From contig DENB01000057.1 of assembly GCA_002359495.1 (NCBI GenBank), positions 58,640 through 122,639 of the forward strand: DNA of 64,000 nucleotides, written 5' to 3'. Origin of the DNA: Enterobacteriaceae bacterium UBA2655 (GTDB taxonomy: Bacteria > Pseudomonadota > Gammaproteobacteria > Enterobacterales > Enterobacteriaceae). Below, one piece after another: positions 1 to 64,000 of this stretch (position 1 is the first letter of the stretch; every line of letters starts with the position of its first letter). A program made the translations under genes and the position numbers. The notes below the pieces were generated by a model. The model was not told the origin of the DNA, did no database searches, and saw only the letters and a program-made list of their open reading frames with translations.

Positions 1-2
1 AA

Positions 3-674
3 CGCTACGCAGTGATTGATGCGATGACGGATGAGGATCTTCGCGCACTTGCCGCTGCTTTGCCGGAGGATGTGCTGTTGACGGGAGGGTCGGGCCTTGC
101 GGGAGCGATCGCTGCGCTGTATCCCGTTCAACACGCGAACGACGCCTGTGGCATTCCCCTGCGAACCGGGGGCTGCGTATTGCTCGCGGGGAGTTGTTCT
201 ACCATGACTAACAAACAGGTCTCACGCTATCGCCAGCAGGCACCCGCTGTCGCGATTGATGTCGCACGCGCCGTTGATGATAGCGAAGCCTATATTGAAG
301 AGCTGGTTAGCTGGTACCAGAAGCAGTCCGGTCCATTGGCGCCGCTGTATTATGCCACTCGCTCTGCTGAGGAGGTTAAAGCGATGCAGCTGCGCTATGG
401 CGCAGAGGTGGTCGGTAAGGCGATTGAGCAGTTGTTGGCTTCACTGGCGGTGCGTTTGTATCAGCTGGGCGTAAATAAAATCATCGCCGCTGGGGGAGAG
501 ACATCAAGTCTGCTGGTGCAGCGCCTGCATGTTTCAGGATTTGCCATTGGTGACGTTATCGCACCCGGCGTGCCCTGGGTTAAAGATATGCGCCGCCCAC
601 TCTGGCTGGCGTTGAAGTCAGGCAATTTTGGGGATGAAAATTTCTTTTCTAAAGCTCAGGAGACGTTTGCATGA
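3..674 (+). CDS. otnK: 3-oxo-tetronate kinase, C-terminal part (start lies before the window)
   Basis: The reading frame is open from the first bases, so this is the C-terminal half of a gene whose start is outside the window. The family (DUF1537, about 420 residues) phosphorylates 3-oxo-tetronates with ATP in the cytoplasm, the step before decarboxylation. Visible motifs are TGGSGLAGAIA, typical of the start of the C-terminal nucleotide-binding domain, and AGGETSSLLVQRL with a GVPW stretch near the end. The stop overlaps the start of otnC by four bases (ATGA), so the two are translationally coupled. A sister activity in the same family (3-oxo-isoapionate kinase, OiaK) cannot be excluded from half a protein. 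Confidence 0.85.
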   Translation, partial: RYAVIDAMTDEDLRALAAALPEDVLLTGGSGLAGAIAALYPVQHANDACGIPLRTGGCVLLAGSCSTMTNKQVSRYRQQAPAVAIDVARAVDDSEAYIEELVSWYQKQSGPLAPLYYATRSAEEVKAMQLRYGAEVVGKAIEQLLASLAVRLYQLGVNKIIAAGGETSSLLVQRLHVSGFAIGDVIAPGVPWVKDMRRPLWLALKSGNFGDENFFSKAQETFA

Positions 675-1327
675 GTGCGACAGCTTTACGGGAACAAATG
701 GTGGCCTTAGCCCACTCGATGTTTATGCGAGGTTACAGCAGTGGCGGGGCAGGAAACTTAAGTTCTCGCCTGCCAGATGGCGGTTTTTTGGTCACGCCGA
801 CCAATTCAAGCTTCGGATCTCTGGACCCGGCAACGCTGAGTGAACTGGATGCGCAGGGAAACTGGGTATCTGGAGAGAAGCCGTCTAAAGAGTCGTTGAT
901 GCATCTGGCCTTTTATCGGCAGCGCCCGGATATCGGCGGCGTGGTGCATCTTCATTCCCCTTCGTTAACGGCGCTGTCGTGTCTGCCAGGGTTGGATCCT
1001 GAAGATTGCTTGCCACCCATCACGCCATACTTTGTGATGCGAGTGGGGAAGCTGACCCTGATCCCCTATTTGCGTCCCGGGCATCCCGGTCTGGCCGATG
1101 AGGTCGCTAAACGGGCACCCCACTACAATGCTATGTTGCTGGCCAATCATGGTCCTGTCATTGGCGGCGCCAATCTCAGAGAGGCTGTCTTTAATGCTGA
1201 AGAACTGGAAGATACTGCGCGCCTGTGGTTTACCCTGCGGCCATACGGCATGGTGCTGTTGAGTGAAGAACAGGTGGCGGAGTTACACGCCGTTTATAAC
1301 GCCAAAAAAGCCCAGTCAGTCTCTTAA
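671..1327 (+). CDS. otnC: 3-oxo-tetronate 4-phosphate decarboxylase (class II aldolase family)
   Basis: A 218-residue class II aldolase/AraD-family protein that would decarboxylate 3-oxo-tetronate 4-phosphate to dihydroxyacetone phosphate. Family metal ligands are visible: His93 and His95 in VVHLHS and His160 in LLANHGPV, spaced as in fuculose-phosphate aldolase, with Glu74 in SKESLMH as the likely catalytic acid. The phosphate-binding GNLS and TPTNSSFG segments are present. It overlaps otnK by four bases and is followed after ten bases by a DeoR regulator, so it sits inside one operon. The related OiaC decarboxylase of the apionate pathway is an alternative. Confidence 0.85.
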   Translation: MSATALREQMVALAHSMFMRGYSSGGAGNLSSRLPDGGFLVTPTNSSFGSLDPATLSELDAQGNWVSGEKPSKESLMHLAFYRQRPDIGGVVHLHSPSLTALSCLPGLDPEDCLPPITPYFVMRVGKLTLIPYLRPGHPGLADEVAKRAPHYNAMLLANHGPVIGGANLREAVFNAEELEDTARLWFTLRPYGMVLLSEEQVAELHAVYNAKKAQSVS

Positions 1328-1337
1328 GGAATAGTGG

Positions 1338-2141
1338 ATGCTGCCTGATGAACGCCGCGTTTTTATTTACAGCTACCTGCACCAGAATGCTCATGCGGCC
1401 ATTGCTGATTTGGTGAAACTCCTCGACGTTTCACATATGACTATCCGTCGTGATCTAAAAGAGATGGAGAATGAAGGTAAAGTCACGTTGATTAGCGGTG
1501 GCGCCAGGCTCAATCAGGCGCTCATTCAGGAGTTGCCTTATATTGAAAAAGCGATGCTCCATCACTCAGTAAAACGTAATATCGGTAAAGTGGCCGAGCG
1601 TTTGATTGAGGCAGGTAACGTTATTTATCTGGACGCAGGCACCACTACTTATGAAATTGCTCGGGTGGTCGCCAGTAAATTAAAAAAAATCACCGTGATA
1701 ACAAATGATTTTACTATCGCTGATTTTTTAATGTCTGCGCCACACATTGATTTATTTCATACTGGCGGTCAGGTGGATATGCGTAATCGTTCATCAGTGG
1801 GGCACGGCGCTGCTCAATTTATACGACAGCATAATATCGATGTGGCATTTATCAGCTCCAGTTCCTGGGATGCTGTACGCGGCATCTCCACGCCTGATGA
1901 GGGGAAAATGCTGGTGAAACAGGCTGTGCTGGCAGCCTCTCGCCGTAAAGTTTTAGTCTCTGATAGCAGTAAATATGGCAAATATGGCATGTTTCATATT
2001 TGCCCATTAAATGAAGTGGACGACATAATATGTGATAACCAACTGCCCACTGACGCCGTCCCTAAACTACAAGAATTAAATTTGCGCCTACACCCTGTCT
2101 CTTCTGCGGTTGTTGATCAGGAGAAAAACGATGTGACGTAA
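1338..2141 (+). CDS. DeoR/GlpR-family transcriptional regulator
   Basis: A 267-residue DeoR-type repressor. The N-terminal winged helix-turn-helix is seen around residues 20-48 (core VSHMTIRRDLKEMENEG). The C-terminal DeoRC sugar-phosphate sensor domain shows the AGTTTYEIA and SDSSKYGKYG signatures. DeoR proteins of sugar operons usually bind a phosphorylated intermediate, so the effector here is likely a tetronate phosphate or triose phosphate. It lies between otnC (ten bases upstream) and the permease, within the operon it presumably controls. That regulatory link is inferred from position. Confidence 0.85.
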   Translation: MLPDERRVFIYSYLHQNAHAAIADLVKLLDVSHMTIRRDLKEMENEGKVTLISGGARLNQALIQELPYIEKAMLHHSVKRNIGKVAERLIEAGNVIYLDAGTTTYEIARVVASKLKKITVITNDFTIADFLMSAPHIDLFHTGGQVDMRNRSSVGHGAAQFIRQHNIDVAFISSSSWDAVRGISTPDEGKMLVKQAVLAASRRKVLVSDSSKYGKYGMFHICPLNEVDDIICDNQLPTDAVPKLQELNLRLHPVSSAVVDQEKNDVT

Positions 2142-2226
2142 ATAAGCGGTACCCTGCAAGCGTGTTACTTACGTTAAAAACAATACAAATATAAGGCATG
2201 CCGACTGAGGCATGTCCGGAGGTCAT

Positions 2227-3582
2227 ATGCACTTTGAAATAAGTCAGTTTATTGCGTTATTTTGCGCTATAGCCTTGCTCATTATTTTAATCAGCAAATT
2301 TAAGTTTCATCCCTTTCTTGCATTAATTATTACCGCCGGTTTTTTAGGGATCGCCGCAGGATTATCACCGGCGCAAGCTATAAAAAGTTTTGAGAAGGGC
2401 TTTGGCGGGGTACTCGGTTCTACCGGTTTGGTGGTCGGGCTGGGTACTATGCTTGGAGGATTGATGCTGGAGTCCGGCGCCGCCGATAAAATCGCTAACA
2501 CCTTTATTCGTCTGGGTTCAGTTCGCATGATCCCGCTCACCATTTGCATAGCCGCTTTAATCATCGGCCTGCCACATCTTTTTGACGTGAGTTTCGTCAT
2601 GCTGGTTCCGCTGGTTTACGCCATCGCACGCCGCACCCGTAGCCAGTTGATGCGCATCGGCATTCCACTGGCTGCTGGGCTTTATATTGCTCATGGCTTG
2701 ATGTTGCCGCATCCTTCTCCTACCCTGGCGATGACCACTTATGGTGCCGATGCCGGTCTCTGCATGCTGTTTGGCATCTTGCTGGCGCTGCCGATGATTG
2801 TATTGTGCGGCCCCTTCTTTACCCGCTGGGCACTAAAAGTTTTCCCGGATCTCAACCGCCAGGATTTTGCAAAGCAGGATGCGCGTCCGGAAACCCCGGA
2901 ACAGACTTCTGCCTACACACCGTCATTTGCGCTGTCGATGTTAACCATCCTGCTGCCACCGATCCTGATGATGCTGAAGACGCTGGCAAAGGGGCACCTG
3001 GAGGCAGAAAGCACCGCTGCTGTTCTACTCAATACCGTAGGTGACCCTATTGTTTCGCTGTTAATCGCCGTGCTGTTTGCCATCTGGGCGCTAGGTATTA
3101 AAAGCGGCATAAATATGGCGCAACTGCAAAAAATCCTCGGCAAATGCCTTGGCCCCTGCGCGGCCATCATCTTAATACTGGGTGCCGGTGGCGGATTGAA
3201 AGAGATGCTGCTCGCCACTAACGTCAGTCAATTGATTGCTGATTCGGCGCTGCACTGGAATATCTCGCCGCTGGTGCTTGCCTGGCTGGTAGCCGCGTTG
3301 ATTCGTGTTGCCATTGGCTCCGCTACCGTTGCGGTGGTGACAACAGCAGGGATTGTGGCGCCGTTAGCAGCGCACAGCGGCGTCAATCTGGAGTTGCTGG
3401 TGCTGGCAACCAGCACCGGTGGGCTGATGCTGTCTCATGTTAATGATTCAGGGTTCTGGCTGTTTAAGGAGTATTTCCATCTCACCGTTGCTGAAACGCT
3501 GAAAAGCTGGACGCTGCTGGTGTCATTCATCTCGTTGCTGGGACTGATTTTTGTGCTTCTGCTCAACACTTTCGTTGGGTAA
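2227..3582 (+). CDS. GntP-family proton/sugar-acid permease
   Basis: A strongly hydrophobic protein of about 451 residues with the many membrane spans of the GntP family (gluconate, idonate and related sugar-acid:H+ symporters). Typical stretches include HPFLALIITAG near the N-terminus, LGSTGLVVGLGTMLGG, and HVNDSGFWLFKEYF near the C-terminus. I prefer the ATG at 2227 over the one at 2212, because GGAGGT at 2218-2223 lies just before 2227, although the spacing is short. It sits between the DeoR regulator and the oxidoreductase, so the cargo is probably a C4 sugar acid such as erythronate or threonate. The substrate is inferred from the neighbours. Confidence 0.88.
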   Translation: MHFEISQFIALFCAIALLIILISKFKFHPFLALIITAGFLGIAAGLSPAQAIKSFEKGFGGVLGSTGLVVGLGTMLGGLMLESGAADKIANTFIRLGSVRMIPLTICIAALIIGLPHLFDVSFVMLVPLVYAIARRTRSQLMRIGIPLAAGLYIAHGLMLPHPSPTLAMTTYGADAGLCMLFGILLALPMIVLCGPFFTRWALKVFPDLNRQDFAKQDARPETPEQTSAYTPSFALSMLTILLPPILMMLKTLAKGHLEAESTAAVLLNTVGDPIVSLLIAVLFAIWALGIKSGINMAQLQKILGKCLGPCAAIILILGAGGGLKEMLLATNVSQLIADSALHWNISPLVLAWLVAALIRVAIGSATVAVVTTAGIVAPLAAHSGVNLELLVLATSTGGLMLSHVNDSGFWLFKEYFHLTVAETLKSWTLLVSFISLLGLIFVLLLNTFVG

Positions 3583-3610
3583 TGCTGGCTTATTTTCTTG
3601 AGGTTATGTC

Positions 3611-4978
3611 ATGAACTATGAACTGTTGTTTGATGCTTTAAAAACACGTCGTATTCGTATTGCAGTAACGGGAGCTTCTGGCGGGTTTGGTCGTTCGCTG
3701 CTGGTTCAGTGCCGAAATATTCCTTCGCTGGATATCGTGGCGTTATGTGATTTAAATACGCAGGGTACACAGGATTTGTTGCGTGAGTTGCAATACCTGA
3801 CCGACGCGACGATTTGCCAGAACGCCTCTGCGGCACAAGCTGCGCAGGCTCAGGGAAAAACGGCTATTGTGGCCGACTACAGGCTGCTGGATGCGCTTGA
3901 TGTGGACATGGTGATAGAAGCCACTGGCAAACCGGAAATCAGTGTGCGTATTGCCGTCAATGCATTACAGCGTGGCGTGCATGTCGGCATGGTAAGTAAA
4001 GAGACGGATTCGGTCGCGGGCCCCTGGCTTAATCAAATGGCGCTGAAGCACAACGCGGTTTATACCACTGTTGATGGCGACCAACCCGCGAATCTGCTGG
4101 GATTAATTACCTGGGCACGCGTCCTGGGCTTTGATATTGTCGCTGCCGGCAAATCAAGCGAATATGACTACGTCTGGTCGCAAGATAGCGGTGAACTGGA
4201 TTACTGCGGCCGTAAAGTGAGTGCGCCGGGGCTGGCGGACTGCTGGTCATTAGGCGATAACATCAACGCCACACTGGCGCAACGTAAAGCGCTGTTGCAT
4301 ATGTTGCCGATGAGCGCAACGCCGGATTATTGCGAGATGAATGTGGTGGCGAACTCGGCGGCGCTGATACCCGCTTGTGATGCCCTGAACTATCCACTGT
4401 GTCATATCAGCGAGTTAGCCGACGTTTTTGTCCCGGTTGAAGATGGCGGCATTTTGACTCAAACCGGGGTAGTGGATGTGTTTAACTGCCTGCGTCGGGA
4501 TGACGAAGTCAGCTTTGGCGGTGGGGTATTTATCATCGTACGTTGCAAAGATGACGCCACCTGGGAAATGCTGGCGGGTAAAGGCCATGTGGTGGGACGC
4601 AACCGCAAATATGCCTGTATCTATCTGCCTTATCACATCATGGGTCTCGAATCGCCCCATTCTATCTTCTCTGCTGTGTTACACCAGCGGTCGTCGGGAG
4701 CAACCAATCAGGCAATTTATGCCGTGATGGCAGGCCACGCCGACCGCGATTTGAAGAAGGGTGAACTGCTTGAGATGGGCGGTCACCATCATACGATTCC
4801 GGACGTCAGTGCGCGCCTGCTCGCCAAAGCGGATGCAGAAAAGGTTGCACCCTATTATTTATTATCAAACAAAGTGCTGACACGTGATGTGGCAGCAGGC
4901 GAGCTGATCACTCTGGATGCGTTGGAAATGGAGGACTCTATGTTGTGGACAGCATGGCAGGAGAGCTGGAATTTGTAG
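3611..4978 (+). CDS. NAD(P)-dependent oxidoreductase, homoserine-dehydrogenase-like with C-terminal SAF domain
   Basis: 455 residues. The N-terminus is a Rossmann fold (IRIAVTGASGGFGRSL, then CDLN and MVIEATGKPE) like the NAD-binding part of homoserine dehydrogenases. The C-terminal segment (about residue 365 on: GHADRDLKKGELLEMGG ... YYLLSNKVLTRDVAAGELI) resembles a SAF domain. It would be the dehydrogenase that makes the 3-oxo acid used by OtnK, the role played by LtnD or DenD in described tetronate clusters. That role is inferred from position as last gene of the operon, 28 bases after the permease. An alternative is an apionate oxidoisomerase-like reaction. The exact substrate is unknown. 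Confidence 0.7.
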   Translation: MNYELLFDALKTRRIRIAVTGASGGFGRSLLVQCRNIPSLDIVALCDLNTQGTQDLLRELQYLTDATICQNASAAQAAQAQGKTAIVADYRLLDALDVDMVIEATGKPEISVRIAVNALQRGVHVGMVSKETDSVAGPWLNQMALKHNAVYTTVDGDQPANLLGLITWARVLGFDIVAAGKSSEYDYVWSQDSGELDYCGRKVSAPGLADCWSLGDNINATLAQRKALLHMLPMSATPDYCEMNVVANSAALIPACDALNYPLCHISELADVFVPVEDGGILTQTGVVDVFNCLRRDDEVSFGGGVFIIVRCKDDATWEMLAGKGHVVGRNRKYACIYLPYHIMGLESPHSIFSAVLHQRSSGATNQAIYAVMAGHADRDLKKGELLEMGGHHHTIPDVSARLLAKADAEKVAPYYLLSNKVLTRDVAAGELITLDALEMEDSMLWTAWQESWNL

Positions 4979-5067
4979 GCCAGGCTTCTGGTAAGGACCC
5001 ATTATTGAAGGATTGAAGAGAAGGGGGCTAAGGCTTCCTCTCCTCAGTTTTTAGGCATAAGCCTGTT

Positions 5068-5166
5068 TCAGGCTGATAGTCGCTCAGCAGCACGTGTCTC
5101 GCTGCATTCATCCAGTAGTGCGTAGAGTGCTTTGAGCCAGTTGAGATTAAGCGTGCGAACAGTCAT
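5068..5166 (-). pseudogene. LysR-family regulator, N-terminal fragment
   Basis: A 32-residue open frame starting at 5166 reads MTVRTLNLNWLKALYALLDE then CSETRAAERLSA and stops. This is the first half of a LysR winged helix-turn-helix, which normally continues with SQPAVSR. The rest of the gene is missing. It sits back to back with the flavin-oxidoreductase fragment at 5213, the usual divergent arrangement, so both are probably remains of one deleted locus. Confidence 0.6.
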
Positions 5167-5212
5167 TTCACAGGCCCAGAGGTAACAAGCAAAAGTAAAT
5201 TTATGAGGGAGT

Positions 5213-5518
5213 ATGGGTTTCTCAACGCCAGATGCCAGTATCCCATGGGGCACTGCTTTCCTCGCCCCGATTGCCGAACGCGTGCGCCGTGAAGCCAATA
5301 TTCCAGTGGCCTCGGCGTGGGGCATTGATGCGCCAGCTATTGCTAATGAGACCATAGAGAAAGAACAGTTGGATCTGGTAATGGTAGGACGTGCACATCT
5401 GAAAAATCCGCACTGGAGCTATCAGGCTGCGCTGGCACTGGGCAAAACCGAACCTTCCTGGGTTCTGCCAGCGCCTTACGCGCATTGGCTGGAACGCTAT
5501 CGAGTGAGTGAAGGTTAG
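5213..5518 (+). pseudogene. NADH:flavin oxidoreductase (old yellow enzyme family), C-terminal fragment
   Basis: The 101-residue frame matches the last third of YqjM/NamA-type old yellow enzymes, which are about 350-370 residues long. Visible signatures are IPVASAWGID and LDLVMVGRAHLKNPHW, the FMN-phosphate-binding region and its following Arg. The N-terminal two thirds, including the substrate-binding His pair, are absent, so no active enzyme is expected. It abuts the LysR fragment upstream. Confidence 0.7.
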
Positions 5519-5528
5519 ATAAACAATG

Positions 5529-5547
5529 AGCGCCCTGACTGGGCGCT
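5529..5547. terminator. perfect 7-bp stem hairpin downstream of the flavin-oxidoreductase fragment
   Basis: AGCGCCC TGACT GGGCGCT forms a perfect stem-loop 10 bases after the stop codon at 5518. The following bases (ATGTTAAAT) are only weakly T-rich, so this is a probable rather than a certain rho-independent terminator. Confidence 0.45.
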
Positions 5548-5926
5548 ATGTTAAATCCTGATCGGTAGAGTGGCGGTTATACCGTTTCATATGGATTATC
5601 CCGGAAACGTGTGTAAGCAATAACCCGCATTCAGAGTTTGTTAGTTATTAATTTAACATAAGATTACCCTGAAGTGGTTCGCATAATATTAATTATGTTA
5701 AATTCTGCTGCAGCTAAAAATCCGCATTATTGTCAGATATATTCCCTTTTTCTCATGTTTTTTCACCTGCCTTATAGAAACAGAAGCCGGTCCGCAGACT
5801 TCATGTTTGGGTGGTGATCCTGTTTCACCACTGACAGCCGGGTCCGGTCAACATTGTTTGAAGCCTGACCATTCGGGCCAAAGAATCCAGGCTGTCTTTT
5901 AAAAGCATACCTGAAACCATTAAATA
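5548..5926. other. gene-free stretch between fragments
   Basis: About 380 bases with no convincing coding frame. The first half is AT-rich (around 5630-5770). A short minus-strand frame at 5772-5957 shows no family resemblance and is probably out-of-frame debris behind the isomerase fragment. Confidence 0.4.
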
Positions 5927-6374
5927 TCAGCGCCGTACATTGCTCTGCCCGGCACATGCCTCACTGAGGCTGCTCTGTGTGTTGAGCGCCCCGGCATCTC
6001 CTGCCCCGTAATCCAGCAGGCCCTGGCCAATCGCTGGAAAACGGTATTCATGGTCCCTTTTCGCAACATCTTTAATGGAGCAATGGCGCATATTTGGCAG
6101 CATTTGCAGGAGTTCGCCAATCGCATCGGCTTCAGGACGTAGCGAAGCCATATTGCTGGCATCGCCATTGAAAGCAATCGACGATGCATTAACGTCACGC
6201 AGCAATTGCTCGCCTTCATGAGTTAAGGCAAAAGCGTCATAATTATAATCGCCGCCATTTTCAATGAGCAACTGACATCCCGCCTGCTGAAGCGCGGGAA
6301 CAATCTGCTGAAGGTTTTTCACTAATGCTGCATAGTCTCGCAGGCTCGCCGTGCAGGCATTCAATAAATTCACG
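5927..6374 (-). pseudogene. sugar phosphate isomerase/epimerase (xylose-isomerase-like TIM barrel), internal fragment
   Basis: The minus-strand frame reads like the middle to C-terminal part of an AP-endonuclease-2/xylose-isomerase-like TIM barrel. Visible pieces are CQLLIENGGDYNYDAF (the metal-ligand E of the LLIEN strand), SSIAFNGDASN, MRHCSIKDVAKRD and RFPAIGQGLLDYG. The last about 25 residues look out of frame with the family, so it is also damaged at its 3' end. Its 5' end is fused at about 6374 to a truncated transporter, which indicates an internal deletion of an operon. The original substrate cannot be stated. Confidence 0.65.
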
Positions 6375-6763
6375 CCAGCAAAAATAGACGCCCATGGTCG
6401 GCCCTATACGTTTCAGCAAGGCTTTCCAGGGCGTCGGTGTTTTGACTTTGTCCGTTACGCCTGCGTCAAGCTGAGGCAGCGTTTTGCGCTCCTCTTCGCT
6501 CATGTTGGCAATCTGATGGGGATTATCGCGAAAGCCGGCAATCCGGAACGCCAGCCATACGGCGGTGATCGCGCCCAGCGCAATAAATGAGAAACGCCAC
6601 GAGTGCAGCAACACCAGTAATGCCACAAGCGATGGCGTGACCGCATTACCAAAACGGGAGAAAGAGTGCGTAATGCCCTGTACGAACCCGCATGCGATAA
6701 CAGGCATTGCTGTTGAACCGGCTGCCCACTGCAATGCCGGCGCTGCGTTGTTATGACTGGCAT
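6375..6763 (-). pseudogene. MFS transporter (anion:cation symporter type), internal fragment with intact start region
   Basis: The minus strand has a good ribosome-binding site (AAGGAG) and ATG at 6763 (MPVITTQRRH), but the frame is broken almost at once. In another frame it resumes inside an MFS protein: GFVQGITHSFSRFGNAV, then two membrane spans, then the cytoplasmic loop ending PWKALLKRIGPTMGVYF. The first about four membrane spans and the whole second half are missing. At about 6374 it runs directly into the isomerase fragment, so a deletion joined two neighbouring genes of a former uptake operon. Confidence 0.7.
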
Positions 6764-6875
6764 TTTCGCTCCTTTAAGATTAACTGCGTCGGTGACAAGC
6801 GTTACGTTGAATGGCGATCAAATGAACGATTGTTGTTTATTTGTTATATTTTTCGCTTATTTTTTAACCCTAAAG

Positions 6876-6891
6876 TGTGATATAAATCACA
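6876..6891. promoter_or_regulatory. CRP-cAMP binding site, perfect TGTGA-N6-TCACA
   Basis: The sequence TGTGATATAAATCACA is an exact two-fold symmetric CRP site. It lies 113 bases upstream of the ATG of the broken MFS gene (minus strand). This suggests the dead operon was catabolite-controlled. The 421 bases from 6764 to 7184 hold no gene. Confidence 0.75.
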
Positions 6892-7184
6892 GTTAGCGTG
6901 CTAAGTAATAATTCAAACAGAGAGTGTGACCCGTATCTCAGCGCTTAAGCGCGCAATGAACATTTGTGCATTCAAAGAATAAGGTCGAAACAAAGCTCAA
7001 TGAAGACGTCATTTCTTAAGTTCGAATAATCTACAAATGTACGATGGGCAGGCTATTACGTCTTTCTGTTAATAAGGGCTGGCTCACTATTCGGCTTGCT
7101 GGTTAAGTAAGCGGCAAGCTCGGTTAGGGCAACGTAATCTGGAACCTGCAGCAGTACGCTTTTATTAAGGAGGAAGAGAGAGTA

Positions 7185-7319
7185 ATGCTGAAGGAGGAAA
7201 CCTTTAAACAGGCGCAGGACCGGGGAGAGGTTAAAATTACCGGCAACGGCAAGAAGCTGAACGAGCTGCTCGGCTACAGGGATAAGCTTGAGTTCTGGTT
7301 TAATATCGTCACGCCGTGA
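7185..7319 (+). pseudogene. alkyl sulfatase-type C-terminal (SCP2-like) fragment
   Basis: A 44-residue frame ends in KLEFWFNIVTP. With the preceding ETFKQAQDRGEVKITGN and KKLNELLGY it looks like the last segment of the sterol-carrier-like domain of linear alkyl sulfatases (SdsA/YjcS type, normally about 650 residues). Just upstream the similarity fades and a stop occurs in frame at 7125. The catalytic metallo-beta-lactamase part is absent. The identification rests on memory of the family and is moderate. Confidence 0.45.
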
Positions 7320-7545
7320 TAGCCAGCCCGAAACTGTCATAATGCAGAGCTATACCTTATTGTGCGCGGCTTGCTCCCGGCTTCCTCTTTGTGAGTTTTA
7401 AACGAGACGAGCAATCAAAACGAGGAGCGGGCAGTAAGCCGTTGTCCAGCGGAAACCCGGCGAAGCCGGTTGTGAATCATAGACTCTGCGCACCGGCCTG
7501 CGCTTATTGAGTTAAAAACTCATTGGTTTTCAACGGTATATTGCT

Positions 7546-8874
7546 TTACATCATTTGTGGCTCGCGAATCGCATTACCTTTATCGAAACGGGCCAGCCGG
7601 TATGGCGCGGCGTCGGTATAAAGCGGGCTGCCGGTCACCAGCTGCGCGCAGAGCAATCCGGCACCCGGGCCAATACCAAATCCGTGTCCGCTGAAGCCAG
7701 AAGCGATGAATAATCCAGGCAACGACTCCATTTCATCGATTACCGGCACCAAATCGGGCGTGGTATCAATCCACCCGCCCCACGCATGATCTATTGCAAC
7801 ACCTTTCAGCGACGGGAAGCGTTCAACCAGCGTTTTTATGGCTTCATGCAGAAGTTCAACATCGGGTTTGGGATCGAGCACGCGGATTTTTTCAAATGGC
7901 GACAGACCCTGGTTAGTCCAGGAGCCCGCTGCTTCCGGGCCGTTGAAAAACGAGCCGTTCAGGCGAATCTTTAGCTTTTTGGCAATCTTGCTGCGGTACA
8001 TCGGGTAGAATTTCGTCGCGTAGCGAATGTTTTGCGGAGCCAGATCGAGCTGGCCGCGACCGGGAACGGCAACAGTATAACTGCCATCCTGACGGCGTCG
8101 AATGCATAGGTTGGGCAGGCTCAGGCAGCCTTTCACCACTTCAGGCGCCGCCGTGGTTTTAAAGGCGGTGCCAAGAATGTTGGCGCTGGGCAGCGCAATG
8201 CCGTACTGCTTACAAAAGCGCGAACTCCACGCGCCGCCGCAGCAGATGACCCAGCTCGTTTTCACCAGCCCGCGTTCGGTCCAGACGCCCGAAACGCGTC
8301 CGGCGCTGATATCCAGCGTGCGCACTGCGCAGCGTTGATGAATAAACGCCCCCAGCTTCTGCGCACCGGCGGCAATGCCCGGCGCGGCCTGCGAAGGCTC
8401 GGCGCGCCCGTCGGTCGGCGACCAGACGCCGCCTTTCCATGCGGTATCATCACCGATGCGCGCCTGCGCTTCCCGCGCCGAGAGCAGATGGCTGGCAAAA
8501 CCAATCTGCTTCGCCTGTCGGCCCCAGGCTTCCCAGCGCGTTAAATCGGCCTCGCTCAGCGTGCCGTAGAGGATGCCGCTACGGCGAAACCCGAGATCCG
8601 TGCCGATCTCCTCACCCAGTTCATCCCAGCGTTGCAGGCTGCGAATTGCCAGCGGCAGTTCGTAGAGATCGCGGTTTTGCTGGCGCACCCAGCCCCAGTT
8701 GCGGCCCGACTGCTCGCCGGCGATCACGCCTTTCTCAAACAGCGCCACCGAAACACCCTGCTTTGCCAGTTCGTAGGCGGTTGAAGTGCCAATGATGCCG
8801 CCGCCAATCACAACCACATCGACGGCCACGGGAAATTCAGGACTATCGGTTACAGCATTCACTTTTATGCGCAT
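7546..8874 (-). CDS. FAD-dependent oxidoreductase (DAO/OrdL-like amine or amino-acid oxidase family)
   Basis: 442 residues. An N-terminal dinucleotide-binding motif (VVVIGGGIIGTSTAYELA) and the SGRNWGWVRQQNRD segment are typical of glycine/D-amino acid oxidase (DAO) family flavoproteins. The C-terminal FIASGFSGHGFGIGPGAG loop closes the FAD site. It probably oxidises a secondary amine or amino acid. It follows the XRE-cupin regulator gene on the same strand after 13 bases, and both lie beside an amino-acid-type ABC importer, so the enzyme most likely acts on the imported compound. The substrate is not deducible. Confidence 0.82.
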   Translation of the reverse strand: MRIKVNAVTDSPEFPVAVDVVVIGGGIIGTSTAYELAKQGVSVALFEKGVIAGEQSGRNWGWVRQQNRDLYELPLAIRSLQRWDELGEEIGTDLGFRRSGILYGTLSEADLTRWEAWGRQAKQIGFASHLLSAREAQARIGDDTAWKGGVWSPTDGRAEPSQAAPGIAAGAQKLGAFIHQRCAVRTLDISAGRVSGVWTERGLVKTSWVICCGGAWSSRFCKQYGIALPSANILGTAFKTTAAPEVVKGCLSLPNLCIRRRQDGSYTVAVPGRGQLDLAPQNIRYATKFYPMYRSKIAKKLKIRLNGSFFNGPEAAGSWTNQGLSPFEKIRVLDPKPDVELLHEAIKTLVERFPSLKGVAIDHAWGGWIDTTPDLVPVIDEMESLPGLFIASGFSGHGFGIGPGAGLLCAQLVTGSPLYTDAAPYRLARFDKGNAIREPQMM

Positions 8875-8887
8875 GGATAAACCTTGA

Positions 8888-9493
8888 TTAGAGATGATGC
8901 TCAGAGGGTATATGCATAATCCACAATACCTGCGCTTCGCTGTCGCTGTGGTTCAGGATGTTATGCGGTAAATGGCTTTTGAACTGAAAGCTGTCGCCCG
9001 GCAGCAACCGTGTGCTGTCGCCGTCAATTTCCAGCGTCAGTTCGCCCGTTATGACGATCCCCGCCTTTTCGCCGTTGCCCATCAACATTTCGTCGGAACG
9101 CACGCCGGGCGGGATATTGATAAACATAAACTGCAGATCGTGATCGCCGGAAGGCGACAACATCTCTTTAGCAATGCCACGTTTGCCGACGTTAAAGCGC
9201 GGCCGCTCCGCCTGACGACGCACATAGTGCTCCGCGCCGCGCAACGCGGTTTCGTTCTGCTCAAGAAATGCCGTCAGCGGCACCTTCAGCACCAGCCTTA
9301 ACTGCTCCAGCACGCGCACCGTCGGATTGGTTAAGTTACGTTCGATCTGACTGATCGCGCCCGCTGAGACATTGGCCAGAAGCGCCAGCTCGGTAATCGT
9401 CATATTGCGTGCTTTACGAATCCACTTCAGACGCGAGCCGATATCCGTCTCCGCCGCGCCAGGTTCCGCTGCAGGAATTGCCGGTTTTTTCAT
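8888..9493 (-). CDS. XRE-family regulator with C-terminal cupin domain (PuuR-like)
   Basis: 201 residues. A helix-turn-helix at about residues 21-75 (NMTITELALLANVSAGAISQ, then IERNLTNPTV) is followed by a cupin sensor domain at about 120-195 (GELTLEIDGDSTRLLPGDSF, then HLPHNILNHSD). This architecture is common in regulators of amine and amino-acid catabolism such as PuuR. It lies between the FAD oxidoreductase and the binding-protein gene, all on the minus strand. I infer that it binds the TTCA-N6-TGAA palindromes in the divergent region at 10335 and 10525. Confidence 0.85.
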   Translation of the reverse strand: MKKPAIPAAEPGAAETDIGSRLKWIRKARNMTITELALLANVSAGAISQIERNLTNPTVRVLEQLRLVLKVPLTAFLEQNETALRGAEHYVRRQAERPRFNVGKRGIAKEMLSPSGDHDLQFMFINIPPGVRSDEMLMGNGEKAGIVITGELTLEIDGDSTRLLPGDSFQFKSHLPHNILNHSDSEAQVLWIMHIPSEHHL

Positions 9494-9538
9494 CTTGTTC
9501 TTCCTGCCTGTTTATCGCTTCTTTGCCTGCTAATGCGA

Positions 9539-10297
9539 TCAGGGCATGCCCCATTTGTTCTTAATCGTCTGCAGGGAGCCGTCCGCCTTCATGGCGGTTA
9601 AGGCGTTGTCGATCTCCGCGAGCAGCTTCTCGTTGCCTTTCTTGACGCCAAACGCCATCGGCGAGACATGCTCCGGCTTATAACCATCCACCACATGCAT
9701 GCCTTTCAGGCCGTCCGCCTTTTCCTGTGCTTTCAGGATTGGATAATCATTCATGCCGGCGGCAATACGCCCCAGCGACAGGTCGCGCGTCATATCCGCC
9801 GGGCTGTCGTAGACCTTAACCTCTTTGGCGATGCCGCTTTTCATCAGACTTTGCGTATAGTCCGTACCGGCCATAGTGCCCACCACTTCACCTTTGAGAT
9901 CCTGCCAGGAGCTGTACGTTTTTTTATTGTCGTCGCGCACCACCAAACCCGCGCCGAAAGCAGTAACCGGCTGTGAAAAAGAGATACGTTTCGCGCGCTC
10001 TGCCGTCGGCGTCATGCCTGCGACGATCATGTCTATTTTTCCGGCAATGACCGACTGAATAAGCGTGGAGAAAGGCACTGCGGTGAAATTGACATCCAGA
10101 TGCTGACGCTTCGCCACTTCAGCGGCAACGTCAGGCATGAAGCCTTCGATTTTGCCGCTTTTCGTATCAAGAAAGGTGGTCGGCGCGCTGGAGGGAGGGG
10201 AACCTGCGGTTAGCGCTGCGGCCTGTACGGTGGCGCTGGCGGAGAAACCCAGCGCGATGCAATAGCAACTCATCAAAAAATGCGAACACTTAGACAT
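9539..10297 (-). CDS. amino-acid-type ABC transporter periplasmic substrate-binding protein
   Basis: 252 residues. A cleavable signal peptide (core FLMSCYCIALGFSASATVQA) precedes a bacterial solute-binding family 3 protein: DTKSGKIEGFMPDVAAEVAK, then IVAGMTPTAERAKRISFSQP, and a C-terminal MKADGSLQTIKNKWGMP. It delivers a polar amino acid or opine-like ligand to the membrane permease encoded divergently at 10575. With the ATPase of this system broken (11230-11981), transport would need an ATPase from elsewhere. Confidence 0.88.
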   Translation of the reverse strand: MSKCSHFLMSCYCIALGFSASATVQAAALTAGSPPSSAPTTFLDTKSGKIEGFMPDVAAEVAKRQHLDVNFTAVPFSTLIQSVIAGKIDMIVAGMTPTAERAKRISFSQPVTAFGAGLVVRDDNKKTYSSWQDLKGEVVGTMAGTDYTQSLMKSGIAKEVKVYDSPADMTRDLSLGRIAAGMNDYPILKAQEKADGLKGMHVVDGYKPEHVSPMAFGVKKGNEKLLAEIDNALTAMKADGSLQTIKNKWGMP

Positions 10298-10334
10298 AAC
10301 TCACTCCTGATTCAATTGAAAAGGGCGAACGTCT

Positions 10335-10352
10335 TTTTCACTATAATGAAAA
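10335..10352. promoter_or_regulatory. palindromic operator candidate TTTTCA-N6-TGAAAA (site 1)
   Basis: Inverted repeat with core TTCA-N6-TGAA, 38 bases upstream of the binding-protein start on the minus strand. The same core recurs at 10526-10539, so the pair probably brackets both divergent promoters and is bound by the XRE-cupin regulator. That link is inferred. Confidence 0.5.
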
Positions 10353-10524
10353 TACTGTGCTTGTTGTCAATCTTTTATTTTATGAAAATCTCACGCTTCA
10401 CAAATTAACGCTAAACCCTTTGCTGTTGCTATAAATTTACTTATTGTCTCTTTCTGTGACGGCAATAAGTAAAAGCTATCGCACGGGCGTGTGAATTCGT
10501 TGACACCCGTTCGTGAAAAAAGAT

Positions 10525-10540
10525 ATTCATTAAAATGAAT
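10525..10540. promoter_or_regulatory. palindromic operator candidate ATTCA-N6-TGAAT (site 2)
   Basis: The sequence ATTCATTAAAATGAAT shares the TTCA-N6-TGAA core of site 1, with 189 bases between centres. It lies 35 bases before the first ATG of the permease, where a repressor would block that promoter. Confidence 0.5.
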
Positions 10541-10574
10541 TTGTCGCGTACTGCGGAAAACCCCACAGGAGTGC

Positions 10575-11228
10575 ATGATGGACTGGAGCAGCATCCATGT
10601 TTACCTGCCCTTTTTACTTAAAGGGGCCGAGATGACCATTTATATCACCGTGTTATCGTTAATTATCAGTACGCCTCTCGGTTTATTGTTTGCCGCCGCC
10701 AAGATGTGTCCGTGGAAAATCATTTCCTGGCCAGTCGCAACCGTGATTAATATCACGCGTGGCCTGCCTATGATTGTGGTGCTGTTTTATATCTACTTTG
10801 TCTTTCCCGATATCGGAATAACCTTATCCTCCTTTCAGGCCAGCGTAATCGGCATTGCGTTTTGTTTCTCAACCTATATCGCCGAAATTTTTCGGTCCGG
10901 CATTGAGTCGGTCGATCGCGGCCAGCTGGAAGCCGCGCGCTCGATGGGCATGAGTTTCGGCAAAGCGATGCGCCGCGTGGTGCTGCCTCAGGCGTTTCAT
11001 GTCGCCCTGCCGCCCTACAGCAACACGCTGGTAATGATGCTGAAAGATTCAGCGCTCGCCTCTACTATTGCGGTGACGGAGATGACGCGTCAGGGCCAGT
11101 TAATTGCGGCCTCCACTTTCGATAACACCACGATCTATACGCTGGTTGCCCTGCTCTACCTTGCGCTGTGCATGCCGTTAATGGCGCTGACCAAGCGGCT
11201 GGAAAAACGCCAGATTAAAGGAGCCTGA
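10575..11228 (+). CDS. amino-acid-type ABC transporter permease (HisM/GlnP family)
   Basis: 217 residues with about five membrane spans. It carries the permease EAA loop (QLEAARSMGMSFGKAMRRVV, then LPQAFHVALPPYSN) that docks the ATPase. It is the inner-membrane half of a polar amino-acid importer. Two consecutive ATG codons (10575 and 10578) follow an AGGA at 10567, and the second gives the better spacing. The stop is followed one base later by the ATPase gene, which is broken. Confidence 0.88.
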   Translation: MMDWSSIHVYLPFLLKGAEMTIYITVLSLIISTPLGLLFAAAKMCPWKIISWPVATVINITRGLPMIVVLFYIYFVFPDIGITLSSFQASVIGIAFCFSTYIAEIFRSGIESVDRGQLEAARSMGMSFGKAMRRVVLPQAFHVALPPYSNTLVMMLKDSALASTIAVTEMTRQGQLIAASTFDNTTIYTLVALLYLALCMPLMALTKRLEKRQIKGA

Positions 11229-11229
11229 G

Positions 11230-11981
11230 ATGATTGAAATTAACGACGTTCACAAGCGTTTCGGCCCGGTTGAAGTATTAAAAGGCGTCAGTTTTCGCGT
11301 TACTGAAGGTGAAGTGGTCTGCTTAATTGGTCCGTCCGGCTCCGGTAAATCGACGATCCTGCGTTGCATCAACGGGCTGGAAACCTATGAGGAAGGCAAC
11401 ATCAGCGTGCTGGGCCAGCGGGTTAATAACAAGCATAAAAGCATTAACGATCTGCGTCGTCAGATCGGAATGGTATTCCAGCGGTTCAACCTGTTTCCGC
11501 ATCGCAGCGTGCTGGAAAACGTTATGGAAGGACCGCTTCATGTCAATGGCGAACCGCGTAGCGTCGCTGAAAAGCGCGCCAGGGATTTGCTGGCAATGGT
11601 GGGTCTGGCGGATAAATTTAATGCATGGCCGGGCAACAGCAGCGCGTTGCAATTGCGCGTACGCTTGCGCTACAACCGAAGGCGATTCTGTTTGATGAGC
11701 CTACCTCGGCACTCGATCCAGAACTGGTAGGAGACGTGCTTCAGGTCATGCGCAATCTGGCGCGGGAAGGGATGACAATGATTGTCGTTACCCACGAGAT
11801 GCAGTTCGCGCGCGAGGTAGCGGATCGTGTTTGCTTTCTGCACAGCGGGCAAATTGTCGAACAGGGCGCGGCGGCGCAGGTGCTGCTGCGGCCGCAGGAG
11901 GCGCGTACCCAGGATTTCCTGCGTCGCGTACTGGGCAATGACGAAACATCTCTCTGCGTCCAGTGCCGCGAAGCGGTTTAA
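11230..11981 (+). pseudogene. amino-acid ABC transporter ATPase, frameshifted by a small deletion that removes the ABC signature
   Basis: The frame from 11230 has Walker A (GPSGSGKST), the Q-loop (MVFQRFNLFPH) and runs to KFNAWP, then goes out of frame and stops at 11730. The rest continues in another frame from about 11627: GQQQRVAIARTLAL, Walker B (AILFDEPTSALDPE) and the H-loop (VVTHEM). Family members read AWPAQLSGGQQQRVA here. The DNA joins GCATGGCC directly to GGGCAACAG, so about 16 bases including LSG of the signature are missing (length inferred from the family consensus). The product cannot be a working ATPase. Confidence 0.85.
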
Positions 11982-12188
11982 ACCCGCAAGCGCCCTTCAT
12001 ATCCCTACAACACGTGGCGCCAGTTGCTCAGCGTGATACGCATCTGTGGAAAGCGGGCAGAAGAAAACGGCTGCACTTTTCTGCCCATGTCGTCCGTCTG
12101 CCTGCGCGACTATTGCCTTTATCTGCAGGCCAGCAGGTGTGTTTCCTCAACAGTATCCTCGTTATGATGAGTATCATGATCAGAGCGA

Positions 12189-12221
12189 CACCCGGTGAGT
12201 TTGCCTCGCACTTACCGGGTG
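12189..12221. repeat. 11-bp inverted repeat (CACCCGGTGAG / CTTACCGGGTG)
   Basis: Arms match at 10 of 11 positions around an 11-base loop. There is no T-run on either side, so it is not a typical terminator. It could be a remnant of a repetitive extragenic element. Confidence 0.5.
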
Positions 12222-12596
12222 ATCCTGCACATTAAGGCTGGCACTTCAGGTCATCGTCCTGACCAAAAATTCATTGAAACCGCTACATTTCAATTCGAAC
12301 CGACCTGGACTTTACCTCCCCACTTTTAGCGGAGTGACGACGTTTACGCCCCGCTTAGCCAACATCCTCCCAGACCTGGACAGACGGAGTGATACCAGCA
12401 TTGACACCGGCAGGTGTGCAGATCAGTGTTTATTCACCGCTATTTCACGATAAGCGCAGCAGCGGCCAGTCAGGCGCACAGAAGTCAGACGGTCGCAGAC
12501 GAAAGAAAAAATCCGCAGCGCCACTTACAGCGACACTTGACCTATTAGTTACAGCACCCATTAATTAACTACAGCAGTACCGGCCCTGCGGGCCGG

Positions 12597-12808
12597 GCGG
12601 CCGGGGCTGGTCAGTGGGGGCAACCGGACTTCAGGTACGGCGCCGGAGGTTGGGTTTTGTCGGCGAGGGGCGCGGCAGTTCAGGCCCAGCTCGTTTGAAG
12701 GGGGTCAATAACGGTATTAACGGATGATGTAACTACTAAGCTTTGCCTGCCGATTACCGGCGAAAGCTACTTCAGATTCTGAGCGGCGCGGCGGCCAGAG
12801 CTGGTCAG
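12597..12808. repeat. imperfect direct repeat GCGGCC(G/A)G(G/A)GCTGGTCAG
   Basis: Two 18-base copies, at 12597-12614 and 12791-12808, match at 16 of 18 positions and are 194 bases apart. No function is evident. They may mark a small duplication in this non-coding stretch. Confidence 0.45.
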
Positions 12809-12961
12809 CACGATATGGCATGGTAAATGGGTAAAGACCGGACAGAGGAATGATCAGATACAGACGGAAACGGACACAGAAAATATACAATTCTGATCGA
12901 CAGACAATTATCCTGTCTTACACAACGAATTTGCGATGTAAGTAATCCTGAGGATGTCGAC

Positions 12962-13444
12962 ATGAGCACTTTTCATCAGCTTACTGCCACCAGTCTGAGT
13001 GGCCAGCTCATTCCTATGGCCGACTACGCGGGCAAACTGGTCCTCGTGGTCAATACCGCCAGCCATTGTGGATTTACGCCACAATACGCAGGGCTTGAAT
13101 CGCTTTACAAAAAGTACGCCGCCCAGGGGCTGGTAGTGCTTGGCTTTCCCTGCAACCAGTTTGGTAAACAGGAACCCGGCGGTGCTGACGAAATCGCGCA
13201 GACATGCCACATCAACTATGGTGTGAGCTTTCCGATGTTCGAGAAAGTTGAGGTCAACGGCGCCTTAGCGCACCCGCTGTTTCGTTACCTGAAAGCCGAA
13301 TTGCCCGGCGTGTTGGGCGGGCGAATCAAATGGAACTTTACTAAGTTCCTGATCGGACGCGACGGCAAACCACTCAGACGTTTTGCTCCGATCTCCACCC
13401 CGCAGAAAATGGAAGCCGTCATACTTGCTGCACTTGAAACCTAA
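12962..13444 (+). CDS. glutathione peroxidase family protein (BtuE-like thiol peroxidase)
   Basis: 160 residues of the GPx family, which reduces peroxides in the cytoplasm or periplasm using thioredoxin or glutathione. The peroxidatic cysteine is Cys36 in NTASHCGFTPQY. The catalytic Gln lies in FPCNQFGKQEPG (Gln70), a likely resolving cysteine is Cys82 in QTCHINYG, and the Trp of KWNFTKFLI is present. There is no signal peptide. It is slightly shorter than BtuE. It stands alone between the gene-free region and the toxin-antitoxin pair. Confidence 0.88.
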   Translation: MSTFHQLTATSLSGQLIPMADYAGKLVLVVNTASHCGFTPQYAGLESLYKKYAAQGLVVLGFPCNQFGKQEPGGADEIAQTCHINYGVSFPMFEKVEVNGALAHPLFRYLKAELPGVLGGRIKWNFTKFLIGRDGKPLRRFAPISTPQKMEAVILAALET

Positions 13445-13552
13445 ACGCTTCTGTAATTTGAGTCATTCGTCTTAAAAGCGTTTCCGGCAGAATGGATATA
13501 TTCGTGTGGAGGTCATGTCCGCTGTTCGCTCAAAAGTCGTGGAAAATATGAA

Positions 13553-13582
13553 TTGTACTTATATGCGTACATGTTTCATAAT
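13553..13582 (+). promoter_or_regulatory. yefM-yoeB promoter overlapped by a TGTAC-N8-GTACA palindrome
   Basis: A candidate -35 (TTGTAC, 13553-13558) and -10 (CATAAT, 13577-13582) are spaced by 18 bases. The palindrome TGTAC-N8-GTACA (13554-13571) covers the -35 and spacer. YefM-YoeB complexes are known to autorepress by binding TGTACA-containing palindromes, so this fits autoregulation. Confidence 0.6.
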
Positions 13583-13609
13583 AGGCTCCAATTGACGGGA
13601 GCTAACAAC

Positions 13610-13855
13610 ATGCGTGCAATTAATTTTACTGATGCTCGAAAACATTTCGCCGATACCATGAAGCAAGTTACCGATGACGCTGAGCCTGTGCGCATCATGC
13701 GCCGCGACGCGCCTGACGTCGTCATGATCGATGCGGAAGAGTATGAGGCGCTTATAGAAACGGTCTATTTGTTCAGCAACCCTGCAAACGCAGCGCATAT
13801 CAATGAATCAATGAAGCAGGCGGAGCGCGGCGAATTTGTCGAAGTGGAATATTAA
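13610..13855 (+). CDS. yefM: YefM-type antitoxin (Phd/YefM family)
   Basis: 81 residues. The protein starts MRAINFTDARKHFADTMKQV like E. coli YefM, with the conserved EEYEALIETVYLFSNPANA stretch and an acidic disordered tail that binds and neutralises the toxin. I chose ATG 13610, preceded by GGGAG at 13597-13601. An upstream in-frame extension to 13553 runs through the promoter and is not credible. The toxin frame starts inside its last 20 bases, so the two are translationally coupled. It acts as antitoxin and DNA-binding autorepressor. Confidence 0.92.
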   Translation: MRAINFTDARKHFADTMKQVTDDAEPVRIMRRDAPDVVMIDAEEYEALIETVYLFSNPANAAHINESMKQAERGEFVEVEY

Positions 13856-14111
13856 ATTCACGAAAAATGGCGCCGATGACATCAACTACTGGCGTGATAC
13901 TGACAAAAAGAGGTTTGAACGTATTCGGCAGTTGCTTCGCAGCATTGAGAGCGATCCGCTAACTGGTATTGGAAAACCTGAACGGTTGCGGCATCACAAA
14001 GATCCGGCTCTCTATTCTCGCCGTATCGATCAGAGCCACCGGCTGGTCTACTCAATCCAGAACGAGGAGATCATCATCTATGCAGCCCGTTATCACTATG
14101 GCGACAAATAG
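13836..14111 (+). CDS. yoeB: YoeB-type ribosome-dependent mRNA endonuclease toxin
   Basis: 91 residues of the YoeB/RelE-like family, which cuts mRNA in the ribosomal A site. It has the family core WRDTDKKRFERI, GIGKPERLRHH, SRRIDQSHRLVY and the C-terminal catalytic RYHY (His87, Tyr88). Glu49 and the Arg pair 62-63 correspond to active-site positions. Three extra residues (GDK) follow the usual terminal Tyr. The start is a TTG at 13836 inside the end of yefM, because no ATG is available in frame. A weak start would keep toxin below antitoxin. Confidence 0.92.
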   Translation: MSKWNIKFTKNGADDINYWRDTDKKRFERIRQLLRSIESDPLTGIGKPERLRHHKDPALYSRRIDQSHRLVYSIQNEEIIIYAARYHYGDK

Positions 14112-14160
14112 TGATAAACAGATGCTTGAAAAATGCAGGTCAGACTTTATAAAGTATTTA

Positions 14161-14195
14161 GAATACGCCTGAACAACATTTTGTCAGGCGTATTC
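14161..14195. terminator. bidirectional hairpin between yoeB and the phosphatase gene
   Basis: A perfect 12-bp inverted repeat (GAATACGCCTGA / TCAGGCGTATTC) with an 11-base loop lies between two convergent genes, ending four bases from the phosphatase stop. Its position and strength suggest a two-way terminator, though T-runs are short. Confidence 0.6.
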
Positions 14196-14198
14196 ATA

Positions 14199-14999
14199 CT
14201 AAACGCCTGCTATTTTCATGAGCTCATCGCGAGCGCCGGGCGCGACAGCCAGCACTTTTGCGCCTTTGGTTAAGGGATCGCCTTCGGTGTTAAAAGGTAA
14301 ATACCAGCCGCCAGCTTCCCGCACCAGGCAATAACCGGCCAGGCAATCCCAGGCATGCATGTAAGGCTCAACATAGCCAACCACCCGCCCTGCCGCGACC
14401 CATGCCAGCATTAACGCGCCCGATCCGATGCGAATGAAATTTCCTCCTGCCACCAGCAGCGCGGCCAGCATCTCCCCTACCGCTTGCGGTGTGACGTAAC
14501 TGTTAGCGCCAAAGCCAACCACATGATTCTGAAGAGTTCTGGCAGGATCAACGTGCAAAGCGCGACCATTAAGCGTCGCGCCTTGTCCTGTCGCGGCGAC
14601 ATAGCATTCGTCATAGCAGGGCGCAAAAATCACCCCAATCACCGGTTCGCCCTGATATAAAACCGCGATGGAAACACACCAGTTCGGCATTCCGTTGAGA
14701 AACGGACTGGTTCCATCAATGGGATCCACAACCCAGGTAAAGCCTGACGTGCCGGATTGTAAGCCGAACTCTTCGCCTAAAAATCCGTCTTCAGCGAATC
14801 TTTCCCGAATGCGTGCGTCAATCATTTGCTCAACTTCGCGATCGGCCCTGGAGACGACGTCCTGTAAATCCTTCTTGGTTTCGACCACTAAACTGTCGCG
14901 TTGATGGAACCAGCTCAGCGCAAGATTGCCGGCGTCGCGCGCCGTTTCTTCCGCCAGCGCAAGACGCGTCATCAATGCGTTATTATCGATTTCACTCAT
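14199..14999 (-). CDS. inositol monophosphatase-family sugar phosphatase
   Basis: 266 residues. The family metal-binding signatures are clear: GEEFG, WVVDPIDGTSPFLNG (the DPIDGT motif) and AWDCLAGYCLVREAGG near the C-terminus. These enzymes are Mg2+-dependent phosphatases of inositol phosphates, histidinol phosphate or sugar phosphates. It is the last gene of a minus-strand cluster with an Fe3+/hexose-phosphate-type ABC importer. A role in removing phosphate from the imported compound is therefore plausible but inferred. Confidence 0.87.
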   Translation of the reverse strand: MSEIDNNALMTRLALAEETARDAGNLALSWFHQRDSLVVETKKDLQDVVSRADREVEQMIDARIRERFAEDGFLGEEFGLQSGTSGFTWVVDPIDGTSPFLNGMPNWCVSIAVLYQGEPVIGVIFAPCYDECYVAATGQGATLNGRALHVDPARTLQNHVVGFGANSYVTPQAVGEMLAALLVAGGNFIRIGSGALMLAWVAAGRVVGYVEPYMHAWDCLAGYCLVREAGGWYLPFNTEGDPLTKGAKVLAVAPGARDELMKIAGV

Positions 15000-15022
15000 A
15001 TTATCTCCTTCATAGCCGGATT

Positions 15023-16084
15023 TCAGGGTGCGATTAGCGCCAGTCCCTGCGGTTTAAAATCTACGTTGACATACGCAGCGAGCGGCAGTCTTTGCTCCAT
15101 CTGGTTATCTACGATAAACAACGCTCCGAGAGGGGTTTTCACTTCATATTCAATATGATCGCCGAGCCAGGTGGCATGGACGATTTCGCCCGTCAGCGCA
15201 CCTTCGCCAGACGTGCGCAGCGTAATAAATTGCGGACGCACGGAAAGCTGTGCTTTTCCCGGCGTCGCGCCCCCGCCGCGCACGCGATAACGCTGTTTGC
15301 CGAGACGTATCAGGGCCTCTTCACCTTCCAGCGACTCCACTTCACAAGACAGGATGTTGGCTTCCCCCATAAAGTCGGCAATGAAAACCGAATTGGGCGA
15401 GCGATAAAGTGTTTCCGGCGCGCCCTGCTGAGCGATTTCTCCCTCTTTCATCACGATGATTTTGTCGGAGACGGCCAGCGCTTCCTCTTGATCGTGTGTG
15501 ACGTAAACAGCGGTAAAACCCAGACGCTGTTGCAGATCGCGAATATCGGTACGCACGCGGCGGCGCAGTCGCTCATCCAGATTAGAAAGCGGTTCGTCCA
15601 GCAGCAGCACCTGCGGTTCGAGCACCAGCGCGCGCGCCACCGCAATACGCTGTTGCTGACCGCCTGACAGCTCCGACGGCAACCGCTCTCCCTGATTTTC
15701 AAGCCCCACCAGCGTTAGCCCCTGCCGCGCGCGATCTCTGGCTTCACGTTTGTTCATGCCGCCGGAAAGCAGGCCGTACATCACATTTTCTAACGCGGAC
15801 ATATGAGGAAACAGCGCATAGGACTGGAATACCATTGCAACGTCACGCTCGTTGGCAGGCAGATGCGTAACATCTTTGCCGCCGATGAAAATGCGCCCGG
15901 AGGTGGGATGCTCCAGACCGGCCAGCAAACGCAGCGTGGTAGTTTTGCCGCAGCCGGATGGGCCGAGCAGCGTAACCAGCGTACCGGCTTCTACCGTTAA
16001 CGACAGGTCCGGCACGGCACTAAACCCGGTGAAGCGTTTAGCGACATGTTCAAAAACGACAGTTCCTGCTTTTACCGTGCTCAT
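15023..16084 (-). CDS. ABC transporter ATPase (AfuC/FbpC-like, TOBE domain)
   Basis: 353 residues. The ABC domain has Walker A (LGPSGCGKTTTLR), Q-loop (MVFQSYALFPH), a complete signature (LSGGQQQRIAVARAL), Walker B (VLLLDEPLSNLD) and an H-loop (YVTHDQEEAL). A C-terminal TOBE-like regulatory domain follows from about residue 240. It energises the fused permease whose gene overlaps its start by four bases (16081-16084). The family covers iron, polyamine and phosphonate/sugar-phosphate importers. Confidence 0.88.
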   Translation of the reverse strand: MSTVKAGTVVFEHVAKRFTGFSAVPDLSLTVEAGTLVTLLGPSGCGKTTTLRLLAGLEHPTSGRIFIGGKDVTHLPANERDVAMVFQSYALFPHMSALENVMYGLLSGGMNKREARDRARQGLTLVGLENQGERLPSELSGGQQQRIAVARALVLEPQVLLLDEPLSNLDERLRRRVRTDIRDLQQRLGFTAVYVTHDQEEALAVSDKIIVMKEGEIAQQGAPETLYRSPNSVFIADFMGEANILSCEVESLEGEEALIRLGKQRYRVRGGGATPGKAQLSVRPQFITLRTSGEGALTGEIVHATWLGDHIEYEVKTPLGALFIVDNQMEQRLPLAAYVNVDFKPQGLALIAP

Positions 16085-18315
16085 ACGGCATTCTCCTGCG
16101 TTAACGAAGTTGGGGATGCGGGCGCGGCCGCGATCTGGCTGCTTTTGGCCCCCCGACGCAAGCGTCGTTCGCCGACCAGCAACTGAAATAGCGCAATGAT
16201 GGAAAGCATGACCACGATCAGAACGGAGGAATACGCTATCGCCACGCCATATTCGCCATTTTCGACCAGCCCGACGATGTAGGATGTCGCCATGTTGTAC
16301 TGCGCGCTGACTAGAAAAATTACTGCGCTGATCGAGGTGATGGCGCGGACAAAGGCGTAAACCAGAGCGGCGCTGATGGCAGGTTTCAGCAACGGCAGCA
16401 CCACTTTGCGCAGTGTGCGGAAGCTGGTCGCGCCCAGCGTCAGCGACGCTTCGTCCAGGCTTTTATCAAGCTGGCTCATGGCCGCTATCCCGCCGCGCAC
16501 GCCGACGGGCATATTGCGGAAAACAAAACAGGCGATGAGAATCAACGCCGTGCCGGTTATTTCCAGCGGCGGCAGGTTATAGGCCATGACGTAGCTGACG
16601 CCAATGACCGTGCCAGGAATAGCGAAGCTCAGCATCAGGGCGAACTCAAACGCCTGGCGCCCGGCGAACTTCTGCCGCACGATCAGCCATGCGGTCAATA
16701 ACCCAACGATAGCGGTAAGGGGCGCCGCGATCAGCGCGATCTCAATTGTGGTCCAGAAAGAGTTCCACGCCACGCCGGCCCAGATCAGATGCCCTTCCTG
16801 TAGCGTGACGCGGAAGGCGTGGATATAGTGTTCCAGCGTCAGGCTGTTATTCAGTCCCCATGACTGTACAAACCCGCCGACCATGATCATGCCGTAGACC
16901 ACCAGCGTGAACACTCCCCACGGGAGCACCAGCCCGTAAACGCCGATGCGCATCGGCTTCGGCAACGGGCTATGGCGGCCACCGTCGCCTTTGCCGGTCA
17001 CGGTGGCGAAGTTTTTACCGGAAAGCCACAGGCGCTGAATGACAAAGGCGCACAGGGTAAAACAGAGTAAAATCATCGCCAGGACCGCCGCCCGGCTGGG
17101 ATCGTTTTGCGCGCCGACCACGGAGAAAAAGATCTCCGTTGAAAGTACGCCGTGGCTGCCGCCCAATACCATCGGATTACCGAAATCGGCCATGCTCTCG
17201 ATAAAGCTGATTAGGAAAGCATTTGCCAGCCCCGGCGCCATCAAAGGCAGCGACACGCGCGAAAAGGTACGCCAGCGATTGGCGCGCAGCGTTTGCGAGG
17301 CTTCTTCCAGCGACGGGCTGATCCCTTCCACGACGCCAATCAGCACCAGAAACGCCACGGGGGTAAACGACAGTATCTGCGCGATCCAGATCCCCGTCAT
17401 GCCGTATAACCAGCGGCCCGGTTCAATGCCGAACAGCGTCGCCAGATGGGCGGTCACCACCCCGGAGCGGCCAAACAGCAGGATCAGCGCCAGACCGATG
17501 ACGAACGGCGGAGTGATGATGGGAAGAATGGTGAGCAGACGCAGCGCTTTTTTGAACGGCAGCGCAGTCCGCGTCGCCGCCAGCGCGAAGGCCAGGCCAA
17601 GCAAGGTAGAACCGGCTGCGGTCATCAACGCCAACATAAGCGTGCGCCAGGCTGTGCCGCAGGTGCCGCCGGCAACGCAGGAGAGGCTCCATATCGCCGG
17701 ATCGCGCATATTCGCCAGTAAGCCATCCGGCTTGAAGCTGCCATCTATATCCTGTACCGATACCACAAACAGACTCAGCACCGGATAGAGCACGAAGGTG
17801 CTGACCAGCGCAACCAGCAGCACAATAGCGGCGACGACAAAGGCATCGCCCCTCAACACGCCGCGTTCCGCCAGGGCAAACGCGAACAGCAGTAGAAAGG
17901 TGGTCAGCATCAGCAACGCGCCGGCGCCCATCGCGGGTTGGCCTTGCTCCAGCGGCCCCATTAGGTTTTCCAGCCATACCCAGCTCCAGCCGCTGTAACC
18001 AATGGCATGGCCTTCTGCGACCATAAACAGCACGCCGGTGGCGCTGATGCTTAACAACAATGCGCTTCGCCATCCGCGATGTTTAATTAATCCACACAGG
18101 GCGGCAAGACAAAACAGCCCAACGATTATGGCAAGCCATGGATGGCGCCAGACGATCATTTGCCACAGAGCGGGGGCCGTGGTTTCTTCGCGCCAGAGCG
18201 ATGCAAGCCAGGAAAAATCGAAAAAGCCCGCCTCCAGGCTGTACCACGGCAGCAGTGTTAACGACACGGCTCCCAGCCCCAGCGCGCCGATTAAGCGCCG
18301 GTTATTTGCATTCAT
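16081..18315 (-). CDS. ABC transporter permease, two permease domains fused in one chain (AfuB/FbpB-like)
   Basis: 744 residues, very hydrophobic, with two binding-protein-dependent permease domains. The two EAA coupling loops are visible: SLEEASQTLRANRWRTFSRV (about residues 330-350) and SLDEASLTLGATSFRTLRKV (about 620-640). The N-terminal 200 residues add extra membrane spans. A single double-length permease is the arrangement of FbpB and AfuB systems. It overlaps the ATPase gene by four bases and lies 97 bases after the binding-protein gene, so the order is A-B-C-phosphatase. Confidence 0.86.
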   Translation of the reverse strand: MNANNRRLIGALGLGAVSLTLLPWYSLEAGFFDFSWLASLWREETTAPALWQMIVWRHPWLAIIVGLFCLAALCGLIKHRGWRSALLLSISATGVLFMVAEGHAIGYSGWSWVWLENLMGPLEQGQPAMGAGALLMLTTFLLLFAFALAERGVLRGDAFVVAAIVLLVALVSTFVLYPVLSLFVVSVQDIDGSFKPDGLLANMRDPAIWSLSCVAGGTCGTAWRTLMLALMTAAGSTLLGLAFALAATRTALPFKKALRLLTILPIITPPFVIGLALILLFGRSGVVTAHLATLFGIEPGRWLYGMTGIWIAQILSFTPVAFLVLIGVVEGISPSLEEASQTLRANRWRTFSRVSLPLMAPGLANAFLISFIESMADFGNPMVLGGSHGVLSTEIFFSVVGAQNDPSRAAVLAMILLCFTLCAFVIQRLWLSGKNFATVTGKGDGGRHSPLPKPMRIGVYGLVLPWGVFTLVVYGMIMVGGFVQSWGLNNSLTLEHYIHAFRVTLQEGHLIWAGVAWNSFWTTIEIALIAAPLTAIVGLLTAWLIVRQKFAGRQAFEFALMLSFAIPGTVIGVSYVMAYNLPPLEITGTALILIACFVFRNMPVGVRGGIAAMSQLDKSLDEASLTLGATSFRTLRKVVLPLLKPAISAALVYAFVRAITSISAVIFLVSAQYNMATSYIVGLVENGEYGVAIAYSSVLIVVMLSIIALFQLLVGERRLRRGAKSSQIAAAPASPTSLTQENAV

Positions 18316-18412
18316 GTATCACCTCGACCTGCGCGTTCAGGCTGAAGCGGACATCAGGCGTAAGCCACCGCCATTCAGTTGGTTAGCCGGGCATAACGCC
18401 GGCAGAGCAAAA

Positions 18413-19441
18413 TTACTGGGCGCTGGCACCGATTTCTTTATCCCAGCGGCTCAGCAACGCCTTGCGTTTAGCGGAGTCCCCATAGGTTTTGAAGTCGTAA
18501 TCGATCAGCTTGATGTTTTCGAATCGCGGCGCGTACTCAGAGATTTCTGCTTTGGTGTTGGAAGGAAGCTGGAAGGATTTCGCCTCTTTCATATGCGACT
18601 GTGCTTCGGCGCTGAGCGCCCAGTCATACCAGATTTTGGCATTCGCCAGATTCCGCGCGCCCTTAACGATTGACATCGATCCAATCTCGTAGCCGGTGCC
18701 TTCGCAAGGCGCAACCGTTTTAATGGGAAAACCGTCTACCTCCATCGCCACCGCATCATGCATAAAGACGATGCCGACGGTGGTCTCTCCGCGAGCGGCG
18801 GCTTTTACCGGAGCAGAGCCGGATTTGGTGTATTGCGAAATATTCGCATTGAGTTTTTTAAGGTAATCAAAAGCTTTGTCTTCGCCCATGATCTGCACCA
18901 GCGTGGCCAACGTGTTATAGGCGGTGCCGGAGGAGTTAGGATTTGCGATCTGAATTTCGCCCTTGAAGCCCGGATCGAGCAGATCTGACCAACAGGCGGG
19001 AGCTTTAAGCTTTTTCCCGGCAAGTAATTTCGTGTTATAGCCCCATCCTAATGCGCCCGCATAAATCCCGACCGTACGAAAATCAGAAATTTCAGCCTGT
19101 TTTTGCGCCCAGTCATGCTGCTGGCTGAGCAAGGGAGACTTATAAGGCTGAGTCAGCTTTTCTTCCGCCGCCTGCATATGCGGATCGCCTATTCCTGCCC
19201 ACCAGATGTCAGTGCGCGGATTGCGCGCCTCGCTGCGAATGCGCGCATAAGCCTCACCGGCAGAGAGTCGCACCATGCTGACCTTGATGTCCGGATGCGA
19301 CTGGCTGAACAGGCGTGTCATGTGCTCGCACACCACCACATCTGCGGAGCAGATCATATTGAGATTGCCTGCCGCGCGGGCGGCCAGCGGCAGGGTTGAG
19401 CAACAAAGTGTTATGGCAGGGATCAACAAGGTATAACGCAT
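18413..19441 (-). CDS. periplasmic substrate-binding protein, AfuA-like (likely sugar or organic phosphate)
   Basis: 342 residues with a signal peptide cleaved after about residue 23 (ARAAG). It belongs to the Fe3+-binding-protein fold group, but the tandem tyrosines used by FbpA for iron are not evident. FMHDAV (His228, Asp229) and TGYEIGSM (Glu252) fall, after subtracting a 23-residue signal, at positions 205, 206 and 229. As I recall, these are the sugar-phosphate contacts of Actinobacillus AfuA. Together with the phosphatase at the operon end, a hexose-phosphate or similar organophosphate ligand is the best guess. Iron or aminoethylphosphonate are alternatives. Confidence 0.8.
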   Translation of the reverse strand: MRYTLLIPAITLCCSTLPLAARAAGNLNMICSADVVVCEHMTRLFSQSHPDIKVSMVRLSAGEAYARIRSEARNPRTDIWWAGIGDPHMQAAEEKLTQPYKSPLLSQQHDWAQKQAEISDFRTVGIYAGALGWGYNTKLLAGKKLKAPACWSDLLDPGFKGEIQIANPNSSGTAYNTLATLVQIMGEDKAFDYLKKLNANISQYTKSGSAPVKAAARGETTVGIVFMHDAVAMEVDGFPIKTVAPCEGTGYEIGSMSIVKGARNLANAKIWYDWALSAEAQSHMKEAKSFQLPSNTKAEISEYAPRFENIKLIDYDFKTYGDSAKRKALLSRWDKEIGASAQ

Positions 19442-19488
19442 GGTGTTCTCCTTGGGTCAGAGGCGATGCTTCACTGGCATCTGATTTT

Positions 19489-19506
19489 TTTGCACATGTG
19501 TGCAAA
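19489..19506. promoter_or_regulatory. LacI-type operator O1 (TTTGCACA TG TGTGCAAA)
   Basis: A perfect 8+2+8 palindrome 48 bases upstream of the binding-protein start (minus strand), inside the divergent promoter region. A near-identical copy lies at 19598. Both are very likely bound by the adjacent LacI-family regulator. Confidence 0.75.
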
Positions 19507-19597
19507 TTAGTAGAGAACAAAAAATAGCCTGTCAATCGACTTAAAGCGCAATTGTTCAGTCACGTCACAAAATTGCAACATTACAATGCGATTATCT

Positions 19598-19615
19598 TTT
19601 GCACAGATGTGCAAT
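19598..19615. promoter_or_regulatory. LacI-type operator O2 (TTTGCACA GA TGTGCAAT)
   Basis: The second copy of the palindrome has one end mismatch. Its centre is 109 bases from O1, close to ten helical turns, which would permit looping. It lies 46 bases before the start of the lacI-type gene, so it could mediate autoregulation. Confidence 0.72.
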
Positions 19616-19660
19616 TTGATACAGACTCGCTTTGGGCCTGTTGCTATTGCGAGGAGAAAC

Positions 19661-20695
19661 ATGAGCCAGGGGAAAACGGTTGTCAGTGCTGAGGATGTCG
19701 CCCGTCGCGCCGGCGTCTCACGCTCGGCGGTTTCCCGCACCTTTACGCCCGGAGCCAGCGTATCGCAAGCGATGCGCACCCGTGTGATGAAGGCGGCGGA
19801 AGAGCTGGGCTACCATGTCAATCATCTGGCGCGCAGCTTGGTGCGTAACCGCAGCGGTATCGTCTGTTTGATCGTTTCTGAAGTTGCCACACCCTACCGC
19901 GCCAGCCTGGTAAGCTGGATGACGCAGTTTTTGCAGGAAGCGGGCAAAGTGGCGATGATCATCAATACCGACCGCTCCGACAGCAGCGTCTCAGCTGCGC
20001 TGCAACAGGCAATCAATTTCCGCGCCGATGCATCCATCATTCTTTCCGGCATGCCCGACAGCGGGATCACTCATCTATGTTACCAGCATGGTCAGCATCT
20101 GATGCTGATCAACCGTGATGAAACGCTGCCCGGCTCGCTCAGCATTAATCTTGATTCCGCGCACGCGGCGGAAACCGCCCTGATGGCTTTCCTGCGTGCC
20201 GGCTGTCGTCGTCTCGCCTTCGCCAATTCGCTGGCGGGCACGCCCAGCCTGATGAAGCGCGAGGGTGATTTTCTGGCAGCGGCGGCGCGCGCAGGCGTGA
20301 CGGTTATCGTTGAGCGTTTCGGAAGCACTTCGTATGAGAGCGGGCGAATTCTGGCGCATCGTCTGCTCACCCGCCAGCAGCGGCCTGATGCGGTATTCTG
20401 TGTGACCGATTTAGTGGCGTGCGGCTTCATGGACGAAGCGCGCCATAGCTTCGCGTTACGCATCCCGGAGGATCTCTGCGTAGTGGGCTATGACAATATT
20501 CCGCAAAGCGGCTGGTCATCATATAACCTCACGACTTTCGCCCAGCCGGTCGAGCAATTCGCGCGTGACGCGGTGCAGTGGCTGATCGAACAGGAGCAGC
20601 GCAGCGACGAGTTGCGCCCGCGAGCGGAACTGTTAAACGATCGTTTTCTCTATGAAGCCAGCGTGGTATGGCGCGGCTCGGTGCGCAGCGGCTGA
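19661..20695 (+). CDS. LacI-family transcriptional regulator
   Basis: 344 residues from ATG 19661, which has GAGGAG at 19651-19656. An upstream extension to 19586 would run through operator O2 and is rejected. The N-terminal LacI helix-turn-helix reads SAEDVARRAGVSRSAVSRTF, with the hinge region HVNHLARSLVRNRSGIV. A periplasmic-binding-like effector domain follows. It is divergent from the AfuABC-like operon and likely represses it through O1 and O2 until its ligand is present. A dead near-copy of its N-terminus lies just downstream at 20760. Confidence 0.9.
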   Translation: MSQGKTVVSAEDVARRAGVSRSAVSRTFTPGASVSQAMRTRVMKAAEELGYHVNHLARSLVRNRSGIVCLIVSEVATPYRASLVSWMTQFLQEAGKVAMIINTDRSDSSVSAALQQAINFRADASIILSGMPDSGITHLCYQHGQHLMLINRDETLPGSLSINLDSAHAAETALMAFLRAGCRRLAFANSLAGTPSLMKREGDFLAAAARAGVTVIVERFGSTSYESGRILAHRLLTRQQRPDAVFCVTDLVACGFMDEARHSFALRIPEDLCVVGYDNIPQSGWSSYNLTTFAQPVEQFARDAVQWLIEQEQRSDELRPRAELLNDRFLYEASVVWRGSVRSG

Positions 20696-20759
20696 ATCGC
20701 AGGATTATGCCGTGCCGGATGCATAAGCTATGGCACATGAAAATCAGCGTGGACGCAGC

Positions 20760-20869
20760 ATGAGCGACAACAAAAAAACTGGGTAAAAGCTGAAGATGTT
20801 GCGCGACTGGCGGGCATGTCGCGCTCAGCAGTATCACGAACCTTTACTCCGGGCGCCTCTGTGCTCTGA
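20760..20869 (+). pseudogene. LacI-family regulator, N-terminal relic
   Basis: ATG at 20760 begins MSDNKK, then the frame is lost by one base near a run of seven A. From 20780 it reads WVKAEDVARLAGMSRSAVSR then TFTPGASVL and stops. This is almost the same helix-turn-helix as the intact LacI protein just upstream (EDVARRAGVSRSAVSRTF). Everything after the first about 36 codons is gone. It is the remnant of a paralogous regulator, perhaps of a second transporter locus that was deleted. Confidence 0.75.
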
Positions 20870-21099
20870 ACCGACATTTAATCGTGACCTGGGCAATATC
20901 AAAGAGGCTTTTCAGACAGACATTCTTCATTTAAAGGCAAAACATCAGTTGCAACGAGTTGCCTCAGGTCGAAATCAGTCGCTTGCGTAACCCTGATGGC
21001 TAAACCATTCGGTCTACCGGTTGTCTCAGACATGATAAAATTGCGGTAATATAAAACACATCAGGACGAGATCTATCCGCGTCCCGAACAAGGTGACAG

Positions 21100-21597
21100 A
21101 TGGTTCGTAAAACACAGGGCATCAACTACGGCCCGATAAAACCAGACAGCAATGGCCTGTACCGCGTAAATCTTTCCGTACTGGATGCTGAATCCGTGAA
21201 CGGCGGCCCGGTTCGCCTGCATCCGGACTATGAGGCCCGCTTGCTGAAAAGCCTGAAAGGCAAATTTTTCCTCGGGGTGACCAATGAGCCAATCTATAAC
21301 GACTGGGAGTCATTTCAGAATACCGGCCTGTACGGCTTTCAGTTAGTTCAGGCTTATAAAGAGAGGCTGGAAGACGGCAGCCTGCTGATCTCAGCTGATA
21401 TCAAACCGCTTGATACCTTGCCCGGCGCGCTGATTAAACGTTACCTGGAATCTGCCGTGCCGCTTAACTTCCGCCTGGCCGCTTACTGCATGTTTGAAGA
21501 AATTGACGGCAGAACGGTTAAATATGTCACGGCGGTTCGCTCATTTGATCTTATTCTGCCTGATACTGAAACGCTGGCAGAGTCGGATGACGATTAA
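21100..21597 (+). CDS. hypothetical protein, 165 residues
   Basis: I do not recognise this protein. The frame begins after a usable ribosome site (AAGGTG at 21090). It is balanced in composition, without membrane segments or a signal peptide, and ends in an acidic tail (ETLAESDDD). Sequence features are PIKPDSNGLYRVNLSVLDAE, GVTNEPIYNDWESFQNTGLY and ISADIKPLDTLPGALIKRYL. The even pattern of alternating strands suggests a compact beta-rich fold. It lies 150 bases before a truncated IS3 element, in the same disturbed block as the colicin relic, so it may be cargo of a plasmid or island. Confidence 0.55.
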   Translation: MVRKTQGINYGPIKPDSNGLYRVNLSVLDAESVNGGPVRLHPDYEARLLKSLKGKFFLGVTNEPIYNDWESFQNTGLYGFQLVQAYKERLEDGSLLISADIKPLDTLPGALIKRYLESAVPLNFRLAAYCMFEEIDGRTVKYVTAVRSFDLILPDTETLAESDDD

Positions 21598-21820
21598 GTC
21601 GGTTATTCCTTCCCTGATTTCAAAAAAACAGTGACCGGGTCCCGCCCTCACCTTTTCAACGGAAAGTTAGTTCATCCAGCCGTTTGTGCTTATTCTGGCT
21701 CAGACTCCAGCCGGCAGGCCCGAAACGCGCCTGCACGGTCCGGGGAGCTTGACCTGCTCCCCGTTGATTAATACACCGCGATGTTAGTCATGTCTTCATA
21801 AGCCACATGAGGACATCCCC

Positions 21821-22084
21821 ATGAAGAAGCGTTTTTCCGACGAACAGATCATCAGTATCCTCCGCGAGGCCGAAGCCGGGGTTTCTGCCCGGGAACTCTG
21901 CCGTAAGCATGCTATTTCAGACGCTACTTTCTACAGCTGGCGCAAGAAATATGGCGGTATGGAGGTGCCCGAGGTTAAGCGCCTGAAGTCGCTTGAAGAA
22001 GAGAACGCCCGGCTCAAGAAGCTGCTTGCCGAAGCCATGCTTGGTAAGGAGGCACTTCAGGTGACTCTGGAGCGAAAGCACTGA
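21821..22084 (+). CDS. IS3-family transposase OrfA (helix-turn-helix subunit)
   Basis: 87 residues. The helix-turn-helix reads FSDEQIISILREAEAGVSAR then CRKHAISDATFYSWRKKYGG, and a leucine-zipper-like tail follows (LKSLEEENARLKKLLAEAML). In intact elements it is joined to OrfB by programmed frameshifting. Here OrfB is truncated, so no functional transposase is made from this copy. Confidence 0.9.
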   Translation: MKKRFSDEQIISILREAEAGVSARELCRKHAISDATFYSWRKKYGGMEVPEVKRLKSLEEENARLKKLLAEAMLGKEALQVTLERKH

Positions 22085-22332
22085 CGACAGACCAGAAGCG
22101 GGAAGCCGTTGAGTTTATGCGTGATGCGACCGGTCTGTCGCAACGTTGTGCCTGCAGGCTTACAGATTTGTCCCTGCCGACCTGCCGCTATGAGGCTCAG
22201 CTTCCGGCGGCTGACGCAGATTTATCAGGGCGTATCACAGAACTGGCGCTCGAACGAAGGCGTTTTGGTTACCGGCGCATCTGGCAGTTATTACGCCGGG
22301 AGGGCCTTCACGTCAACCACAAGCGGGTATAC
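22081..22332 (+). pseudogene. IS3-family transposase OrfB, N-terminal fragment
   Basis: The frame overlapping the end of orfA reads LTTDQKREAVEFMRDATGLS and later RRFGYRRIWQLLRREGLHVN then HKRVY, the usual head of IS3 OrfB. It is cut at 22333 before the DDE catalytic core, where the IS21-family element begins. The remaining in-frame codons are from that element. Confidence 0.85.
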
Positions 22333-22348
22333 TGTCAACGACGGGTAA

Positions 22349-24725
<2,377 letters not shown>

Positions 24726-24732
24726 AGCGCGG

Positions 24733-24754
24733 GTGGGGATAGTTTTATCCCCAC
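24733..24754. terminator. 9-bp hairpin at the colicin/immunity convergent end, embedded in the immunity stop
   Basis: GTGGGGATA GTTT TATCCCCAC is a perfect stem with a four-base loop, eight bases after the colicin stop. The right arm encodes the last codons and stop of the immunity gene (minus strand), so one hairpin serves both directions. Confidence 0.7.
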
Positions 24755-25047
24755 TTGTTCCTGATGACGTAATACATGCCCATGGGTATGGCAAACAGGA
24801 TGCACAGGATAAATATCCCGCCGTTAAACCAGTAAAGGCTTTCTGATACGCCCTTCTTCCACGAATTAACCAGAGCCAGGCAATAAGGGTAGAATAAGGC
24901 GCCGAGGATGCTGTAGGTTAAATAAAGCAAATAGAAGGTAGCGCTGTTATCGCGGGTGAAGCCGTTTTCCAGCCAGACGGGAATTAACGCTAAAAAATAA
25001 AAGAATAAAGCAAAAATGCACTGCTTCCGGTAATTTCTGATTTCCAT
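24745..25047 (-). CDS. pore-forming colicin immunity protein
   Basis: 100 residues from ATG 25047, chosen because AGGGAAAGG stands just before it. The alternative ATG at 25068 lacks such a site. Three hydrophobic segments are seen: CIFALFFYFLALIPVWL, FYLLYLTYSILGALFYPYCL and GGIFILCILFAIPMGMYYV. Size, topology and convergent placement behind a channel-domain gene fit the colicin E1/Ia immunity families, which block the pore in the inner membrane. It looks intact although the toxin is destroyed, so it may still protect against a related colicin. Confidence 0.75.
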   Translation of the reverse strand: MEIRNYRKQCIFALFFYFLALIPVWLENGFTRDNSATFYLLYLTYSILGALFYPYCLALVNSWKKGVSESLYWFNGGIFILCILFAIPMGMYYVIRNKWG

Positions 25048-25326
25048 AAACCTTTCCCTGTTCGCCATGATGGCGCGTATAATCCTATATTATTTAACCT
25101 ATCTTACCTCTTGTCCGGTCGTCAACGCTCATTTCAGGAACTGAATATCCAGCCATACCGGGCCAATATTGCTGGTCCCACAGGCAGCAGCGAGCAGCCG
25201 CGGGCCTGGAGGGAATTGCTTCAGGGGAGCAGAAAACACCGGTCCGGCCGCACGCCTGGCGTACACATTCCGGCAGGATCAGGCTGAGCCCGGTGATGGA
25301 TCTGCTCATATTCTCAGCCGCAGATT

Positions 25327-26055
25327 ATGCCATCAGCCCAGCGTAATAAAGCTCTGATACAGGAGATATTACGGCATGCCCTGCGCCTGCAGAAAGATAT
25401 GTCCGTTTCTGAATGCAGCAACAGAACCGCCACGCCAGCCCTTCCTGAGGTTTTCAGTGTATACGACCGCATAAGAACCGCTCGCAGAAACAGTTCAGGT
25501 GTACGGCTGAGTTTTACAGGAAAATATGATAAAGATGCACAGCCTCTGCGTGACGGCCTTATTGATCTGGAGATTGGCGTCATTGGTACCCAGGCCCCGG
25601 AAATGAAAGTCCAGACTCTGTTTCGCGACGCTTTTGTCGGTATCTGCCGCACGGGCCATCCATTACTGGCGGGCTCTGGCGTCACAGCGGAGCGCTACGC
25701 CAGTTATCAGCACGTCGTGGTTTCCCGCAAAAATAATTTATATGGTCCCGTAGATTCAGCGCTGGCACGGCAGGGCTTAGAGCGGCAGATAATGATGGTT
25801 GTGCCCGGCTTTGCCAATGCGATAAATATCGTACGTGACTCAGATCTTATCGGGCTGATACCGCTATCTGCATTAAGCTGTTCACCCAGCCTCGCGGAAC
25901 AACGGGTAACTCATTTTGAACTACCGGTTGTCACACCGGCTATCTCAATTTCGTCTATCTGGCATCCGCGTCTGCACGCTGATCCAGAACACCGCTGGCT
26001 TCGGGAAACAATTTTATCCGTGTGCCGTAGAAAATTTGACGCTCTGGCTTTATAA
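25327..26055 (+). pseudogene. LysR-family regulator without its DNA-binding domain
   Basis: The frame matches the effector domain of LysR proteins of the type DKDAQPLRDGLIDLEIGVIG, then VQTLFRDAFVGICRTGHPLL, ERYASYQHVVVSRK and VVPGFANAINIVRDSDLIGL. The first about 60 residues are not LysR-like and no helix-turn-helix is found in any frame upstream (25069-25400). The gene seems to have lost its 5' part near the same disturbed block as the IS elements. It may be expressed but could not bind DNA. Confidence 0.7.
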
Positions 26056-26241
26056 GCCGTTTCAATAATTTGATATATACAGAAATTCAAATGACTTCCG
26101 CTTCACGATTTATGAACTCACTACGGGTAATAAAAACGCCCTACATATCATTAATATTCTGACCTGCATCCTGTAGTAATGCCAGCTGCATTAATCTTAG
26201 TTAACAGGCGCGGGCTGTGCCTCATACTTCTCTGCTCACGG

Positions 26242-27636
26242 TTACGATTGCATCAACGCCAGGGTCTCAGCGGCCACAGGCTGCAAAATATTTTGCGCCT
26301 GTTCAAACGATTGAATATTGGTATAGCCAATCACCAGCCCGTAACGCTTCTGCGTCTGCGCATACCAACCTGAGAGGGGTCGCACACAGAGTTCGTGTCG
26401 CCTCCATAGCGCGGCCAGGGCAGTGTCCTGTATGCCGCGTTGCAGGAAAGCGACAATATGCATGCCGCCGTCGGTCAGCTCAAATTTAAACAGCCCCGGA
26501 AAGCTCGCCTCAATGGCCTCCAGCAACATGCGGCGACGCTGCTGATAGAGAATACGCATCTTTTTGATATGGCGGTAGAAGTGCCCTTCGCTGAGAAACT
26601 GCGCAAGGATCTTTTGCGGCAACAGCGGCAGGCCAGTTTCCAGGATTTCCCCCAGCTCGCTGAAGCGCGCCAGCGTCTCCTGCGGCATCACCAGATAGCC
26701 GATACGCATTGCAGGCATCATGGTCTTGCTGAACGTTCCGGTATAAATCACCCGATCGTGCGCGTCGAGGCTTTTCAGCGCCGGGATCACTTTCCGCGTG
26801 TAGTGAAACTCACCGTCGTAATCATCCTCAATAATCCAGCTGCCGCTTTGCTGCGCCCACGCCAGCAGCTGATGTTTGCGCGGTAAAGAGAGGCTGACCG
26901 CCAGAGGGCTTTGATGGGTCGGCGTTACTATGGCGAAGCGCGCGTCGGCGTGATAGCGCTGAAGATAATCAACATCCATACCCTGCCGATCCACCGGCAC
27001 ATAGTGCAGGTTGGGGGCGATTCGCTTTAGCAACTGCTGACCGAAGAAGTAGCCGGGATCTTCAAACAGCACTTTATCATTCGGCTGGGCCAGCACCGCC
27101 AGAATCAGCCGCAGATTGGCGCGATAGCCGCTGGTAATGAAAATCTGCTCGGGCTGGTAATTCAGGCCGCGCGAGATATTAAGATAGCTGGCGATAGCTT
27201 CACGCAGCGGCTGATAACCCATCACCGGCGGGATGAGCATCTCTTCCGAACGCAGACTGCGCGCCGCTTTTCCCGAGATTAACAGCCATTTTTTATGCGG
27301 AAACCCATCCAGTGCCGGAATACCAAGGCGCAGTTCACCTTTGCTTTCAATAACCGGCAAACTGATTGAGCGGGATGGCGCAGAGGTCTGCACACTGGCC
27401 GTCGAGGCCAGTCTGAGCGACGGATTGACGCGCGTTCCTTTCGCCCCCTGGCTAACGAAATAACCTTCGCCGATAAGGATTTCATAAGCGGTTTCCACCG
27501 TTTTGCGCGCCACCTGCAGCTCGCTGGCAAGCACACGAATCGCCGGCACGCGATCGCCCGGTTTTAAATGCCCGGCCAGAATTTGCTGGCGATAGCGGGC
27601 ATAGATCTCTTTGTATCCCATGATCTGTCCTGCCAT
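26242..27636 (-). CDS. MocR/PdxR-type regulator (GntR helix-turn-helix fused to aminotransferase-like domain)
   Basis: 464 residues. A GntR winged helix occupies about residues 8-75 (PGDRVPAIRVLASELQVARK). A fold-type I aminotransferase domain follows, with the PLP-binding lysine in YTGTFSKTMMPAMRIGYLV and IIEDDYDGEFHY. MocR regulators sense pyridoxal phosphate and often a small ligand. It is divergent from the azoreductase/AhpD-like pair at 27759 with 122 bases between, and probably controls it. The target link is inferred. Confidence 0.88.
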   Translation of the reverse strand: MAGQIMGYKEIYARYRQQILAGHLKPGDRVPAIRVLASELQVARKTVETAYEILIGEGYFVSQGAKGTRVNPSLRLASTASVQTSAPSRSISLPVIESKGELRLGIPALDGFPHKKWLLISGKAARSLRSEEMLIPPVMGYQPLREAIASYLNISRGLNYQPEQIFITSGYRANLRLILAVLAQPNDKVLFEDPGYFFGQQLLKRIAPNLHYVPVDRQGMDVDYLQRYHADARFAIVTPTHQSPLAVSLSLPRKHQLLAWAQQSGSWIIEDDYDGEFHYTRKVIPALKSLDAHDRVIYTGTFSKTMMPAMRIGYLVMPQETLARFSELGEILETGLPLLPQKILAQFLSEGHFYRHIKKMRILYQQRRRMLLEAIEASFPGLFKFELTDGGMHIVAFLQRGIQDTALAALWRRHELCVRPLSGWYAQTQKRYGLVIGYTNIQSFEQAQNILQPVAAETLALMQS

Positions 27637-27758
27637 GTCCTACCTTTTTTCTCTGATTTTGACCCTTTTCACTCAGACATGCCAGTTTAAGATAGAGCCA
27701 TCAACCACACGGCGCAGAGTTATCGGCTGGCGGACGTGAAACAAAGAGGAAGAAACAG

Positions 27759-28364
27759 ATGAAACTGTTGCACATTAAAGTCAGTCCCGCTTTGGCTGGG
27801 TCGGCATCACGCGCCGCGTCTGCGCGCCTGGTAGAGAAACTGCGCGCTCAGCATGTCGATGTTGAGGAAACGGTGCTGGATCTGGCGCAACAGCCGCTGC
27901 CGCATCTTGATGCATTTACTATCGGCGCCTTTTTTACCCCGCCGGCGTTTCGCAATGAGGCGCAGCTCGCCGCTATACGGAACTCGGAACAGCTGGTGGA
28001 TCAGCTGCTTGCCTGCGACACCCTGGTCATCTCATCACCGATGTGGAACCTCGGCCTGCCGTCAGTGCTGAAAGCCTGGTTCGATCATATTACCCGTGCC
28101 GGACGCACGTTCGCCTTTACGCCAGAGGGCGCCAAGGTCGGGCTGGTCAGCGGCAAAAAGGTCTACTGTGTCGTCGCCAGCGGCAGCGTGTTTGCTCAGG
28201 GGCCATTTGTGCAGGATGACCAGTTCACGCCCTATATTCGCGTGGCGCTTGAATACATCGGCATTACTAACGTGCAGTTTATCCGCGTAGATGGCACCCA
28301 GGATCCCGTCAGCCGCGCTACCGCTTTACCCCATGCTTTACAAACCATCGACCATTTATTTTAA
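27759..28364 (+). CDS. FMN-dependent NADH:quinone/azo oxidoreductase (AzoR-like flavodoxin fold)
   Basis: 201 residues of the AzoR/acyl-carrier-phosphodiesterase flavoprotein family, which reduces quinones and azo compounds with NADH in the cytoplasm. The FMN-binding loop SSPMWNLGLPSVLKAWFDHI is clear, as is ITRAGRTFAFTPEG. It has a strong ribosome site (AGAGGAAG) and is followed 15 bases later by an AhpD-like protein, so the two form an operon, probably for electrophile or quinone stress. It is distinct enough from chromosomal AzoR that I give no symbol. Confidence 0.87.
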   Translation: MKLLHIKVSPALAGSASRAASARLVEKLRAQHVDVEETVLDLAQQPLPHLDAFTIGAFFTPPAFRNEAQLAAIRNSEQLVDQLLACDTLVISSPMWNLGLPSVLKAWFDHITRAGRTFAFTPEGAKVGLVSGKKVYCVVASGSVFAQGPFVQDDQFTPYIRVALEYIGITNVQFIRVDGTQDPVSRATALPHALQTIDHLF

Positions 28365-28379
28365 AAAGAGGAGCACATC

Positions 28380-28859
28380 ATGTCGTCACGCGTTAACCAT
28401 TTCAAAACCATTCCGGCACTGGCTAAAACCCTGGGCGATGCTTCCATGGCGTTAGGTAAAGCCTCGCTGGATAAAAAGCTCAAGCACCTGGTAGATATCC
28501 GCGCTTCACAGCTGAACCACTGCGCGTTCTGCCTGGATATGCATGTTAAAGAGGCGAAATTGCACGGCGAGCGTGAATTGCGCCTTTACCATGTGGCGAT
28601 TTGGCGTGAATCTCCGCTGTTCAACGCCAAAGAGAAAGCGGCGCTGGCGTTGACCGAAGCCCTGACCCGGATCGGCGATCAGGGTGTGAATGACGCACTG
28701 TACAGCGAGCTGCGTGAGCATTTCTCTGAAGTAGAGATTTCGGAGTTGGCTTTCAGCATTGCGGTGATCAACGCCTGGAACCGTCTACAGATATTGTCAC
28801 AGATGACGCCAGGTGCGCTGGATAGCGCTTACGGTCTGGATCGCGCTGATTTACGTTAA
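28380..28859 (+). CDS. carboxymuconolactone decarboxylase/AhpD-family protein
   Basis: 159 residues. The AhpD-like core is RASQLNHCAFCLDMHVKEAK with the redox CxxC (CAFC) and the nearby His, which forms the disulfide active site of alkylhydroperoxidase-type members. SELAFSIAVINAWNRLQI ends the fold. It probably helps detoxify peroxides or quinone products together with the preceding flavoprotein. It ends the small operon. Confidence 0.88.
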   Translation: MSSRVNHFKTIPALAKTLGDASMALGKASLDKKLKHLVDIRASQLNHCAFCLDMHVKEAKLHGERELRLYHVAIWRESPLFNAKEKAALALTEALTRIGDQGVNDALYSELREHFSEVEISELAFSIAVINAWNRLQILSQMTPGALDSAYGLDRADLR

Positions 28860-28900
28860 TTTTTGATCGCCGGTCAGGCTCACTATAGGCAATGTGAACG

Positions 28901-28990
28901 TCAGCTTGCGGCTGCACATGGGCGAGCATCGAGCGGCGCACTGACAGTAAAGCCTGTCCCCCGCTCTTCAACACTGACCCGCCCGCCGTG
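28901..28990 (-). pseudogene. sensor histidine kinase, extreme C-terminal relic
   Basis: On the minus strand one frame reads GGRVSVEERGTGFTVSAPLD and stops, the usual end of the kinase ATPase domain (HGGxVxVxSxxGxGTxFxVxLP). Nothing else of the kinase remains within the 28860-29081 gap. The fragment is very short, so the identification is moderate. Confidence 0.45.
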
Positions 28991-29081
28991 ACTTTTACAA
29001 CACGTTTAACAAAGGGTTGTTCAGGTCGCACGACAGGGTGCCCACCGAACAACCTGTTTACTTACCTGCTGGCATGCCTGG

Positions 29082-29651
29082 TTACATTGACATCTGCTGA
29101 GCGGCCTTCAAGTGTTGCTCAACGACCGGCGTGTGCGCGTCGGCTAAGGCCTTCACATCCGGATCCTTGATCATTCGGGCGTCACTCTGCAGCAGCGACA
29201 GCACCATCTGGTGATCCATGGTGCCGGCGTTTTCCATATACATCTTGTCAAAGGCGGCGCCGCTCTGCTTTTCCAGCCTGTCGGCCATGGCCTTGTGCTT
29301 GGCGTCCGGCGCAGTCGGTAGTGCCACGCCTTTTTGCTGGGCGACCGTCTCTACTTTGGTCAAGGCATCGCCGTGATCTTTAACCATCTGCTGAGCAAAT
29401 GCTTTGACTGCGCTGCTTTGGGCCTTGCTCAGCGCGAGCTTGCCGGCGGCGATTTCATTGACATCGGCCTGCGCCATGTCCTTCAGCGCTTTTTCATCGC
29501 CGGAGCTGAGCTTAGCGCTCGATCCGGTCTGGCCTGCGGCGCTATTCTGCGCGGCGCTGGGCGGCGTCTGGGCTTGCACGCCGACAGTGCTGGAAACAGA
29601 TGCGACTGCCAATACGGCCAGCAGCCTTTTCAGGGTTTTATTCTTTTGCAT
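29082..29651 (-). CDS. DUF4142 domain protein, exported
   Basis: 189 residues. A signal peptide (core LLAVLAVASVSSTVGVQAQ) is followed by a Ser/Ala/Gln-rich linker and a helical DUF4142 domain: KDMAQADVNEIAAGKLALSK, then FAQQMVKDHGDALTKVETVA and MVLSLLQSDARMIKDPDVKA. The fold is ferritin-like and periplasmic. The function is unknown, and members are often stress-induced. It stands alone. Confidence 0.88.
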   Translation of the reverse strand: MQKNKTLKRLLAVLAVASVSSTVGVQAQTPPSAAQNSAAGQTGSSAKLSSGDEKALKDMAQADVNEIAAGKLALSKAQSSAVKAFAQQMVKDHGDALTKVETVAQQKGVALPTAPDAKHKAMADRLEKQSGAAFDKMYMENAGTMDHQMVLSLLQSDARMIKDPDVKALADAHTPVVEQHLKAAQQMSM

Positions 29652-30216
29652 TTTGTTCTCCCAATGGTCATGGGTAAGGTGGGTGTGAGGTAATAAACCG
29701 TGCGCAGCCTCGTATGTAAATTACAACTGCAATGGTCAGTATAGTGGATCAACGATATGAGACAGCGGGTTAAGACAGAGTCCTCACCTGACGCCTCCCT
29801 TCGTGCTGATGAATATATGACTCGTCACAAGCCGCAGCGGACTGTTCAATGAAAGATTCAGGGACAAAATGAAGCTTTGTTACCGCTGCGTTGCGTTATC
29901 AGAATACAGGCCATTTTCTGCAAAGAAGTGTTAACAGGATCGCAAAACGGTCATTCCCACAGAAACGGTCAACATCGGTCACGAATGTCGGCTGGATAAA
30001 CATGTATGGTAGAAAAGCGAGACGGAGACATTGCTCTCACTTTCCCGGTTAAATTGAGGCATTGATCACATATAGCGATCTATTTGCCTGAACGTTACAA
30101 AAACAATGTGATTTAAATCATTTTTTAACGTGATGCCAAAAAGCCTTGCCACATTCCAGTCTGGTGCACATTTTGCCGCTCTTTAATCCCTTAAATTATT
30201 TACATCGGAGGTCAAC
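29652..30216. other. 565-base intergenic region upstream of the sugar operon
   Basis: No convincing gene. The last 120 bases hold the control region of the DeoR-led operon, including a candidate CRP site at 30107. The first 400 bases show nothing I can identify. Confidence 0.5.
30107..30122. promoter_or_regulatory. candidate CRP site TGTGA-N6-TCATT
   Basis: TGTGATTTAAATCATT matches eight of the ten symmetric CRP positions and lies 95 bases before the start of the DeoR gene. Catabolite control would fit a sugar operon. Confidence 0.5.
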
Positions 30217-31056
30217 ATGCTACCTATTGAACGTCAACAACAGATCATGGAGGAAATAACGCTTAATGGTAGGGTGCTGGTAAAAGAATTAGTGAAGCTT
30301 TGCAATGTTTCACAAGAGACAATTCGGCGGGATTTATCTCAACTGGAAAAAAAAGGATTAATTCAGCGTAGCCATGGCGGCGCAATACTGGCACACAGGC
30401 ATCAGGGGAACTTACCGGGCAAAAACAATAAAGCCAATGAGTATGAATCTCCCTTTCGTCTGCGAATAAATGAAAATACGCAGGCGAAAACTTTAATAGC
30501 CAAACGCGCGCTGAATTTTATCAGCCCTGGCGACTGTATCCTGCTGGACAGCAGCACAACCTGTTGGTTTCTGGCGCGGCAACTGCCTGATATCGAACTG
30601 ACAGTTCTCACTAACTCGTTGCGCATAGTGCAGATACTGGCAGTGAAGAAGAACATTCGCACCATCTGTTTAGGAGGGGAGTATTCAGCGCACAATGAAG
30701 ATTTTAATGGCATCGTGGCAGAGCAACCGTTAAAAGATTTTCTGATTAATAAAATCTTTTTTTCCTGTAGTAGCTTAGGAAATGATGGTTATTTACGCGC
30801 CGTAAATGAAAATAACGCGCATTTAAAACAACAAATGCTGCTGGCGTCAGAAAGAAAATATCTGTTGATTGATGCGGGTAAATTTCTACGCCCCTCTTTC
30901 GCCCGAATATGCCACTACCGGGACGTTGATTTTTTAATTACAGACACATTTAAGGACGAAGCTTTACGTCAGGAATTAGCATGGAACGGCGTCAATATCA
31001 TTGACTGTTCTCAACGTCAACAAACGATGCAATTAATGAATCATCAGGAATATTGA
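30217..31056 (+). CDS. DeoR/GlpR-family regulator of the sugar/nucleoside operon
   Basis: 279 residues. The winged helix-turn-helix is VKLCNVSQETIRRDLSQLEK, about residues 24-45. The sensor domain has ILLDSSTTCWFLARQLPD and LLIDAGKFLRPSF. It is the first gene of a ten-gene operon, and the next gene starts three bases after its stop. A phosphorylated sugar from the pathway (ribose-5-P or allulose-6-P) is the likely inducer, by family analogy. Confidence 0.87.
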   Translation: MLPIERQQQIMEEITLNGRVLVKELVKLCNVSQETIRRDLSQLEKKGLIQRSHGGAILAHRHQGNLPGKNNKANEYESPFRLRINENTQAKTLIAKRALNFISPGDCILLDSSTTCWFLARQLPDIELTVLTNSLRIVQILAVKKNIRTICLGGEYSAHNEDFNGIVAEQPLKDFLINKIFFSCSSLGNDGYLRAVNENNAHLKQQMLLASERKYLLIDAGKFLRPSFARICHYRDVDFLITDTFKDEALRQELAWNGVNIIDCSQRQQTMQLMNHQEY

Positions 31057-31058
31057 TA

Positions 31059-32042
31059 ATGAAAAAAACAGTTCTCGTCTGTTCCCTGGTCGCTCTCTTC
31101 TCTGCGGTTTCTGTGCATGCTGCTGACAAACTGCGTATGGGCGTGGTTGTTAAGGTCGGAGGCATTCCCTGGTTTAACGCGATGGAGGCGGGCATCAAAA
31201 GCGAAGCAGCAAAAGAGGGAATTGATGCGTGGATGGTAGGACCGACCTCGTCCGACCCGGCATTGCAGGTTCGCGCGATTGAAGATCTTATCGCCCAGAA
31301 AGTGGACATCATTGGCGTAGTCCCCAACGACCCGAAAGTGCTGGAGCCGGTTCTCAAGCGCGCCCGCGATGCGGGCATCAAAGTACTGGTGCATGAATCG
31401 CCTGACCAGAAATATGCCAACTGGGATTTTGAACTGGTCGATGCTAAAACGCATGGCGAAAACCACATGAAAGCTTTGGCTAACTGCATGCATGAAGAGG
31501 GCAAATATGCCGCCTATGTGGGCAGCTTAACCGTACCGCTGCACAACGCCTGGGTAGATTCCGCTGTCGCTTATCAGAAAGCGCATTACCCCAAAATGCA
31601 AATGGTGGGCGACAAGTTCGGCGTCGGCGAATCGCTGGATGATTCCATCCGAACCACCAACGAATTGATGTCCAAATACCCCGACCTGAAAGGCGTTATC
31701 GCCTTCGGCTCGCAAGGCCCCATAGGCGCAGGCCGCGCTGTGATGTCGCGTAACAAAACCAATGCGGTCTGCGTGATCGGTTCCTTTAGTCCGGGACAGG
31801 GCCAGATGTTGGTCAACCGTGGCGCGATTAAAGGCGGCTATATGTGGAATCCGATGACAGCTGGCGAAGTTTTTGTCCGTCTGGCCAGCATGTTGCAGAA
31901 GAACCAACCTATTACCAACGGCATGACGATAGAAGGTCTCGGTCAGGTGAAGGTGGATGAAAGCACCCACACCATTCTCGGCAACAACACGGAAAGTCTG
32001 GACAAAACCAACCTGCCAAGGCTGGTCAAACTGGGGCTGTAA
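31059..32042 (+). CDS. sugar ABC transporter substrate-binding protein, first copy (RbsB/LsrB/RhaS-like)
   Basis: 327 residues from ATG 31059, which has AGGAA at 31046. A signal peptide (core TVLVCSLVALFSAVSVHA) precedes a type I periplasmic sugar-binding fold: VVVKVGGIPWFNAMEAGIKS, IIGVVPNDPKVLEPVLKRA, SPDQKYANWDFELVDAKT. It is closely related to the second binding protein at 38213, with long runs of identity (NWDFELVDAKT versus DWDFELVDAKT). It captures the substrate in the periplasm for the permeases at 33542 and 34546. Confidence 0.9.
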   Translation: MKKTVLVCSLVALFSAVSVHAADKLRMGVVVKVGGIPWFNAMEAGIKSEAAKEGIDAWMVGPTSSDPALQVRAIEDLIAQKVDIIGVVPNDPKVLEPVLKRARDAGIKVLVHESPDQKYANWDFELVDAKTHGENHMKALANCMHEEGKYAAYVGSLTVPLHNAWVDSAVAYQKAHYPKMQMVGDKFGVGESLDDSIRTTNELMSKYPDLKGVIAFGSQGPIGAGRAVMSRNKTNAVCVIGSFSPGQGQMLVNRGAIKGGYMWNPMTAGEVFVRLASMLQKNQPITNGMTIEGLGQVKVDESTHTILGNNTESLDKTNLPRLVKLGL

Positions 32043-32043
32043 T

Positions 32044-33549
32044 ATGCAACTCATTGAAGAAAAGAGGCTAATTGCTGTCGACAAACTGTCTAAGACGTTC
32101 GCAGGCAATCGGGCATTAAGCGACATCTCATTAACCTTAATGGCAGGCGAAGTGCATTGCCTCGCCGGTACTAACGGTTGTGGTAAAAGCACGTTGATTA
32201 AAGTGATCTCCGGGGTACATGCCCCGGACGGCGGCAGCACTATCACGCTGGATAATGGCGAGGAGTTTGATCGCCTGACGCCAAAGCAGGCGCGCGATTT
32301 TGGCGTACAGGTGATTTATCAGGATCTGTCGCTGTTTCCTAACCTCAGCGTGGCCGAAAACGTCGCGTTCGAACAGAATCTTGGCAGCCTCTTGGGCTGG
32401 TATAGCGCGAAAAAGTTACGCGCAAGCGCGGAACGCATCATCAGCGAACTTAAGTTTGATCTGCAGCTCGATGCCAAAGTGGCGGAGCTGTCGATTGCCC
32501 AGCGTCAACAGGTGGCGATCTGCCGCGCGCTGGTCGCCGATGCGCGCCTGGTGATTATGGATGAGCCGACCGCATCGCTGACCCGTACCGAAGTGAACCA
32601 GCTTCTGCGTACCGTACGTTACCTGAAAGAGAAGAACATTTGCGTCGTTTTTGTCAGCCATCGTCTGGATGAAGTGCTTGAAATCTCTGACCGCGTGACG
32701 GTGATCCGCGATGGCCGCAAAATTGGCACCTGGCCCGCCCGGGAGATGGACGGACACCGCCTGACCGAATTGATGACCGGTCTCAAACTGGATTACCACC
32801 TTAAAACTCCCTGCTTTAACCCGCAGCGCAAACTGCTGGAGGTAGAGAACCTCAGCCGTAAAGGGCAGTATCACAACGTTAACTTCTCTCTCCATGAAGG
32901 CGAGGTGCTGGGCCTGTGTGGCCTGTTGGGTTCAGGCCGTACCGAGCTTGCATTATCGCTATTCGGCATGACGAAACCGGATAGCGGCAAAATCTGGCTC
33001 GACAGCAAACCGGTGCGCTTTCGCAGCCATGAGGACGCGATAAAATCCGGTATTGGTTACGTGTCGGAAGATCGTCTGACCCTGGGGCTGATCCAGCAGC
33101 AGTCAGTGGCGGACAATATGGTGTTGTCGATTCTTGACCAGCTGCGCAACCGTTTTCATCTGATTGATGAGTATCGTAAAAACAAGTTAATCCATGACTG
33201 GATCCAGCAACTCGGCGTACGTGTCGCCGATCCTGAGCATGCCATTTCTACACTCTCCGGCGGCAACCAGCAAAAGATCGTGCTGGCGAAATGGGTACTG
33301 ACTAACCCGAAAATCCTCATCCTTGATTCGCCCACCGTTGGCGTTGACGTCGGCGCCAAAGCCAGTATCTACAGCCTGATCCATCAACTGGCGCAAGAGG
33401 GCATGGCCATCATCCTGATCTCTGATGAGATCCCGGAAGTCTATTACAACTGCGACCGCATCCTGCACTTCCGCGACGGTACGGTGCATGCCGAATACCA
33501 GCCGCAGCAGGTTGAGCAGATGCAACTGGCGGAGGTGATCAATGCGTGA
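32044..33549 (+). CDS. sugar ABC transporter ATPase, two ABC modules (RbsA/MglA family)
   Basis: 501 residues from ATG 32044, one base after the previous stop. Module 1 has Walker A GTNGCGKSTLIKV, signature LSIAQRQQVAICRAL and Walker B LVIMDEPTASL. Module 2 has the degenerate Walker A GLLGSGRTELALSLFG typical of this family and a full signature STLSGGNQQKIVLAKW. It powers the two-permease importer. Its end overlaps the next permease gene by eight bases. Confidence 0.92.
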   Translation: MQLIEEKRLIAVDKLSKTFAGNRALSDISLTLMAGEVHCLAGTNGCGKSTLIKVISGVHAPDGGSTITLDNGEEFDRLTPKQARDFGVQVIYQDLSLFPNLSVAENVAFEQNLGSLLGWYSAKKLRASAERIISELKFDLQLDAKVAELSIAQRQQVAICRALVADARLVIMDEPTASLTRTEVNQLLRTVRYLKEKNICVVFVSHRLDEVLEISDRVTVIRDGRKIGTWPAREMDGHRLTELMTGLKLDYHLKTPCFNPQRKLLEVENLSRKGQYHNVNFSLHEGEVLGLCGLLGSGRTELALSLFGMTKPDSGKIWLDSKPVRFRSHEDAIKSGIGYVSEDRLTLGLIQQQSVADNMVLSILDQLRNRFHLIDEYRKNKLIHDWIQQLGVRVADPEHAISTLSGGNQQKIVLAKWVLTNPKILILDSPTVGVDVGAKASIYSLIHQLAQEGMAIILISDEIPEVYYNCDRILHFRDGTVHAEYQPQQVEQMQLAEVINA

Positions 33550-34531
33550 CTTCTCCTTCTTCAAACCCCGCTCCAGTCAGGGTTGGCTGGCTTGGGTTTT
33601 GCTGTTTTTCATCGTGCTGTTTTCCTTTACCAGCGATCAGTTTCTGACGTTGCAAAACCTGCTGGATTTGACAGAAACCTACGCCGTGACGGGCATTTTC
33701 GCCCTCGGGCTGTTTGTGGTGCTGGTGACGGGCGGCATCGATATCTCCTTCGCTGCCGTGGCTTCAGTGGTGCAGTACATTATCGCGTCGCTGTTTATCC
33801 AGTTCGGTTTTGATAACGCCCCGCTCAGTATCGTCCTGGCTATCGCATGCGGCATGCTGTTCGGAGTGATCAACGCCGTGCTGATTTACTGGCTACGTAT
33901 CGTTTCCATCATCATCACCATCAGTATGCAAGCGCTGCTATTCGGCATGCTGATGTGGCTCACCGAAGGGCGCAGCCTCTATAACCTGCCGGAGTGGTGG
34001 ACCACGCTGCATGACGTGTTGCCTTTCAGCGTCGACGGCCAGACTTATCAGGTTGGCCTGCCGCTGACCATCATGCTGATCATTGCCGCTATCACCTGGC
34101 TTCTGCTGAACAAAACGCATCTGGGACGCCAGCTTTACGCCACCGGCGGCGATCAAGAGTCGGCGCGCCGCATCGGTATCAGAGTTGGACTGATCCATAT
34201 TCTTGCCTATGGCTACCTTGGCGCGCTGGCCGCCATTGGTGGCCTGGTTCAGGTCTACCGCGTGGGCGAAGTGGTGCCGAACGCCCTGGTCGGCGGAGAG
34301 CTGGACGTGCTGGCTGCCACCGTGCTGGGCGGCGCCAGCCTGATGGGCGGCAAAGGCACCGTCACCGGTACGCTGATGGGGGTCTTTTTGATCGCCATAT
34401 TGAAAAACGGCCTCAACCTAGTGGGTGTCTCCAGCTACTTCATGAACATTGTGATCGGCGTGGTGATCATGGTTGCCATCACCGTCACCCACTACAAAAA
34501 GCGCAAAGAGACTGATGTCAGCTTTGTCTAA
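33542..34531 (+). CDS. sugar ABC transporter permease 1 (RbsC/YtfT-like)
   Basis: 329 residues with 8-10 membrane spans. The family signature is seen in FALGLFVVLVTGGIDISFAA and the coupling region GGELDVLAATVLGGASLMGG. Paired with permease 2, it forms a heterodimeric channel as in the Ytf galactofuranose system. It starts inside the end of the ATPase gene (ATGCGTGA). Confidence 0.9.
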   Translation: MRDFSFFKPRSSQGWLAWVLLFFIVLFSFTSDQFLTLQNLLDLTETYAVTGIFALGLFVVLVTGGIDISFAAVASVVQYIIASLFIQFGFDNAPLSIVLAIACGMLFGVINAVLIYWLRIVSIIITISMQALLFGMLMWLTEGRSLYNLPEWWTTLHDVLPFSVDGQTYQVGLPLTIMLIIAAITWLLLNKTHLGRQLYATGGDQESARRIGIRVGLIHILAYGYLGALAAIGGLVQVYRVGEVVPNALVGGELDVLAATVLGGASLMGGKGTVTGTLMGVFLIAILKNGLNLVGVSSYFMNIVIGVVIMVAITVTHYKKRKETDVSFV

Positions 34532-34545
34532 CGGGAGAAAGTGCC

Positions 34546-35595
34546 ATGAAACTGAACCATTTTTTGACCAGCGAAAAGGCGCATCCCGGCCTGCTGCTGC
34601 TGATTGCGCTGGGGATAGCCGCCTTTAGTCTGCTGTTACCGAGTCGCTTCCTGACCGGCTCCACGTTTATGAGTATGGCGTTTCAGTTACCCGAATTGGG
34701 ACTGCTGACGCTGGCGATGTTTATCGCCATCCTGAGCGGCGGCCTGAACCTGTGCATCATCGCCACCGCGAACCTGACGGCGCTTTTTATCGCCTGGGTG
34801 CTATTGCAGTGGATGCCTGCCGATGCAGGAACCGGCACGCAGTTGCTGTGGCTGTTTATCGCGCTGGCTGGCGCCGCCTTAATCGCCACCCTGATTGGCG
34901 TGATCACGGGTCTGATGGTCAGTCGGGTGGGCGCTCATCCGATTCTGGTGACGCTGGCGACCATGATGACGGTCAACGGCATCGGTATCTGGCTGACGCG
35001 CGGCGCAGCCGTCAGCGGCATGCCGGACGTGGTGCGCGCACTGGGCGCGGATACCTTTCTTGGCGTTCCGTTGCCGATGTGGCTGTTCTTTTTTACCGCA
35101 GGCGCGATGGCGCTGTTTCTGGGTAAAACCCGAGCCGGCAAATATATCTATATGGGCGGCAGCAACATCAACGCGACCTGGTTCAGCGGCGTGAACACCC
35201 ATCGCCTGCTGGTTCTGGTGTATGTCATCTCCAGCCTGCTCTGCGTTTTGGCAGGTCTGGTGATGATGGCGCGCTTCAATTCTGCGCGTGTTGGCTATGG
35301 CGATTCATACCTGCTGATTACCGTACTGGCGATTATTCTGGGCGGCACCGATCCCAACGGCGGCTTTGGTCGCGTCACGGGCGTGGTGCTGTCGCTAATT
35401 ACCCTGCAAATCCTCTCCACCGGCTTCAACCTGCTGAACATCAGCCAGCATTTCAGCCTGGCGATGTGGGGGACGCTGCTGATTGTGGTGCTGGGCATGA
35501 AGTTCTTTAAAACCCGATTTTCCCATTCCCGTGCAGTGCGCCGCAGTACATTACTTGCGCGCCAGGCCGGCCTGACAAAAAAGAAGGAAGTCTGA
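34546..35595 (+). CDS. sugar ABC transporter permease 2 (RbsC/YjfF-like)
   Basis: 349 residues, hydrophobic. It has MFIAILSGGLNLCIIATANL and the coupling segment YLLITVLAIILGGTDPNGGF. It is the second subunit of the channel. It is preceded by GGGAG at 34534-34538, and its stop overlaps the alsE-like start by one base (TGATG). Confidence 0.9.
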   Translation: MKLNHFLTSEKAHPGLLLLIALGIAAFSLLLPSRFLTGSTFMSMAFQLPELGLLTLAMFIAILSGGLNLCIIATANLTALFIAWVLLQWMPADAGTGTQLLWLFIALAGAALIATLIGVITGLMVSRVGAHPILVTLATMMTVNGIGIWLTRGAAVSGMPDVVRALGADTFLGVPLPMWLFFFTAGAMALFLGKTRAGKYIYMGGSNINATWFSGVNTHRLLVLVYVISSLLCVLAGLVMMARFNSARVGYGDSYLLITVLAIILGGTDPNGGFGRVTGVVLSLITLQILSTGFNLLNISQHFSLAMWGTLLIVVLGMKFFKTRFSHSRAVRRSTLLARQAGLTKKKEV

Positions 35596-36287
35596 TGCGT
35601 ACCCTTATCTCTCCCTCGCTGATGTGCATGAACCTGATGGAAATCAAGCAGCAACTGGCGGTACTTGATGCGCGCGCCGACTTTTTGCATATCGACATCA
35701 TGGATGGTCACTACGTCAAAAACCTTACGCTTTCGCCGTTTTTCATTGAGCAAATTCGCCCTTATACCCAGGTGGCGTTGGATGTGCATTTGATGGTGGA
35801 AGAGCCCACCGATTTTATCGAGGTGATTGCGAAAGCGGGCGCGGATTATATCTGCCCTCACGCGGAGACCATTAATCGCGATGCTTTTCGCGTGATCAAT
35901 CAAATTCGCTCGCTGGGTAAAAAAGTGGGCGTGGTATTAAACCCTGCCACGCCGATCTCCTTTATCCAGAGTTACCTTCATCTGCTGGACAAGATCACGG
36001 TGATGACGGTTGATCCAGGCTATGCCGGCCAGCCCTTTATCGTGGAGATGCTGAAGAAAATTGAGGAGCTGCGCGATCTTAAAAACCGCCACGGCTATCG
36101 CTATCTGATTGAAATCGATGGTTCCTGCAACCAGCGCACTTACAACCTGTTATTAGGCGCGGGCGCGGAAGTCCTGATTGTCGGCACGTCCGGCCTGTTT
36201 AATCTCCATGAAAACCTGGAGACAGGTTGGGACATGATGATTAATCACATCGAACAGGCGAAAGGTGCATTGCAGGAGTCAGCATGA
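35595..36287 (+). CDS. alsE: D-allulose-6-phosphate 3-epimerase
   Basis: 230 residues. Very close in pattern to E. coli AlsE: PSLMCMNLMEIKQQL, then FLHIDIMDGHYVKNLTLSPF (metal His and Asp), DVHLMVEEP (metal His), VMTVDPGYAGQPFI (catalytic Asp) and IEIDGSCNQRTYN. It interconverts allulose-6-phosphate and fructose-6-phosphate. The VDPG and LCM features favour AlsE over ribulose-phosphate epimerase (Rpe), though another ketose-phosphate cannot be excluded. It overlaps the kinase gene by four bases. Confidence 0.86.
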   Translation: MRTLISPSLMCMNLMEIKQQLAVLDARADFLHIDIMDGHYVKNLTLSPFFIEQIRPYTQVALDVHLMVEEPTDFIEVIAKAGADYICPHAETINRDAFRVINQIRSLGKKVGVVLNPATPISFIQSYLHLLDKITVMTVDPGYAGQPFIVEMLKKIEELRDLKNRHGYRYLIEIDGSCNQRTYNLLLGAGAEVLIVGTSGLFNLHENLETGWDMMINHIEQAKGALQESA

Positions 36288-37180
36288 GCGAAACCTGGCT
36301 GGGGATAGATATTGGCGGTACCAGTACCCGCTTACTCACTCTGCGAGGTGAGAATGAGTGGGGAGGATTCCAAAAGGTTCCTACCGCAAGCTGGGCGACG
36401 ATGCCCGATGCGCTGGGCGCGCTGGCGGGGCTGATAAAAACGGTTCTGGTTGAGCAGAAGATCTCCGGGGTGATGCTGGGGCTGCCCGGTATTCTCAGCC
36501 GCGATCGACAGCAGGTGATCTCGCTGCCTTTTATCCAGGCGCTGAATAATATTCAGGTCGCCGCCCGGCTTAGCGAGATGACAGGCGTGCCGGTCGCGAT
36601 GGATAAAGATGTGAATCACCTCATGTTGTGGGATCTGCTCCAGCTTGAGCAGATGCCGGATAACGCGGTCGGACTCTATCTGGGTACCGGAATGGGCAAC
36701 AGCCTGTGGGTTAACGGCCAGTTTTATCATGGCGAACACGGCGGCGCAGGAGAGATTGGACATATTCCGTGGGCGGATAACGATCTGCCCTGCCCGTGCG
36801 GCAATCAGGGCTGCGCTGAAACGCTGACGTCAGGCCATTGGCTAAGTCAGTGGGCGCTGCGCAATTTTCCGCATACCGATATGTCGCAACTCTTTACGCT
36901 GCATGGCGATCATCCCGAGTTGCAGCAGTTCATTACCCGGCTGGCAAAAATCATCGCCAGCGAAATGAACATCCTGGACCCGCAATATTTGATCCTTGGT
37001 GGCGGCGTGCTGGCGATGAACGATTTTCCATTGGCGTTGTTGCAGAGCCAAATTGAGCGCTATCTGCGCCCGCCCGTCACGCGCAGCGAATTGCAGATTA
37101 TTATCAGCCACGCCACCGATCAGACCGGAGGGCGCGGCGCCTGTCTGGCCGCCGCGCGCCGGTTCGGGAGGAAAGAATGA
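36284..37180 (+). CDS. ROK-family sugar kinase (AlsK-like)
   Basis: 298 residues. The phosphate loop is GIDIGGTSTRLLTL and the catalytic region VAMDKDVNHLMLWD. The ROK zinc-binding motif is present as HGGAGEIGHIP followed by CPCGNQGCAET. Alignment by eye follows AlsK, the allose kinase. No allose-6-phosphate isomerase gene is present here, so the natural substrate may be allulose itself, giving the substrate of AlsE directly. That is inference. Confidence 0.82.
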   Translation: MSETWLGIDIGGTSTRLLTLRGENEWGGFQKVPTASWATMPDALGALAGLIKTVLVEQKISGVMLGLPGILSRDRQQVISLPFIQALNNIQVAARLSEMTGVPVAMDKDVNHLMLWDLLQLEQMPDNAVGLYLGTGMGNSLWVNGQFYHGEHGGAGEIGHIPWADNDLPCPCGNQGCAETLTSGHWLSQWALRNFPHTDMSQLFTLHGDHPELQQFITRLAKIIASEMNILDPQYLILGGGVLAMNDFPLALLQSQIERYLRPPVTRSELQIIISHATDQTGGRGACLAAARRFGRKE

Positions 37181-38148
37181 AAGGCAAAGTCTGCGTTTTT
37201 GGCTCGTTTAACCTGGATATTGTCACCAAAATGTCGCGCTTTCCGCTGCCTGGTGAATCTTTAGTGGCGCACAGCAGCATGATGGGGCCCGGCGGTAAGG
37301 GATCAAATCAGGCGACGGCTGCGCTGCGCGCCGGCGCTCGCGTTCATTACATAGGTAAGGTGGGCAATGATGATTTCGGCCAGTTTGCCCGACGTCATCT
37401 GGAGAAAACCGGCTTTGACGCCATCACGCTGTTTACCTGCAAAGAGAAGCCCACCGGCAACGCGATGATCTACGTGGCCGGCGACGATGCAGAGAATATG
37501 ATTTCTGTCTATCCCGGCGCCAATCTCACCGTGACCACCGCCGAAGTTAACCGCTGTCAGCCAACCGTGGCCGCCGCGGATATTTTGCTGGTGCAGCTGG
37601 AAAATAACCTCAGCGCCATCCAGCGCATGATAAGAAATGCGCGCCAGGCGGGGACCTATGTGATCGTCAATCCTGCGCCCTGGCAGAAAGTGAGCGCGGC
37701 TTTTTTAAAAAACGTCGATCTGTTAACGCCAAACAGCACCGAAGCCTCGCAGCTTACCGGCATTGAGGTGAAGGATTTCGCCAGCGCCCAACGTGCGGCG
37801 GAAGCGCTGCATGCAACGGGCGTCCGTCAGTTGATCATTACCCTGGGGATGCAGGGCGCGCTGTTATCGACCGAAAAATACCTTGCCCGCATCCCTGTTT
37901 ATCCGGCGCAGCCGGTAGACAGTACCGGCGCAGGCGACTCTTTCAATGGCGCGCTGGCGGCACGGCTTGCCGCCGGGGAGCCTTTGGAACAAGCAGCGCT
38001 CTTTGCTTCCGCCTACGCCTCGGTCTGCGTTGAACGGGCAGGCGCGGCTAACGCGATGCCGCTCTATTCCGATGCTATCGCACGTATGCAGCAATATCCG
38101 GCGCTGGCGGTCACCCTCATTGAACAGGCTAACGCCGATGTGACGTAA
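37177..38148 (+). CDS. ribokinase-family (PfkB) sugar kinase
   Basis: 323 residues. The N-terminal GSFNLDIVTKMSRFPLPGES and GPGGKGSNQATAALRAGA bind the sugar. The C-terminal PVDSTGAGDSFNGALAARLA carries the anion hole and catalytic Asp. It would phosphorylate ribose or another furanose released by the nucleoside hydrolase encoded at the operon end. It overlaps the ROK kinase by four bases. Confidence 0.88.
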   Translation: MKGKVCVFGSFNLDIVTKMSRFPLPGESLVAHSSMMGPGGKGSNQATAALRAGARVHYIGKVGNDDFGQFARRHLEKTGFDAITLFTCKEKPTGNAMIYVAGDDAENMISVYPGANLTVTTAEVNRCQPTVAAADILLVQLENNLSAIQRMIRNARQAGTYVIVNPAPWQKVSAAFLKNVDLLTPNSTEASQLTGIEVKDFASAQRAAEALHATGVRQLIITLGMQGALLSTEKYLARIPVYPAQPVDSTGAGDSFNGALAARLAAGEPLEQAALFASAYASVCVERAGAANAMPLYSDAIARMQQYPALAVTLIEQANADVT

Positions 38149-38212
38149 CACCCGTCGCGGTGCGCATATCTGCTCTCGCCCTACCCTACATAAACAAAAG
38201 ACGGAGATAAAA

Positions 38213-39190
38213 ATGAAAAAAATTGCTGCTGTCCTGATTTCCCTGACGCTGTGCGGCCATGCGCTGGCGGCCGAACCGCTTAAAATGGGGGTGGTTGTCA
38301 AAGTGGGCGGCAACGCCTGGTTTAATTCAATGGAAGAAGGGATCAAAAAAGAGGCGGCAAAAGAGGGAATCAATGCCTGGCAGGTCGGGCCGACTGCGCA
38401 GGATCCGGCGCAACAGGTCAAAGCCATTGAAGATCTTATTGCTCAGAAGGTCGATATCATCGGTGTCGTGCCCGTCGATCCGGCGGCGCTGGAGCCTGTG
38501 CTGAAGAAAGCCCAGCAGGCAGGCATCAAAGTAATTACCCATGAATCCCCCTCACAAAAATATGCCGACTGGGATTTTGAACTGGTGGACGCCAAAACCT
38601 TTGGCGAACGGCACATGCAGCTTATGGCGCAGTGCATGCATGAGCAGGGGCAATATTCCATCATTGTCGGCAGCCTGACCATTCCGCTGCATCGGGTATG
38701 GGCGCAGTCGGCGATTGATTATCAAAAACAGCACTACCCCAACATGCAACAGGTGGGCGATCTCTTTGGTACCGGCGAGTCGGTGGATGAATCCATGCGC
38801 GTGACCAATGAGATGATGAACAAATATCCCGATTTTAAAGGCATGATGGCGTTTGGATCGCCAGGCCCGGTCGGGGCGGGACGAGCTGTAGCCAACCGCC
38901 GAGCCAAAGACAAAGTCTGTGTGGTCGGGGCTTATAGCCCAAGCCAGGCCGCGTCGCTGGTGCGCAACGACAATATTAAAGGCGGCTATGTCTGGAATCC
39001 GATGACAGCCGGCGAGTTGTTTGTACGTATCGGCAAAATGGTGGCGGAGAACCAACCCATCCAGCAAGGCGCTCAAATTGAGGGAATGGGTACGTTGCGC
39101 GTCGATAGCGCTAACCATACGTTATATGGCGACAGCCTTGAGAGCCTGGACAAAAATAACATGCAAAAATTAATCAAAATGGGTCTGTAA
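38213..39190 (+). CDS. sugar ABC transporter substrate-binding protein, second copy
   Basis: 325 residues with a signal peptide (AAVLISLTLCGHALA). It is a clear paralog of the protein at 31059 (GVVVKVGGNAWFNSMEEGIK, ESPSQKYADWDFELVDAKTF, GGYVWNPMTAGELFVRIGKM). It has its own ribosome site (ACGGAGA) after a 64-base gap. No second ATPase or permease follows, so both binding proteins probably feed the same channel and widen its range. Confidence 0.9.
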   Translation: MKKIAAVLISLTLCGHALAAEPLKMGVVVKVGGNAWFNSMEEGIKKEAAKEGINAWQVGPTAQDPAQQVKAIEDLIAQKVDIIGVVPVDPAALEPVLKKAQQAGIKVITHESPSQKYADWDFELVDAKTFGERHMQLMAQCMHEQGQYSIIVGSLTIPLHRVWAQSAIDYQKQHYPNMQQVGDLFGTGESVDESMRVTNEMMNKYPDFKGMMAFGSPGPVGAGRAVANRRAKDKVCVVGAYSPSQAASLVRNDNIKGGYVWNPMTAGELFVRIGKMVAENQPIQQGAQIEGMGTLRVDSANHTLYGDSLESLDKNNMQKLIKMGL

Positions 39191-39199
39191 GGAGGCGGT

Positions 39200-40168
39200 G
39201 TGAGCGCACGTAAAATCATTATCGATACCGATCCGGCGATCGGCATTCCCGGCACCGACGCCGATGACCCTATCGCCATTATGCTGGCCCTTCAGGATCC
39301 GCGTCTGGAGCTGATGGCGATCACCACCGTGTTCGGCAATTGTCCGCCGCTGTTGGGCGCACGCTGCGCCACGCGTATTTTACAGGTGGCGCAACGCACT
39401 GATATACCGGTTGCCGTAGGTCAGGCGCTTCCCCTGAGCGGCGCCTTGCCTGAGCTGTTGCAAAACGCTTATCAAGGGCCGCGCGGACGAGAGGGAAGCA
39501 TTGTGCTGCCCGAGCCGGAGGCCTCGCATTGCGGTCAACACGCCAGCGAGTTGATTATTGAGATGGTGCGTAAGTATCCGGGAGAGATCACGCTGGTCTG
39601 CATCGGCGCGCACAGCAATCTGGCGCTGGCACTACTCAAAGCGCCGGAGATCGCGCCGCTGATTAAAGAGGTGGTGATGATGGCCGGAGCGCTGGGCATG
39701 GATGCGAAATGGGGGCGTGGCAACATCACTCCCGTGGCGGAATGCAACATCTGGTTTGATCCGCAGGCGGCAGATATTGTTTTCCGCTCCGGCATTCCAC
39801 TCTCTATGGTAAGCCTTGACGTGACCAATGCCGCGACCGGTTTGGTACTGACGCGTGAACATCTTGCCAATCTTGCAGAGGATAAGCCGCTCGATACCCT
39901 GTTTAAACAGGTTTGCGCCAGCTATTTCGATGCCCCAATGTTTGACTGGTCAGAAGGATGCGTCCTGTACGATCCCCTGGCAGTCGCTGTTGCGGCGAAT
40001 GCCTCAATTGGCGTGTTCGAAGAGATGGCGATAGGCATTGAAACAACAGGCCGCTTAACCGTCGGTCAGACCGTTCCATTACGTGATAAGCCGACCAATG
40101 TGCGAGTTTGTACGCACATTGATGGGCACACCATCGTTAATGACATTGTGCGCGCCATTGTGCGTTAA
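39200..40168 (+). CDS. ribonucleoside hydrolase-like protein (inosine/uridine-preferring family)
   Basis: 322 residues from a GTG start with GGAGG at 39191-39195. The calcium-binding Asp cluster is IIIDTDPAIGIPGTDADDPI. The active-site strand AECNIWFDPQAADIVF and the second Asp in FDWSEGCVLYDPLAVAVA complete the site. The family hydrolyses the N-glycosidic bond of nucleosides in the cytoplasm. As last gene of the operon it suggests the imported compound is a nucleoside or other N-glycoside. No signal peptide is seen. Confidence 0.87.
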   Translation: MSARKIIIDTDPAIGIPGTDADDPIAIMLALQDPRLELMAITTVFGNCPPLLGARCATRILQVAQRTDIPVAVGQALPLSGALPELLQNAYQGPRGREGSIVLPEPEASHCGQHASELIIEMVRKYPGEITLVCIGAHSNLALALLKAPEIAPLIKEVVMMAGALGMDAKWGRGNITPVAECNIWFDPQAADIVFRSGIPLSMVSLDVTNAATGLVLTREHLANLAEDKPLDTLFKQVCASYFDAPMFDWSEGCVLYDPLAVAVAANASIGVFEEMAIGIETTGRLTVGQTVPLRDKPTNVRVCTHIDGHTIVNDIVRAIVR

Positions 40169-40226
40169 TCCGATGCAACGACTGATTACAGTGAACATGA
40201 AATGGCTGTTTGAAGAGTAATTAAAG

Positions 40227-40249
40227 GCCGCTACACACTCAGTAGCGGC
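40227..40249. terminator. 8-bp hairpin after the nucleoside hydrolase gene
   Basis: GCCGCTAC ACACTCA GTAGCGGC forms a perfect stem about 60 bases after the operon stop. The tail (AAAGGC) lacks T, so it may work only as a 3' end stabiliser. Confidence 0.4.
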
Positions 40250-40397
40250 AAAGGCTGCCGCGCTGCGTAATATGAAGTGCGCAGCCGCGATCAAGCAAAC
40301 AATGACTTCCTGAGCAAAGCCGACCAAAAACAGGCTATTTTAATCTGTTCAGCCTGGCCCCTCGCCCGGCTCCTTCTCCGTCACGACATCCCTGACG

Positions 40398-41339
40398 TCA
40401 GAGAAAAAATGCGCTCAGCTCTTTTGCCACCACCTGAGGTTGCTCCTCCGGTATAAAATGTCCGCAGTTGGGCACTCGCACGCCCGACACATTTTCGGCA
40501 AAGGCACGCAAAGGCGCAGCCATATCAGCGATAGAACCCTGCTCGGCGCTGATCGCCAGTATCGGCATCCTGATCTTGCCCTCAGCCAACAGCGCTCTGT
40601 TTTGCGAAGCGGAAAGCGCCACCAAGCGGTAATAAGCGAGACCCGCGCGCAATCCGCCGCTGACGTTCATCACCCGCAGGTACTCATCAATATCCGCATC
40701 CGTAAAAACTGCCGGACAGGCGGTTTTTCTTCTTAAAAACCACTCCAGATAAAGACGTTCACGCCCGGCAATCAGCGCTTCAGGAAGGTCAGGAATGATA
40801 TGAAAAGCAAAATGCCAGGTTTTCCAGGCTTTATCCGGCGTGACGGGTAAAGCATCAGGCAGAGTAACGCCCGGAATGCCGGCGTCAAGTAACGCCAGCC
40901 GCTTTATCTCGTCGCCATAGAGCGCAGCGTAAGGCCAGGCGACCCAGGCGCCTACGTCATGTGCGGCGAGAAAATAGCGATCAACGTTGAGTTGCTCCAG
41001 CAGGCCATGCACCTTTTCCGCCAGCGAACGGGTGTCATAACCGGATTCCGGGCGATCTGAATCCCCCTGCCCCGGCAGATCCGGCGCAATAATGCGGTAG
41101 TTTTTACCCATCAACGCCATGACCTGACGCCATGCATACCAGCTTTGCGGGAAGCCAGCCAGCAGAACCAGCGTCTCTCCCGCCGGGTTTCCTCCCGTGA
41201 CGTAATGCATTCTCACGCCGTCAACCGTGGCGTAGCGGTGCTCGAATCCGGTTAAAGCGCCGTCTTGCCAGCTTACAGGCGGCGCATCAGCCTGGCGCGT
41301 GGCTGACGTTTCACTCGTTTTTTCTGCTCGGTTTTCCAT
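40398..41339 (-). CDS. alpha/beta hydrolase (epoxide hydrolase/haloalkane dehalogenase-like)
   Basis: 313 residues. It has the oxyanion segment LAGFPQSWYAWRQVMA, DLPGQGDSDRP, and a nucleophile elbow FLAAHDVGAWVAWPYA in which the nucleophile is Asp (HDVG). The catalytic His lies in PNCGHFIPEEQP. An Asp nucleophile is the hallmark of soluble epoxide hydrolases and dehalogenases. It is controlled from a promoter carrying the strong palindrome at 41373, likely by the TetR protein encoded just upstream. Confidence 0.85.
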   Translation of the reverse strand: MENRAEKTSETSATRQADAPPVSWQDGALTGFEHRYATVDGVRMHYVTGGNPAGETLVLLAGFPQSWYAWRQVMALMGKNYRIIAPDLPGQGDSDRPESGYDTRSLAEKVHGLLEQLNVDRYFLAAHDVGAWVAWPYAALYGDEIKRLALLDAGIPGVTLPDALPVTPDKAWKTWHFAFHIIPDLPEALIAGRERLYLEWFLRRKTACPAVFTDADIDEYLRVMNVSGGLRAGLAYYRLVALSASQNRALLAEGKIRMPILAISAEQGSIADMAAPLRAFAENVSGVRVPNCGHFIPEEQPQVVAKELSAFFL

Positions 41340-41372
41340 TGTTAATCCTTGGGATAGTGGTTCCTGCCGTTA

Positions 41373-41400
41373 CATTTAGGAAATAGTTGTTTCCTAAATG
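41373..41400. promoter_or_regulatory. TetR-type operator, 11-bp perfect inverted repeat
   Basis: CATTTAGGAAA TAGTTG TTTCCTAAATG lies 33 bases upstream of the hydrolase start and 9 bases after the TetR stop, so it would control the hydrolase promoter (minus strand). Length and symmetry fit a TetR dimer site. Confidence 0.72.
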
Positions 41401-41409
41401 AGTAAATTT

Positions 41410-42027
41410 TTAATCCAGCAGCTTCATTGCCAGACATAGCGTCTCTTCTTCGTCCGCCACGTCTTCAACTTTTCCCACCACGCGCATACCAAAAGCGATA
41501 CAGAGCATCAGTCCGGCCGCCGTTTCGGCGTCAAGCGCTGCGGATACCGAACCGTCCGCCTCCCCCTGCTGCAGTAAAGCGATGAGAAAATTTTTATTAC
41601 GCATCACGGCATGACGAACCAGTTCCGACAGTTCGGCATCAAATACCTGCAGCTCGTTTACGCTGCCAACCACCAGGCAGCCCCGCCTTCCTTCTATCGC
41701 GCGCGCAGACTCCAGATAAAAACGCAGCAGTTCCGCCAAACGTTCCCGGCCGGTCGGCAAGGCTTCAAGACGACGACATAACTCAGCATTGCGCAGAGAG
41801 GTATAGCGCTCGAAAACCTGAAGAAAAAGCGTCCGCTTATCCGCAAAAGCTTTGTAAATACTTCCAGCGGTAAGGTTCATCGCTTCCCCTAAATCAGCCA
41901 TCGAAGCAGCGTGAAACCCTTTTTGCCGGAAAACAATCATGGCGTTATCCAGGGCAAGCTCAGTATTAAACTCGCGCGGTCTGCCGCGCGTTCTGTGTTC
42001 GTTCGGGGGCGTTGTAGATTTGCTCAT
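41410..42027 (-). CDS. TetR-family transcriptional regulator
   Basis: 205 residues. The N-terminal helix-turn-helix is AASMADLGEAMNLTAGSIYK then AFADKRTLF, about residues 40-70. A helical ligand-binding domain follows. It precedes the alpha/beta hydrolase on the same strand, and the perfect palindrome between them is the likely operator. Typical targets are detoxification genes. Confidence 0.87.
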   Translation of the reverse strand: MSKSTTPPNEHRTRGRPREFNTELALDNAMIVFRQKGFHAASMADLGEAMNLTAGSIYKAFADKRTLFLQVFERYTSLRNAELCRRLEALPTGRERLAELLRFYLESARAIEGRRGCLVVGSVNELQVFDAELSELVRHAVMRNKNFLIALLQQGEADGSVSAALDAETAAGLMLCIAFGMRVVGKVEDVADEEETLCLAMKLLD

Positions 42028-42185
42028 AATTTAATAATAAGGAAATGAATACTCCCAAAATAGCGCTGTTCTCCACTATCGGCAAGTCCAAAACATGCGG
42101 GTCGTCCGAATGCGGCGCGTCAGGCTGGATGAAATCCCCGCCGGTAAGCCGCCGGGGAAAATGAAACATAGTCAGCGCGCGGCGC

Positions 42186-43506
42186 TCAAATAAAGCAGCT
42201 GATGAGGATAACCGTTCCCAGGCCCACCACGGAGTTAAGCCCCCAGGTCTTAAACGTGTCTTTCATCGATATGCCAAAGGTTTCTTTAAACAGCAAAAAA
42301 CCGCCGTCGTACATCAGCGTAATGGTATTGCTGCCGCAGGCTACGGCAAGGGCCATTAAGGCAGGATTCAGATCAAAGGCGCCGCTCATCGGCGCAACGA
42401 TGCCTGCCGATGTGATGGCGGCGACCGCGCCCTGCCCGGTAAGAATGCGAATAACAGCCGTAATTAACCACGCGATGATAAAGGGCGAGAACGGAACATG
42501 GCTCATAACATGAACGATGCTGTCTCCCACATCTGAATCAATAATCACCTGTTTGAGAATGCCGCCCGCACTGATGACAAACAGCACGTTGGCAATCTGA
42601 GCGATGGACACGCTCACTTTTTTGGTGATCTCTTCTGAGGTCAGCCCTCGCTTAACGCCGAGTAGCCATATCGCCGCGCAGGTGGCTAACAGCATGCTGA
42701 TTTCCGCGCTGCCCAGCAATTCACAAAGGCGCGTGAGGCCGGAGGCGCTGCTTGCCAGCGGTTTGATCACCGACGCCAGAATCATCAGCACCGCCGGTAT
42801 CAGGGGGATCATGATGCTGATTCTGAAAGAGGGCAATTTATGCGCATCCAGCTCTTCTATCGGTTTAATCATTGAGTTCAGCGGGATGCTGTTGATGCCC
42901 GGCAAAAAGCGCGGCAACAAGATCCCTGCGCAAAACAGCGCGGGTATGATCGTTAAAGCGCCATATAAGTAAATCTGGACGATATCGGCATCGAAGGCGC
43001 TGGTAAGGGCAACCGGCCCGGGCTGAAGGCGGAAATAAGCTGTGCCCCATCGTGGCGCCAACCACGGTGGGTATCACCAGTTTCATATAGGGAATGTCGG
43101 CTTTCTTTGCGATATTCATCACCAGCGGCATTGCGATAAGAAAGGCGACTTCATAAAACATCGCGATGCCGAAGATTACTCCGATAAAAATCAGTCCCAC
43201 GGAAAGAAAACGCGTACCGCAGCGGCGAATAACCGTATCGGCTATTTGCTGGCTGGCGCCCGATTCCGTCATGAATTTGCCGATGATCGCGCCGAATATA
43301 ATAATCAGCGCCAGATGTCCCATAATACTGCCGATGCCTTGCTGTATAGTGGCGACGACTTTATTTAACGGAATGCCTACCGCTACCGCGACAAACACCC
43401 CGGCAATAAGCAGCGAGAAGATATTATGGAATTTATATTTAATATTGAGCAGCACCAGCAGCGCAATACCTGCCAGCACCCAAAAGAGTGATAAGAAAGG
43501 CGACAT
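42186..43506 (-). pseudogene. GntP-family sugar-acid permease, single-base frameshift
   Basis: The N-terminal half starts at 43506 with GAGGACA before the ATG (MSPFLSLFWVLAGIALLVLL) and runs to VVGATMGHSLFPP. The frame then continues in another phase: PGPVALTSAF and on to FLLFKETFGISMKDTFKTWG. The family reads LFPPQPGPVA here. The minus strand has CCGCCTTCAGCCC where CCGCCTCAGCCC would keep the frame, an extra T at about 43039. Together the halves make a normal permease of about 440 residues. It is co-directional with the mannonate dehydratase upstream, so it probably imported a hexonate or hexuronate. Confidence 0.82.
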
Positions 43507-43584
43507 TATTGTCCTCAGGAGACGTGTAGGCGTTATTTTTTTGAGGTAAAAAAAGAGAGCGGAGTCAGACTCCGCCATAGAAGT

Positions 43585-44649
43585 TTATTTCTGACTGACG
43601 GCTTCCCATAAGCCAAGAATATAAGTCACGCCCAGCGCGCGATCATAGAGTCCGTAACCGGGTCTGCCTGTTTCATCCCAGATAAAACGGCCGTGGTCAG
43701 GTCTGATATATCCGTCAAAACCGTTGTCATGCAGCGATTTAATTACCCGCAGCATATCTAACGAGCCGTACTGCGTCGGATGAGCGGACTCGTAAAAGTC
43801 TTTGTCTTTGATGATTTTGATGTTTCTGACATGAGCAAAATGAATGCGTTTCCGGCGCGAGAATTCCTGAAGAATGCCATACACATCATTTTCCGGATCT
43901 TCCGCGATTGAGCCGGTGCAGAGCGTCAGGCCATTGGCTTCGGAATCCACAACGTTGCAAATCCAGTCCAGATCGTCACGATTTTTGACCACGCGCGGTA
44001 AACCAAAAATAGAATAAGGCGGATCGTCCGGGTGGATGGCCATCTTGATGCCGACCTCTTCGCAGACGGGAATAATGGCTTTCAGGAAATAAGCCAGATT
44101 TTCGCGCAATAGCGTATCGTCCACATCTTTATATTTCGCAAACAGCTCCTGCACTTTCGCCAGGCGCTCAGGCTCCCAGCCCGGTAAGGCAAATCCGTTT
44201 GAATTTTCCAAAACTTCTTTAACGACGTCATCCAGACTTTTATCAATGCCAGCCTTTTCAAACGCCATAGTTAGCGATCCGTCAGGCAGAACATAGTTCA
44301 TGTCTGTTTTCATCCAGTCGAAGACGGGCATGAAGTTATAGCAAATTACTTTCACGCCGAACTCGGCCAGGTTACGAATAGTCTGTTGGTAATTGGCGAT
44401 GTAACGATCGCGGGAAGGCAAACCGATCTTGATATCATCGTGAATATTAACGCTCTCAATGACTTCCATCGTCAGCCCGGCCGCGTGAGCCTGTTCGATC
44501 AGCGCTTTGATCTTCTCCTTTGGCCAGACTTCCCCGACGGCGACATCGTAAAGCGCGCCAACCACGCCTGACACGCCGGGCACCTGTCGTATATGTTCCA
44601 GTGGAATCTTATCTTCTTCGGGTCCAAACCAACGCATCGTCATCTGCAT
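43585..44649 (-). CDS. uxuA: mannonate dehydratase, short type
   Basis: 354 residues. It has the UxuA family pattern (RWFGPEEDKIPLEHIRQVPG, KVICYNFMPVFDWMKTDMNY, IHPDDPPYSIFGLPRVVKN and YIRPDHGRFIWDETGRPGYG). It dehydrates D-mannonate to 2-keto-3-deoxygluconate using Fe2+/Mn2+. It lacks the about 40-residue insert seen in the second UxuA of this window and resembles the form common in Firmicutes. It forms a unit with the broken GntP permease. The start could also be at 44643, which would give MTMRWFGP. Confidence 0.88.
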   Translation of the reverse strand: MQMTMRWFGPEEDKIPLEHIRQVPGVSGVVGALYDVAVGEVWPKEKIKALIEQAHAAGLTMEVIESVNIHDDIKIGLPSRDRYIANYQQTIRNLAEFGVKVICYNFMPVFDWMKTDMNYVLPDGSLTMAFEKAGIDKSLDDVVKEVLENSNGFALPGWEPERLAKVQELFAKYKDVDDTLLRENLAYFLKAIIPVCEEVGIKMAIHPDDPPYSIFGLPRVVKNRDDLDWICNVVDSEANGLTLCTGSIAEDPENDVYGILQEFSRRKRIHFAHVRNIKIIKDKDFYESAHPTQYGSLDMLRVIKSLHDNGFDGYIRPDHGRFIWDETGRPGYGLYDRALGVTYILGLWEAVSQK

Positions 44650-44664
44650 ACGAATTACTCACTG

Positions 44665-44681
44665 TGTCAAAAATTTTGTCA
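44665..44681. promoter_or_regulatory. near-perfect palindrome TGTCAAAA-A-TTTTGTCA upstream of uxuA
   Basis: The arms match except for one pair. It begins 16 bases before the dehydratase start on the minus strand, so it is a good candidate operator for this small operon. No dedicated regulator gene is adjacent except the LysR gene at 44808. Confidence 0.45.
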
Positions 44682-44807
44682 TCAAATCTACCATTCTAGT
44701 ATGTGTTATAAACAGGTTACATAAGGTGATCGTTCTCACATTCTGGGTAAACTGAAACAGAGTTTCATCTGTGTTTTCCTTCCGCGTAAGGTGCTGACAA
44801 AGGCTTT

Positions 44808-45701
44808 TTATGGCTGTTTTAACAATGCCTCGCTTTCTTCAAACAGCGTAATCAAATGATCCGCCACTACCCTGACCCGCCGCGAACTTGCAAGGTCGGT
44901 GTGCATGACCAGCCATAAAGTTTGATCCGCGCCGATTTCTTCCTGCACGCAGCGAAGCCCGTTCTTACGTGCCATAAAGTGCGGCAACACACCTAATCCC
45001 AACCCGGCAGATACCGCCGCAACTTGCGCTGAGAGCGTATTTGCCTCCAGACGACAGGGCCTGCCTCGTAAAATGCGGCTGATCCATTGCGCAGCAGGCA
45101 AATGTTGAAACGCTTCGCCCCAGCCGACAAACGCGTCTTCATTGAAAGATGGGGCCCCGTCTGACAGACTGCGCGACTGCAGATAATCCGCAGAGCCATA
45201 AACGCCGAAGCCCACCTTACCGAGACGCTTCAGAGTCAGATTCCCGACATCCGGCTTAACCATGCGCACAGCCAGATCGGCGTCACGCCGGTGCAAATTA
45301 ACCGACTGCACGCCGCTGAGCACCTCAATCCGCAACTCCGGGTGTGTATCCAGCAACCCTTTCAGCGCAGGCAAAATAAAATGCGTAGCCAGATTTTCTG
45401 AGGTGGCGAGCCTGACAAGGCCGCCCGTCAGCCCCTGCAACTGCGCCGCCTCGCCGAACGCCAGCCCCGCACACTCCAGCGCTTCGGCGCGTTCCAGCAT
45501 GATTTCGCCGTCGTCCGTCAGACGATAGCCGCTCTGATGGCGGCTGAACAACGGCATTCCCAGCATTTTTTCCAGTCTGTCCAGACGACGCGAAACCGTC
45601 GCCACGCCCATGTTCATGGCGTCGGCTGCGCCGCTCAGCGTTCCTGCGCGGGCGATAGCTAAAAAGATCCGCGCGTCATCCCAGTTAAAGTCAGGTTTCA
45701 T
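44808..45701 (-). CDS. LysR-family transcriptional regulator
   Basis: 297 residues. The helix-turn-helix (IARAGTLSGAADAMNMGVAT followed by VSRRLDRLEKMLG) and the effector domain (GLVRLATSENLATHFILPAL) are typical. It is divergent from the aldo-keto reductase at 45794 with 92 bases between, the usual sign that it controls that gene. Confidence 0.87.
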   Translation of the reverse strand: MKPDFNWDDARIFLAIARAGTLSGAADAMNMGVATVSRRLDRLEKMLGMPLFSRHQSGYRLTDDGEIMLERAEALECAGLAFGEAAQLQGLTGGLVRLATSENLATHFILPALKGLLDTHPELRIEVLSGVQSVNLHRRDADLAVRMVKPDVGNLTLKRLGKVGFGVYGSADYLQSRSLSDGAPSFNEDAFVGWGEAFQHLPAAQWISRILRGRPCRLEANTLSAQVAAVSAGLGLGVLPHFMARKNGLRCVQEEIGADQTLWLVMHTDLASSRRVRVVADHLITLFEESEALLKQP

Positions 45702-45793
45702 AATTTTCCATATTTGGAAAACGGCTCTCCGTTTTCAGCTCTGTTTTGACGCATTCAGGAAGATGATACTGCAAGCCTCACAAGGAGATAAAC

Positions 45794-46777
45794 ATGCAAA
45801 CACGAAACCTGACTTCCACACTCAACGTATCGGCAATCGGCCTCGGCTGTATGGGTATGAGCGAGTTCTATGGCCCGCGTAATGATGAGGCATCGCTAAA
45901 AGTACTCGATAAAGCGCTCGATCTCGGGATCCGCTTTTTTGACACCGCCGACATGTATGGCCCTTGGCACAATGAAGAACTGCTCGGCAAATTCATCGCG
46001 TCCCGCAAGGCGGATGTTCGGCTCGCGACTAAATTCGGCATCGTGCGTCGGCCCGGCGAGTATCGTCGGAGCATCAATAACGCGCCGGACTATGCGCGGC
46101 AGAGTTGTGAAGCCTCCCTGAAGCGCCTGGGCGTCGATCATATCGATCTCTATTACGTGCACCGTGTGGATACCGGCGTACCCATTGAAGAGACCATGCA
46201 GGGCCTGGCTGCGCTGGTTAAAGAAGGAAAAATTGGCCACATCGGCCTGTGCGAAGTCAGCGCCGCTACGCTGCGGCGCGCACATGCCGTTCATCCTGTT
46301 TCGGCTGTCCAGACGGAATATTCCCTCTGGAGCCGTGAAGCGGAAAGCAGCGTGCTTCCGCTGTGTCGCGAACTGGGCATCGGATTTGTCGCCTATTCGC
46401 CGCTGGGTCGCGGTTTTCTCACCGGCAGGTTTCAACATGGATCCATGCCTGCCGATAGCGATTTTCGCCGCACCCTGCCCCGCTTTCAGCCTGAAAATCT
46501 TGCGCAAAAACGTTCGCTGGTCGACGTCATCGCGGCGCTTGCCGCGCAGCAACAGTGTCAGCCTTCCCAGATTGCGCTGGCCTGGCTGCTGGCTCAGGGT
46601 GATAACATCGTGCCGATCCCCGGCACCTGCAACCCTTTGCATCTCGAAGAGAACGTCGACGCGTTGCGGGTAAGGCTGGCGGTCCCGGAACTTGAGGCGC
46701 TGCGTCAGGCTGTTTCCGCCATCCCGGTTGCCGGCGAACGCTATACGCCTGAAGGTATGAAAGGGGTTAATGCCTGA
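45794..46777 (+). CDS. aldo/keto reductase
   Basis: 327 residues. The AKR signature is RFFDTADMYGPWHNEELLGK (Asp and catalytic Tyr), with LATKFG (Lys) and IDLYYVHRVD (His). The C-terminal NADP-binding loop is IVPIPGTCNPLHLEENVDAL. It reduces aldehydes or ketones with NADPH. A good ribosome site (AAGGAG) precedes it. It is single and divergent from the LysR gene. Confidence 0.9.
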   Translation: MQTRNLTSTLNVSAIGLGCMGMSEFYGPRNDEASLKVLDKALDLGIRFFDTADMYGPWHNEELLGKFIASRKADVRLATKFGIVRRPGEYRRSINNAPDYARQSCEASLKRLGVDHIDLYYVHRVDTGVPIEETMQGLAALVKEGKIGHIGLCEVSAATLRRAHAVHPVSAVQTEYSLWSREAESSVLPLCRELGIGFVAYSPLGRGFLTGRFQHGSMPADSDFRRTLPRFQPENLAQKRSLVDVIAALAAQQQCQPSQIALAWLLAQGDNIVPIPGTCNPLHLEENVDALRVRLAVPELEALRQAVSAIPVAGERYTPEGMKGVNA

Positions 46778-46785
46778 CGCGTCCT

Positions 46786-46810
46786 GGCAGGCAGTACGAA
46801 GCTGCCTGCC
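46786..46810 (+). terminator. terminator hairpin after the aldo/keto reductase
   Basis: GGCAGGCAG TACGAAG CTGCCTGCC is a perfect 9-bp stem starting eight bases after the stop and followed by TTAATCT. Confidence 0.65.
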
Positions 46811-46889
46811 TTAATCTACAGCGTCGTCAGGCCGGATATGTAACAGGATGAAGGCAGGCGCAAAATAGAGGATCGGACATAATAGTGAA

Positions 46890-46910
46890 GGCCAGGCGAG
46901 AAACCTGGCC
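46890..46910 (-). terminator. terminator hairpin after the secreted esterase
   Basis: GGCCAGG CGAGAAA CCTGGCC is a perfect 7-bp stem lying seven bases beyond the esterase stop on the minus strand. Confidence 0.5.
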
Positions 46911-46917
46911 ATGTTGG

Positions 46918-47925
46918 TTATTTCAGGTGAGTTTTCAATTCTTCCGACGCCTGACGCAGCGCGGTGCGCACCGCCGGCACGTTGCTCAGCCCGTTCAACA
47001 GCCCGTAATCATGGATCAGGCCGTTATAGCGCGTTACCGTTACGTTGACGCCTGCGGCGTCGAGCTTACGACCAAAGGCTTCGCCCTCATCGCGCAGCAC
47101 GTCCAGTTCTGCCGTCTGGATAAGCGTCGGCGGCAGCCCTTTCAGTTGTTCGCTGGTGGCGCGCAGCGGCGAAGCCAGAATCGTGTTACGATCGCTTTCG
47201 CTGGTGGTATAAGCATCCCAGAACCATTTCATCATGTTGCGCGTCAGGAAATAGCCGTTTTCAAACTGATTGTATGAATCAGTGTCGAAGCGGGCATCGG
47301 TTACCGGCCACAGCATAACGTCGTAGCGGATTGCTGGCGTATGATGCTGCTTCGCCTGCAGCGCCACCGCAGCCACCATGTTGCCGCCCACGCTGTTGCC
47401 CACCAGCGCCAGACGTTTGCCGTCAACGCCAATTTCCTGACCATGTTCGGCAACCCAGCGCGTGGCGGCGTAAGCCTGATTGATCGCTACCGGATAATGC
47501 GCTTCCGGTGAAGGCGTATATTTCACGAACACCGCCGCGGCGCCGGATTCCACTACTAGGTCGCGTACCAGACGTTCATGCGTCGGGAAATCGCCCAGCA
47601 CCCAGCCGCCGCCATGAAAAAACATAAAGACCGGCAGCGTGCCCTGAGCACCTTTCGGCTTCACGATGTTCAGTTTCAGCGGCTGACCGTTAACCTCAAT
47701 TGTTTTTTCAGTCACGTCGGCGGCAGGCAACGTCGCTCCTTTTTGCGCGCCAATTAATACCTGGCGCGCATCCTGTGGGGAAAGCTGCTCAATCGGCTTG
47801 CCGCCGCTGCTGTTCAACGCATTCAGAAATGCCTGAACATGACGCTCCGGCTGCGGCGCATCGGCAAAGCTGTTGGCGGAAGCTGCGGCCATGGCGAGAG
47901 CTAAAACAGTCTGTTTGATTTTCAT
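46918..47925 (-). CDS. exported alpha/beta hydrolase (acetyl esterase/lipase, HSL type)
   Basis: 335 residues with a signal peptide (LALAMAAASANSFADA). It has the hormone-sensitive-lipase oxyanion motif FMFFHGGGWVLGDF, the nucleophile elbow ALVGNSVGGNMVAAVA (Ser in GNSVG) and a catalytic His in LIHDYGLLNG. It should hydrolyse small acyl esters in the periplasm or outside. Its promoter region holds three copies of a CGCTATTTAA motif. Confidence 0.87.
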   Translation of the reverse strand: MKIKQTVLALAMAAASANSFADAPQPERHVQAFLNALNSSGGKPIEQLSPQDARQVLIGAQKGATLPAADVTEKTIEVNGQPLKLNIVKPKGAQGTLPVFMFFHGGGWVLGDFPTHERLVRDLVVESGAAAVFVKYTPSPEAHYPVAINQAYAATRWVAEHGQEIGVDGKRLALVGNSVGGNMVAAVALQAKQHHTPAIRYDVMLWPVTDARFDTDSYNQFENGYFLTRNMMKWFWDAYTTSESDRNTILASPLRATSEQLKGLPPTLIQTAELDVLRDEGEAFGRKLDAAGVNVTVTRYNGLIHDYGLLNGLSNVPAVRTALRQASEELKTHLK

Positions 47926-47962
47926 GATATTACTCCGTTAATTTAATCACTATTAAATCGTA

Positions 47963-48055
47963 CGCTATTTAAATGAATGCACGTTTTCGTTGTGCATTCG
48001 GTATGGCGTGAATTTACATAGTGCGCTATTTAATAACAAGCTATTTTAAATAGCG
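47963..48055. repeat. three copies of CGCTATTTAA upstream of the esterase
   Basis: Copies lie at 47963-47972, 48024-48033 and, inverted, at 48046-48055. The last forms a perfect GCTATTT-T-AAATAGC palindrome (48040-48054). All are within 130 bases upstream of the esterase start, so they look like operator sites for an unlinked regulator. Confidence 0.5.
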
Positions 48056-48163
48056 TGCAAATCGTTTTTCATTAACTAACTGATTTATAATGACATGAAG
48101 TTAAATACTCAGCACATAAAGCTAAAGCATCGCACTGTCAAAGCGCATAACAGGATCTGATAT

Positions 48164-48191
48164 GCGCCGGAAAGCCCTGCTTTACCGGCGC
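48164..48191 (-). terminator. strong hairpin downstream of the GH31 operon
   Basis: GCGCCGGAAAG CCCTG CTTTACCGGCGC pairs over 11 bp with one bulge. It begins 33 bases after the glycosidase stop on the minus strand. No T-run follows. Confidence 0.5.
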
Positions 48192-48223
48192 GCCATTTGT
48201 TGCGTAAATCTTCCCGCCCGGCT

Positions 48224-50620
48224 TCAATCCGCCCTGGCTATATCTGCCAGAGTTACCTCGCCGCCCTTCCCGTCCGCCGCGACGCCATCGATAAACAGCT
48301 GACGCTGTTCTCCGGCAGGCAACGTTACTTTCAACGTCTGCCATGCGGGTTGATAGCGGCCTTTGCGTCGGAAGCTGATGCGGATAGCCGAGGCGTCGCA
48401 CGCCATCTCCCAGTGCAGCCACAGCGCGTCGCCCTGCTGATAGCCCCATGACTCGCCGTCATCCTCAAACAGCATGCCGTGCGTAACGCCTTTGCCTTGC
48501 AGCGGAAAAAGCAGCAGTTCGCGCCGATTGTCGGCGACGGCGTCTACATGACGCAGGCGCTGGCTCAGCGGCAGCGCGGCGCCGGCGCGCGCCAGCATCG
48601 GCTGTTGCTCCAGCGGGGCGTCCAGCGTGATCCACTGGCCGCCGCTATACCAGCGATAGGTCGCGAAGTCATACCATCCGGCGTGGTTATTCGGCAGCCA
48701 CAGGCTTCGTTCACGCTGTCCCGGCTCCACTACGCTGGCGACCAGCAGATCGCGACCAAGCATAAACTCATCGCACTCCGCGCTGGTCTGGGCGTCATGC
48801 TCATGATCGAGGAAGGTAGGACGCAGCATCGGCTCATCATCCGCGTGCGCCTGCCACAGCAGGGTATAAAGATAGGGCAGCAGCCGGTAACGCAGTTCGA
48901 TCGCGGCGCGGATCGCGGGCGTCGCCGCCGGATACATCCAGGGTTCATTCACCGTATGGTCGTCGTTCCAGGAGTGAATGGTAAAGCGCGGGTGCATCAC
49001 GCCGTTCTGTACCCAGCGGACAAACAGCTCGGCGTCGGGCTTGTCGCCGGAAAAGCCGCCGACGTCATGGCCGACGTTATACAAGCCGGACAGGCTCATT
49101 CCCAGCCCCATGCGAATGTTGTAGCGTAGAGAGGTCCAGTTGGTGCGGTTATCGCCGCTCCAGGTCTGCACATAGCGCTGCATGCCGGCGCAGCCGGAGC
49201 GGGAGGTCAGGTAAGGTCGTTTTTCCGGCGCAAAGCGCTGCTGCGCTTCCATTGAGGCGCGCATCATCAGCAGCGGCATCACCGGCCGGATATGCTTGAT
49301 AGCGATCGGCTTGCCGAAGCCGTGGCAGCGCGCTTCGCCATCCCAGACTTCATATTCATTATTGTCGTTCCAGGTCGAATCGATGCCCTTCTTCAGCAGC
49401 TGGCGGGTCACATTCTCCTGCCACCAGGCGACCGCCTGCGGATGGGTGAAATCGAGATGCGAACCTTCGTCATCCCAGAAAACCGAGCGTTCAGGCGTAT
49501 CCGCCTCGGAGTTGCGGATAAACAGCCCTTTGGCCGCCACCTCTTCGTAGCGCGGATGATCCTGCAACAGGCAGGGTTTGATGTTGGCGGCGAGGCGCAG
49601 ACCGGCGTCATGAAACGCCTGGCTCATCGCCTCCGGCTGCGGCACTTTGTCGTAGTTCCAGTTGAAAACGTAGCGCTTATTGTTGATCGAGGTGTAGCCC
49701 GATGAGAGCTGGAAGGAGTCGCACGGGATCTCATGCTGCTGGCAGAGACGAATAAAATTCATCAGCTGGTTTTGCGCATCCGGCGCGTCGGTGTAATGCA
49801 TGGTGGAGCCGCTGTAGCCCAGGCTCCATTTCGGGCCAAACAACGTTTTCCCGGTCAGGCGCACAAACGCTTTGGTGACGTCCAGCACCCTGTCGCCGAC
49901 AAACAGGTAGTAATCGATATCGCCGCTTTCAGCCTGCCAGCGGCGATAAGGCTGATGATAGTTATCAAGCTCATTGCCGAGATCGAACCAGCTGCTGCTC
50001 AGGTTATCGTAATAAAGCCCGAAGCTAACCCCGTCGCGGCGGGTGAGGGTGAAAGGCACATGCTTGTACAAGGGATCGGTGGAGGCGGCGTTATAGCCCA
50101 TGGCGTCGAGGTTGCGCATTTCGTAGCGCTTGCCGTTACGCTGCAAATCGCCCGCTTTCTCGCCCAGACCATAATAACGATCGTCATTCATTCGGCGCTG
50201 ATAATGCGCCACGCCGTCGCCATGGGCATTCAGCAGATAGGCGCCGGTAGGACGATCGCTGGCCAGCAACCGCCACTCGCCGGAGGCCGTGCGGTATTGC
50301 CACTCCAGCGACAGCGGTTGACGGATAATCACGCGCAGCGCATCGGTGGCGACGATCAGCCTGTCGTCGTGCGTTTCCAGGCTGAAGCCGGGCAGCGAAA
50401 AGCCCGCCAGGCTGTCGCGCGGGCGCCCTTCCCACGGCACATCGCTGTCCGGCGCGATGCTCCAGGTTCTGTCGAGGGAGAACGCGCCCTCGCGTTTAAC
50501 CACGACGCGAAACAATTTCTGCTCAAGCACATACAGGCAGAACCGGTGTTTGCCCTCAACCATTAACGCCACGTGGTGATTATCCGAACCCGCTAAAGAC
50601 CAGTTTTTTAAAGTTTTCAT
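48224..50620 (-). CDS. glycoside hydrolase family 31 enzyme
   Basis: 798 residues. The GH31 nucleophile is Asp419 in STWNDNNEYEVW and the acid/base Asp490 in QTWSGDNRTNW. An N-terminal beta-sandwich (about 1-250) and a C-terminal beta domain flank the barrel. It has no signal peptide, so it is cytoplasmic and cleaves an alpha-linked glycoside after import. It lies 14 bases downstream of a hexuronate-type MFS gene, and the shared promoter carries UxuR/ExuR-type operators. An alpha-glycoside containing or accompanying hexuronic acid is therefore a plausible substrate. Known GH31 activities include alpha-glucosidase and alpha-xylosidase, so this is open. Confidence 0.88.
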   Translation of the reverse strand: MKTLKNWSLAGSDNHHVALMVEGKHRFCLYVLEQKLFRVVVKREGAFSLDRTWSIAPDSDVPWEGRPRDSLAGFSLPGFSLETHDDRLIVATDALRVIIRQPLSLEWQYRTASGEWRLLASDRPTGAYLLNAHGDGVAHYQRRMNDDRYYGLGEKAGDLQRNGKRYEMRNLDAMGYNAASTDPLYKHVPFTLTRRDGVSFGLYYDNLSSSWFDLGNELDNYHQPYRRWQAESGDIDYYLFVGDRVLDVTKAFVRLTGKTLFGPKWSLGYSGSTMHYTDAPDAQNQLMNFIRLCQQHEIPCDSFQLSSGYTSINNKRYVFNWNYDKVPQPEAMSQAFHDAGLRLAANIKPCLLQDHPRYEEVAAKGLFIRNSEADTPERSVFWDDEGSHLDFTHPQAVAWWQENVTRQLLKKGIDSTWNDNNEYEVWDGEARCHGFGKPIAIKHIRPVMPLLMMRASMEAQQRFAPEKRPYLTSRSGCAGMQRYVQTWSGDNRTNWTSLRYNIRMGLGMSLSGLYNVGHDVGGFSGDKPDAELFVRWVQNGVMHPRFTIHSWNDDHTVNEPWMYPAATPAIRAAIELRYRLLPYLYTLLWQAHADDEPMLRPTFLDHEHDAQTSAECDEFMLGRDLLVASVVEPGQRERSLWLPNNHAGWYDFATYRWYSGGQWITLDAPLEQQPMLARAGAALPLSQRLRHVDAVADNRRELLLFPLQGKGVTHGMLFEDDGESWGYQQGDALWLHWEMACDASAIRISFRRKGRYQPAWQTLKVTLPAGEQRQLFIDGVAADGKGGEVTLADIARAD

Positions 50621-50634
50621 TGTTACCTACTCGT

Positions 50635-51939
50635 TCAGGCGCGCTGAGCGCGACGTTCAGCAATAAAAGCGATCAGGAATACCGCGCCAATCAGGTCGAA
50701 AAAGCCCATGGCGATAAACAGCGGATTGAAGCCGATTTTGTCGGCGGTCACGCCGATGATCAGAGAGAACAAAAAGCTGGAGATCCAGGCGAACGAGCCG
50801 CGCATCCCGTTCACGGTCGCCATCTGCCCTTTATCGAATTTTTCCACCACCAGCGCGCTTAACATGCAGGAGATGATCTGGTGGCCGAAGCCGCCAATGG
50901 AGATCAGCGCAATGGCGACATAGGGGCTTTTAGTCATGGCGACCAGCGCCAGCGATAACATCAGAAATGCGCCGGTTACCGAACTTGCCACCACGGAGTT
51001 AACCAGCCTGAAACCGAACAGTCGGGTATAGAGGCGCGTCAGGTAGCCGCTGGCCGCGCTGCCTAGGTCGGCCGCGAGAAACGGCAGCCAGGCGAACATG
51101 GCGATCTGTTTTAAATCCATGCCTAAATCTTTCGCCAGGTAGAGCGGCACCCAAAAGCTCAGCACGCCCCAGGCCGGCTCCGCCATAAAGGCCGGAATGG
51201 CGATGCCGTAAAAACGTCTGTTTTTCGAGACGGATTTCAGCGCCTTGAAAAAGCTCTGTTTGACAGCAGGCGGTTCATTATCCTGACGAATAAATTCCAG
51301 CTCCTTCGCGCCCAGATTGGGATGCCGTTCAGGATCGCGATAAAACAGCCACCACAGTACCACCCACGCCAGCGCCAGCAAGCCGGTGAACAGGAAAGCG
51401 CCCTGCCAGCCGAACGAAGCATGGGCGAAGTAGATGATCGGCGGCGCCAGCATCGCACCGATAGAGAAACCGACGCCTGCCCAGCCTGCGGCCACCGGAC
51501 GCTCTTTTTTCGGAAACCATTCGCCGATCACCTTGGCGTTCGCCGGGGTCGCCGCGGCCTCCGCGCCGCCCATAACAAAGCGCAGGATCGCCAGATGCGC
51601 CCAGCTGGCGGCGCCGGCATGAAACAGACAGGCCAGCGCCCAAATCGAGGCGCAGAACAGAAAGCCAAGTTTCAGGCCGATAACGTCGATCAGCCAACCG
51701 CACACCGGCTGAAAAAAAGTGTAGGCCAGCTGGAAGGCGCCGACGATCCAGGAATATTGCTCGGTGGTAATGCCCAGGCTGGTTTTCAGCTCCGGCGCCA
51801 GAATGCCTAACGAGTTGCGGGTAATGTAGTTAACCGTTACGCCCGCTAAAAACAGCACCAATACCCACCAGCAGCGCAAATTGCGCCAGGTTCGTTTATT
51901 GCCAGCGGCAGCTATCGCCGGATTTAAACTGCGGTTCAT
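50635..51939 (-). CDS. MFS transporter, hexuronate/anion:cation symporter family (ExuT-like)
   Basis: 434 residues from ATG 51939, which has GGAG seven bases before it. The GTG at 51951 is less likely. About 12 membrane spans are present. The family pattern is VTVNYITRNSLGILAPEL, then QYSWIVGAFQLAYTFFQPVC and RFVMGGAEAAATPANAKVIG. It is first gene of the minus-strand operon with the GH31 enzyme and likely brings in a hexuronate or hexuronate-containing disaccharide by H+ symport. Confidence 0.87.
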   Translation of the reverse strand: MNRSLNPAIAAAGNKRTWRNLRCWWVLVLFLAGVTVNYITRNSLGILAPELKTSLGITTEQYSWIVGAFQLAYTFFQPVCGWLIDVIGLKLGFLFCASIWALACLFHAGAASWAHLAILRFVMGGAEAAATPANAKVIGEWFPKKERPVAAGWAGVGFSIGAMLAPPIIYFAHASFGWQGAFLFTGLLALAWVVLWWLFYRDPERHPNLGAKELEFIRQDNEPPAVKQSFFKALKSVSKNRRFYGIAIPAFMAEPAWGVLSFWVPLYLAKDLGMDLKQIAMFAWLPFLAADLGSAASGYLTRLYTRLFGFRLVNSVVASSVTGAFLMLSLALVAMTKSPYVAIALISIGGFGHQIISCMLSALVVEKFDKGQMATVNGMRGSFAWISSFLFSLIIGVTADKIGFNPLFIAMGFFDLIGAVFLIAFIAERRAQRA

Positions 51940-52149
51940 TGGGTTCTCCACTTTTTTGCGTCATGGAATAGCAATTCCCGCTGTAAACAGAGGCGGACCG
52001 CCGGCGTTCCTGCGCGAAACAACCCGCGTGCAGCACAGCTTTCTCATCGCCTGATAAGGGAATTTTTTTCAGCGGGTCGTCTCTGACCATCCGTTCGGAG
52101 TGAAGCACAGTTGCCTGAACGGGTCGCCAACCGGATAGCGCATTTGTGA

Positions 52150-52163
52150 CGTGGTTAACCAAA
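52150..52163. promoter_or_regulatory. UxuR/ExuR-type operator 1 (TGGT-TA-ACCA core)
   Basis: CGTGGTTAACCAAA matches the ATTGGTNNACCAAT-type box of UxuR and ExuR at the core. It sits in the 388-base divergent region between the MFS gene and uxuA, which holds no gene. Confidence 0.6.
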
Positions 52164-52254
52164 TTGATAACAAAGGTTGACAACAACCGTCATAAAGCTG
52201 AGTTTTAGCGCGATAAAGCTGAAAATCGATAAGGTGCGGCCTGTTACCGCTATT

Positions 52255-52268
52255 ATTGGTCAACCAAT
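52255..52268. promoter_or_regulatory. UxuR/ExuR-type operator 2 (ATTGGT-CA-ACCAAT)
   Basis: An exact match to the symmetric half-sites of the UxuR/ExuR consensus, 60 bases before uxuA. With operator 1 it would control both divergent transcripts through the UxuR-like protein encoded at 53754. Confidence 0.75.
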
Positions 52269-52327
52269 TTACCCGTTTCGCCGGTTCGCCTGCGCTATCC
52301 GGTCAAACATCCCGGTGAGGTAACAAC

Positions 52328-53506
52328 ATGAAGCAGACCTGGCGCTGGTATGGCCCAAACGATCCTGTCTCCCTCGCTGATGCGCGCCAGGCCGGCGCGA
52401 CCGGCATTGTGACGGCGTTGCACCACATTCCGAACGGCGACGTGTGGCCGGTGGAAGAGATCATGAAGCGTAAGGCGACCATCGAAGCCGCAGGCTTAGT
52501 CTGGTCGGTGGTAGAAAGCGTGCCGGTTCATGAAGAGATAAAAACCGGCAGCGGTCGCTGTCAGCAGTGGATCGCCCATTACCAGCAGTCGCTGCGCAAC
52601 CTGGCGCAATGCGGCATCACCACCGTCTGCTATAACTTTATGCCGATCCTCGATTGGACGCGCACCGACCTGGAATACCGGCTACCGGACGGCGCCAAAG
52701 CTCTGCGCTTCGACCAGATAGAATTCGCCGTTTTCGAACTGCATATTCTGCAACGCCATGACGCGGAAAAAGATTACACCGCGACCGAGATCGCCCAGGC
52801 CGCTGAACGCTTCGCCGGCATGAGCGAGGAGAGCAAAATGCGTCTGACCCGCAACATAATCGCCGGCCTGCCGGGCGCGGAAGAGGGCTACACCCTCGAT
52901 CAGTTTCGCGCGCAGCTGGCGCGCTACGAAGGCATCGGCAAAGCGCAGCTGTGCGAGAACTTCGCTACCTTCCTGCGCGGCGTTATTCCGGTGGCGGAAG
53001 AGCTCGGCGTCAGGATGGCCGTGCACCCGGACGATCCGCCGCGCCCGATCCTCGGCCTGCCGCGCATCGTCTCAACCGCTGACGATCTGCAATGGATGAT
53101 CGATACCCTCGACAGCCCGGCGAACGGCTTCACGATGTGTACCGGCTCCTACGGCGTTCTGCCGGAAAACGATCTGGTGGGCATGGTGGCGCGCTTCGGC
53201 CCGCGCATCTGGTTTGCCCATCTGCGCTCGACCCAACGCGAAGAGAACCCGAGAAGCTTCCATGAGGCCGCGCATCTGGCGGGCGACGTGGATATGTTCG
53301 CGGTGATCAAAGCCATCGCCGAAGAGGAGCACCGGCGCAAAGCGGCCGGTCAGGACGACCCGATCCCGATGCGCCCCGACCACGGCCATCAGATGCTGGA
53401 TGATTTGCAGAAGAAAACCAATCCCGGCTATTCGGCGATCGGGCGCCTGAAAGGCCTGGCTGAAATCCGTGGCGTCGAGCTGGCTATCCAGCGCGCTTTT
53501 TTCTGA
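52328..53506 (+). CDS. uxuA: mannonate dehydratase, enterobacterial type
   Basis: 392 residues, starting [20 protein letters not shown] like E. coli UxuA. It has the family segments [56 protein letters not shown] and [12 protein letters not shown]. It converts D-mannonate to 2-keto-3-deoxygluconate in glucuronate breakdown. No uxuB follows, so fructuronate reductase must be encoded elsewhere. It is the second UxuA in the window and clearly a different lineage from the one at 43585. Confidence 0.93.
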
Positions 53507-53753
53507 GTACCGACGCCCGCGCACACGCGGGGCGTCGTCGTTCAATCGCCTGGTCCAGGTGCCTTTTGATGACCCGATTTATCGCATGATGCAGAATATC
53601 TGCTGCCTTAATGCGCAGCGCTAGTTTGCCGTTGCCGCCTCATAACAGGCGCCGGGCGGCGGCCGGGGCTGCTGGCCCGCACATCGGCTATGATATAGTG
53701 CAGCAGCGGCCGCGCCAGAAACGTTACTTCCTTAATCAGCAGAAATGAGCCTT

Positions 53754-54518
53754 ATGAAAACACAAGCTTCGCCCCAGCGCCCTTATCAGGAAGTCGGAGA
53801 AACGCTGCGCAATATGATTGCGCAACAACGATATGCTGTCGGCGAACGGCTGCCGCCCGAGCGCGAAATCGCCGCGATGCTGAACGTTACCCGTACGCTG
53901 GTGCGCGAAGCCCTGATCATGCTGGAGCTGGAAGGATTGATCGAAGTGCGCCGCGGCGCCGGCATCTATGTGATCAATCACAGCCCGTCGCAGGCCTTGC
54001 CTGCGCGCAGCGCCTGCAATGATGCCGGCCCGTTCGAACTGTTGCAGGCCCGGCAGCTGCTGGAGAGCAATATCGCGGAATTCGCGGCGTTGCAGGCGAC
54101 GCGCGAAGACATCGTTAAAATGCGCCAGGCGCTGGAGCTGGAGGAGAAGGAGCTGACTTCCGGCGCGGTCGAAGGAACAGAAAACGGCGATCGCGATTTT
54201 CATCTGGCGATCGCCGAAGCGACCCACAACAGCATGCTGGTGGAACTGTTTAAGCAGTCCTGGCAGTGGCGGGAAGATAACGTGATGTGGAGCCAGCTGC
54301 ACCGTCATCTGGTCAACAACGACTATCGCAAACAGTGGCTGGGCGATCATAAAAAGATCCTTGCCAGCCTGATTAAAAAGGATGCGCGCGCCGCCAAGCT
54401 GGCGATGTGGCAGCATCTGGAAAACGTCAAACAGCGCCTGCTGGAGTTTTCCGACGTCGATGACCTCTGGTTTGACGGCTACCTGTTCGACTCCTGGCCG
54501 CTGGATAATCAGGCCTGA
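53754..54518 (+). CDS. GntR/FCD-family repressor, UxuR/ExuR-like
   Basis: 254 residues from ATG 53754 (MKTQASPQRPYQEVGETLRN), matching the UxuR N-terminus. ATG 53745 adds three residues and is possible. The winged helix is RLPPEREIAAMLNVTRTLVR then EALIMLELEGLIEVRRGAG, and the FCD effector domain shows DFHLAIAEATHNSMLVELF. It likely represses uxuA and the GH31/MFS operon via the boxes at 52150 and 52255, with fructuronate or a related hexuronate as inducer. It could be UxuR or ExuR. Confidence 0.87.
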   Translation: MKTQASPQRPYQEVGETLRNMIAQQRYAVGERLPPEREIAAMLNVTRTLVREALIMLELEGLIEVRRGAGIYVINHSPSQALPARSACNDAGPFELLQARQLLESNIAEFAALQATREDIVKMRQALELEEKELTSGAVEGTENGDRDFHLAIAEATHNSMLVELFKQSWQWREDNVMWSQLHRHLVNNDYRKQWLGDHKKILASLIKKDARAAKLAMWQHLENVKQRLLEFSDVDDLWFDGYLFDSWPLDNQA

Positions 54519-54808
54519 CCGCCCGCGATTTTCGTCAACGCAACCACTTCCGAATGCTCGATATAGGACGGCAGCTCAGCGAACAGCTTAACAATGTGCG
54601 GCGCATTCAGGTGTTTTTGCAGCAGTTCCTGGGATTGCCACTCTTCGGTCCAGACGAAGCGACGGGGATTTTCGCTGTCGCGGTTAAGTTGATAAGTGAT
54701 GCAGCCCTCTTCCGCCAGCGTAGTTTCAATCACAGCGCGAAATAACGCTTCGACTTTACTTTCATTGCCTGGCTTAACGGTAAACAGCGCGACAACAGGA
54801 ACAGTCAT
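54509..54808 (-). CDS. antibiotic-biosynthesis-monooxygenase (ABM) domain protein (YgiN-like)
   Basis: 99 residues from ATG 54808, which has GGAG at its ribosome site. A longer frame upstream runs through unrelated sequence. The ABM dimeric ferredoxin-like fold is seen in VVALFTVKPGNESKVEALFR, EEGCITYQLNRDSENPRRFV and EEWQSQELLQKHL. Members oxidise quinols or small aromatic compounds without cofactor. Its 3' end overlaps the UxuR-like gene end by ten bases, convergently. Confidence 0.85.
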   Translation of the reverse strand: MTVPVVALFTVKPGNESKVEALFRAVIETTLAEEGCITYQLNRDSENPRRFVWTEEWQSQELLQKHLNAPHIVKLFAELPSYIEHSEVVALTKIAGGQA

Positions 54809-54848
54809 ATCCTTCTCCTCAATGGTTATCAATAAAATCGAAAACGGC

Positions 54849-55256
54849 TCAAAACTCGGACGCTTCGCCCGGCAGCGGCACGGAGAGCGCTTCGCCCTCG
54901 GCTCCGGCATAAAAAATCACCAGTTCGGCCGGCTCATCGGTGGTGTAGCCGCGGTGGGCGCTGTCGATAGTCTCATTTAACGCCTGCCCTGCCGTTATTT
55001 TATGCGTCTCACCGGTTTCCTTATCTTCGATAGTCAGACTGCCGGCAAGCAGGTAAGCAGCGTTAGGCACCGGGTGCGTATGCCACGGCAGCGTATGATG
55101 CGCGGGCAGCGACATGCGTATTACGGTGATTTGCGGTTTGCCGTCCGGGTAGCGTGGGTAAGGCTGGCCGTTCCAGGCTTCTCCGCTCTGCAAAACCTGC
55201 TCACTCTGCGGCGAAGCAACGGATGCTTTTGATTCGTCTGGATGATGATCCTTCAT
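54849..55256 (-). CDS. small cupin-domain protein
   Basis: 135 residues from ATG 55256, preceded by AGGAGG. The cupin metal site is HHTLPWHTHPVPNAAYLLAG (His-x-His and Glu replaced by Asn/Ala) with a second motif ending SAHRGYTTDEPAELVIFY. It is likely a stress or sugar-binding single-domain cupin. The reaction is unknown. It lies 40 bases upstream of the ABM gene on the same strand and may form an operon with it. Confidence 0.82.
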   Translation of the reverse strand: MKDHHPDESKASVASPQSEQVLQSGEAWNGQPYPRYPDGKPQITVIRMSLPAHHTLPWHTHPVPNAAYLLAGSLTIEDKETGETHKITAGQALNETIDSAHRGYTTDEPAELVIFYAGAEGEALSVPLPGEASEF

Positions 55257-55594
55257 GAGTCCTCCTGTTGGATTATCAGGTAAGTGTAGACGCTCCGGTT
55301 TCCCGCTTCGATTGCGCGCTTGCGGCGGGCTACGCTGCCTTACCGCCCGTATAGCTGACAATACTGGGGCAAAATAATATCCGCTTTGGTGCAACGATTC
55401 ATTCGGGTGCAATTTACGCACTGTGAATGAACAAAGCAGGTAGTTACGCTTTGCTTTTTTAACAAACCTTCGTTGTTTAAATTGAGATTCCTGATTAAGG
55501 AAAAGTAGTTAATAATCCTGCAAAAGAGATAAACATAACACTTTCCGATATTTCTGCCGAAGGGCAGACGCGGATTTTTATTTGACGAGGAATC
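55257..55594. other. 338-base divergent intergenic region before the porin gene
   Basis: No gene is seen. It is AT-rich from about 55440 and probably holds the porin promoter and leader. I see no clear operator. Confidence 0.4.
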
Positions 55595-56662
55595 ATGAAA
55601 AAAGTTTTAGCCATTGCGATTATGGCGTTACTTTCTGATAACGCCGCCGCCGCGATGATTTACAATGCCAATGGGAATAAACTCGACTTTTACGGCAGCG
55701 TGCGTGGAAGACATTATTTCAGTGAAAAGTCGAGTCAAGATGGCGACTTCACTTATATTCGTTTCGGCTTCAAAGGCCAGACGAAAATTAATGAATCGAT
55801 GACCGGCTATGGACAGTGGGAATATCAGGTTCAGGCGAATAACGCCGAGTCCAGCGGCAACGGTTCTGATAAAACCCGACTCGGTTTTGCCGGCCTGAAG
55901 TTCGGGCGCTGGGGTTCGATCGATTACGGGCGCAGCTATGGCGTTTATTACGATCTGGCCAGCATTACCGATCTGGCGCCGATCTACGACATCATGACCG
56001 ACAGCTATATGGATGGTTTCATGACGGGTCGCGCCAATAACCTGCTGACTTACCGTAACAAACAGCTGTTCGGCTTCAGTAATCTGTTGTTCACCTTGCA
56101 ATATCAGGGCGCCAATGGGCCTGGAGAAAATAACGATTCTCGCTCGGTTTATACGGCCAATGGCGACGGCTCGGGCGTCAGCCTGGAGTGGGACGTTACC
56201 GACGACCTCGCGCTTCTTGGGGCTTATGCCTCTTCGCGTCGGACCGCTACGCAAAACGCGCTGTTGCTCGGCGAAGGGGAGCGGGCGGAAATCTGGGGCG
56301 TCGGGGTAAAATATAATCCTGGCTCGGCGTGGCTGGCGTTGAAATATTCAGAAGGCCATAATATTACGCCCATCTCCGGCTTTGGTTACGCTAATAAAAC
56401 GCAAAACGTCGAAGCCTATACGCAATATACTTTCCTTAACGGCATCGTTCCTTCCCTGGGGTATTTTCAGTCCGAGGGAAAAGCGCTGGAAGGCTATGGG
56501 AATGTTAAATTGCTGAAGTACGTCGATGCTTCCTTGCGCTATTATCTCAACAAGAACATGTCTGTCTACGGCGATTATCGTATTAATCTTCTCGATAAAA
56601 ACACGCCTTTTAATATTTTAACGGATGATACTTTCGGGCTGGGCATTACCTGGCAGTTTTAA
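55595..56662 (+). CDS. general outer-membrane porin (OmpC/OmpF-type)
   Basis: 355 residues with a short signal peptide (VLAIAIMALLSDNAAAA). The trimeric porin pattern is clear: IYNANGNKLDFYGSVRG, YIRFGFKGQTKINESMTGYG, RLGFAGLKFGRWGSIDYGRS and the terminal Phe (FGLGITWQF) needed for outer-membrane assembly. The constriction loop 3 (about residues 118-140) is diverged and acidic. It stands next to a LysR gene and the RutA/BMP-type module, so it may admit that module's substrate. That is a positional inference. Confidence 0.9.
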   Translation: MKKVLAIAIMALLSDNAAAAMIYNANGNKLDFYGSVRGRHYFSEKSSQDGDFTYIRFGFKGQTKINESMTGYGQWEYQVQANNAESSGNGSDKTRLGFAGLKFGRWGSIDYGRSYGVYYDLASITDLAPIYDIMTDSYMDGFMTGRANNLLTYRNKQLFGFSNLLFTLQYQGANGPGENNDSRSVYTANGDGSGVSLEWDVTDDLALLGAYASSRRTATQNALLLGEGERAEIWGVGVKYNPGSAWLALKYSEGHNITPISGFGYANKTQNVEAYTQYTFLNGIVPSLGYFQSEGKALEGYGNVKLLKYVDASLRYYLNKNMSVYGDYRINLLDKNTPFNILTDDTFGLGITWQF

Positions 56663-56670
56663 TTCAGCCA

Positions 56671-56707
56671 ACCGGCTGTTTGCCTGAACGGCCGGTCTTT
56701 ATTTATC
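56671..56707 (+). terminator. terminator after the porin gene
   Basis: ACCGGC with a 14-base loop and GCCGGT, followed by the T-rich tail CTTTATTTATC, begins eight bases after the porin stop. Confidence 0.6.
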
Positions 56708-56854
56708 ACGAATTCCCGTCTTCTTCCTCTTAATCAGCGCTTTTTAACCTCAGCCCTGCTGCGGATCGGGCAACGCAAAGGTTATACACCTGGTACTGTT
56801 ATTGCATCTTTGCCTGTTACGGGCTCGTTAAGCATGCCCGGCGGGAGGTGACCG

Positions 56855-57769
56855 GTGAATTTAAATACTTATAAATATTTCAATGAAGTCGCGGCGACAG
56901 GCTCTATTCGCCGGGCGGCGGACAGGCTGCATGTCGCGCCTTCTGCGATCAGTCGCCAGATTGCGCTGCTGGAACACAGCCTTGGCATTATGTTGCTTGA
57001 AAGAAGCAACACCGGCATTCAGCTCACCCCTGCGGGCATGATGCTGGAACGCTATACGCGCAAGATGTGTCGGGACCTCGACCGCATTCACGAATCGATA
57101 AAAAATCTTAAGGGGCTTCGCCAGGGCGAAGTGAAAATGTGGGTTATTGAAGCTGTGGTGCAGGAAGTTTTGCCGCGCATTATGACGGAATTCAATAAAA
57201 ATTATCCTGCCATTCAATTTTCCATTAATACCGAATCCTCCGACCGCACGATTGAAGCCATCGTCAGCGATGAGATCGATATCGGCATCGTTTACAACCT
57301 GGGAAATCGCGCCGGTATTGAGATCGTCAAACAATGCCCGGCGCCTGTTCAGTGTCTGGTGTCGCCGACGCATCCGCTGGCGCAACGGCACTCTCTCACT
57401 CTGGAAGATATTTGCGCTTATCCTGTCGCGCTTCCGGTCTCCAGCTTCGGCTTACGGCAGACCTTTGACAAAGTGACCCGCTCGCTGCACCTGATCCCGC
57501 AATCCATCGTGAATACCAATAATCTGGAATTGACCAAGGCGATGGCGATCGCCGGACGGACGCTCACCATAGGCCCGAAGCTCATCGCAGTTAAGGAGAT
57601 CGAGCAGGGATTGCTGTGCGCCGTTCCTGTCGATAATAACGCCATGGCATCGGCGAGCATTGAAATTTGCGTGCATCGCGACCGTTCGCTCTCTTCCGCC
57701 GCGCATCAGTTTCTCAAACAGGTCTGTAAAGAATTCGATCGGATAACGTTCTCCTCTTCCACGCCATAA
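56855..57769 (+). CDS. LysR-family transcriptional regulator of the RutA-like module
   Basis: 304 residues from GTG 56855. The helix-turn-helix is TGSIRRAADRLHVAPSAISR then QIALLEHSLG, and the effector domain includes CLVSPTHPLAQRHSLTLEDI. It precedes the hydrolase, monooxygenase and ABC genes on the same strand with a 253-base gap, and likely activates them. LysR activators usually respond to a pathway metabolite. Confidence 0.87.
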   Translation: MNLNTYKYFNEVAATGSIRRAADRLHVAPSAISRQIALLEHSLGIMLLERSNTGIQLTPAGMMLERYTRKMCRDLDRIHESIKNLKGLRQGEVKMWVIEAVVQEVLPRIMTEFNKNYPAIQFSINTESSDRTIEAIVSDEIDIGIVYNLGNRAGIEIVKQCPAPVQCLVSPTHPLAQRHSLTLEDICAYPVALPVSSFGLRQTFDKVTRSLHLIPQSIVNTNNLELTKAMAIAGRTLTIGPKLIAVKEIEQGLLCAVPVDNNAMASASIEICVHRDRSLSSAAHQFLKQVCKEFDRITFSSSTP

Positions 57770-58022
57770 CTTTTTATTCCGCCGTCTGAAAAGGCTGCGC
57801 TATCAGGTAAGTCATCGCTTCTCCTTATGGCCCAGCGACATATTGTCTGTTTTCAACGGGATTCATTAGCGCCCGCCGCCAGTTGGCCGGCGTGTACTAA
57901 AACAGGCAACGCGGCGTGCTGCACTCAGTATTACTTATCACCAAAATCGCCGTGTTATTTATCAGGCATCGCTTAATTCATAAACCTGACAGGTATGAAA
58001 AAAATCCAATAAGGGTAGAGAG

Positions 58023-58829
58023 ATGCCGAACGTTATCACCAACGGGATAAACACGCACTATGAGATCAGGGGAACGGGCGAGGCGCTGATTTTTGTCTCG
58101 GGCCTCGGCGGAACCGCAGCCTACTGGCAGCCGCAGCTGGAAGCGTTCAGTAAAAATTTCACCGTCGTGACTTACGATCAGCGCGGCGCAGGCCTGTCCG
58201 ATCATCCTGAAGGCCCTTACAGCATCGAAACGCTGGCAGACGATCTGCAAGCATTAATCGACGCGCTAAAGCTGGAACGGCCGATTCTGGTTGGTCACTC
58301 TACAGGCGGCGCGATCGGGCAACACCTTGCCGCCCGGGATCCGCAGCGGCTGGCCGCGATGGTGCTGTACGCCAGCTGGGCGAAATCAGACCGCCATTTC
58401 AACTGGTGCTTTCGTATGCGCCGGGCCTTACTGGTTGGCAGCACCCTGGAAGAGTATGTTCACGGCAGCGCGCTGTTTCTCTATCCGCCGGAGCATCTGA
58501 AAAACCATGCCGAAGTTCTGTCGCCGGCGTTGCTGGCCTCGGCGTCCCGCTTTCCGCAGCGCGAAGTCATACTGAGCCGCATTGACGCCATTATGGCGCA
58601 TGATGCCACCGCCTCGTTGTCGTCCATCCAGACGCCTACGCTGGTGGTCTGCGCGCAGGATGACATTCTTACCCCGCCTTATCAGTCCCGCCTGCTTGCC
58701 GACGCGATTCCAGGGGCGGAACTTAACATCGTGCCACAAGGCGGGCACAGCTTTTCTGAAACCGAAACCACGTTATTCAACCAAATTACGCTCGATTTTC
58801 TGGCGGATGTCCGCCAGTCAGCGCACTGA
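58023..58829 (+). CDS. alpha/beta hydrolase, RutD-like
   Basis: 268 residues. The pattern follows RutD (VSGLGGTAAYWQPQLEAF, TYDQRGAGLSDHPEGPYSI, LFLYPPEHLKNHAEVL). It has a regular nucleophile elbow VGHSTGGAIGQ (Ser93), Asp in CAQDDILTPP and His in GGHSFSETE, so a full Ser-Asp-His triad is present. As I recall, E. coli RutD has GHALG here. RutD speeds hydrolysis of an aminoacrylate or carbamate intermediate of uracil breakdown. The same type of hydrolysis on another ring-opened product is likely. It is 15 bases upstream of the monooxygenase. Confidence 0.8.
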   Translation: MPNVITNGINTHYEIRGTGEALIFVSGLGGTAAYWQPQLEAFSKNFTVVTYDQRGAGLSDHPEGPYSIETLADDLQALIDALKLERPILVGHSTGGAIGQHLAARDPQRLAAMVLYASWAKSDRHFNWCFRMRRALLVGSTLEEYVHGSALFLYPPEHLKNHAEVLSPALLASASRFPQREVILSRIDAIMAHDATASLSSIQTPTLVVCAQDDILTPPYQSRLLADAIPGAELNIVPQGGHSFSETETTLFNQITLDFLADVRQSAH

Positions 58830-58844
58830 TTTAAGGGGATCTGC

Positions 58845-59966
58845 ATGTCTGGTCACGACAACCGAAATGTTGAATTTGGCGTTTTTTTGCCGGTGGGCAA
58901 TGGCGGCTGGATCACCTCCACCACCAGCCCCCAGCTGCCTGCGACTTATGAATACAACAAGCAGGTCGCGATCTTAGCTGAACAGCTGGGTTTCGACTTC
59001 GCGCTGTCGATGGCGAAATGGCGCGGCTACGGCGGCCCTTCGCGGCACTGGGATATTACCCTCGAAAGCCTGACCACTATGGCCGGCCTCGCCGAGGCGA
59101 CGAGCCGTATCGGCGTATGGGGCACGGTGCATACGATGGTGTTCCATCCGGCGGTGGTCGCCAAAATGACCGCCGTGCTCGATCAAATCTCTCGCGGCCG
59201 GTTCGCGCTGAACATCGTTTCCGGTTCTAACCCCTCCGATCAGGGTCAGATGGGCCTCTGGATGGACCTCGATCATGCGGAACGCTATGAGCTCGCCGCT
59301 GAATGGCTCACCGTCCTGAAACGTCTCTGGACCGAGGAACGGGTCGATCATGAAGGCAAGCATTATCAGCTGACCGACTGCATGTCCAATCCGAAGCCAG
59401 CCACGCCGCCGCCCATTATCTGCGCCGGCGCGTCAGACCGCGGCTTCCTGTTCACCATGAAACACTGTACCGCCAGCTTCATGCTCGGCTCCGATCACGA
59501 CGACTTTATCCGAACCGGCCTGCGCGCCAAAGAACTGGCGATGCAGCAGGGCAAGCCGGACTTTAAAACCTACGGGCTTTTTACCATCGTGCCCGGCGTC
59601 ACCGATGCCGAAGCGCGCGAACGCGTCGAGCGCTATGACGCCGGCGTCGACACCGTCGCACTGGATAACCAGACCCGCGAATATTCCGGCGACAAAAGCT
59701 TTAAACAGAACACCATGGCGCAGCGTTTCGTCTCTCAGGGCGAACAGCGTAATTCCATGACGCGCGCGGCGCTGGTCGGCTCGCCCGAGACCATCGGCAC
59801 CAAACTGGCCGCCATTATCAAGGGAGCGAAACTTGATGGCGTAACGGTGATCGTGCCGGACTTTATCGATGATTTACGCACGGTCGGCACCGAGGTGCTG
59901 GAAGTCCTCGAACTGCACGGCGTGAATACCCATGCGCGCGCCTGGCAAAAAAGCCAGCAGCCTTAA
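58845..59966 (+). CDS. LLM-class flavin-dependent monooxygenase, RutA-like
   Basis: 373 residues of the luciferase-like monooxygenase fold, closest by eye to RutA. It reads NVEFGVFLPVGNGGWITST, DFALSMAKWRGYGGPSRHWD, TMAGLAEATSRIGVWGTVHT, RFALNIVSGSNPSDQGQMGL and PPPIICAGASDRGFLF. RutA opens the uracil ring with O2 and reduced FMN. Here no other rut gene (B, C, E, F, G) is present, and transport is by an ABC system. The substrate is therefore probably another heterocycle, amide or purine/pyrimidine derivative. A partner flavin reductase must come from elsewhere. Confidence 0.84.
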   Translation: MSGHDNRNVEFGVFLPVGNGGWITSTTSPQLPATYEYNKQVAILAEQLGFDFALSMAKWRGYGGPSRHWDITLESLTTMAGLAEATSRIGVWGTVHTMVFHPAVVAKMTAVLDQISRGRFALNIVSGSNPSDQGQMGLWMDLDHAERYELAAEWLTVLKRLWTEERVDHEGKHYQLTDCMSNPKPATPPPIICAGASDRGFLFTMKHCTASFMLGSDHDDFIRTGLRAKELAMQQGKPDFKTYGLFTIVPGVTDAEARERVERYDAGVDTVALDNQTREYSGDKSFKQNTMAQRFVSQGEQRNSMTRAALVGSPETIGTKLAAIIKGAKLDGVTVIVPDFIDDLRTVGTEVLEVLELHGVNTHARAWQKSQQP

Positions 59967-60048
59967 TCAACGGCAACGCCTTCGCTGAGCACGCGTTTAT
60001 TCCCTTAATCAATTTTTCTCCGCTATGCGGAATGCCAGGAGCAGAGCT

Positions 60049-61014
60049 ATGAAAATGAAAACGATGTTAACCGCCGCGGTTGCTGTAGCCCTCTTTTGCG
60101 GCTCCGTCGCGCATGCCGAAGAGAACAAACCGCGCGTGGCCGCGCTGTTCACCCAGACCGTGACGCAGGGCACATGGGATATGTCAGGTTACGCGGCGTT
60201 CAAAGCGATGGCGACGCAGGATAACTTCACGCCCAGCTACCTTGAACATACCAGCTACGAGTCCGCGCCTTCAGTGCTGCGTCAGCTGGCTTCCGATGGC
60301 GTGAAGCTGATTATTGCGCACTCTTCCGGCTATTCAGCCGCCATCAAAGAGGTCGCGCCTTCCTTTCCCAATACGCAGTTCGTGCTCTACTCCTATGAAG
60401 GTTCGACGGCGAATCTGCCCAATTATTCGGCCTGGTCAGTTGACTGGGACGAATATGGATTCGTACTGGGCGTACTAGGCGCGATGGCGAGTGAGAACGG
60501 TCATATCGCGGTGATCAGCGGCGAACCTATTCCCTCCGCCGAGCGCACGGTAGAGTTCATCAAAAAAGGAGCAGCCTACGTTAACCCCGGCGTACAGGTG
60601 GATTCCGCTTATGTCGGCTCGTTCACGGACGTGGCTCGCGCCAAGGAGATCGCTACCGGCGCTATCGCCCGGGGAGCGGACTTTATTATTCCTTCAGCCG
60701 ACACCGCCGACGCAGGCATTCAGCAGGCCGCCGATGAGGAAGGGGTGCTGACTATCGGTTCTTACGCCGATCAATCGAAGACGTTCCCCAATTCCGTTAT
60801 GACGTCAACGGTGATGAACTTCAATAAATCCTACGCCGATATCGGCAAGCACTACGCCGATCGCCAACTCGGCAACCGTATCGTCACGGAAGATCTGGCC
60901 ACCAACGGCTGGACGCTCTCAACCCCCTTCGCCCATGTCGGAAAAGATGTGCAGGAGAAGGTGTTTAAAGTCATCGACAAGCTCAAAACCGGCAAACTCA
61001 AGCCAGGAGCCTGA
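60049..61014 (+). CDS. BMP-family ABC transporter substrate-binding protein (PnrA/nucleoside class)
   Basis: 321 residues from ATG 60049, preceded by GGAGCAGAG. The frame also extends 24 bases upstream. A signal peptide (AAVAVALFCGSVAHA) without a lipobox precedes a BMP domain: PRVAALFTQTVTQGTWDMSG, SAAIKEVAPSFPNTQFVLYS, VLGVLGAMASENGHIAVISG and DFIIPSADTADAGIQQAADE. The family binds nucleosides, nucleobases or related heterocycles. It starts the ABC cassette right after the RutA-like gene. Confidence 0.88.
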   Translation: MKMKTMLTAAVAVALFCGSVAHAEENKPRVAALFTQTVTQGTWDMSGYAAFKAMATQDNFTPSYLEHTSYESAPSVLRQLASDGVKLIIAHSSGYSAAIKEVAPSFPNTQFVLYSYEGSTANLPNYSAWSVDWDEYGFVLGVLGAMASENGHIAVISGEPIPSAERTVEFIKKGAAYVNPGVQVDSAYVGSFTDVARAKEIATGAIARGADFIIPSADTADAGIQQAADEEGVLTIGSYADQSKTFPNSVMTSTVMNFNKSYADIGKHYADRQLGNRIVTEDLATNGWTLSTPFAHVGKDVQEKVFKVIDKLKTGKLKPGA

Positions 61015-61016
61015 GG

Positions 61017-62528
61017 ATGAACTCCACTCCTGTCATCGAACTCGATCATGTATCGAAGCGCTACCCCAACGGTTTTGTCGCGCTTGAGAAAGTGTGTTTG
61101 TCATTTTATCCGGGGGAGATCCACGCGCTACTGGGCGAGAACGGCGCGGGTAAGTCGACGTTGATGAATATTCTGTATGGCGTGCATGAACCCAGCGAGG
61201 GAGGCGTGCTGATGAACGGCCGACAGGTGATCCACCGTCGGCCTGCCGATGCTATCGCGAACGGCATCGGCATGGTGCATCAGCATTTCAAACTTGTCGC
61301 GCCGTTTACGGTAGCGGAAAACCTCGCGCTGGTGGCGCGGGGAGAACGGAAGAAGAGGTTCCGCCGCCTGGCCGAGGTCAGGGCCTTTATGCAGGCTTAT
61401 GGCGCCGATCTCGACCCCCGGGCCGTGGTCGGACAACTTCCTCTGGCCTTGCAGCAGCGGGTGGAGATCCTCAAGGCGCTGGTGAACGACACCCGCGTGC
61501 TGTTGCTGGATGAGCCTTCCACCATCCTTACCCCCACGGAGATCGACGCGCTGTACGACACCTTAGGTCGTATTTGCGCGCAGGGTACGGCGGTGGCGGT
61601 CGTCACCCACAATGTGGACGAGGTGCTGTCGCACGCCGACCGCTACACCGTGCTAAGACGAGGAAAAACCAACGGCACGGGACTAACCCGCGGCTGCGCT
61701 CCTGACGTGCTGGTCGAAAAAATCGTAGGCCGGGCGGTAGCGACCGGAACCCGTCTGGGTTCGCCGCGTTCGGCCGGCCGGGAAAGGCTGCGTTTAGACG
61801 CGATGACGCTGCGTCCGGCGAGCGGTTCGCCGGGGCTGCACGCGCTTACCCTGGCGCTGCGCGAACGGGAAGTAACAGGCATAGCGGGCGTCGAAGGCAA
61901 CGGACAAACCGAACTCTTTGAACTGCTGGCAGGCCAGCGTCAGCCCGAGGGTGGGGAGATGAAGCGTTGCGGGCCGGACGTTACCGTCGCGCTGGTGCCG
62001 CAGGACCGCCATCACGAAGGATTGTCGCTGGATCTGCCCGTTTCCCACAACCTGCTCTATCCGAAGATTATGCAGGGTCAATTCCGGCGCGTCGGGCTGC
62101 TGGATCATGCGGCGATAGCGGAGCGCGCCAGGGAGATGATCGCCCGCGCGGATATTCGCACCCACTCTCACGCCAGCCCTGCCCGCTCGCTCTCCGGCGG
62201 CAACCAGCAGAAGATCGTGGTGGCGCGGGCGCTGGCGGAGACGGCGTCAATCATCGTGGTGTATCAACCGACAAGAGGACTGGATATGGCCGCAGCGGAG
62301 GCGGTGCTGTCGCGCCTTGCCCAGGCGGCGGACAGCGGCGCCAGCGTCATGATTATCTCCTCAAACGTCGAGGAGCTTATTCGCGTGTCGGACCGCATTC
62401 TGGTGATGAATGGCGGCAGGATAACCGGCGAAGTCGCCGGCAGTAACATGTCCGTTGAAAAAATCGGCGCCCTGATGACGCAGGGCGCGGGCGCACAGTC
62501 AAAAGCCGCAGAGGGTGAATATGTCTGA
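61017..62528 (+). CDS. ABC transporter ATPase, two modules, BMP-associated (YufO-like)
   Basis: 503 residues. Module 1 has Walker A ALLGENGAGKSTLMNILYG, Q-loop GMVHQHFKLV and Walker B RVLLLDEPSTILTP, with a degenerate signature (LPLALQQRVEILKAL). Module 2 has GVEGNGQTELFELLAG and a full signature SLSGGNQQKIVVARAL, then VVYQPTRGLDMA where most relatives have an acidic Walker B. It begins two bases after the binding-protein stop and overlaps the permease by eight. Confidence 0.9.
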   Translation: MNSTPVIELDHVSKRYPNGFVALEKVCLSFYPGEIHALLGENGAGKSTLMNILYGVHEPSEGGVLMNGRQVIHRRPADAIANGIGMVHQHFKLVAPFTVAENLALVARGERKKRFRRLAEVRAFMQAYGADLDPRAVVGQLPLALQQRVEILKALVNDTRVLLLDEPSTILTPTEIDALYDTLGRICAQGTAVAVVTHNVDEVLSHADRYTVLRRGKTNGTGLTRGCAPDVLVEKIVGRAVATGTRLGSPRSAGRERLRLDAMTLRPASGSPGLHALTLALREREVTGIAGVEGNGQTELFELLAGQRQPEGGEMKRCGPDVTVALVPQDRHHEGLSLDLPVSHNLLYPKIMQGQFRRVGLLDHAAIAERAREMIARADIRTHSHASPARSLSGGNQQKIVVARALAETASIIVVYQPTRGLDMAAAEAVLSRLAQAADSGASVMIISSNVEELIRVSDRILVMNGGRITGEVAGSNMSVEKIGALMTQGAGAQSKAAEGEYV

Positions 62529-63618
62529 ATCTGTAAAACCGTTGGCGGAAACAGGCGCATCGTTCCGTCGTTTCCTGATGAGGATGAGCGCCTCGCCGTC
62601 GCTGTGGGTCACGCTCAGCGCCTTTGTCGGCTCGCTGCTGCTCGGACTCGCGTTAATCGCCAGTATGGGCGTTTCGCTTCCCGCCGCGGCGAGCGTCGCC
62701 TTTGAAGGGGCATTCGGCAACATCCGCGCACTGGCAGATACCCTGGTCTTTATGACGCCCCGACTGCTGGTCGCGCTTGGCACGCTGATCGCTATCCGCG
62801 GCGGGATGTTCAACCTCGGCGGCGAAGGACAACTGCAGATGGGAGCGATTGGCGCCATGCTGCCCTTTCTGGCATTCGGCGATATCGGCCCCGCGTTGTT
62901 GCCGCTCGCCATCCTCAGCGGCGCGCTGTGCGGCGCCTTGTGGGGCGTGATCCCCGCCGTGCTTAAACTCTGGCGCGGCATTGATGAAATCATCGTCACG
63001 CTAATGATGAATTTTATCGCCATCTACTTTCTGAAATATCTGGTGCAAGGCCCGATGCGCCCTGTCGGCTCCAACTTCAATATGTCCGCGCAGCTGCCGT
63101 CGGATGGCGTATTTCATGCGGTGATAGCGGGAACGCGCCTGCACTCCGGGGTATTTCTGGCCCTGCTGATTGCCCTGCTCGTCTGGGTTCTGCTGCAGCA
63201 TACCGCTTTCGGGTTGAAGCTGCGGGCCAGCGGCCAGAGTCCGCGCTTCGTGCGTTTACAGGGAGAGTCCGCCGCGCAGACGGTGCTTGCAAGCATGGCG
63301 CTGTCCGGCGCGGCAGGCGGTCTGGCCGGGACTTTTGAGGTGCTCGGCGTGCAGTATCGCCTGATCGACGGCTTTTCGTCGGGGCTCGGTTTTGAAGGAC
63401 TCGCCGTCGCGTTCCTGGCCGGGCTGGAGCCGTTCGGCGCGATCATCGTCTCGCTTTATTTCGGCGCGATTAACAGCGCGGCGCTGGCGCTGCAAAGCAC
63501 GTTTTCGATTCCGGCGGCGCTGGCTGATGTGCTGAGCGGCCTGCCCATCCTGCTGCTGGCGGTGATGAGCGGCGTGATGCTGGTGAAAGGGAGGCCGGTA
63601 TGGACTTCAACGCTGTAA
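62521..63618 (+). CDS. BMP-associated ABC transporter permease 1 (YufP-like)
   Basis: 365 residues with about 9-10 membrane spans. The typical segment is LIAIRGGMFNLGGEGQLQMG, followed by GIDEIIVTLMMNFIAIYFLK and GFSSGLGFEGLAVAFLAGLE. ATG 62521 is the natural start inside the ATPase end. The stop overlaps the next permease by 19 bases. Confidence 0.9.
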   Translation: MSESVKPLAETGASFRRFLMRMSASPSLWVTLSAFVGSLLLGLALIASMGVSLPAAASVAFEGAFGNIRALADTLVFMTPRLLVALGTLIAIRGGMFNLGGEGQLQMGAIGAMLPFLAFGDIGPALLPLAILSGALCGALWGVIPAVLKLWRGIDEIIVTLMMNFIAIYFLKYLVQGPMRPVGSNFNMSAQLPSDGVFHAVIAGTRLHSGVFLALLIALLVWVLLQHTAFGLKLRASGQSPRFVRLQGESAAQTVLASMALSGAAGGLAGTFEVLGVQYRLIDGFSSGLGFEGLAVAFLAGLEPFGAIIVSLYFGAINSAALALQSTFSIPAALADVLSGLPILLLAVMSGVMLVKGRPVWTSTL

Positions 63619-64000
63619 CGCTGGCCCTGTTTCTGGCGGGAGGATTGCGGCTTTGCGTGCCCGTACTGCTTGCCGCGCTGGGCGAAACCGTTTCCGAGCG
63701 CGCCGGGGTATTCACTATCGGGCTTGAAGGGTTGATGCTGTTCGGCGCCTCGGCTTCGGCGCTGGGGCTGGCCGTCAGCGGCTCTCCCGTGACGGCGCTG
63801 GCCGCCGGCATGCTGGGCGGTCTGCTGGCGGCGGCCGACCTGGCGCTGGGAACGGTTTTCGCCCGGTCGAACCAGATCGTCATGGGCATCGGCTTCAATC
63901 TGTTCGCCGTCGGCGCAACCTCGCTGATCCGGCAGATCTGGCTGGCTGACGCGCCTGCTGCGGGATCGATGCGCGCCGTCTCCATGCTGAAACTGCCTTG
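63600..64000 (+). CDS. BMP-associated ABC transporter permease 2 (YufQ-like), cut by the window end
   Basis: The first 133 codons are seen. ATG 63600 lies inside the end of permease 1. The sequence ALGETVSERAGVFTIGLEGL and then LMLFGASASALGLAV matches the N-terminal spans of the second permease in nucleoside-class importers, which are about 300 residues. The frame is open to the window end. Together with permease 1 it forms the membrane channel. Confidence 0.88.
   Translation, partial: MDFNAVTLALFLAGGLRLCVPVLLAALGETVSERAGVFTIGLEGLMLFGASASALGLAVSGSPVTALAAGMLGGLLAAADLALGTVFARSNQIVMGIGFNLFAVGATSLIRQIWLADAPAAGSMRAVSMLKLP

Follow-up and report, generated by a model that had tools for sequence, protein, structure and literature searches.

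A Rut-like operon that probably takes part in breakdown of the vitamin B1 pyrimidine ring in an Enterobacteriaceae genome

The stretch of DNA analysed here (the window, 64,000 nucleotides) ends within an operon of Rut-like build, and our analysis supports the view that this operon imports and oxidatively opens a small nitrogen ring and is distinct from the uracil Rut pathway. Because the same genes adjoin B1-pyrimidine recycling genes in several other bacteria, the operon probably helps to break down the pyrimidine ring of vitamin B1. We give a probability of somewhat under 60% that it makes up the downstream half of an oxidative pathway of the Rut type that acts on a thiamin-derived 2-methyl-4(3H)-pyrimidone, and 5-(hydroxymethyl)-2-methylpyrimidin-4-one is the most likely substrate.

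The initial annotation had described LysR, RutD-like, RutA-like, BMP, ATPase and two permease genes on one strand, and all of them were confirmed by open reading frames and family profiles (Table 1). The intergenic gaps from the LysR gene to permease 2 are 253, 15, 58, 2, -14 and -19 bases. The BMP-family importer set (binding protein, two-domain ATPase and permease) is present. A vitamin B6 importer was rejected, as the scores against putative B6 ABC transporter models NF047927 (102.8 vs 400 bits), NF047930 (405.9 vs 670 bits) and NF047929 (137.2 vs 400 bits) were all under the cut-offs. The reading frame of permease 2, about 313 aa long in relatives, meets two unresolved bases (NN) directly past the window end.

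Table 1. Features of the operon and its surroundings. L002 is the contig continuation; adding 55360 to an L002 coordinate gives the window scale.
Feature	Position	Strand	Remarks
Porin_1 protein	55595-56662		not part of the operon
Terminator-like hairpin	56671-56696		3' of the porin gene
LysR-type regulator	56855..57769	+	PF00126/PF03466; adjoins the RutA-like gene in most related loci
Candidate LysR operator	57897..57923	+	conserved box 5' of the RutD-like gene; inverted GCA...TGC core; predicted function
Hairpin-like core	57906-57922		inside the conserved box
RutD-like alpha/beta hydrolase	58023..58829	+	TIGR03611, printed score 238.5 bits, printed cut-off likewise 238.5 bits; Ser93/Asp214/His242 kept
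RutA-like FMN-dependent LLM monooxygenase	58845..59966	+	predicted ring-opening enzyme; TIGR03612 (RutA equivalog) 273.2 bits, below curated cut-off 498.3
BMP-family substrate-binding protein	60025..61014	+	PF02608; nearest solved sequence AtzT (6pi5)
Two-domain ABC importer ATPase	61017..62528	+	PF00005 in two stretches
ABC importer permease 1	62515..63618	+	PF02653
ABC importer permease 2, start only	63600..64000	+	gene continues beyond window end
RutC-like Rid	L002 9208-9609	+	109 bits vs cut-off 169
Aldo/keto reductase	L002 9677-10684	+	
RutF-like flavin reductase	L002 10699-11286	+	132 bits vs cut-off 255
RutE family member	L002 11319-11900	+	300 bits vs cut-off 152
Second Rid	L002 11944-12378	-	

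Same-strand operon genes, encoding a RutC-like Rid, an aldo/keto reductase, a RutF-like flavin reductase and RutE, extend up to 3.3 kb beyond the window. The ABC genes thus belong to an operon that does run past the window, into related rather than unrelated genes. It had been claimed that rutB, C, E, F and G are all absent; this holds for rutB (0/31 related loci, tblastn at 1e-10), but the apparent lack of rutC, rutE and rutF arose largely because the window edge cuts the operon. No RutG-like permease was found among the listed open reading frames of the window and the contig continuation. RutE itself was found at just 3 of 27 related loci. The neighbouring porin gene is present as claimed, but it was rejected as a pathway member because a terminator-like hairpin stands behind it (4 such sites were found in the whole stretch against 1.7 expected) and no porin matched at any of 27 related loci. 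A downstream UbiD-type decarboxylase was rejected likewise, with no match in the 27 loci. Upstream of the RutD-like gene, the core CAAC-N6-TGC-N-G is kept in 11/11 aligned upstream regions from Enterobacterales and Pseudomonas, and we propose the surrounding box as a LysR operator.

The RutA sites Thr105, Asn134 and Trp139 are named in PMC10005588. The equivalents of the O2-site residues Thr105 and Asn134 are kept in all 106 aligned relatives. Trp139 on the substrate side, present in 20/20 canonical RutA sequences, is replaced by Ser in 105 of the 106 and by Cys in the remaining one. This group comprises homologues P0001-P0095 of the 120 listed, 10 loci and the window; P0096, P0097, P0098, P0101, P0102 and P0103, mostly short, were left aside. 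Because the 19 more distant relatives have the same change, Trp139 to Ser alone is no marker of the proposed substrate. For RutA Glu292, no conserved column was mapped in the relatives' alignment.

The monooxygenase is 33-37% identical to the canonical RutA sequences compared, and its model (pLDDT 93.2) has RutA 6sgl/5wan as best folds. Placement in another LLM subfamily of known substrate is therefore not indicated, the nearest solved structures being RutA by both sequence and fold. Its relatives occur in three phyla on a tree for which the 20 canonical RutA sequences were cut to 10 and the 19 distant relatives to 7, without L025 and L028 (split frames) or L027 and L029 (partial). Very long branches lead to the three outgroup rows, and the monooxygenase group is not strictly one clade, as P0099 and P0100 fall among Bacillota and Cupriavidus rows. 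Family members are labelled 'pyrimidine oxygenase' or 'RutA' by their sources.

Like E. coli rutABCDEFG, the operon combines a two-component FMN monooxygenase with conserved O2-site Thr and Asn, a RutC-like Rid, a RutD-like hydrolase, RutE and a RutF-like reductase in one unit. Unlike it, the operon lacks RutB, adds an aldo/keto reductase and a second Rid, uses a BMP-type ABC importer and has the Trp139 to Ser change. Its regulator is of the LysR type, whereas the genome's own canonical rut locus has a TetR-type regulator. That genome bears canonical rutA and rutB elsewhere, the RutB on another contig; directly after rutD of the canonical locus there is no rutE or rutF, and rutC is split between frames. 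A RutA above the cut-off co-occurs in 17 of the 26 genomes carrying the monooxygenase, so the RutA-like gene is not the uracil enzyme there. The absence of RutB, the missed cut-offs and this co-occurrence led to rejection of a uracil pathway.

The hydrolase had been credited with a full Ser triad. In an alignment of 22 sequences, conservation of Ser93, of Asp214 and of His242 is 95% or more, and we read these residues as the likely catalytic triad. The RutD-like protein matches Est1 and RutD at 1e-40 and 4e-39, and more weakly 3kxp (E 4.4e-14), also an alpha/beta hydrolase. The 3kxp protein is the alpha-(N-acetylaminomethylene)succinate hydrolase of vitamin B6 degradation, which hydrolyses an N-acetyl enamine once a 2-methyl ring has been opened; this chemistry may resemble that proposed here. 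The nearest solved sequence to the binding protein is AtzT, a BMP-type free-base binder of guanine and 2-hydroxyatrazine, which accords with the earlier suggestion of a dedicated import and oxidative ring-opening pathway separate from uracil Rut. By hand mapping on PMC6834077, in which the alignment register is uncertain, Ser97 and one ring-stacking aromatic appear kept, while Glu165, Asn218 and Asn220 appear replaced. Guanine is therefore unlikely as the ligand.

The gene set recurs in changed order in Enterobacterales, Pseudomonas, Rhizobiaceae, Acidocellaceae and Rhodobacterales, which is more than chance. A deaminase-like amidohydrolase adjoins the monooxygenase at 11 of 31 loci, and 8 of 31 additionally have a THI5-type importer, TenA thiaminase II and a putative deformylase for formylaminopyrimidine, although these counts are inflated by kinship (L016 and L058 are near-identical). 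At L057 the linked amidohydrolase spans 5935-7263. Open reading frames at GC-rich loci were called by codon-usage scoring in place of length alone. Linkage distances were taken in 26 genomes, chosen because they carry the monooxygenase. Nine of these genomes have close deaminase relatives (at least 59% identity to the L016 query), in 9/9 within 10 kb of the monooxygenase; the deformylase occurs in 7, in 7/7 within 12 kb. TenA gave 12 matches in 11 genomes, 7 of them within 11 kb and 5 on other contigs. The linkage was seen with different gene order in Pseudomonadota and Bacillota, and for the deaminase also in Actinomycetota. In plasmid pLA6_003, one of three plasmids examined in detail among five matches, both gene sets are contiguous: importer, deaminase, TenA and deformylase, then LysR, RutD, RutA (86% identical), Rid, BMP, ATPase, two permeases, RutC and AKR.

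The deformylase assignment is putative and draws on one depositor's label, the profile's own name being acetylornithine deacetylase. Weak YlmB matches are often other M20 proteins, according to PMC10470507. The linked amidohydrolase scored above no cut-off among the models listed. Control by a TPP riboswitch was rejected, none being found at the 7 loci scanned. The main text of PMC4433059, on Rid neighbourhoods, contained no RutA, LysR, luciferase, monooxygenase or ABC transporter. In a family sample (n = 392) and a phylum sample (n = 398) the operon was found in the window's own genome only; these samples show its patchiness, not its true frequency.

From gene content, linkage, families and residue changes, we infer the substrate, each reaction and their order as follows. 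In the complete version, formylaminopyrimidine would enter via the THI5-type ABC importer and be converted to HMP by the M20 deformylase and TenA, and the TRZ/ATZ amidohydrolase would swap the 4-amino group of HMP for oxygen. The RutA-like/RutF-like pair would then cleave the N3-C4 amide with FMNH2 and O2. As the substituent on C2 is methyl and not oxo, this would give an N-acyl or amidine enamine and not a ureide, and RutB would therefore not be needed. Release of ammonia, of acetate or acetamide and of a semialdehyde may then fall to the RutD-like hydrolase together with two Rid proteins, and the aldo/keto reductase and RutE would reduce the semialdehyde. The same kinds of genes serve base-degraded thiamin salvage (deformylase, TenA, ThiXYZ); however, salvage rebuilds thiamin, whereas the deaminase and ring-opening enzyme here would destroy the pyrimidine. 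More tentatively, the whole may be a catabolic route from import of degraded thiamin via HMP and 2-methyl-4-pyrimidone to RutA-type opening, in which downstream-only gammaproteobacteria use pyrimidone made by others.

The window holds the downstream half of the pathway only. In its genome TenA gave no match at 1e-20, no deformylase was above the cut-off, and amidohydrolases are only remote (at most 28% identity); upstream genes in close form were found in 0/12 gammaproteobacterial genomes. Its substrate is therefore deduced from other lineages, and the BMP importer would import the pyrimidone itself. The proposal of 'another heterocycle' thus stands as to distinctness from uracil Rut and is narrowed to a pyrimidone, tied to thiamin-pyrimidine salvage by its gene neighbourhood.

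The absence of close upstream genes from all 12 gammaproteobacterial genomes also favours the strongest alternative, which we regard as rather unlikely: the small ring opened in the gammaproteobacterial branch, the window among it, is a different one (another 4-pyrimidone, a pyridone, lactam or cyclic imide of plant or bark origin), and thiamin pyrimidines are used only where the upstream genes exist. The close deaminase is missing in 5 of 14 other genomes as well, its label requires 7 changes on the tree, and the operon has its own importer. Against this, Rhodobacterales locus L022, whose genome bears the full gene set nearby, shares 77-88% identity in its monooxygenase, BMP, RutC-like and AKR proteins; on the tree, L022 and L057 fall together with the gammaproteobacterial rows (12 rows, support 100), and the marked pocket-side residues are identical across the group.

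It is improbable that the operon serves to detoxify or scavenge thiamin antivitamins, for example bacimethrin (the 2-methoxy analogue of HMP), and not to grow on thiamin pyrimidine. Cupriavidus variant L056 (62% identical) does add a Rieske oxygenase, a VanB-type reductase and a formaldehyde dehydrogenase, as demethylation needs, and bacimethrin is reported to be released by a cyanobacterium (PMC12345177); but the pLA6_003 and Rhizobium clusters examined lack a Rieske pair next to their RutA-like gene, the deformylase and TenA indicate degraded thiamin, and the assimilation genes (reductases, two importers) fit nutrition. A redundant further pathway for uracil or thymine is favoured by enzymes of the same kinds as in Rut, by a RutE above cut-off and by the canonical locus's own gaps at rutE/rutF and rutC, but it is very unlikely given RutB at none of 31 loci, the missed RutA, RutC and RutF cut-offs, the loss of Trp139, the RutA alongside in 17/26 genomes and the thiamin-salvage neighbourhood.

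Among the papers that our literature searches listed, none dealt, by title or abstract start, with opening of the thiamin pyrimidine ring. If the thiamin-pyrimidone reading is true, pyrimidine salvage in the vitamin B1 cycle, already described, would gain its counterpart in genes for the loss side, and the operon would represent Rut-type flavin amide cleavage acting on a ring without a ureide. The reading also bears on annotation of a family now labelled 'pyrimidine oxygenase' or 'RutA', and it supplies an enzyme set and one candidate substrate that are directly testable.

The positions and forward-strand orientation that the initial annotation gave to the LysR, RutD-like, RutA-like, BMP, ATPase and permease genes were confirmed, as were the short gaps or overlaps between the operon genes, except for 253 bases 3' of the LysR gene. 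The window (C14:58640-122639, from a 4.1-Mb assembly in 112 contigs) cuts this operon at its end, and the contig continues with the remainder of permease 2, in which two unresolved bases lie immediately past the cut. Because the operon runs on beyond the window, the reported lack of rutC, rutE and rutF was an artefact, and genes of all three kinds were found there. The absence of RutB is real, as it was found at 0 of 31 loci. The porin does not belong to the set, being followed on its 3' side by a terminator-like hairpin and having no counterpart in 27 related loci; it may belong with a hexuronate-type region upstream. We hold this corrected anatomy with high confidence.

Features of the operon region and of related loci
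Feature	Location	Strand	Score or label
Family-31 glycosidase, MFS transporter, UxuA mannonate dehydratase, GntR regulator (hexuronate-type region)	window 48224-54518		
RutA-like monooxygenase	window 58845-59966	+	
RutC-like Rid, aldo/keto reductase (AKR), RutF-like flavin reductase, RutE family member	beyond window end	+	
Second Rid, then UbiD-type decarboxylase	beyond RutE family member	-	
Canonical rutA, rutB, rutD, TetR-type regulator; rutC reading split over two frames	G000:C34, L093:2677-5972		
M20 deacylase	L030 and L026, near the RutA-like gene		L030: 729 bits to NF006370 (cut-off 412)
TenA thiaminase II	L030 and L026, among RutA-like neighbours		228 and 206 bits (cut-off 130)
SsuE-type FMN reductase, ABC importer with THI5-type binding protein, TRZ/ATZ amidohydrolase	L030/L026, other neighbours		
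Importer and first enzymes	plasmid pLA6_003, first part		depositor: 'putative thiamine biosynthesis protein' with SsuC, SsuB; 'melamine deaminase'; 'thiaminase-2'
Deformylase, ribB	pLA6_003, next		depositor: 'N-formyl-4-amino-5-aminomethyl-2-methylpyrimidine deformylase', ribB
LysR, RutD, RutA, Rid, BMP, ATPase, two permeases, RutC, AKR	pLA6_003, last part		
Ammonium-transporter-like gene	L024:6654-8009, inside the Acetobacteraceae cluster version		111 bits to TIGR00836, below cut-off

A uracil pathway was rejected for the window operon, since canonical RutA (708 bits) adjoins RutB (439 bits) on contig C34 of the same genome and the RutA, RutC and RutF cut-offs were missed. The window monooxygenase scored 273 bits against the RutA cut-off of 498, and the RutC-like and RutF-like proteins fell below their own cut-offs; the RutD-like protein was exactly at its cut-off and RutE above. 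RutA over the cut-off was also present in 17 of 26 genomes bearing the window-type enzyme. No rutE, rutF or rutG directly follows rutD in the canonical locus, and the RutE and RutF-like proteins of the window operon might serve both pathways.

The predicted structure of the RutA-like enzyme (pLDDT 93.2, pTM 0.91) gave five RutA entries as its top Foldseek matches, at 35-36% identity and query-based TM-scores of 0.82-0.83, followed by SfnG. According to PMC10005588, Thr105 and Asn134 form the O2 pocket of RutA and Trp139 borders the other cavity. The alignment covered 106 near relatives, 19 that are more distant and 20 canonical RutA sequences. The Thr105 and Asn134 equivalents were retained in all 106 near relatives, and position 139 was Trp in 20/20 canonical RutA and Ser in 105/106 near relatives. 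The 19 distant relatives also carry Ser at 139, and it therefore marks a wider group. These (P0099, P0100, P0104-P0120) are 49-52% identical, and many are labelled pyrimidine oxygenase. From the aligned residues, we read the enzyme as likely to retain the oxygen chemistry of RutA with an altered substrate pocket.

The 31 loci comprised 27 stretches of named genomes, three plasmid stretches and the window's own contig running past its end (L002). The order LysR, RutD, RutA, BMP, ATPase, two permeases, RutC-like Rid, AKR and RutF-like is common to most Enterobacterales loci; Pseudomonas loci share it, but with the second Rid directly 3' of RutA, and L005 has no AKR match. Relatives of the second Rid occurred at 29/31 loci and those of the RutC-like Rid at 23/31. 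RutE was matched at only three of 27 loci (L004, L008, L018), and is therefore optional. The RutC-like Rid retains Arg109, which we take from sequence to be the Arg required for imine hydrolysis in RidA, as described in PMC4433059; the second Rid has Ser at the apparent equivalent position in an alignment judged by eye. A conserved box 5' of the RutD-like gene, found from Enterobacterales through Pseudomonas, may be a LysR operator. The RutA-like gene is in two pieces in Pantoea rodasii (L025) and Erwinia sp. S63 (L028), as are the LysR, ATPase and permease genes of L025; these splits are decay or sequencing errors. The ammonium-transporter-like gene of L024 fits ammonia release. Several carriers (L006, L007, L008, L010, L022) have names or sources that point to tree bark, bark beetles or pine nematodes, namely Erwinia typographi, Pseudomonas typographi, P. 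bohemica, Serratia sp. M24T3 and Sinirhodobacter populi.

Neighbours linked to vitamin B1 were found beside RutA-like genes about 61% identical to the window's in Paenibacillus (L030) and Cohnella (L026), and the same gene kinds adjoin the BMP-type operon in Rhizobiaceae and Acidisoma. By tblastn, TenA, the deacylase and all three THI5-type importer parts occurred at the same 8/31 loci, and amidohydrolase relatives at 11/31; the TenA of L012 scored 125 bits, just below the cut-off of 130, and in the Rhodobacterales genome of L022 TenA and the deacylase lie immediately beyond the fetched flank. Plasmid pLA6_003 of a Paracoccaceae bacterium carries the thiamin-type genes and the window-type operon in one stretch, with a RutA 86% identical to the window's. 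Where a genome had a close relative of the amidohydrolase, it lay no more than 10 kb from the RutA-like gene (9/9 genomes); the corresponding distance was at most 12 kb for the deacylase (7/7) and at most 11 kb for 7 of the 12 TenA matches. These counts are not independent, since the genomes, some of them closely related, were selected by their carriage of the RutA-like gene. A small version in Curtobacterium comprises NCS1-type permease, amidohydrolase, RutA-like and Rid genes. The M20 protein, presumably a member of the family of B. subtilis YlmB, matched a model named acetylornithine deacetylase; of 14 control genomes, just one had a match above the cut-off of that model. According to PMC5627462, ylmB, TenA and ThiXYZ serve the salvage of base-degraded thiamin. 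The cluster on Cupriavidus necator NH9 plasmid pENH92 (L056), whose RutA-like gene is 62% identical, also contains a Rieske oxygenase pair, formaldehyde dehydrogenase and ribBA/ribA; the latter and the ribB of pLA6_003 perhaps supply flavin.

No close form of these upstream genes was found in the window's genome or in any of 12 gammaproteobacterial genomes. The window's assembly is 91.75% complete, and an assembly gap is an unlikely cause, because the 12 genomes share the absence. In the tree, ten gammaproteobacterial rows formed one group (support 98); together with two Rhodobacterales rows, both with the full gene set nearby, they made up a 12-row group with support 100. The simplest reading is that the upstream half was lost after transfer and that the BMP importer now feeds the ring-opening enzymes. 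The window-type gene is rare, its only carrier being the window's own genome among 392 sampled family genomes, four of them other members of its genus, and likewise among 398 sampled phylum genomes.

As reported in PMC8113886 and PMC10005588, RutA/RutF open uracil at the N3-C4 bond, giving ureidoacrylate, the substrate of RutB. Thiamin pyrimidine deaminated at C4 would be a 4-pyrimidone with a C2 methyl, and an N3-C4 cut of this 2-methyl-4-pyrimidone would yield an amidine or N-acetyl enamine plus an acid. No ureide would be formed, which would explain the missing RutB. The product could be split by the RutD-like hydrolase, which matched RutD among other proteins and gave a weaker match to the enzyme that hydrolyses an N-acetyl enamine in the degradation of vitamin B6. 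The Rid proteins would then convert the enamine to ammonia and a semialdehyde, which AKR and RutE would reduce. We infer every reaction of this scheme. No pathway joining RutA to thiamin or TenA, and no thiamin-pyrimidine catabolism, was described in the paper titles and abstract openings searched, a weak negative as most subscription journals fall outside that scope. Among proteins of solved structure, the closest sequence match of the importer's binding protein is AtzT, which is reported to bind guanine and 2-hydroxyatrazine (PMC6834077); a hand mapping of uncertain register showed one stacking aromatic and one Ser retained, but not the Glu and Asn residues by which guanine is held. Taken at moderate confidence, the window's own operon would act on a thiamin-linked substrate.
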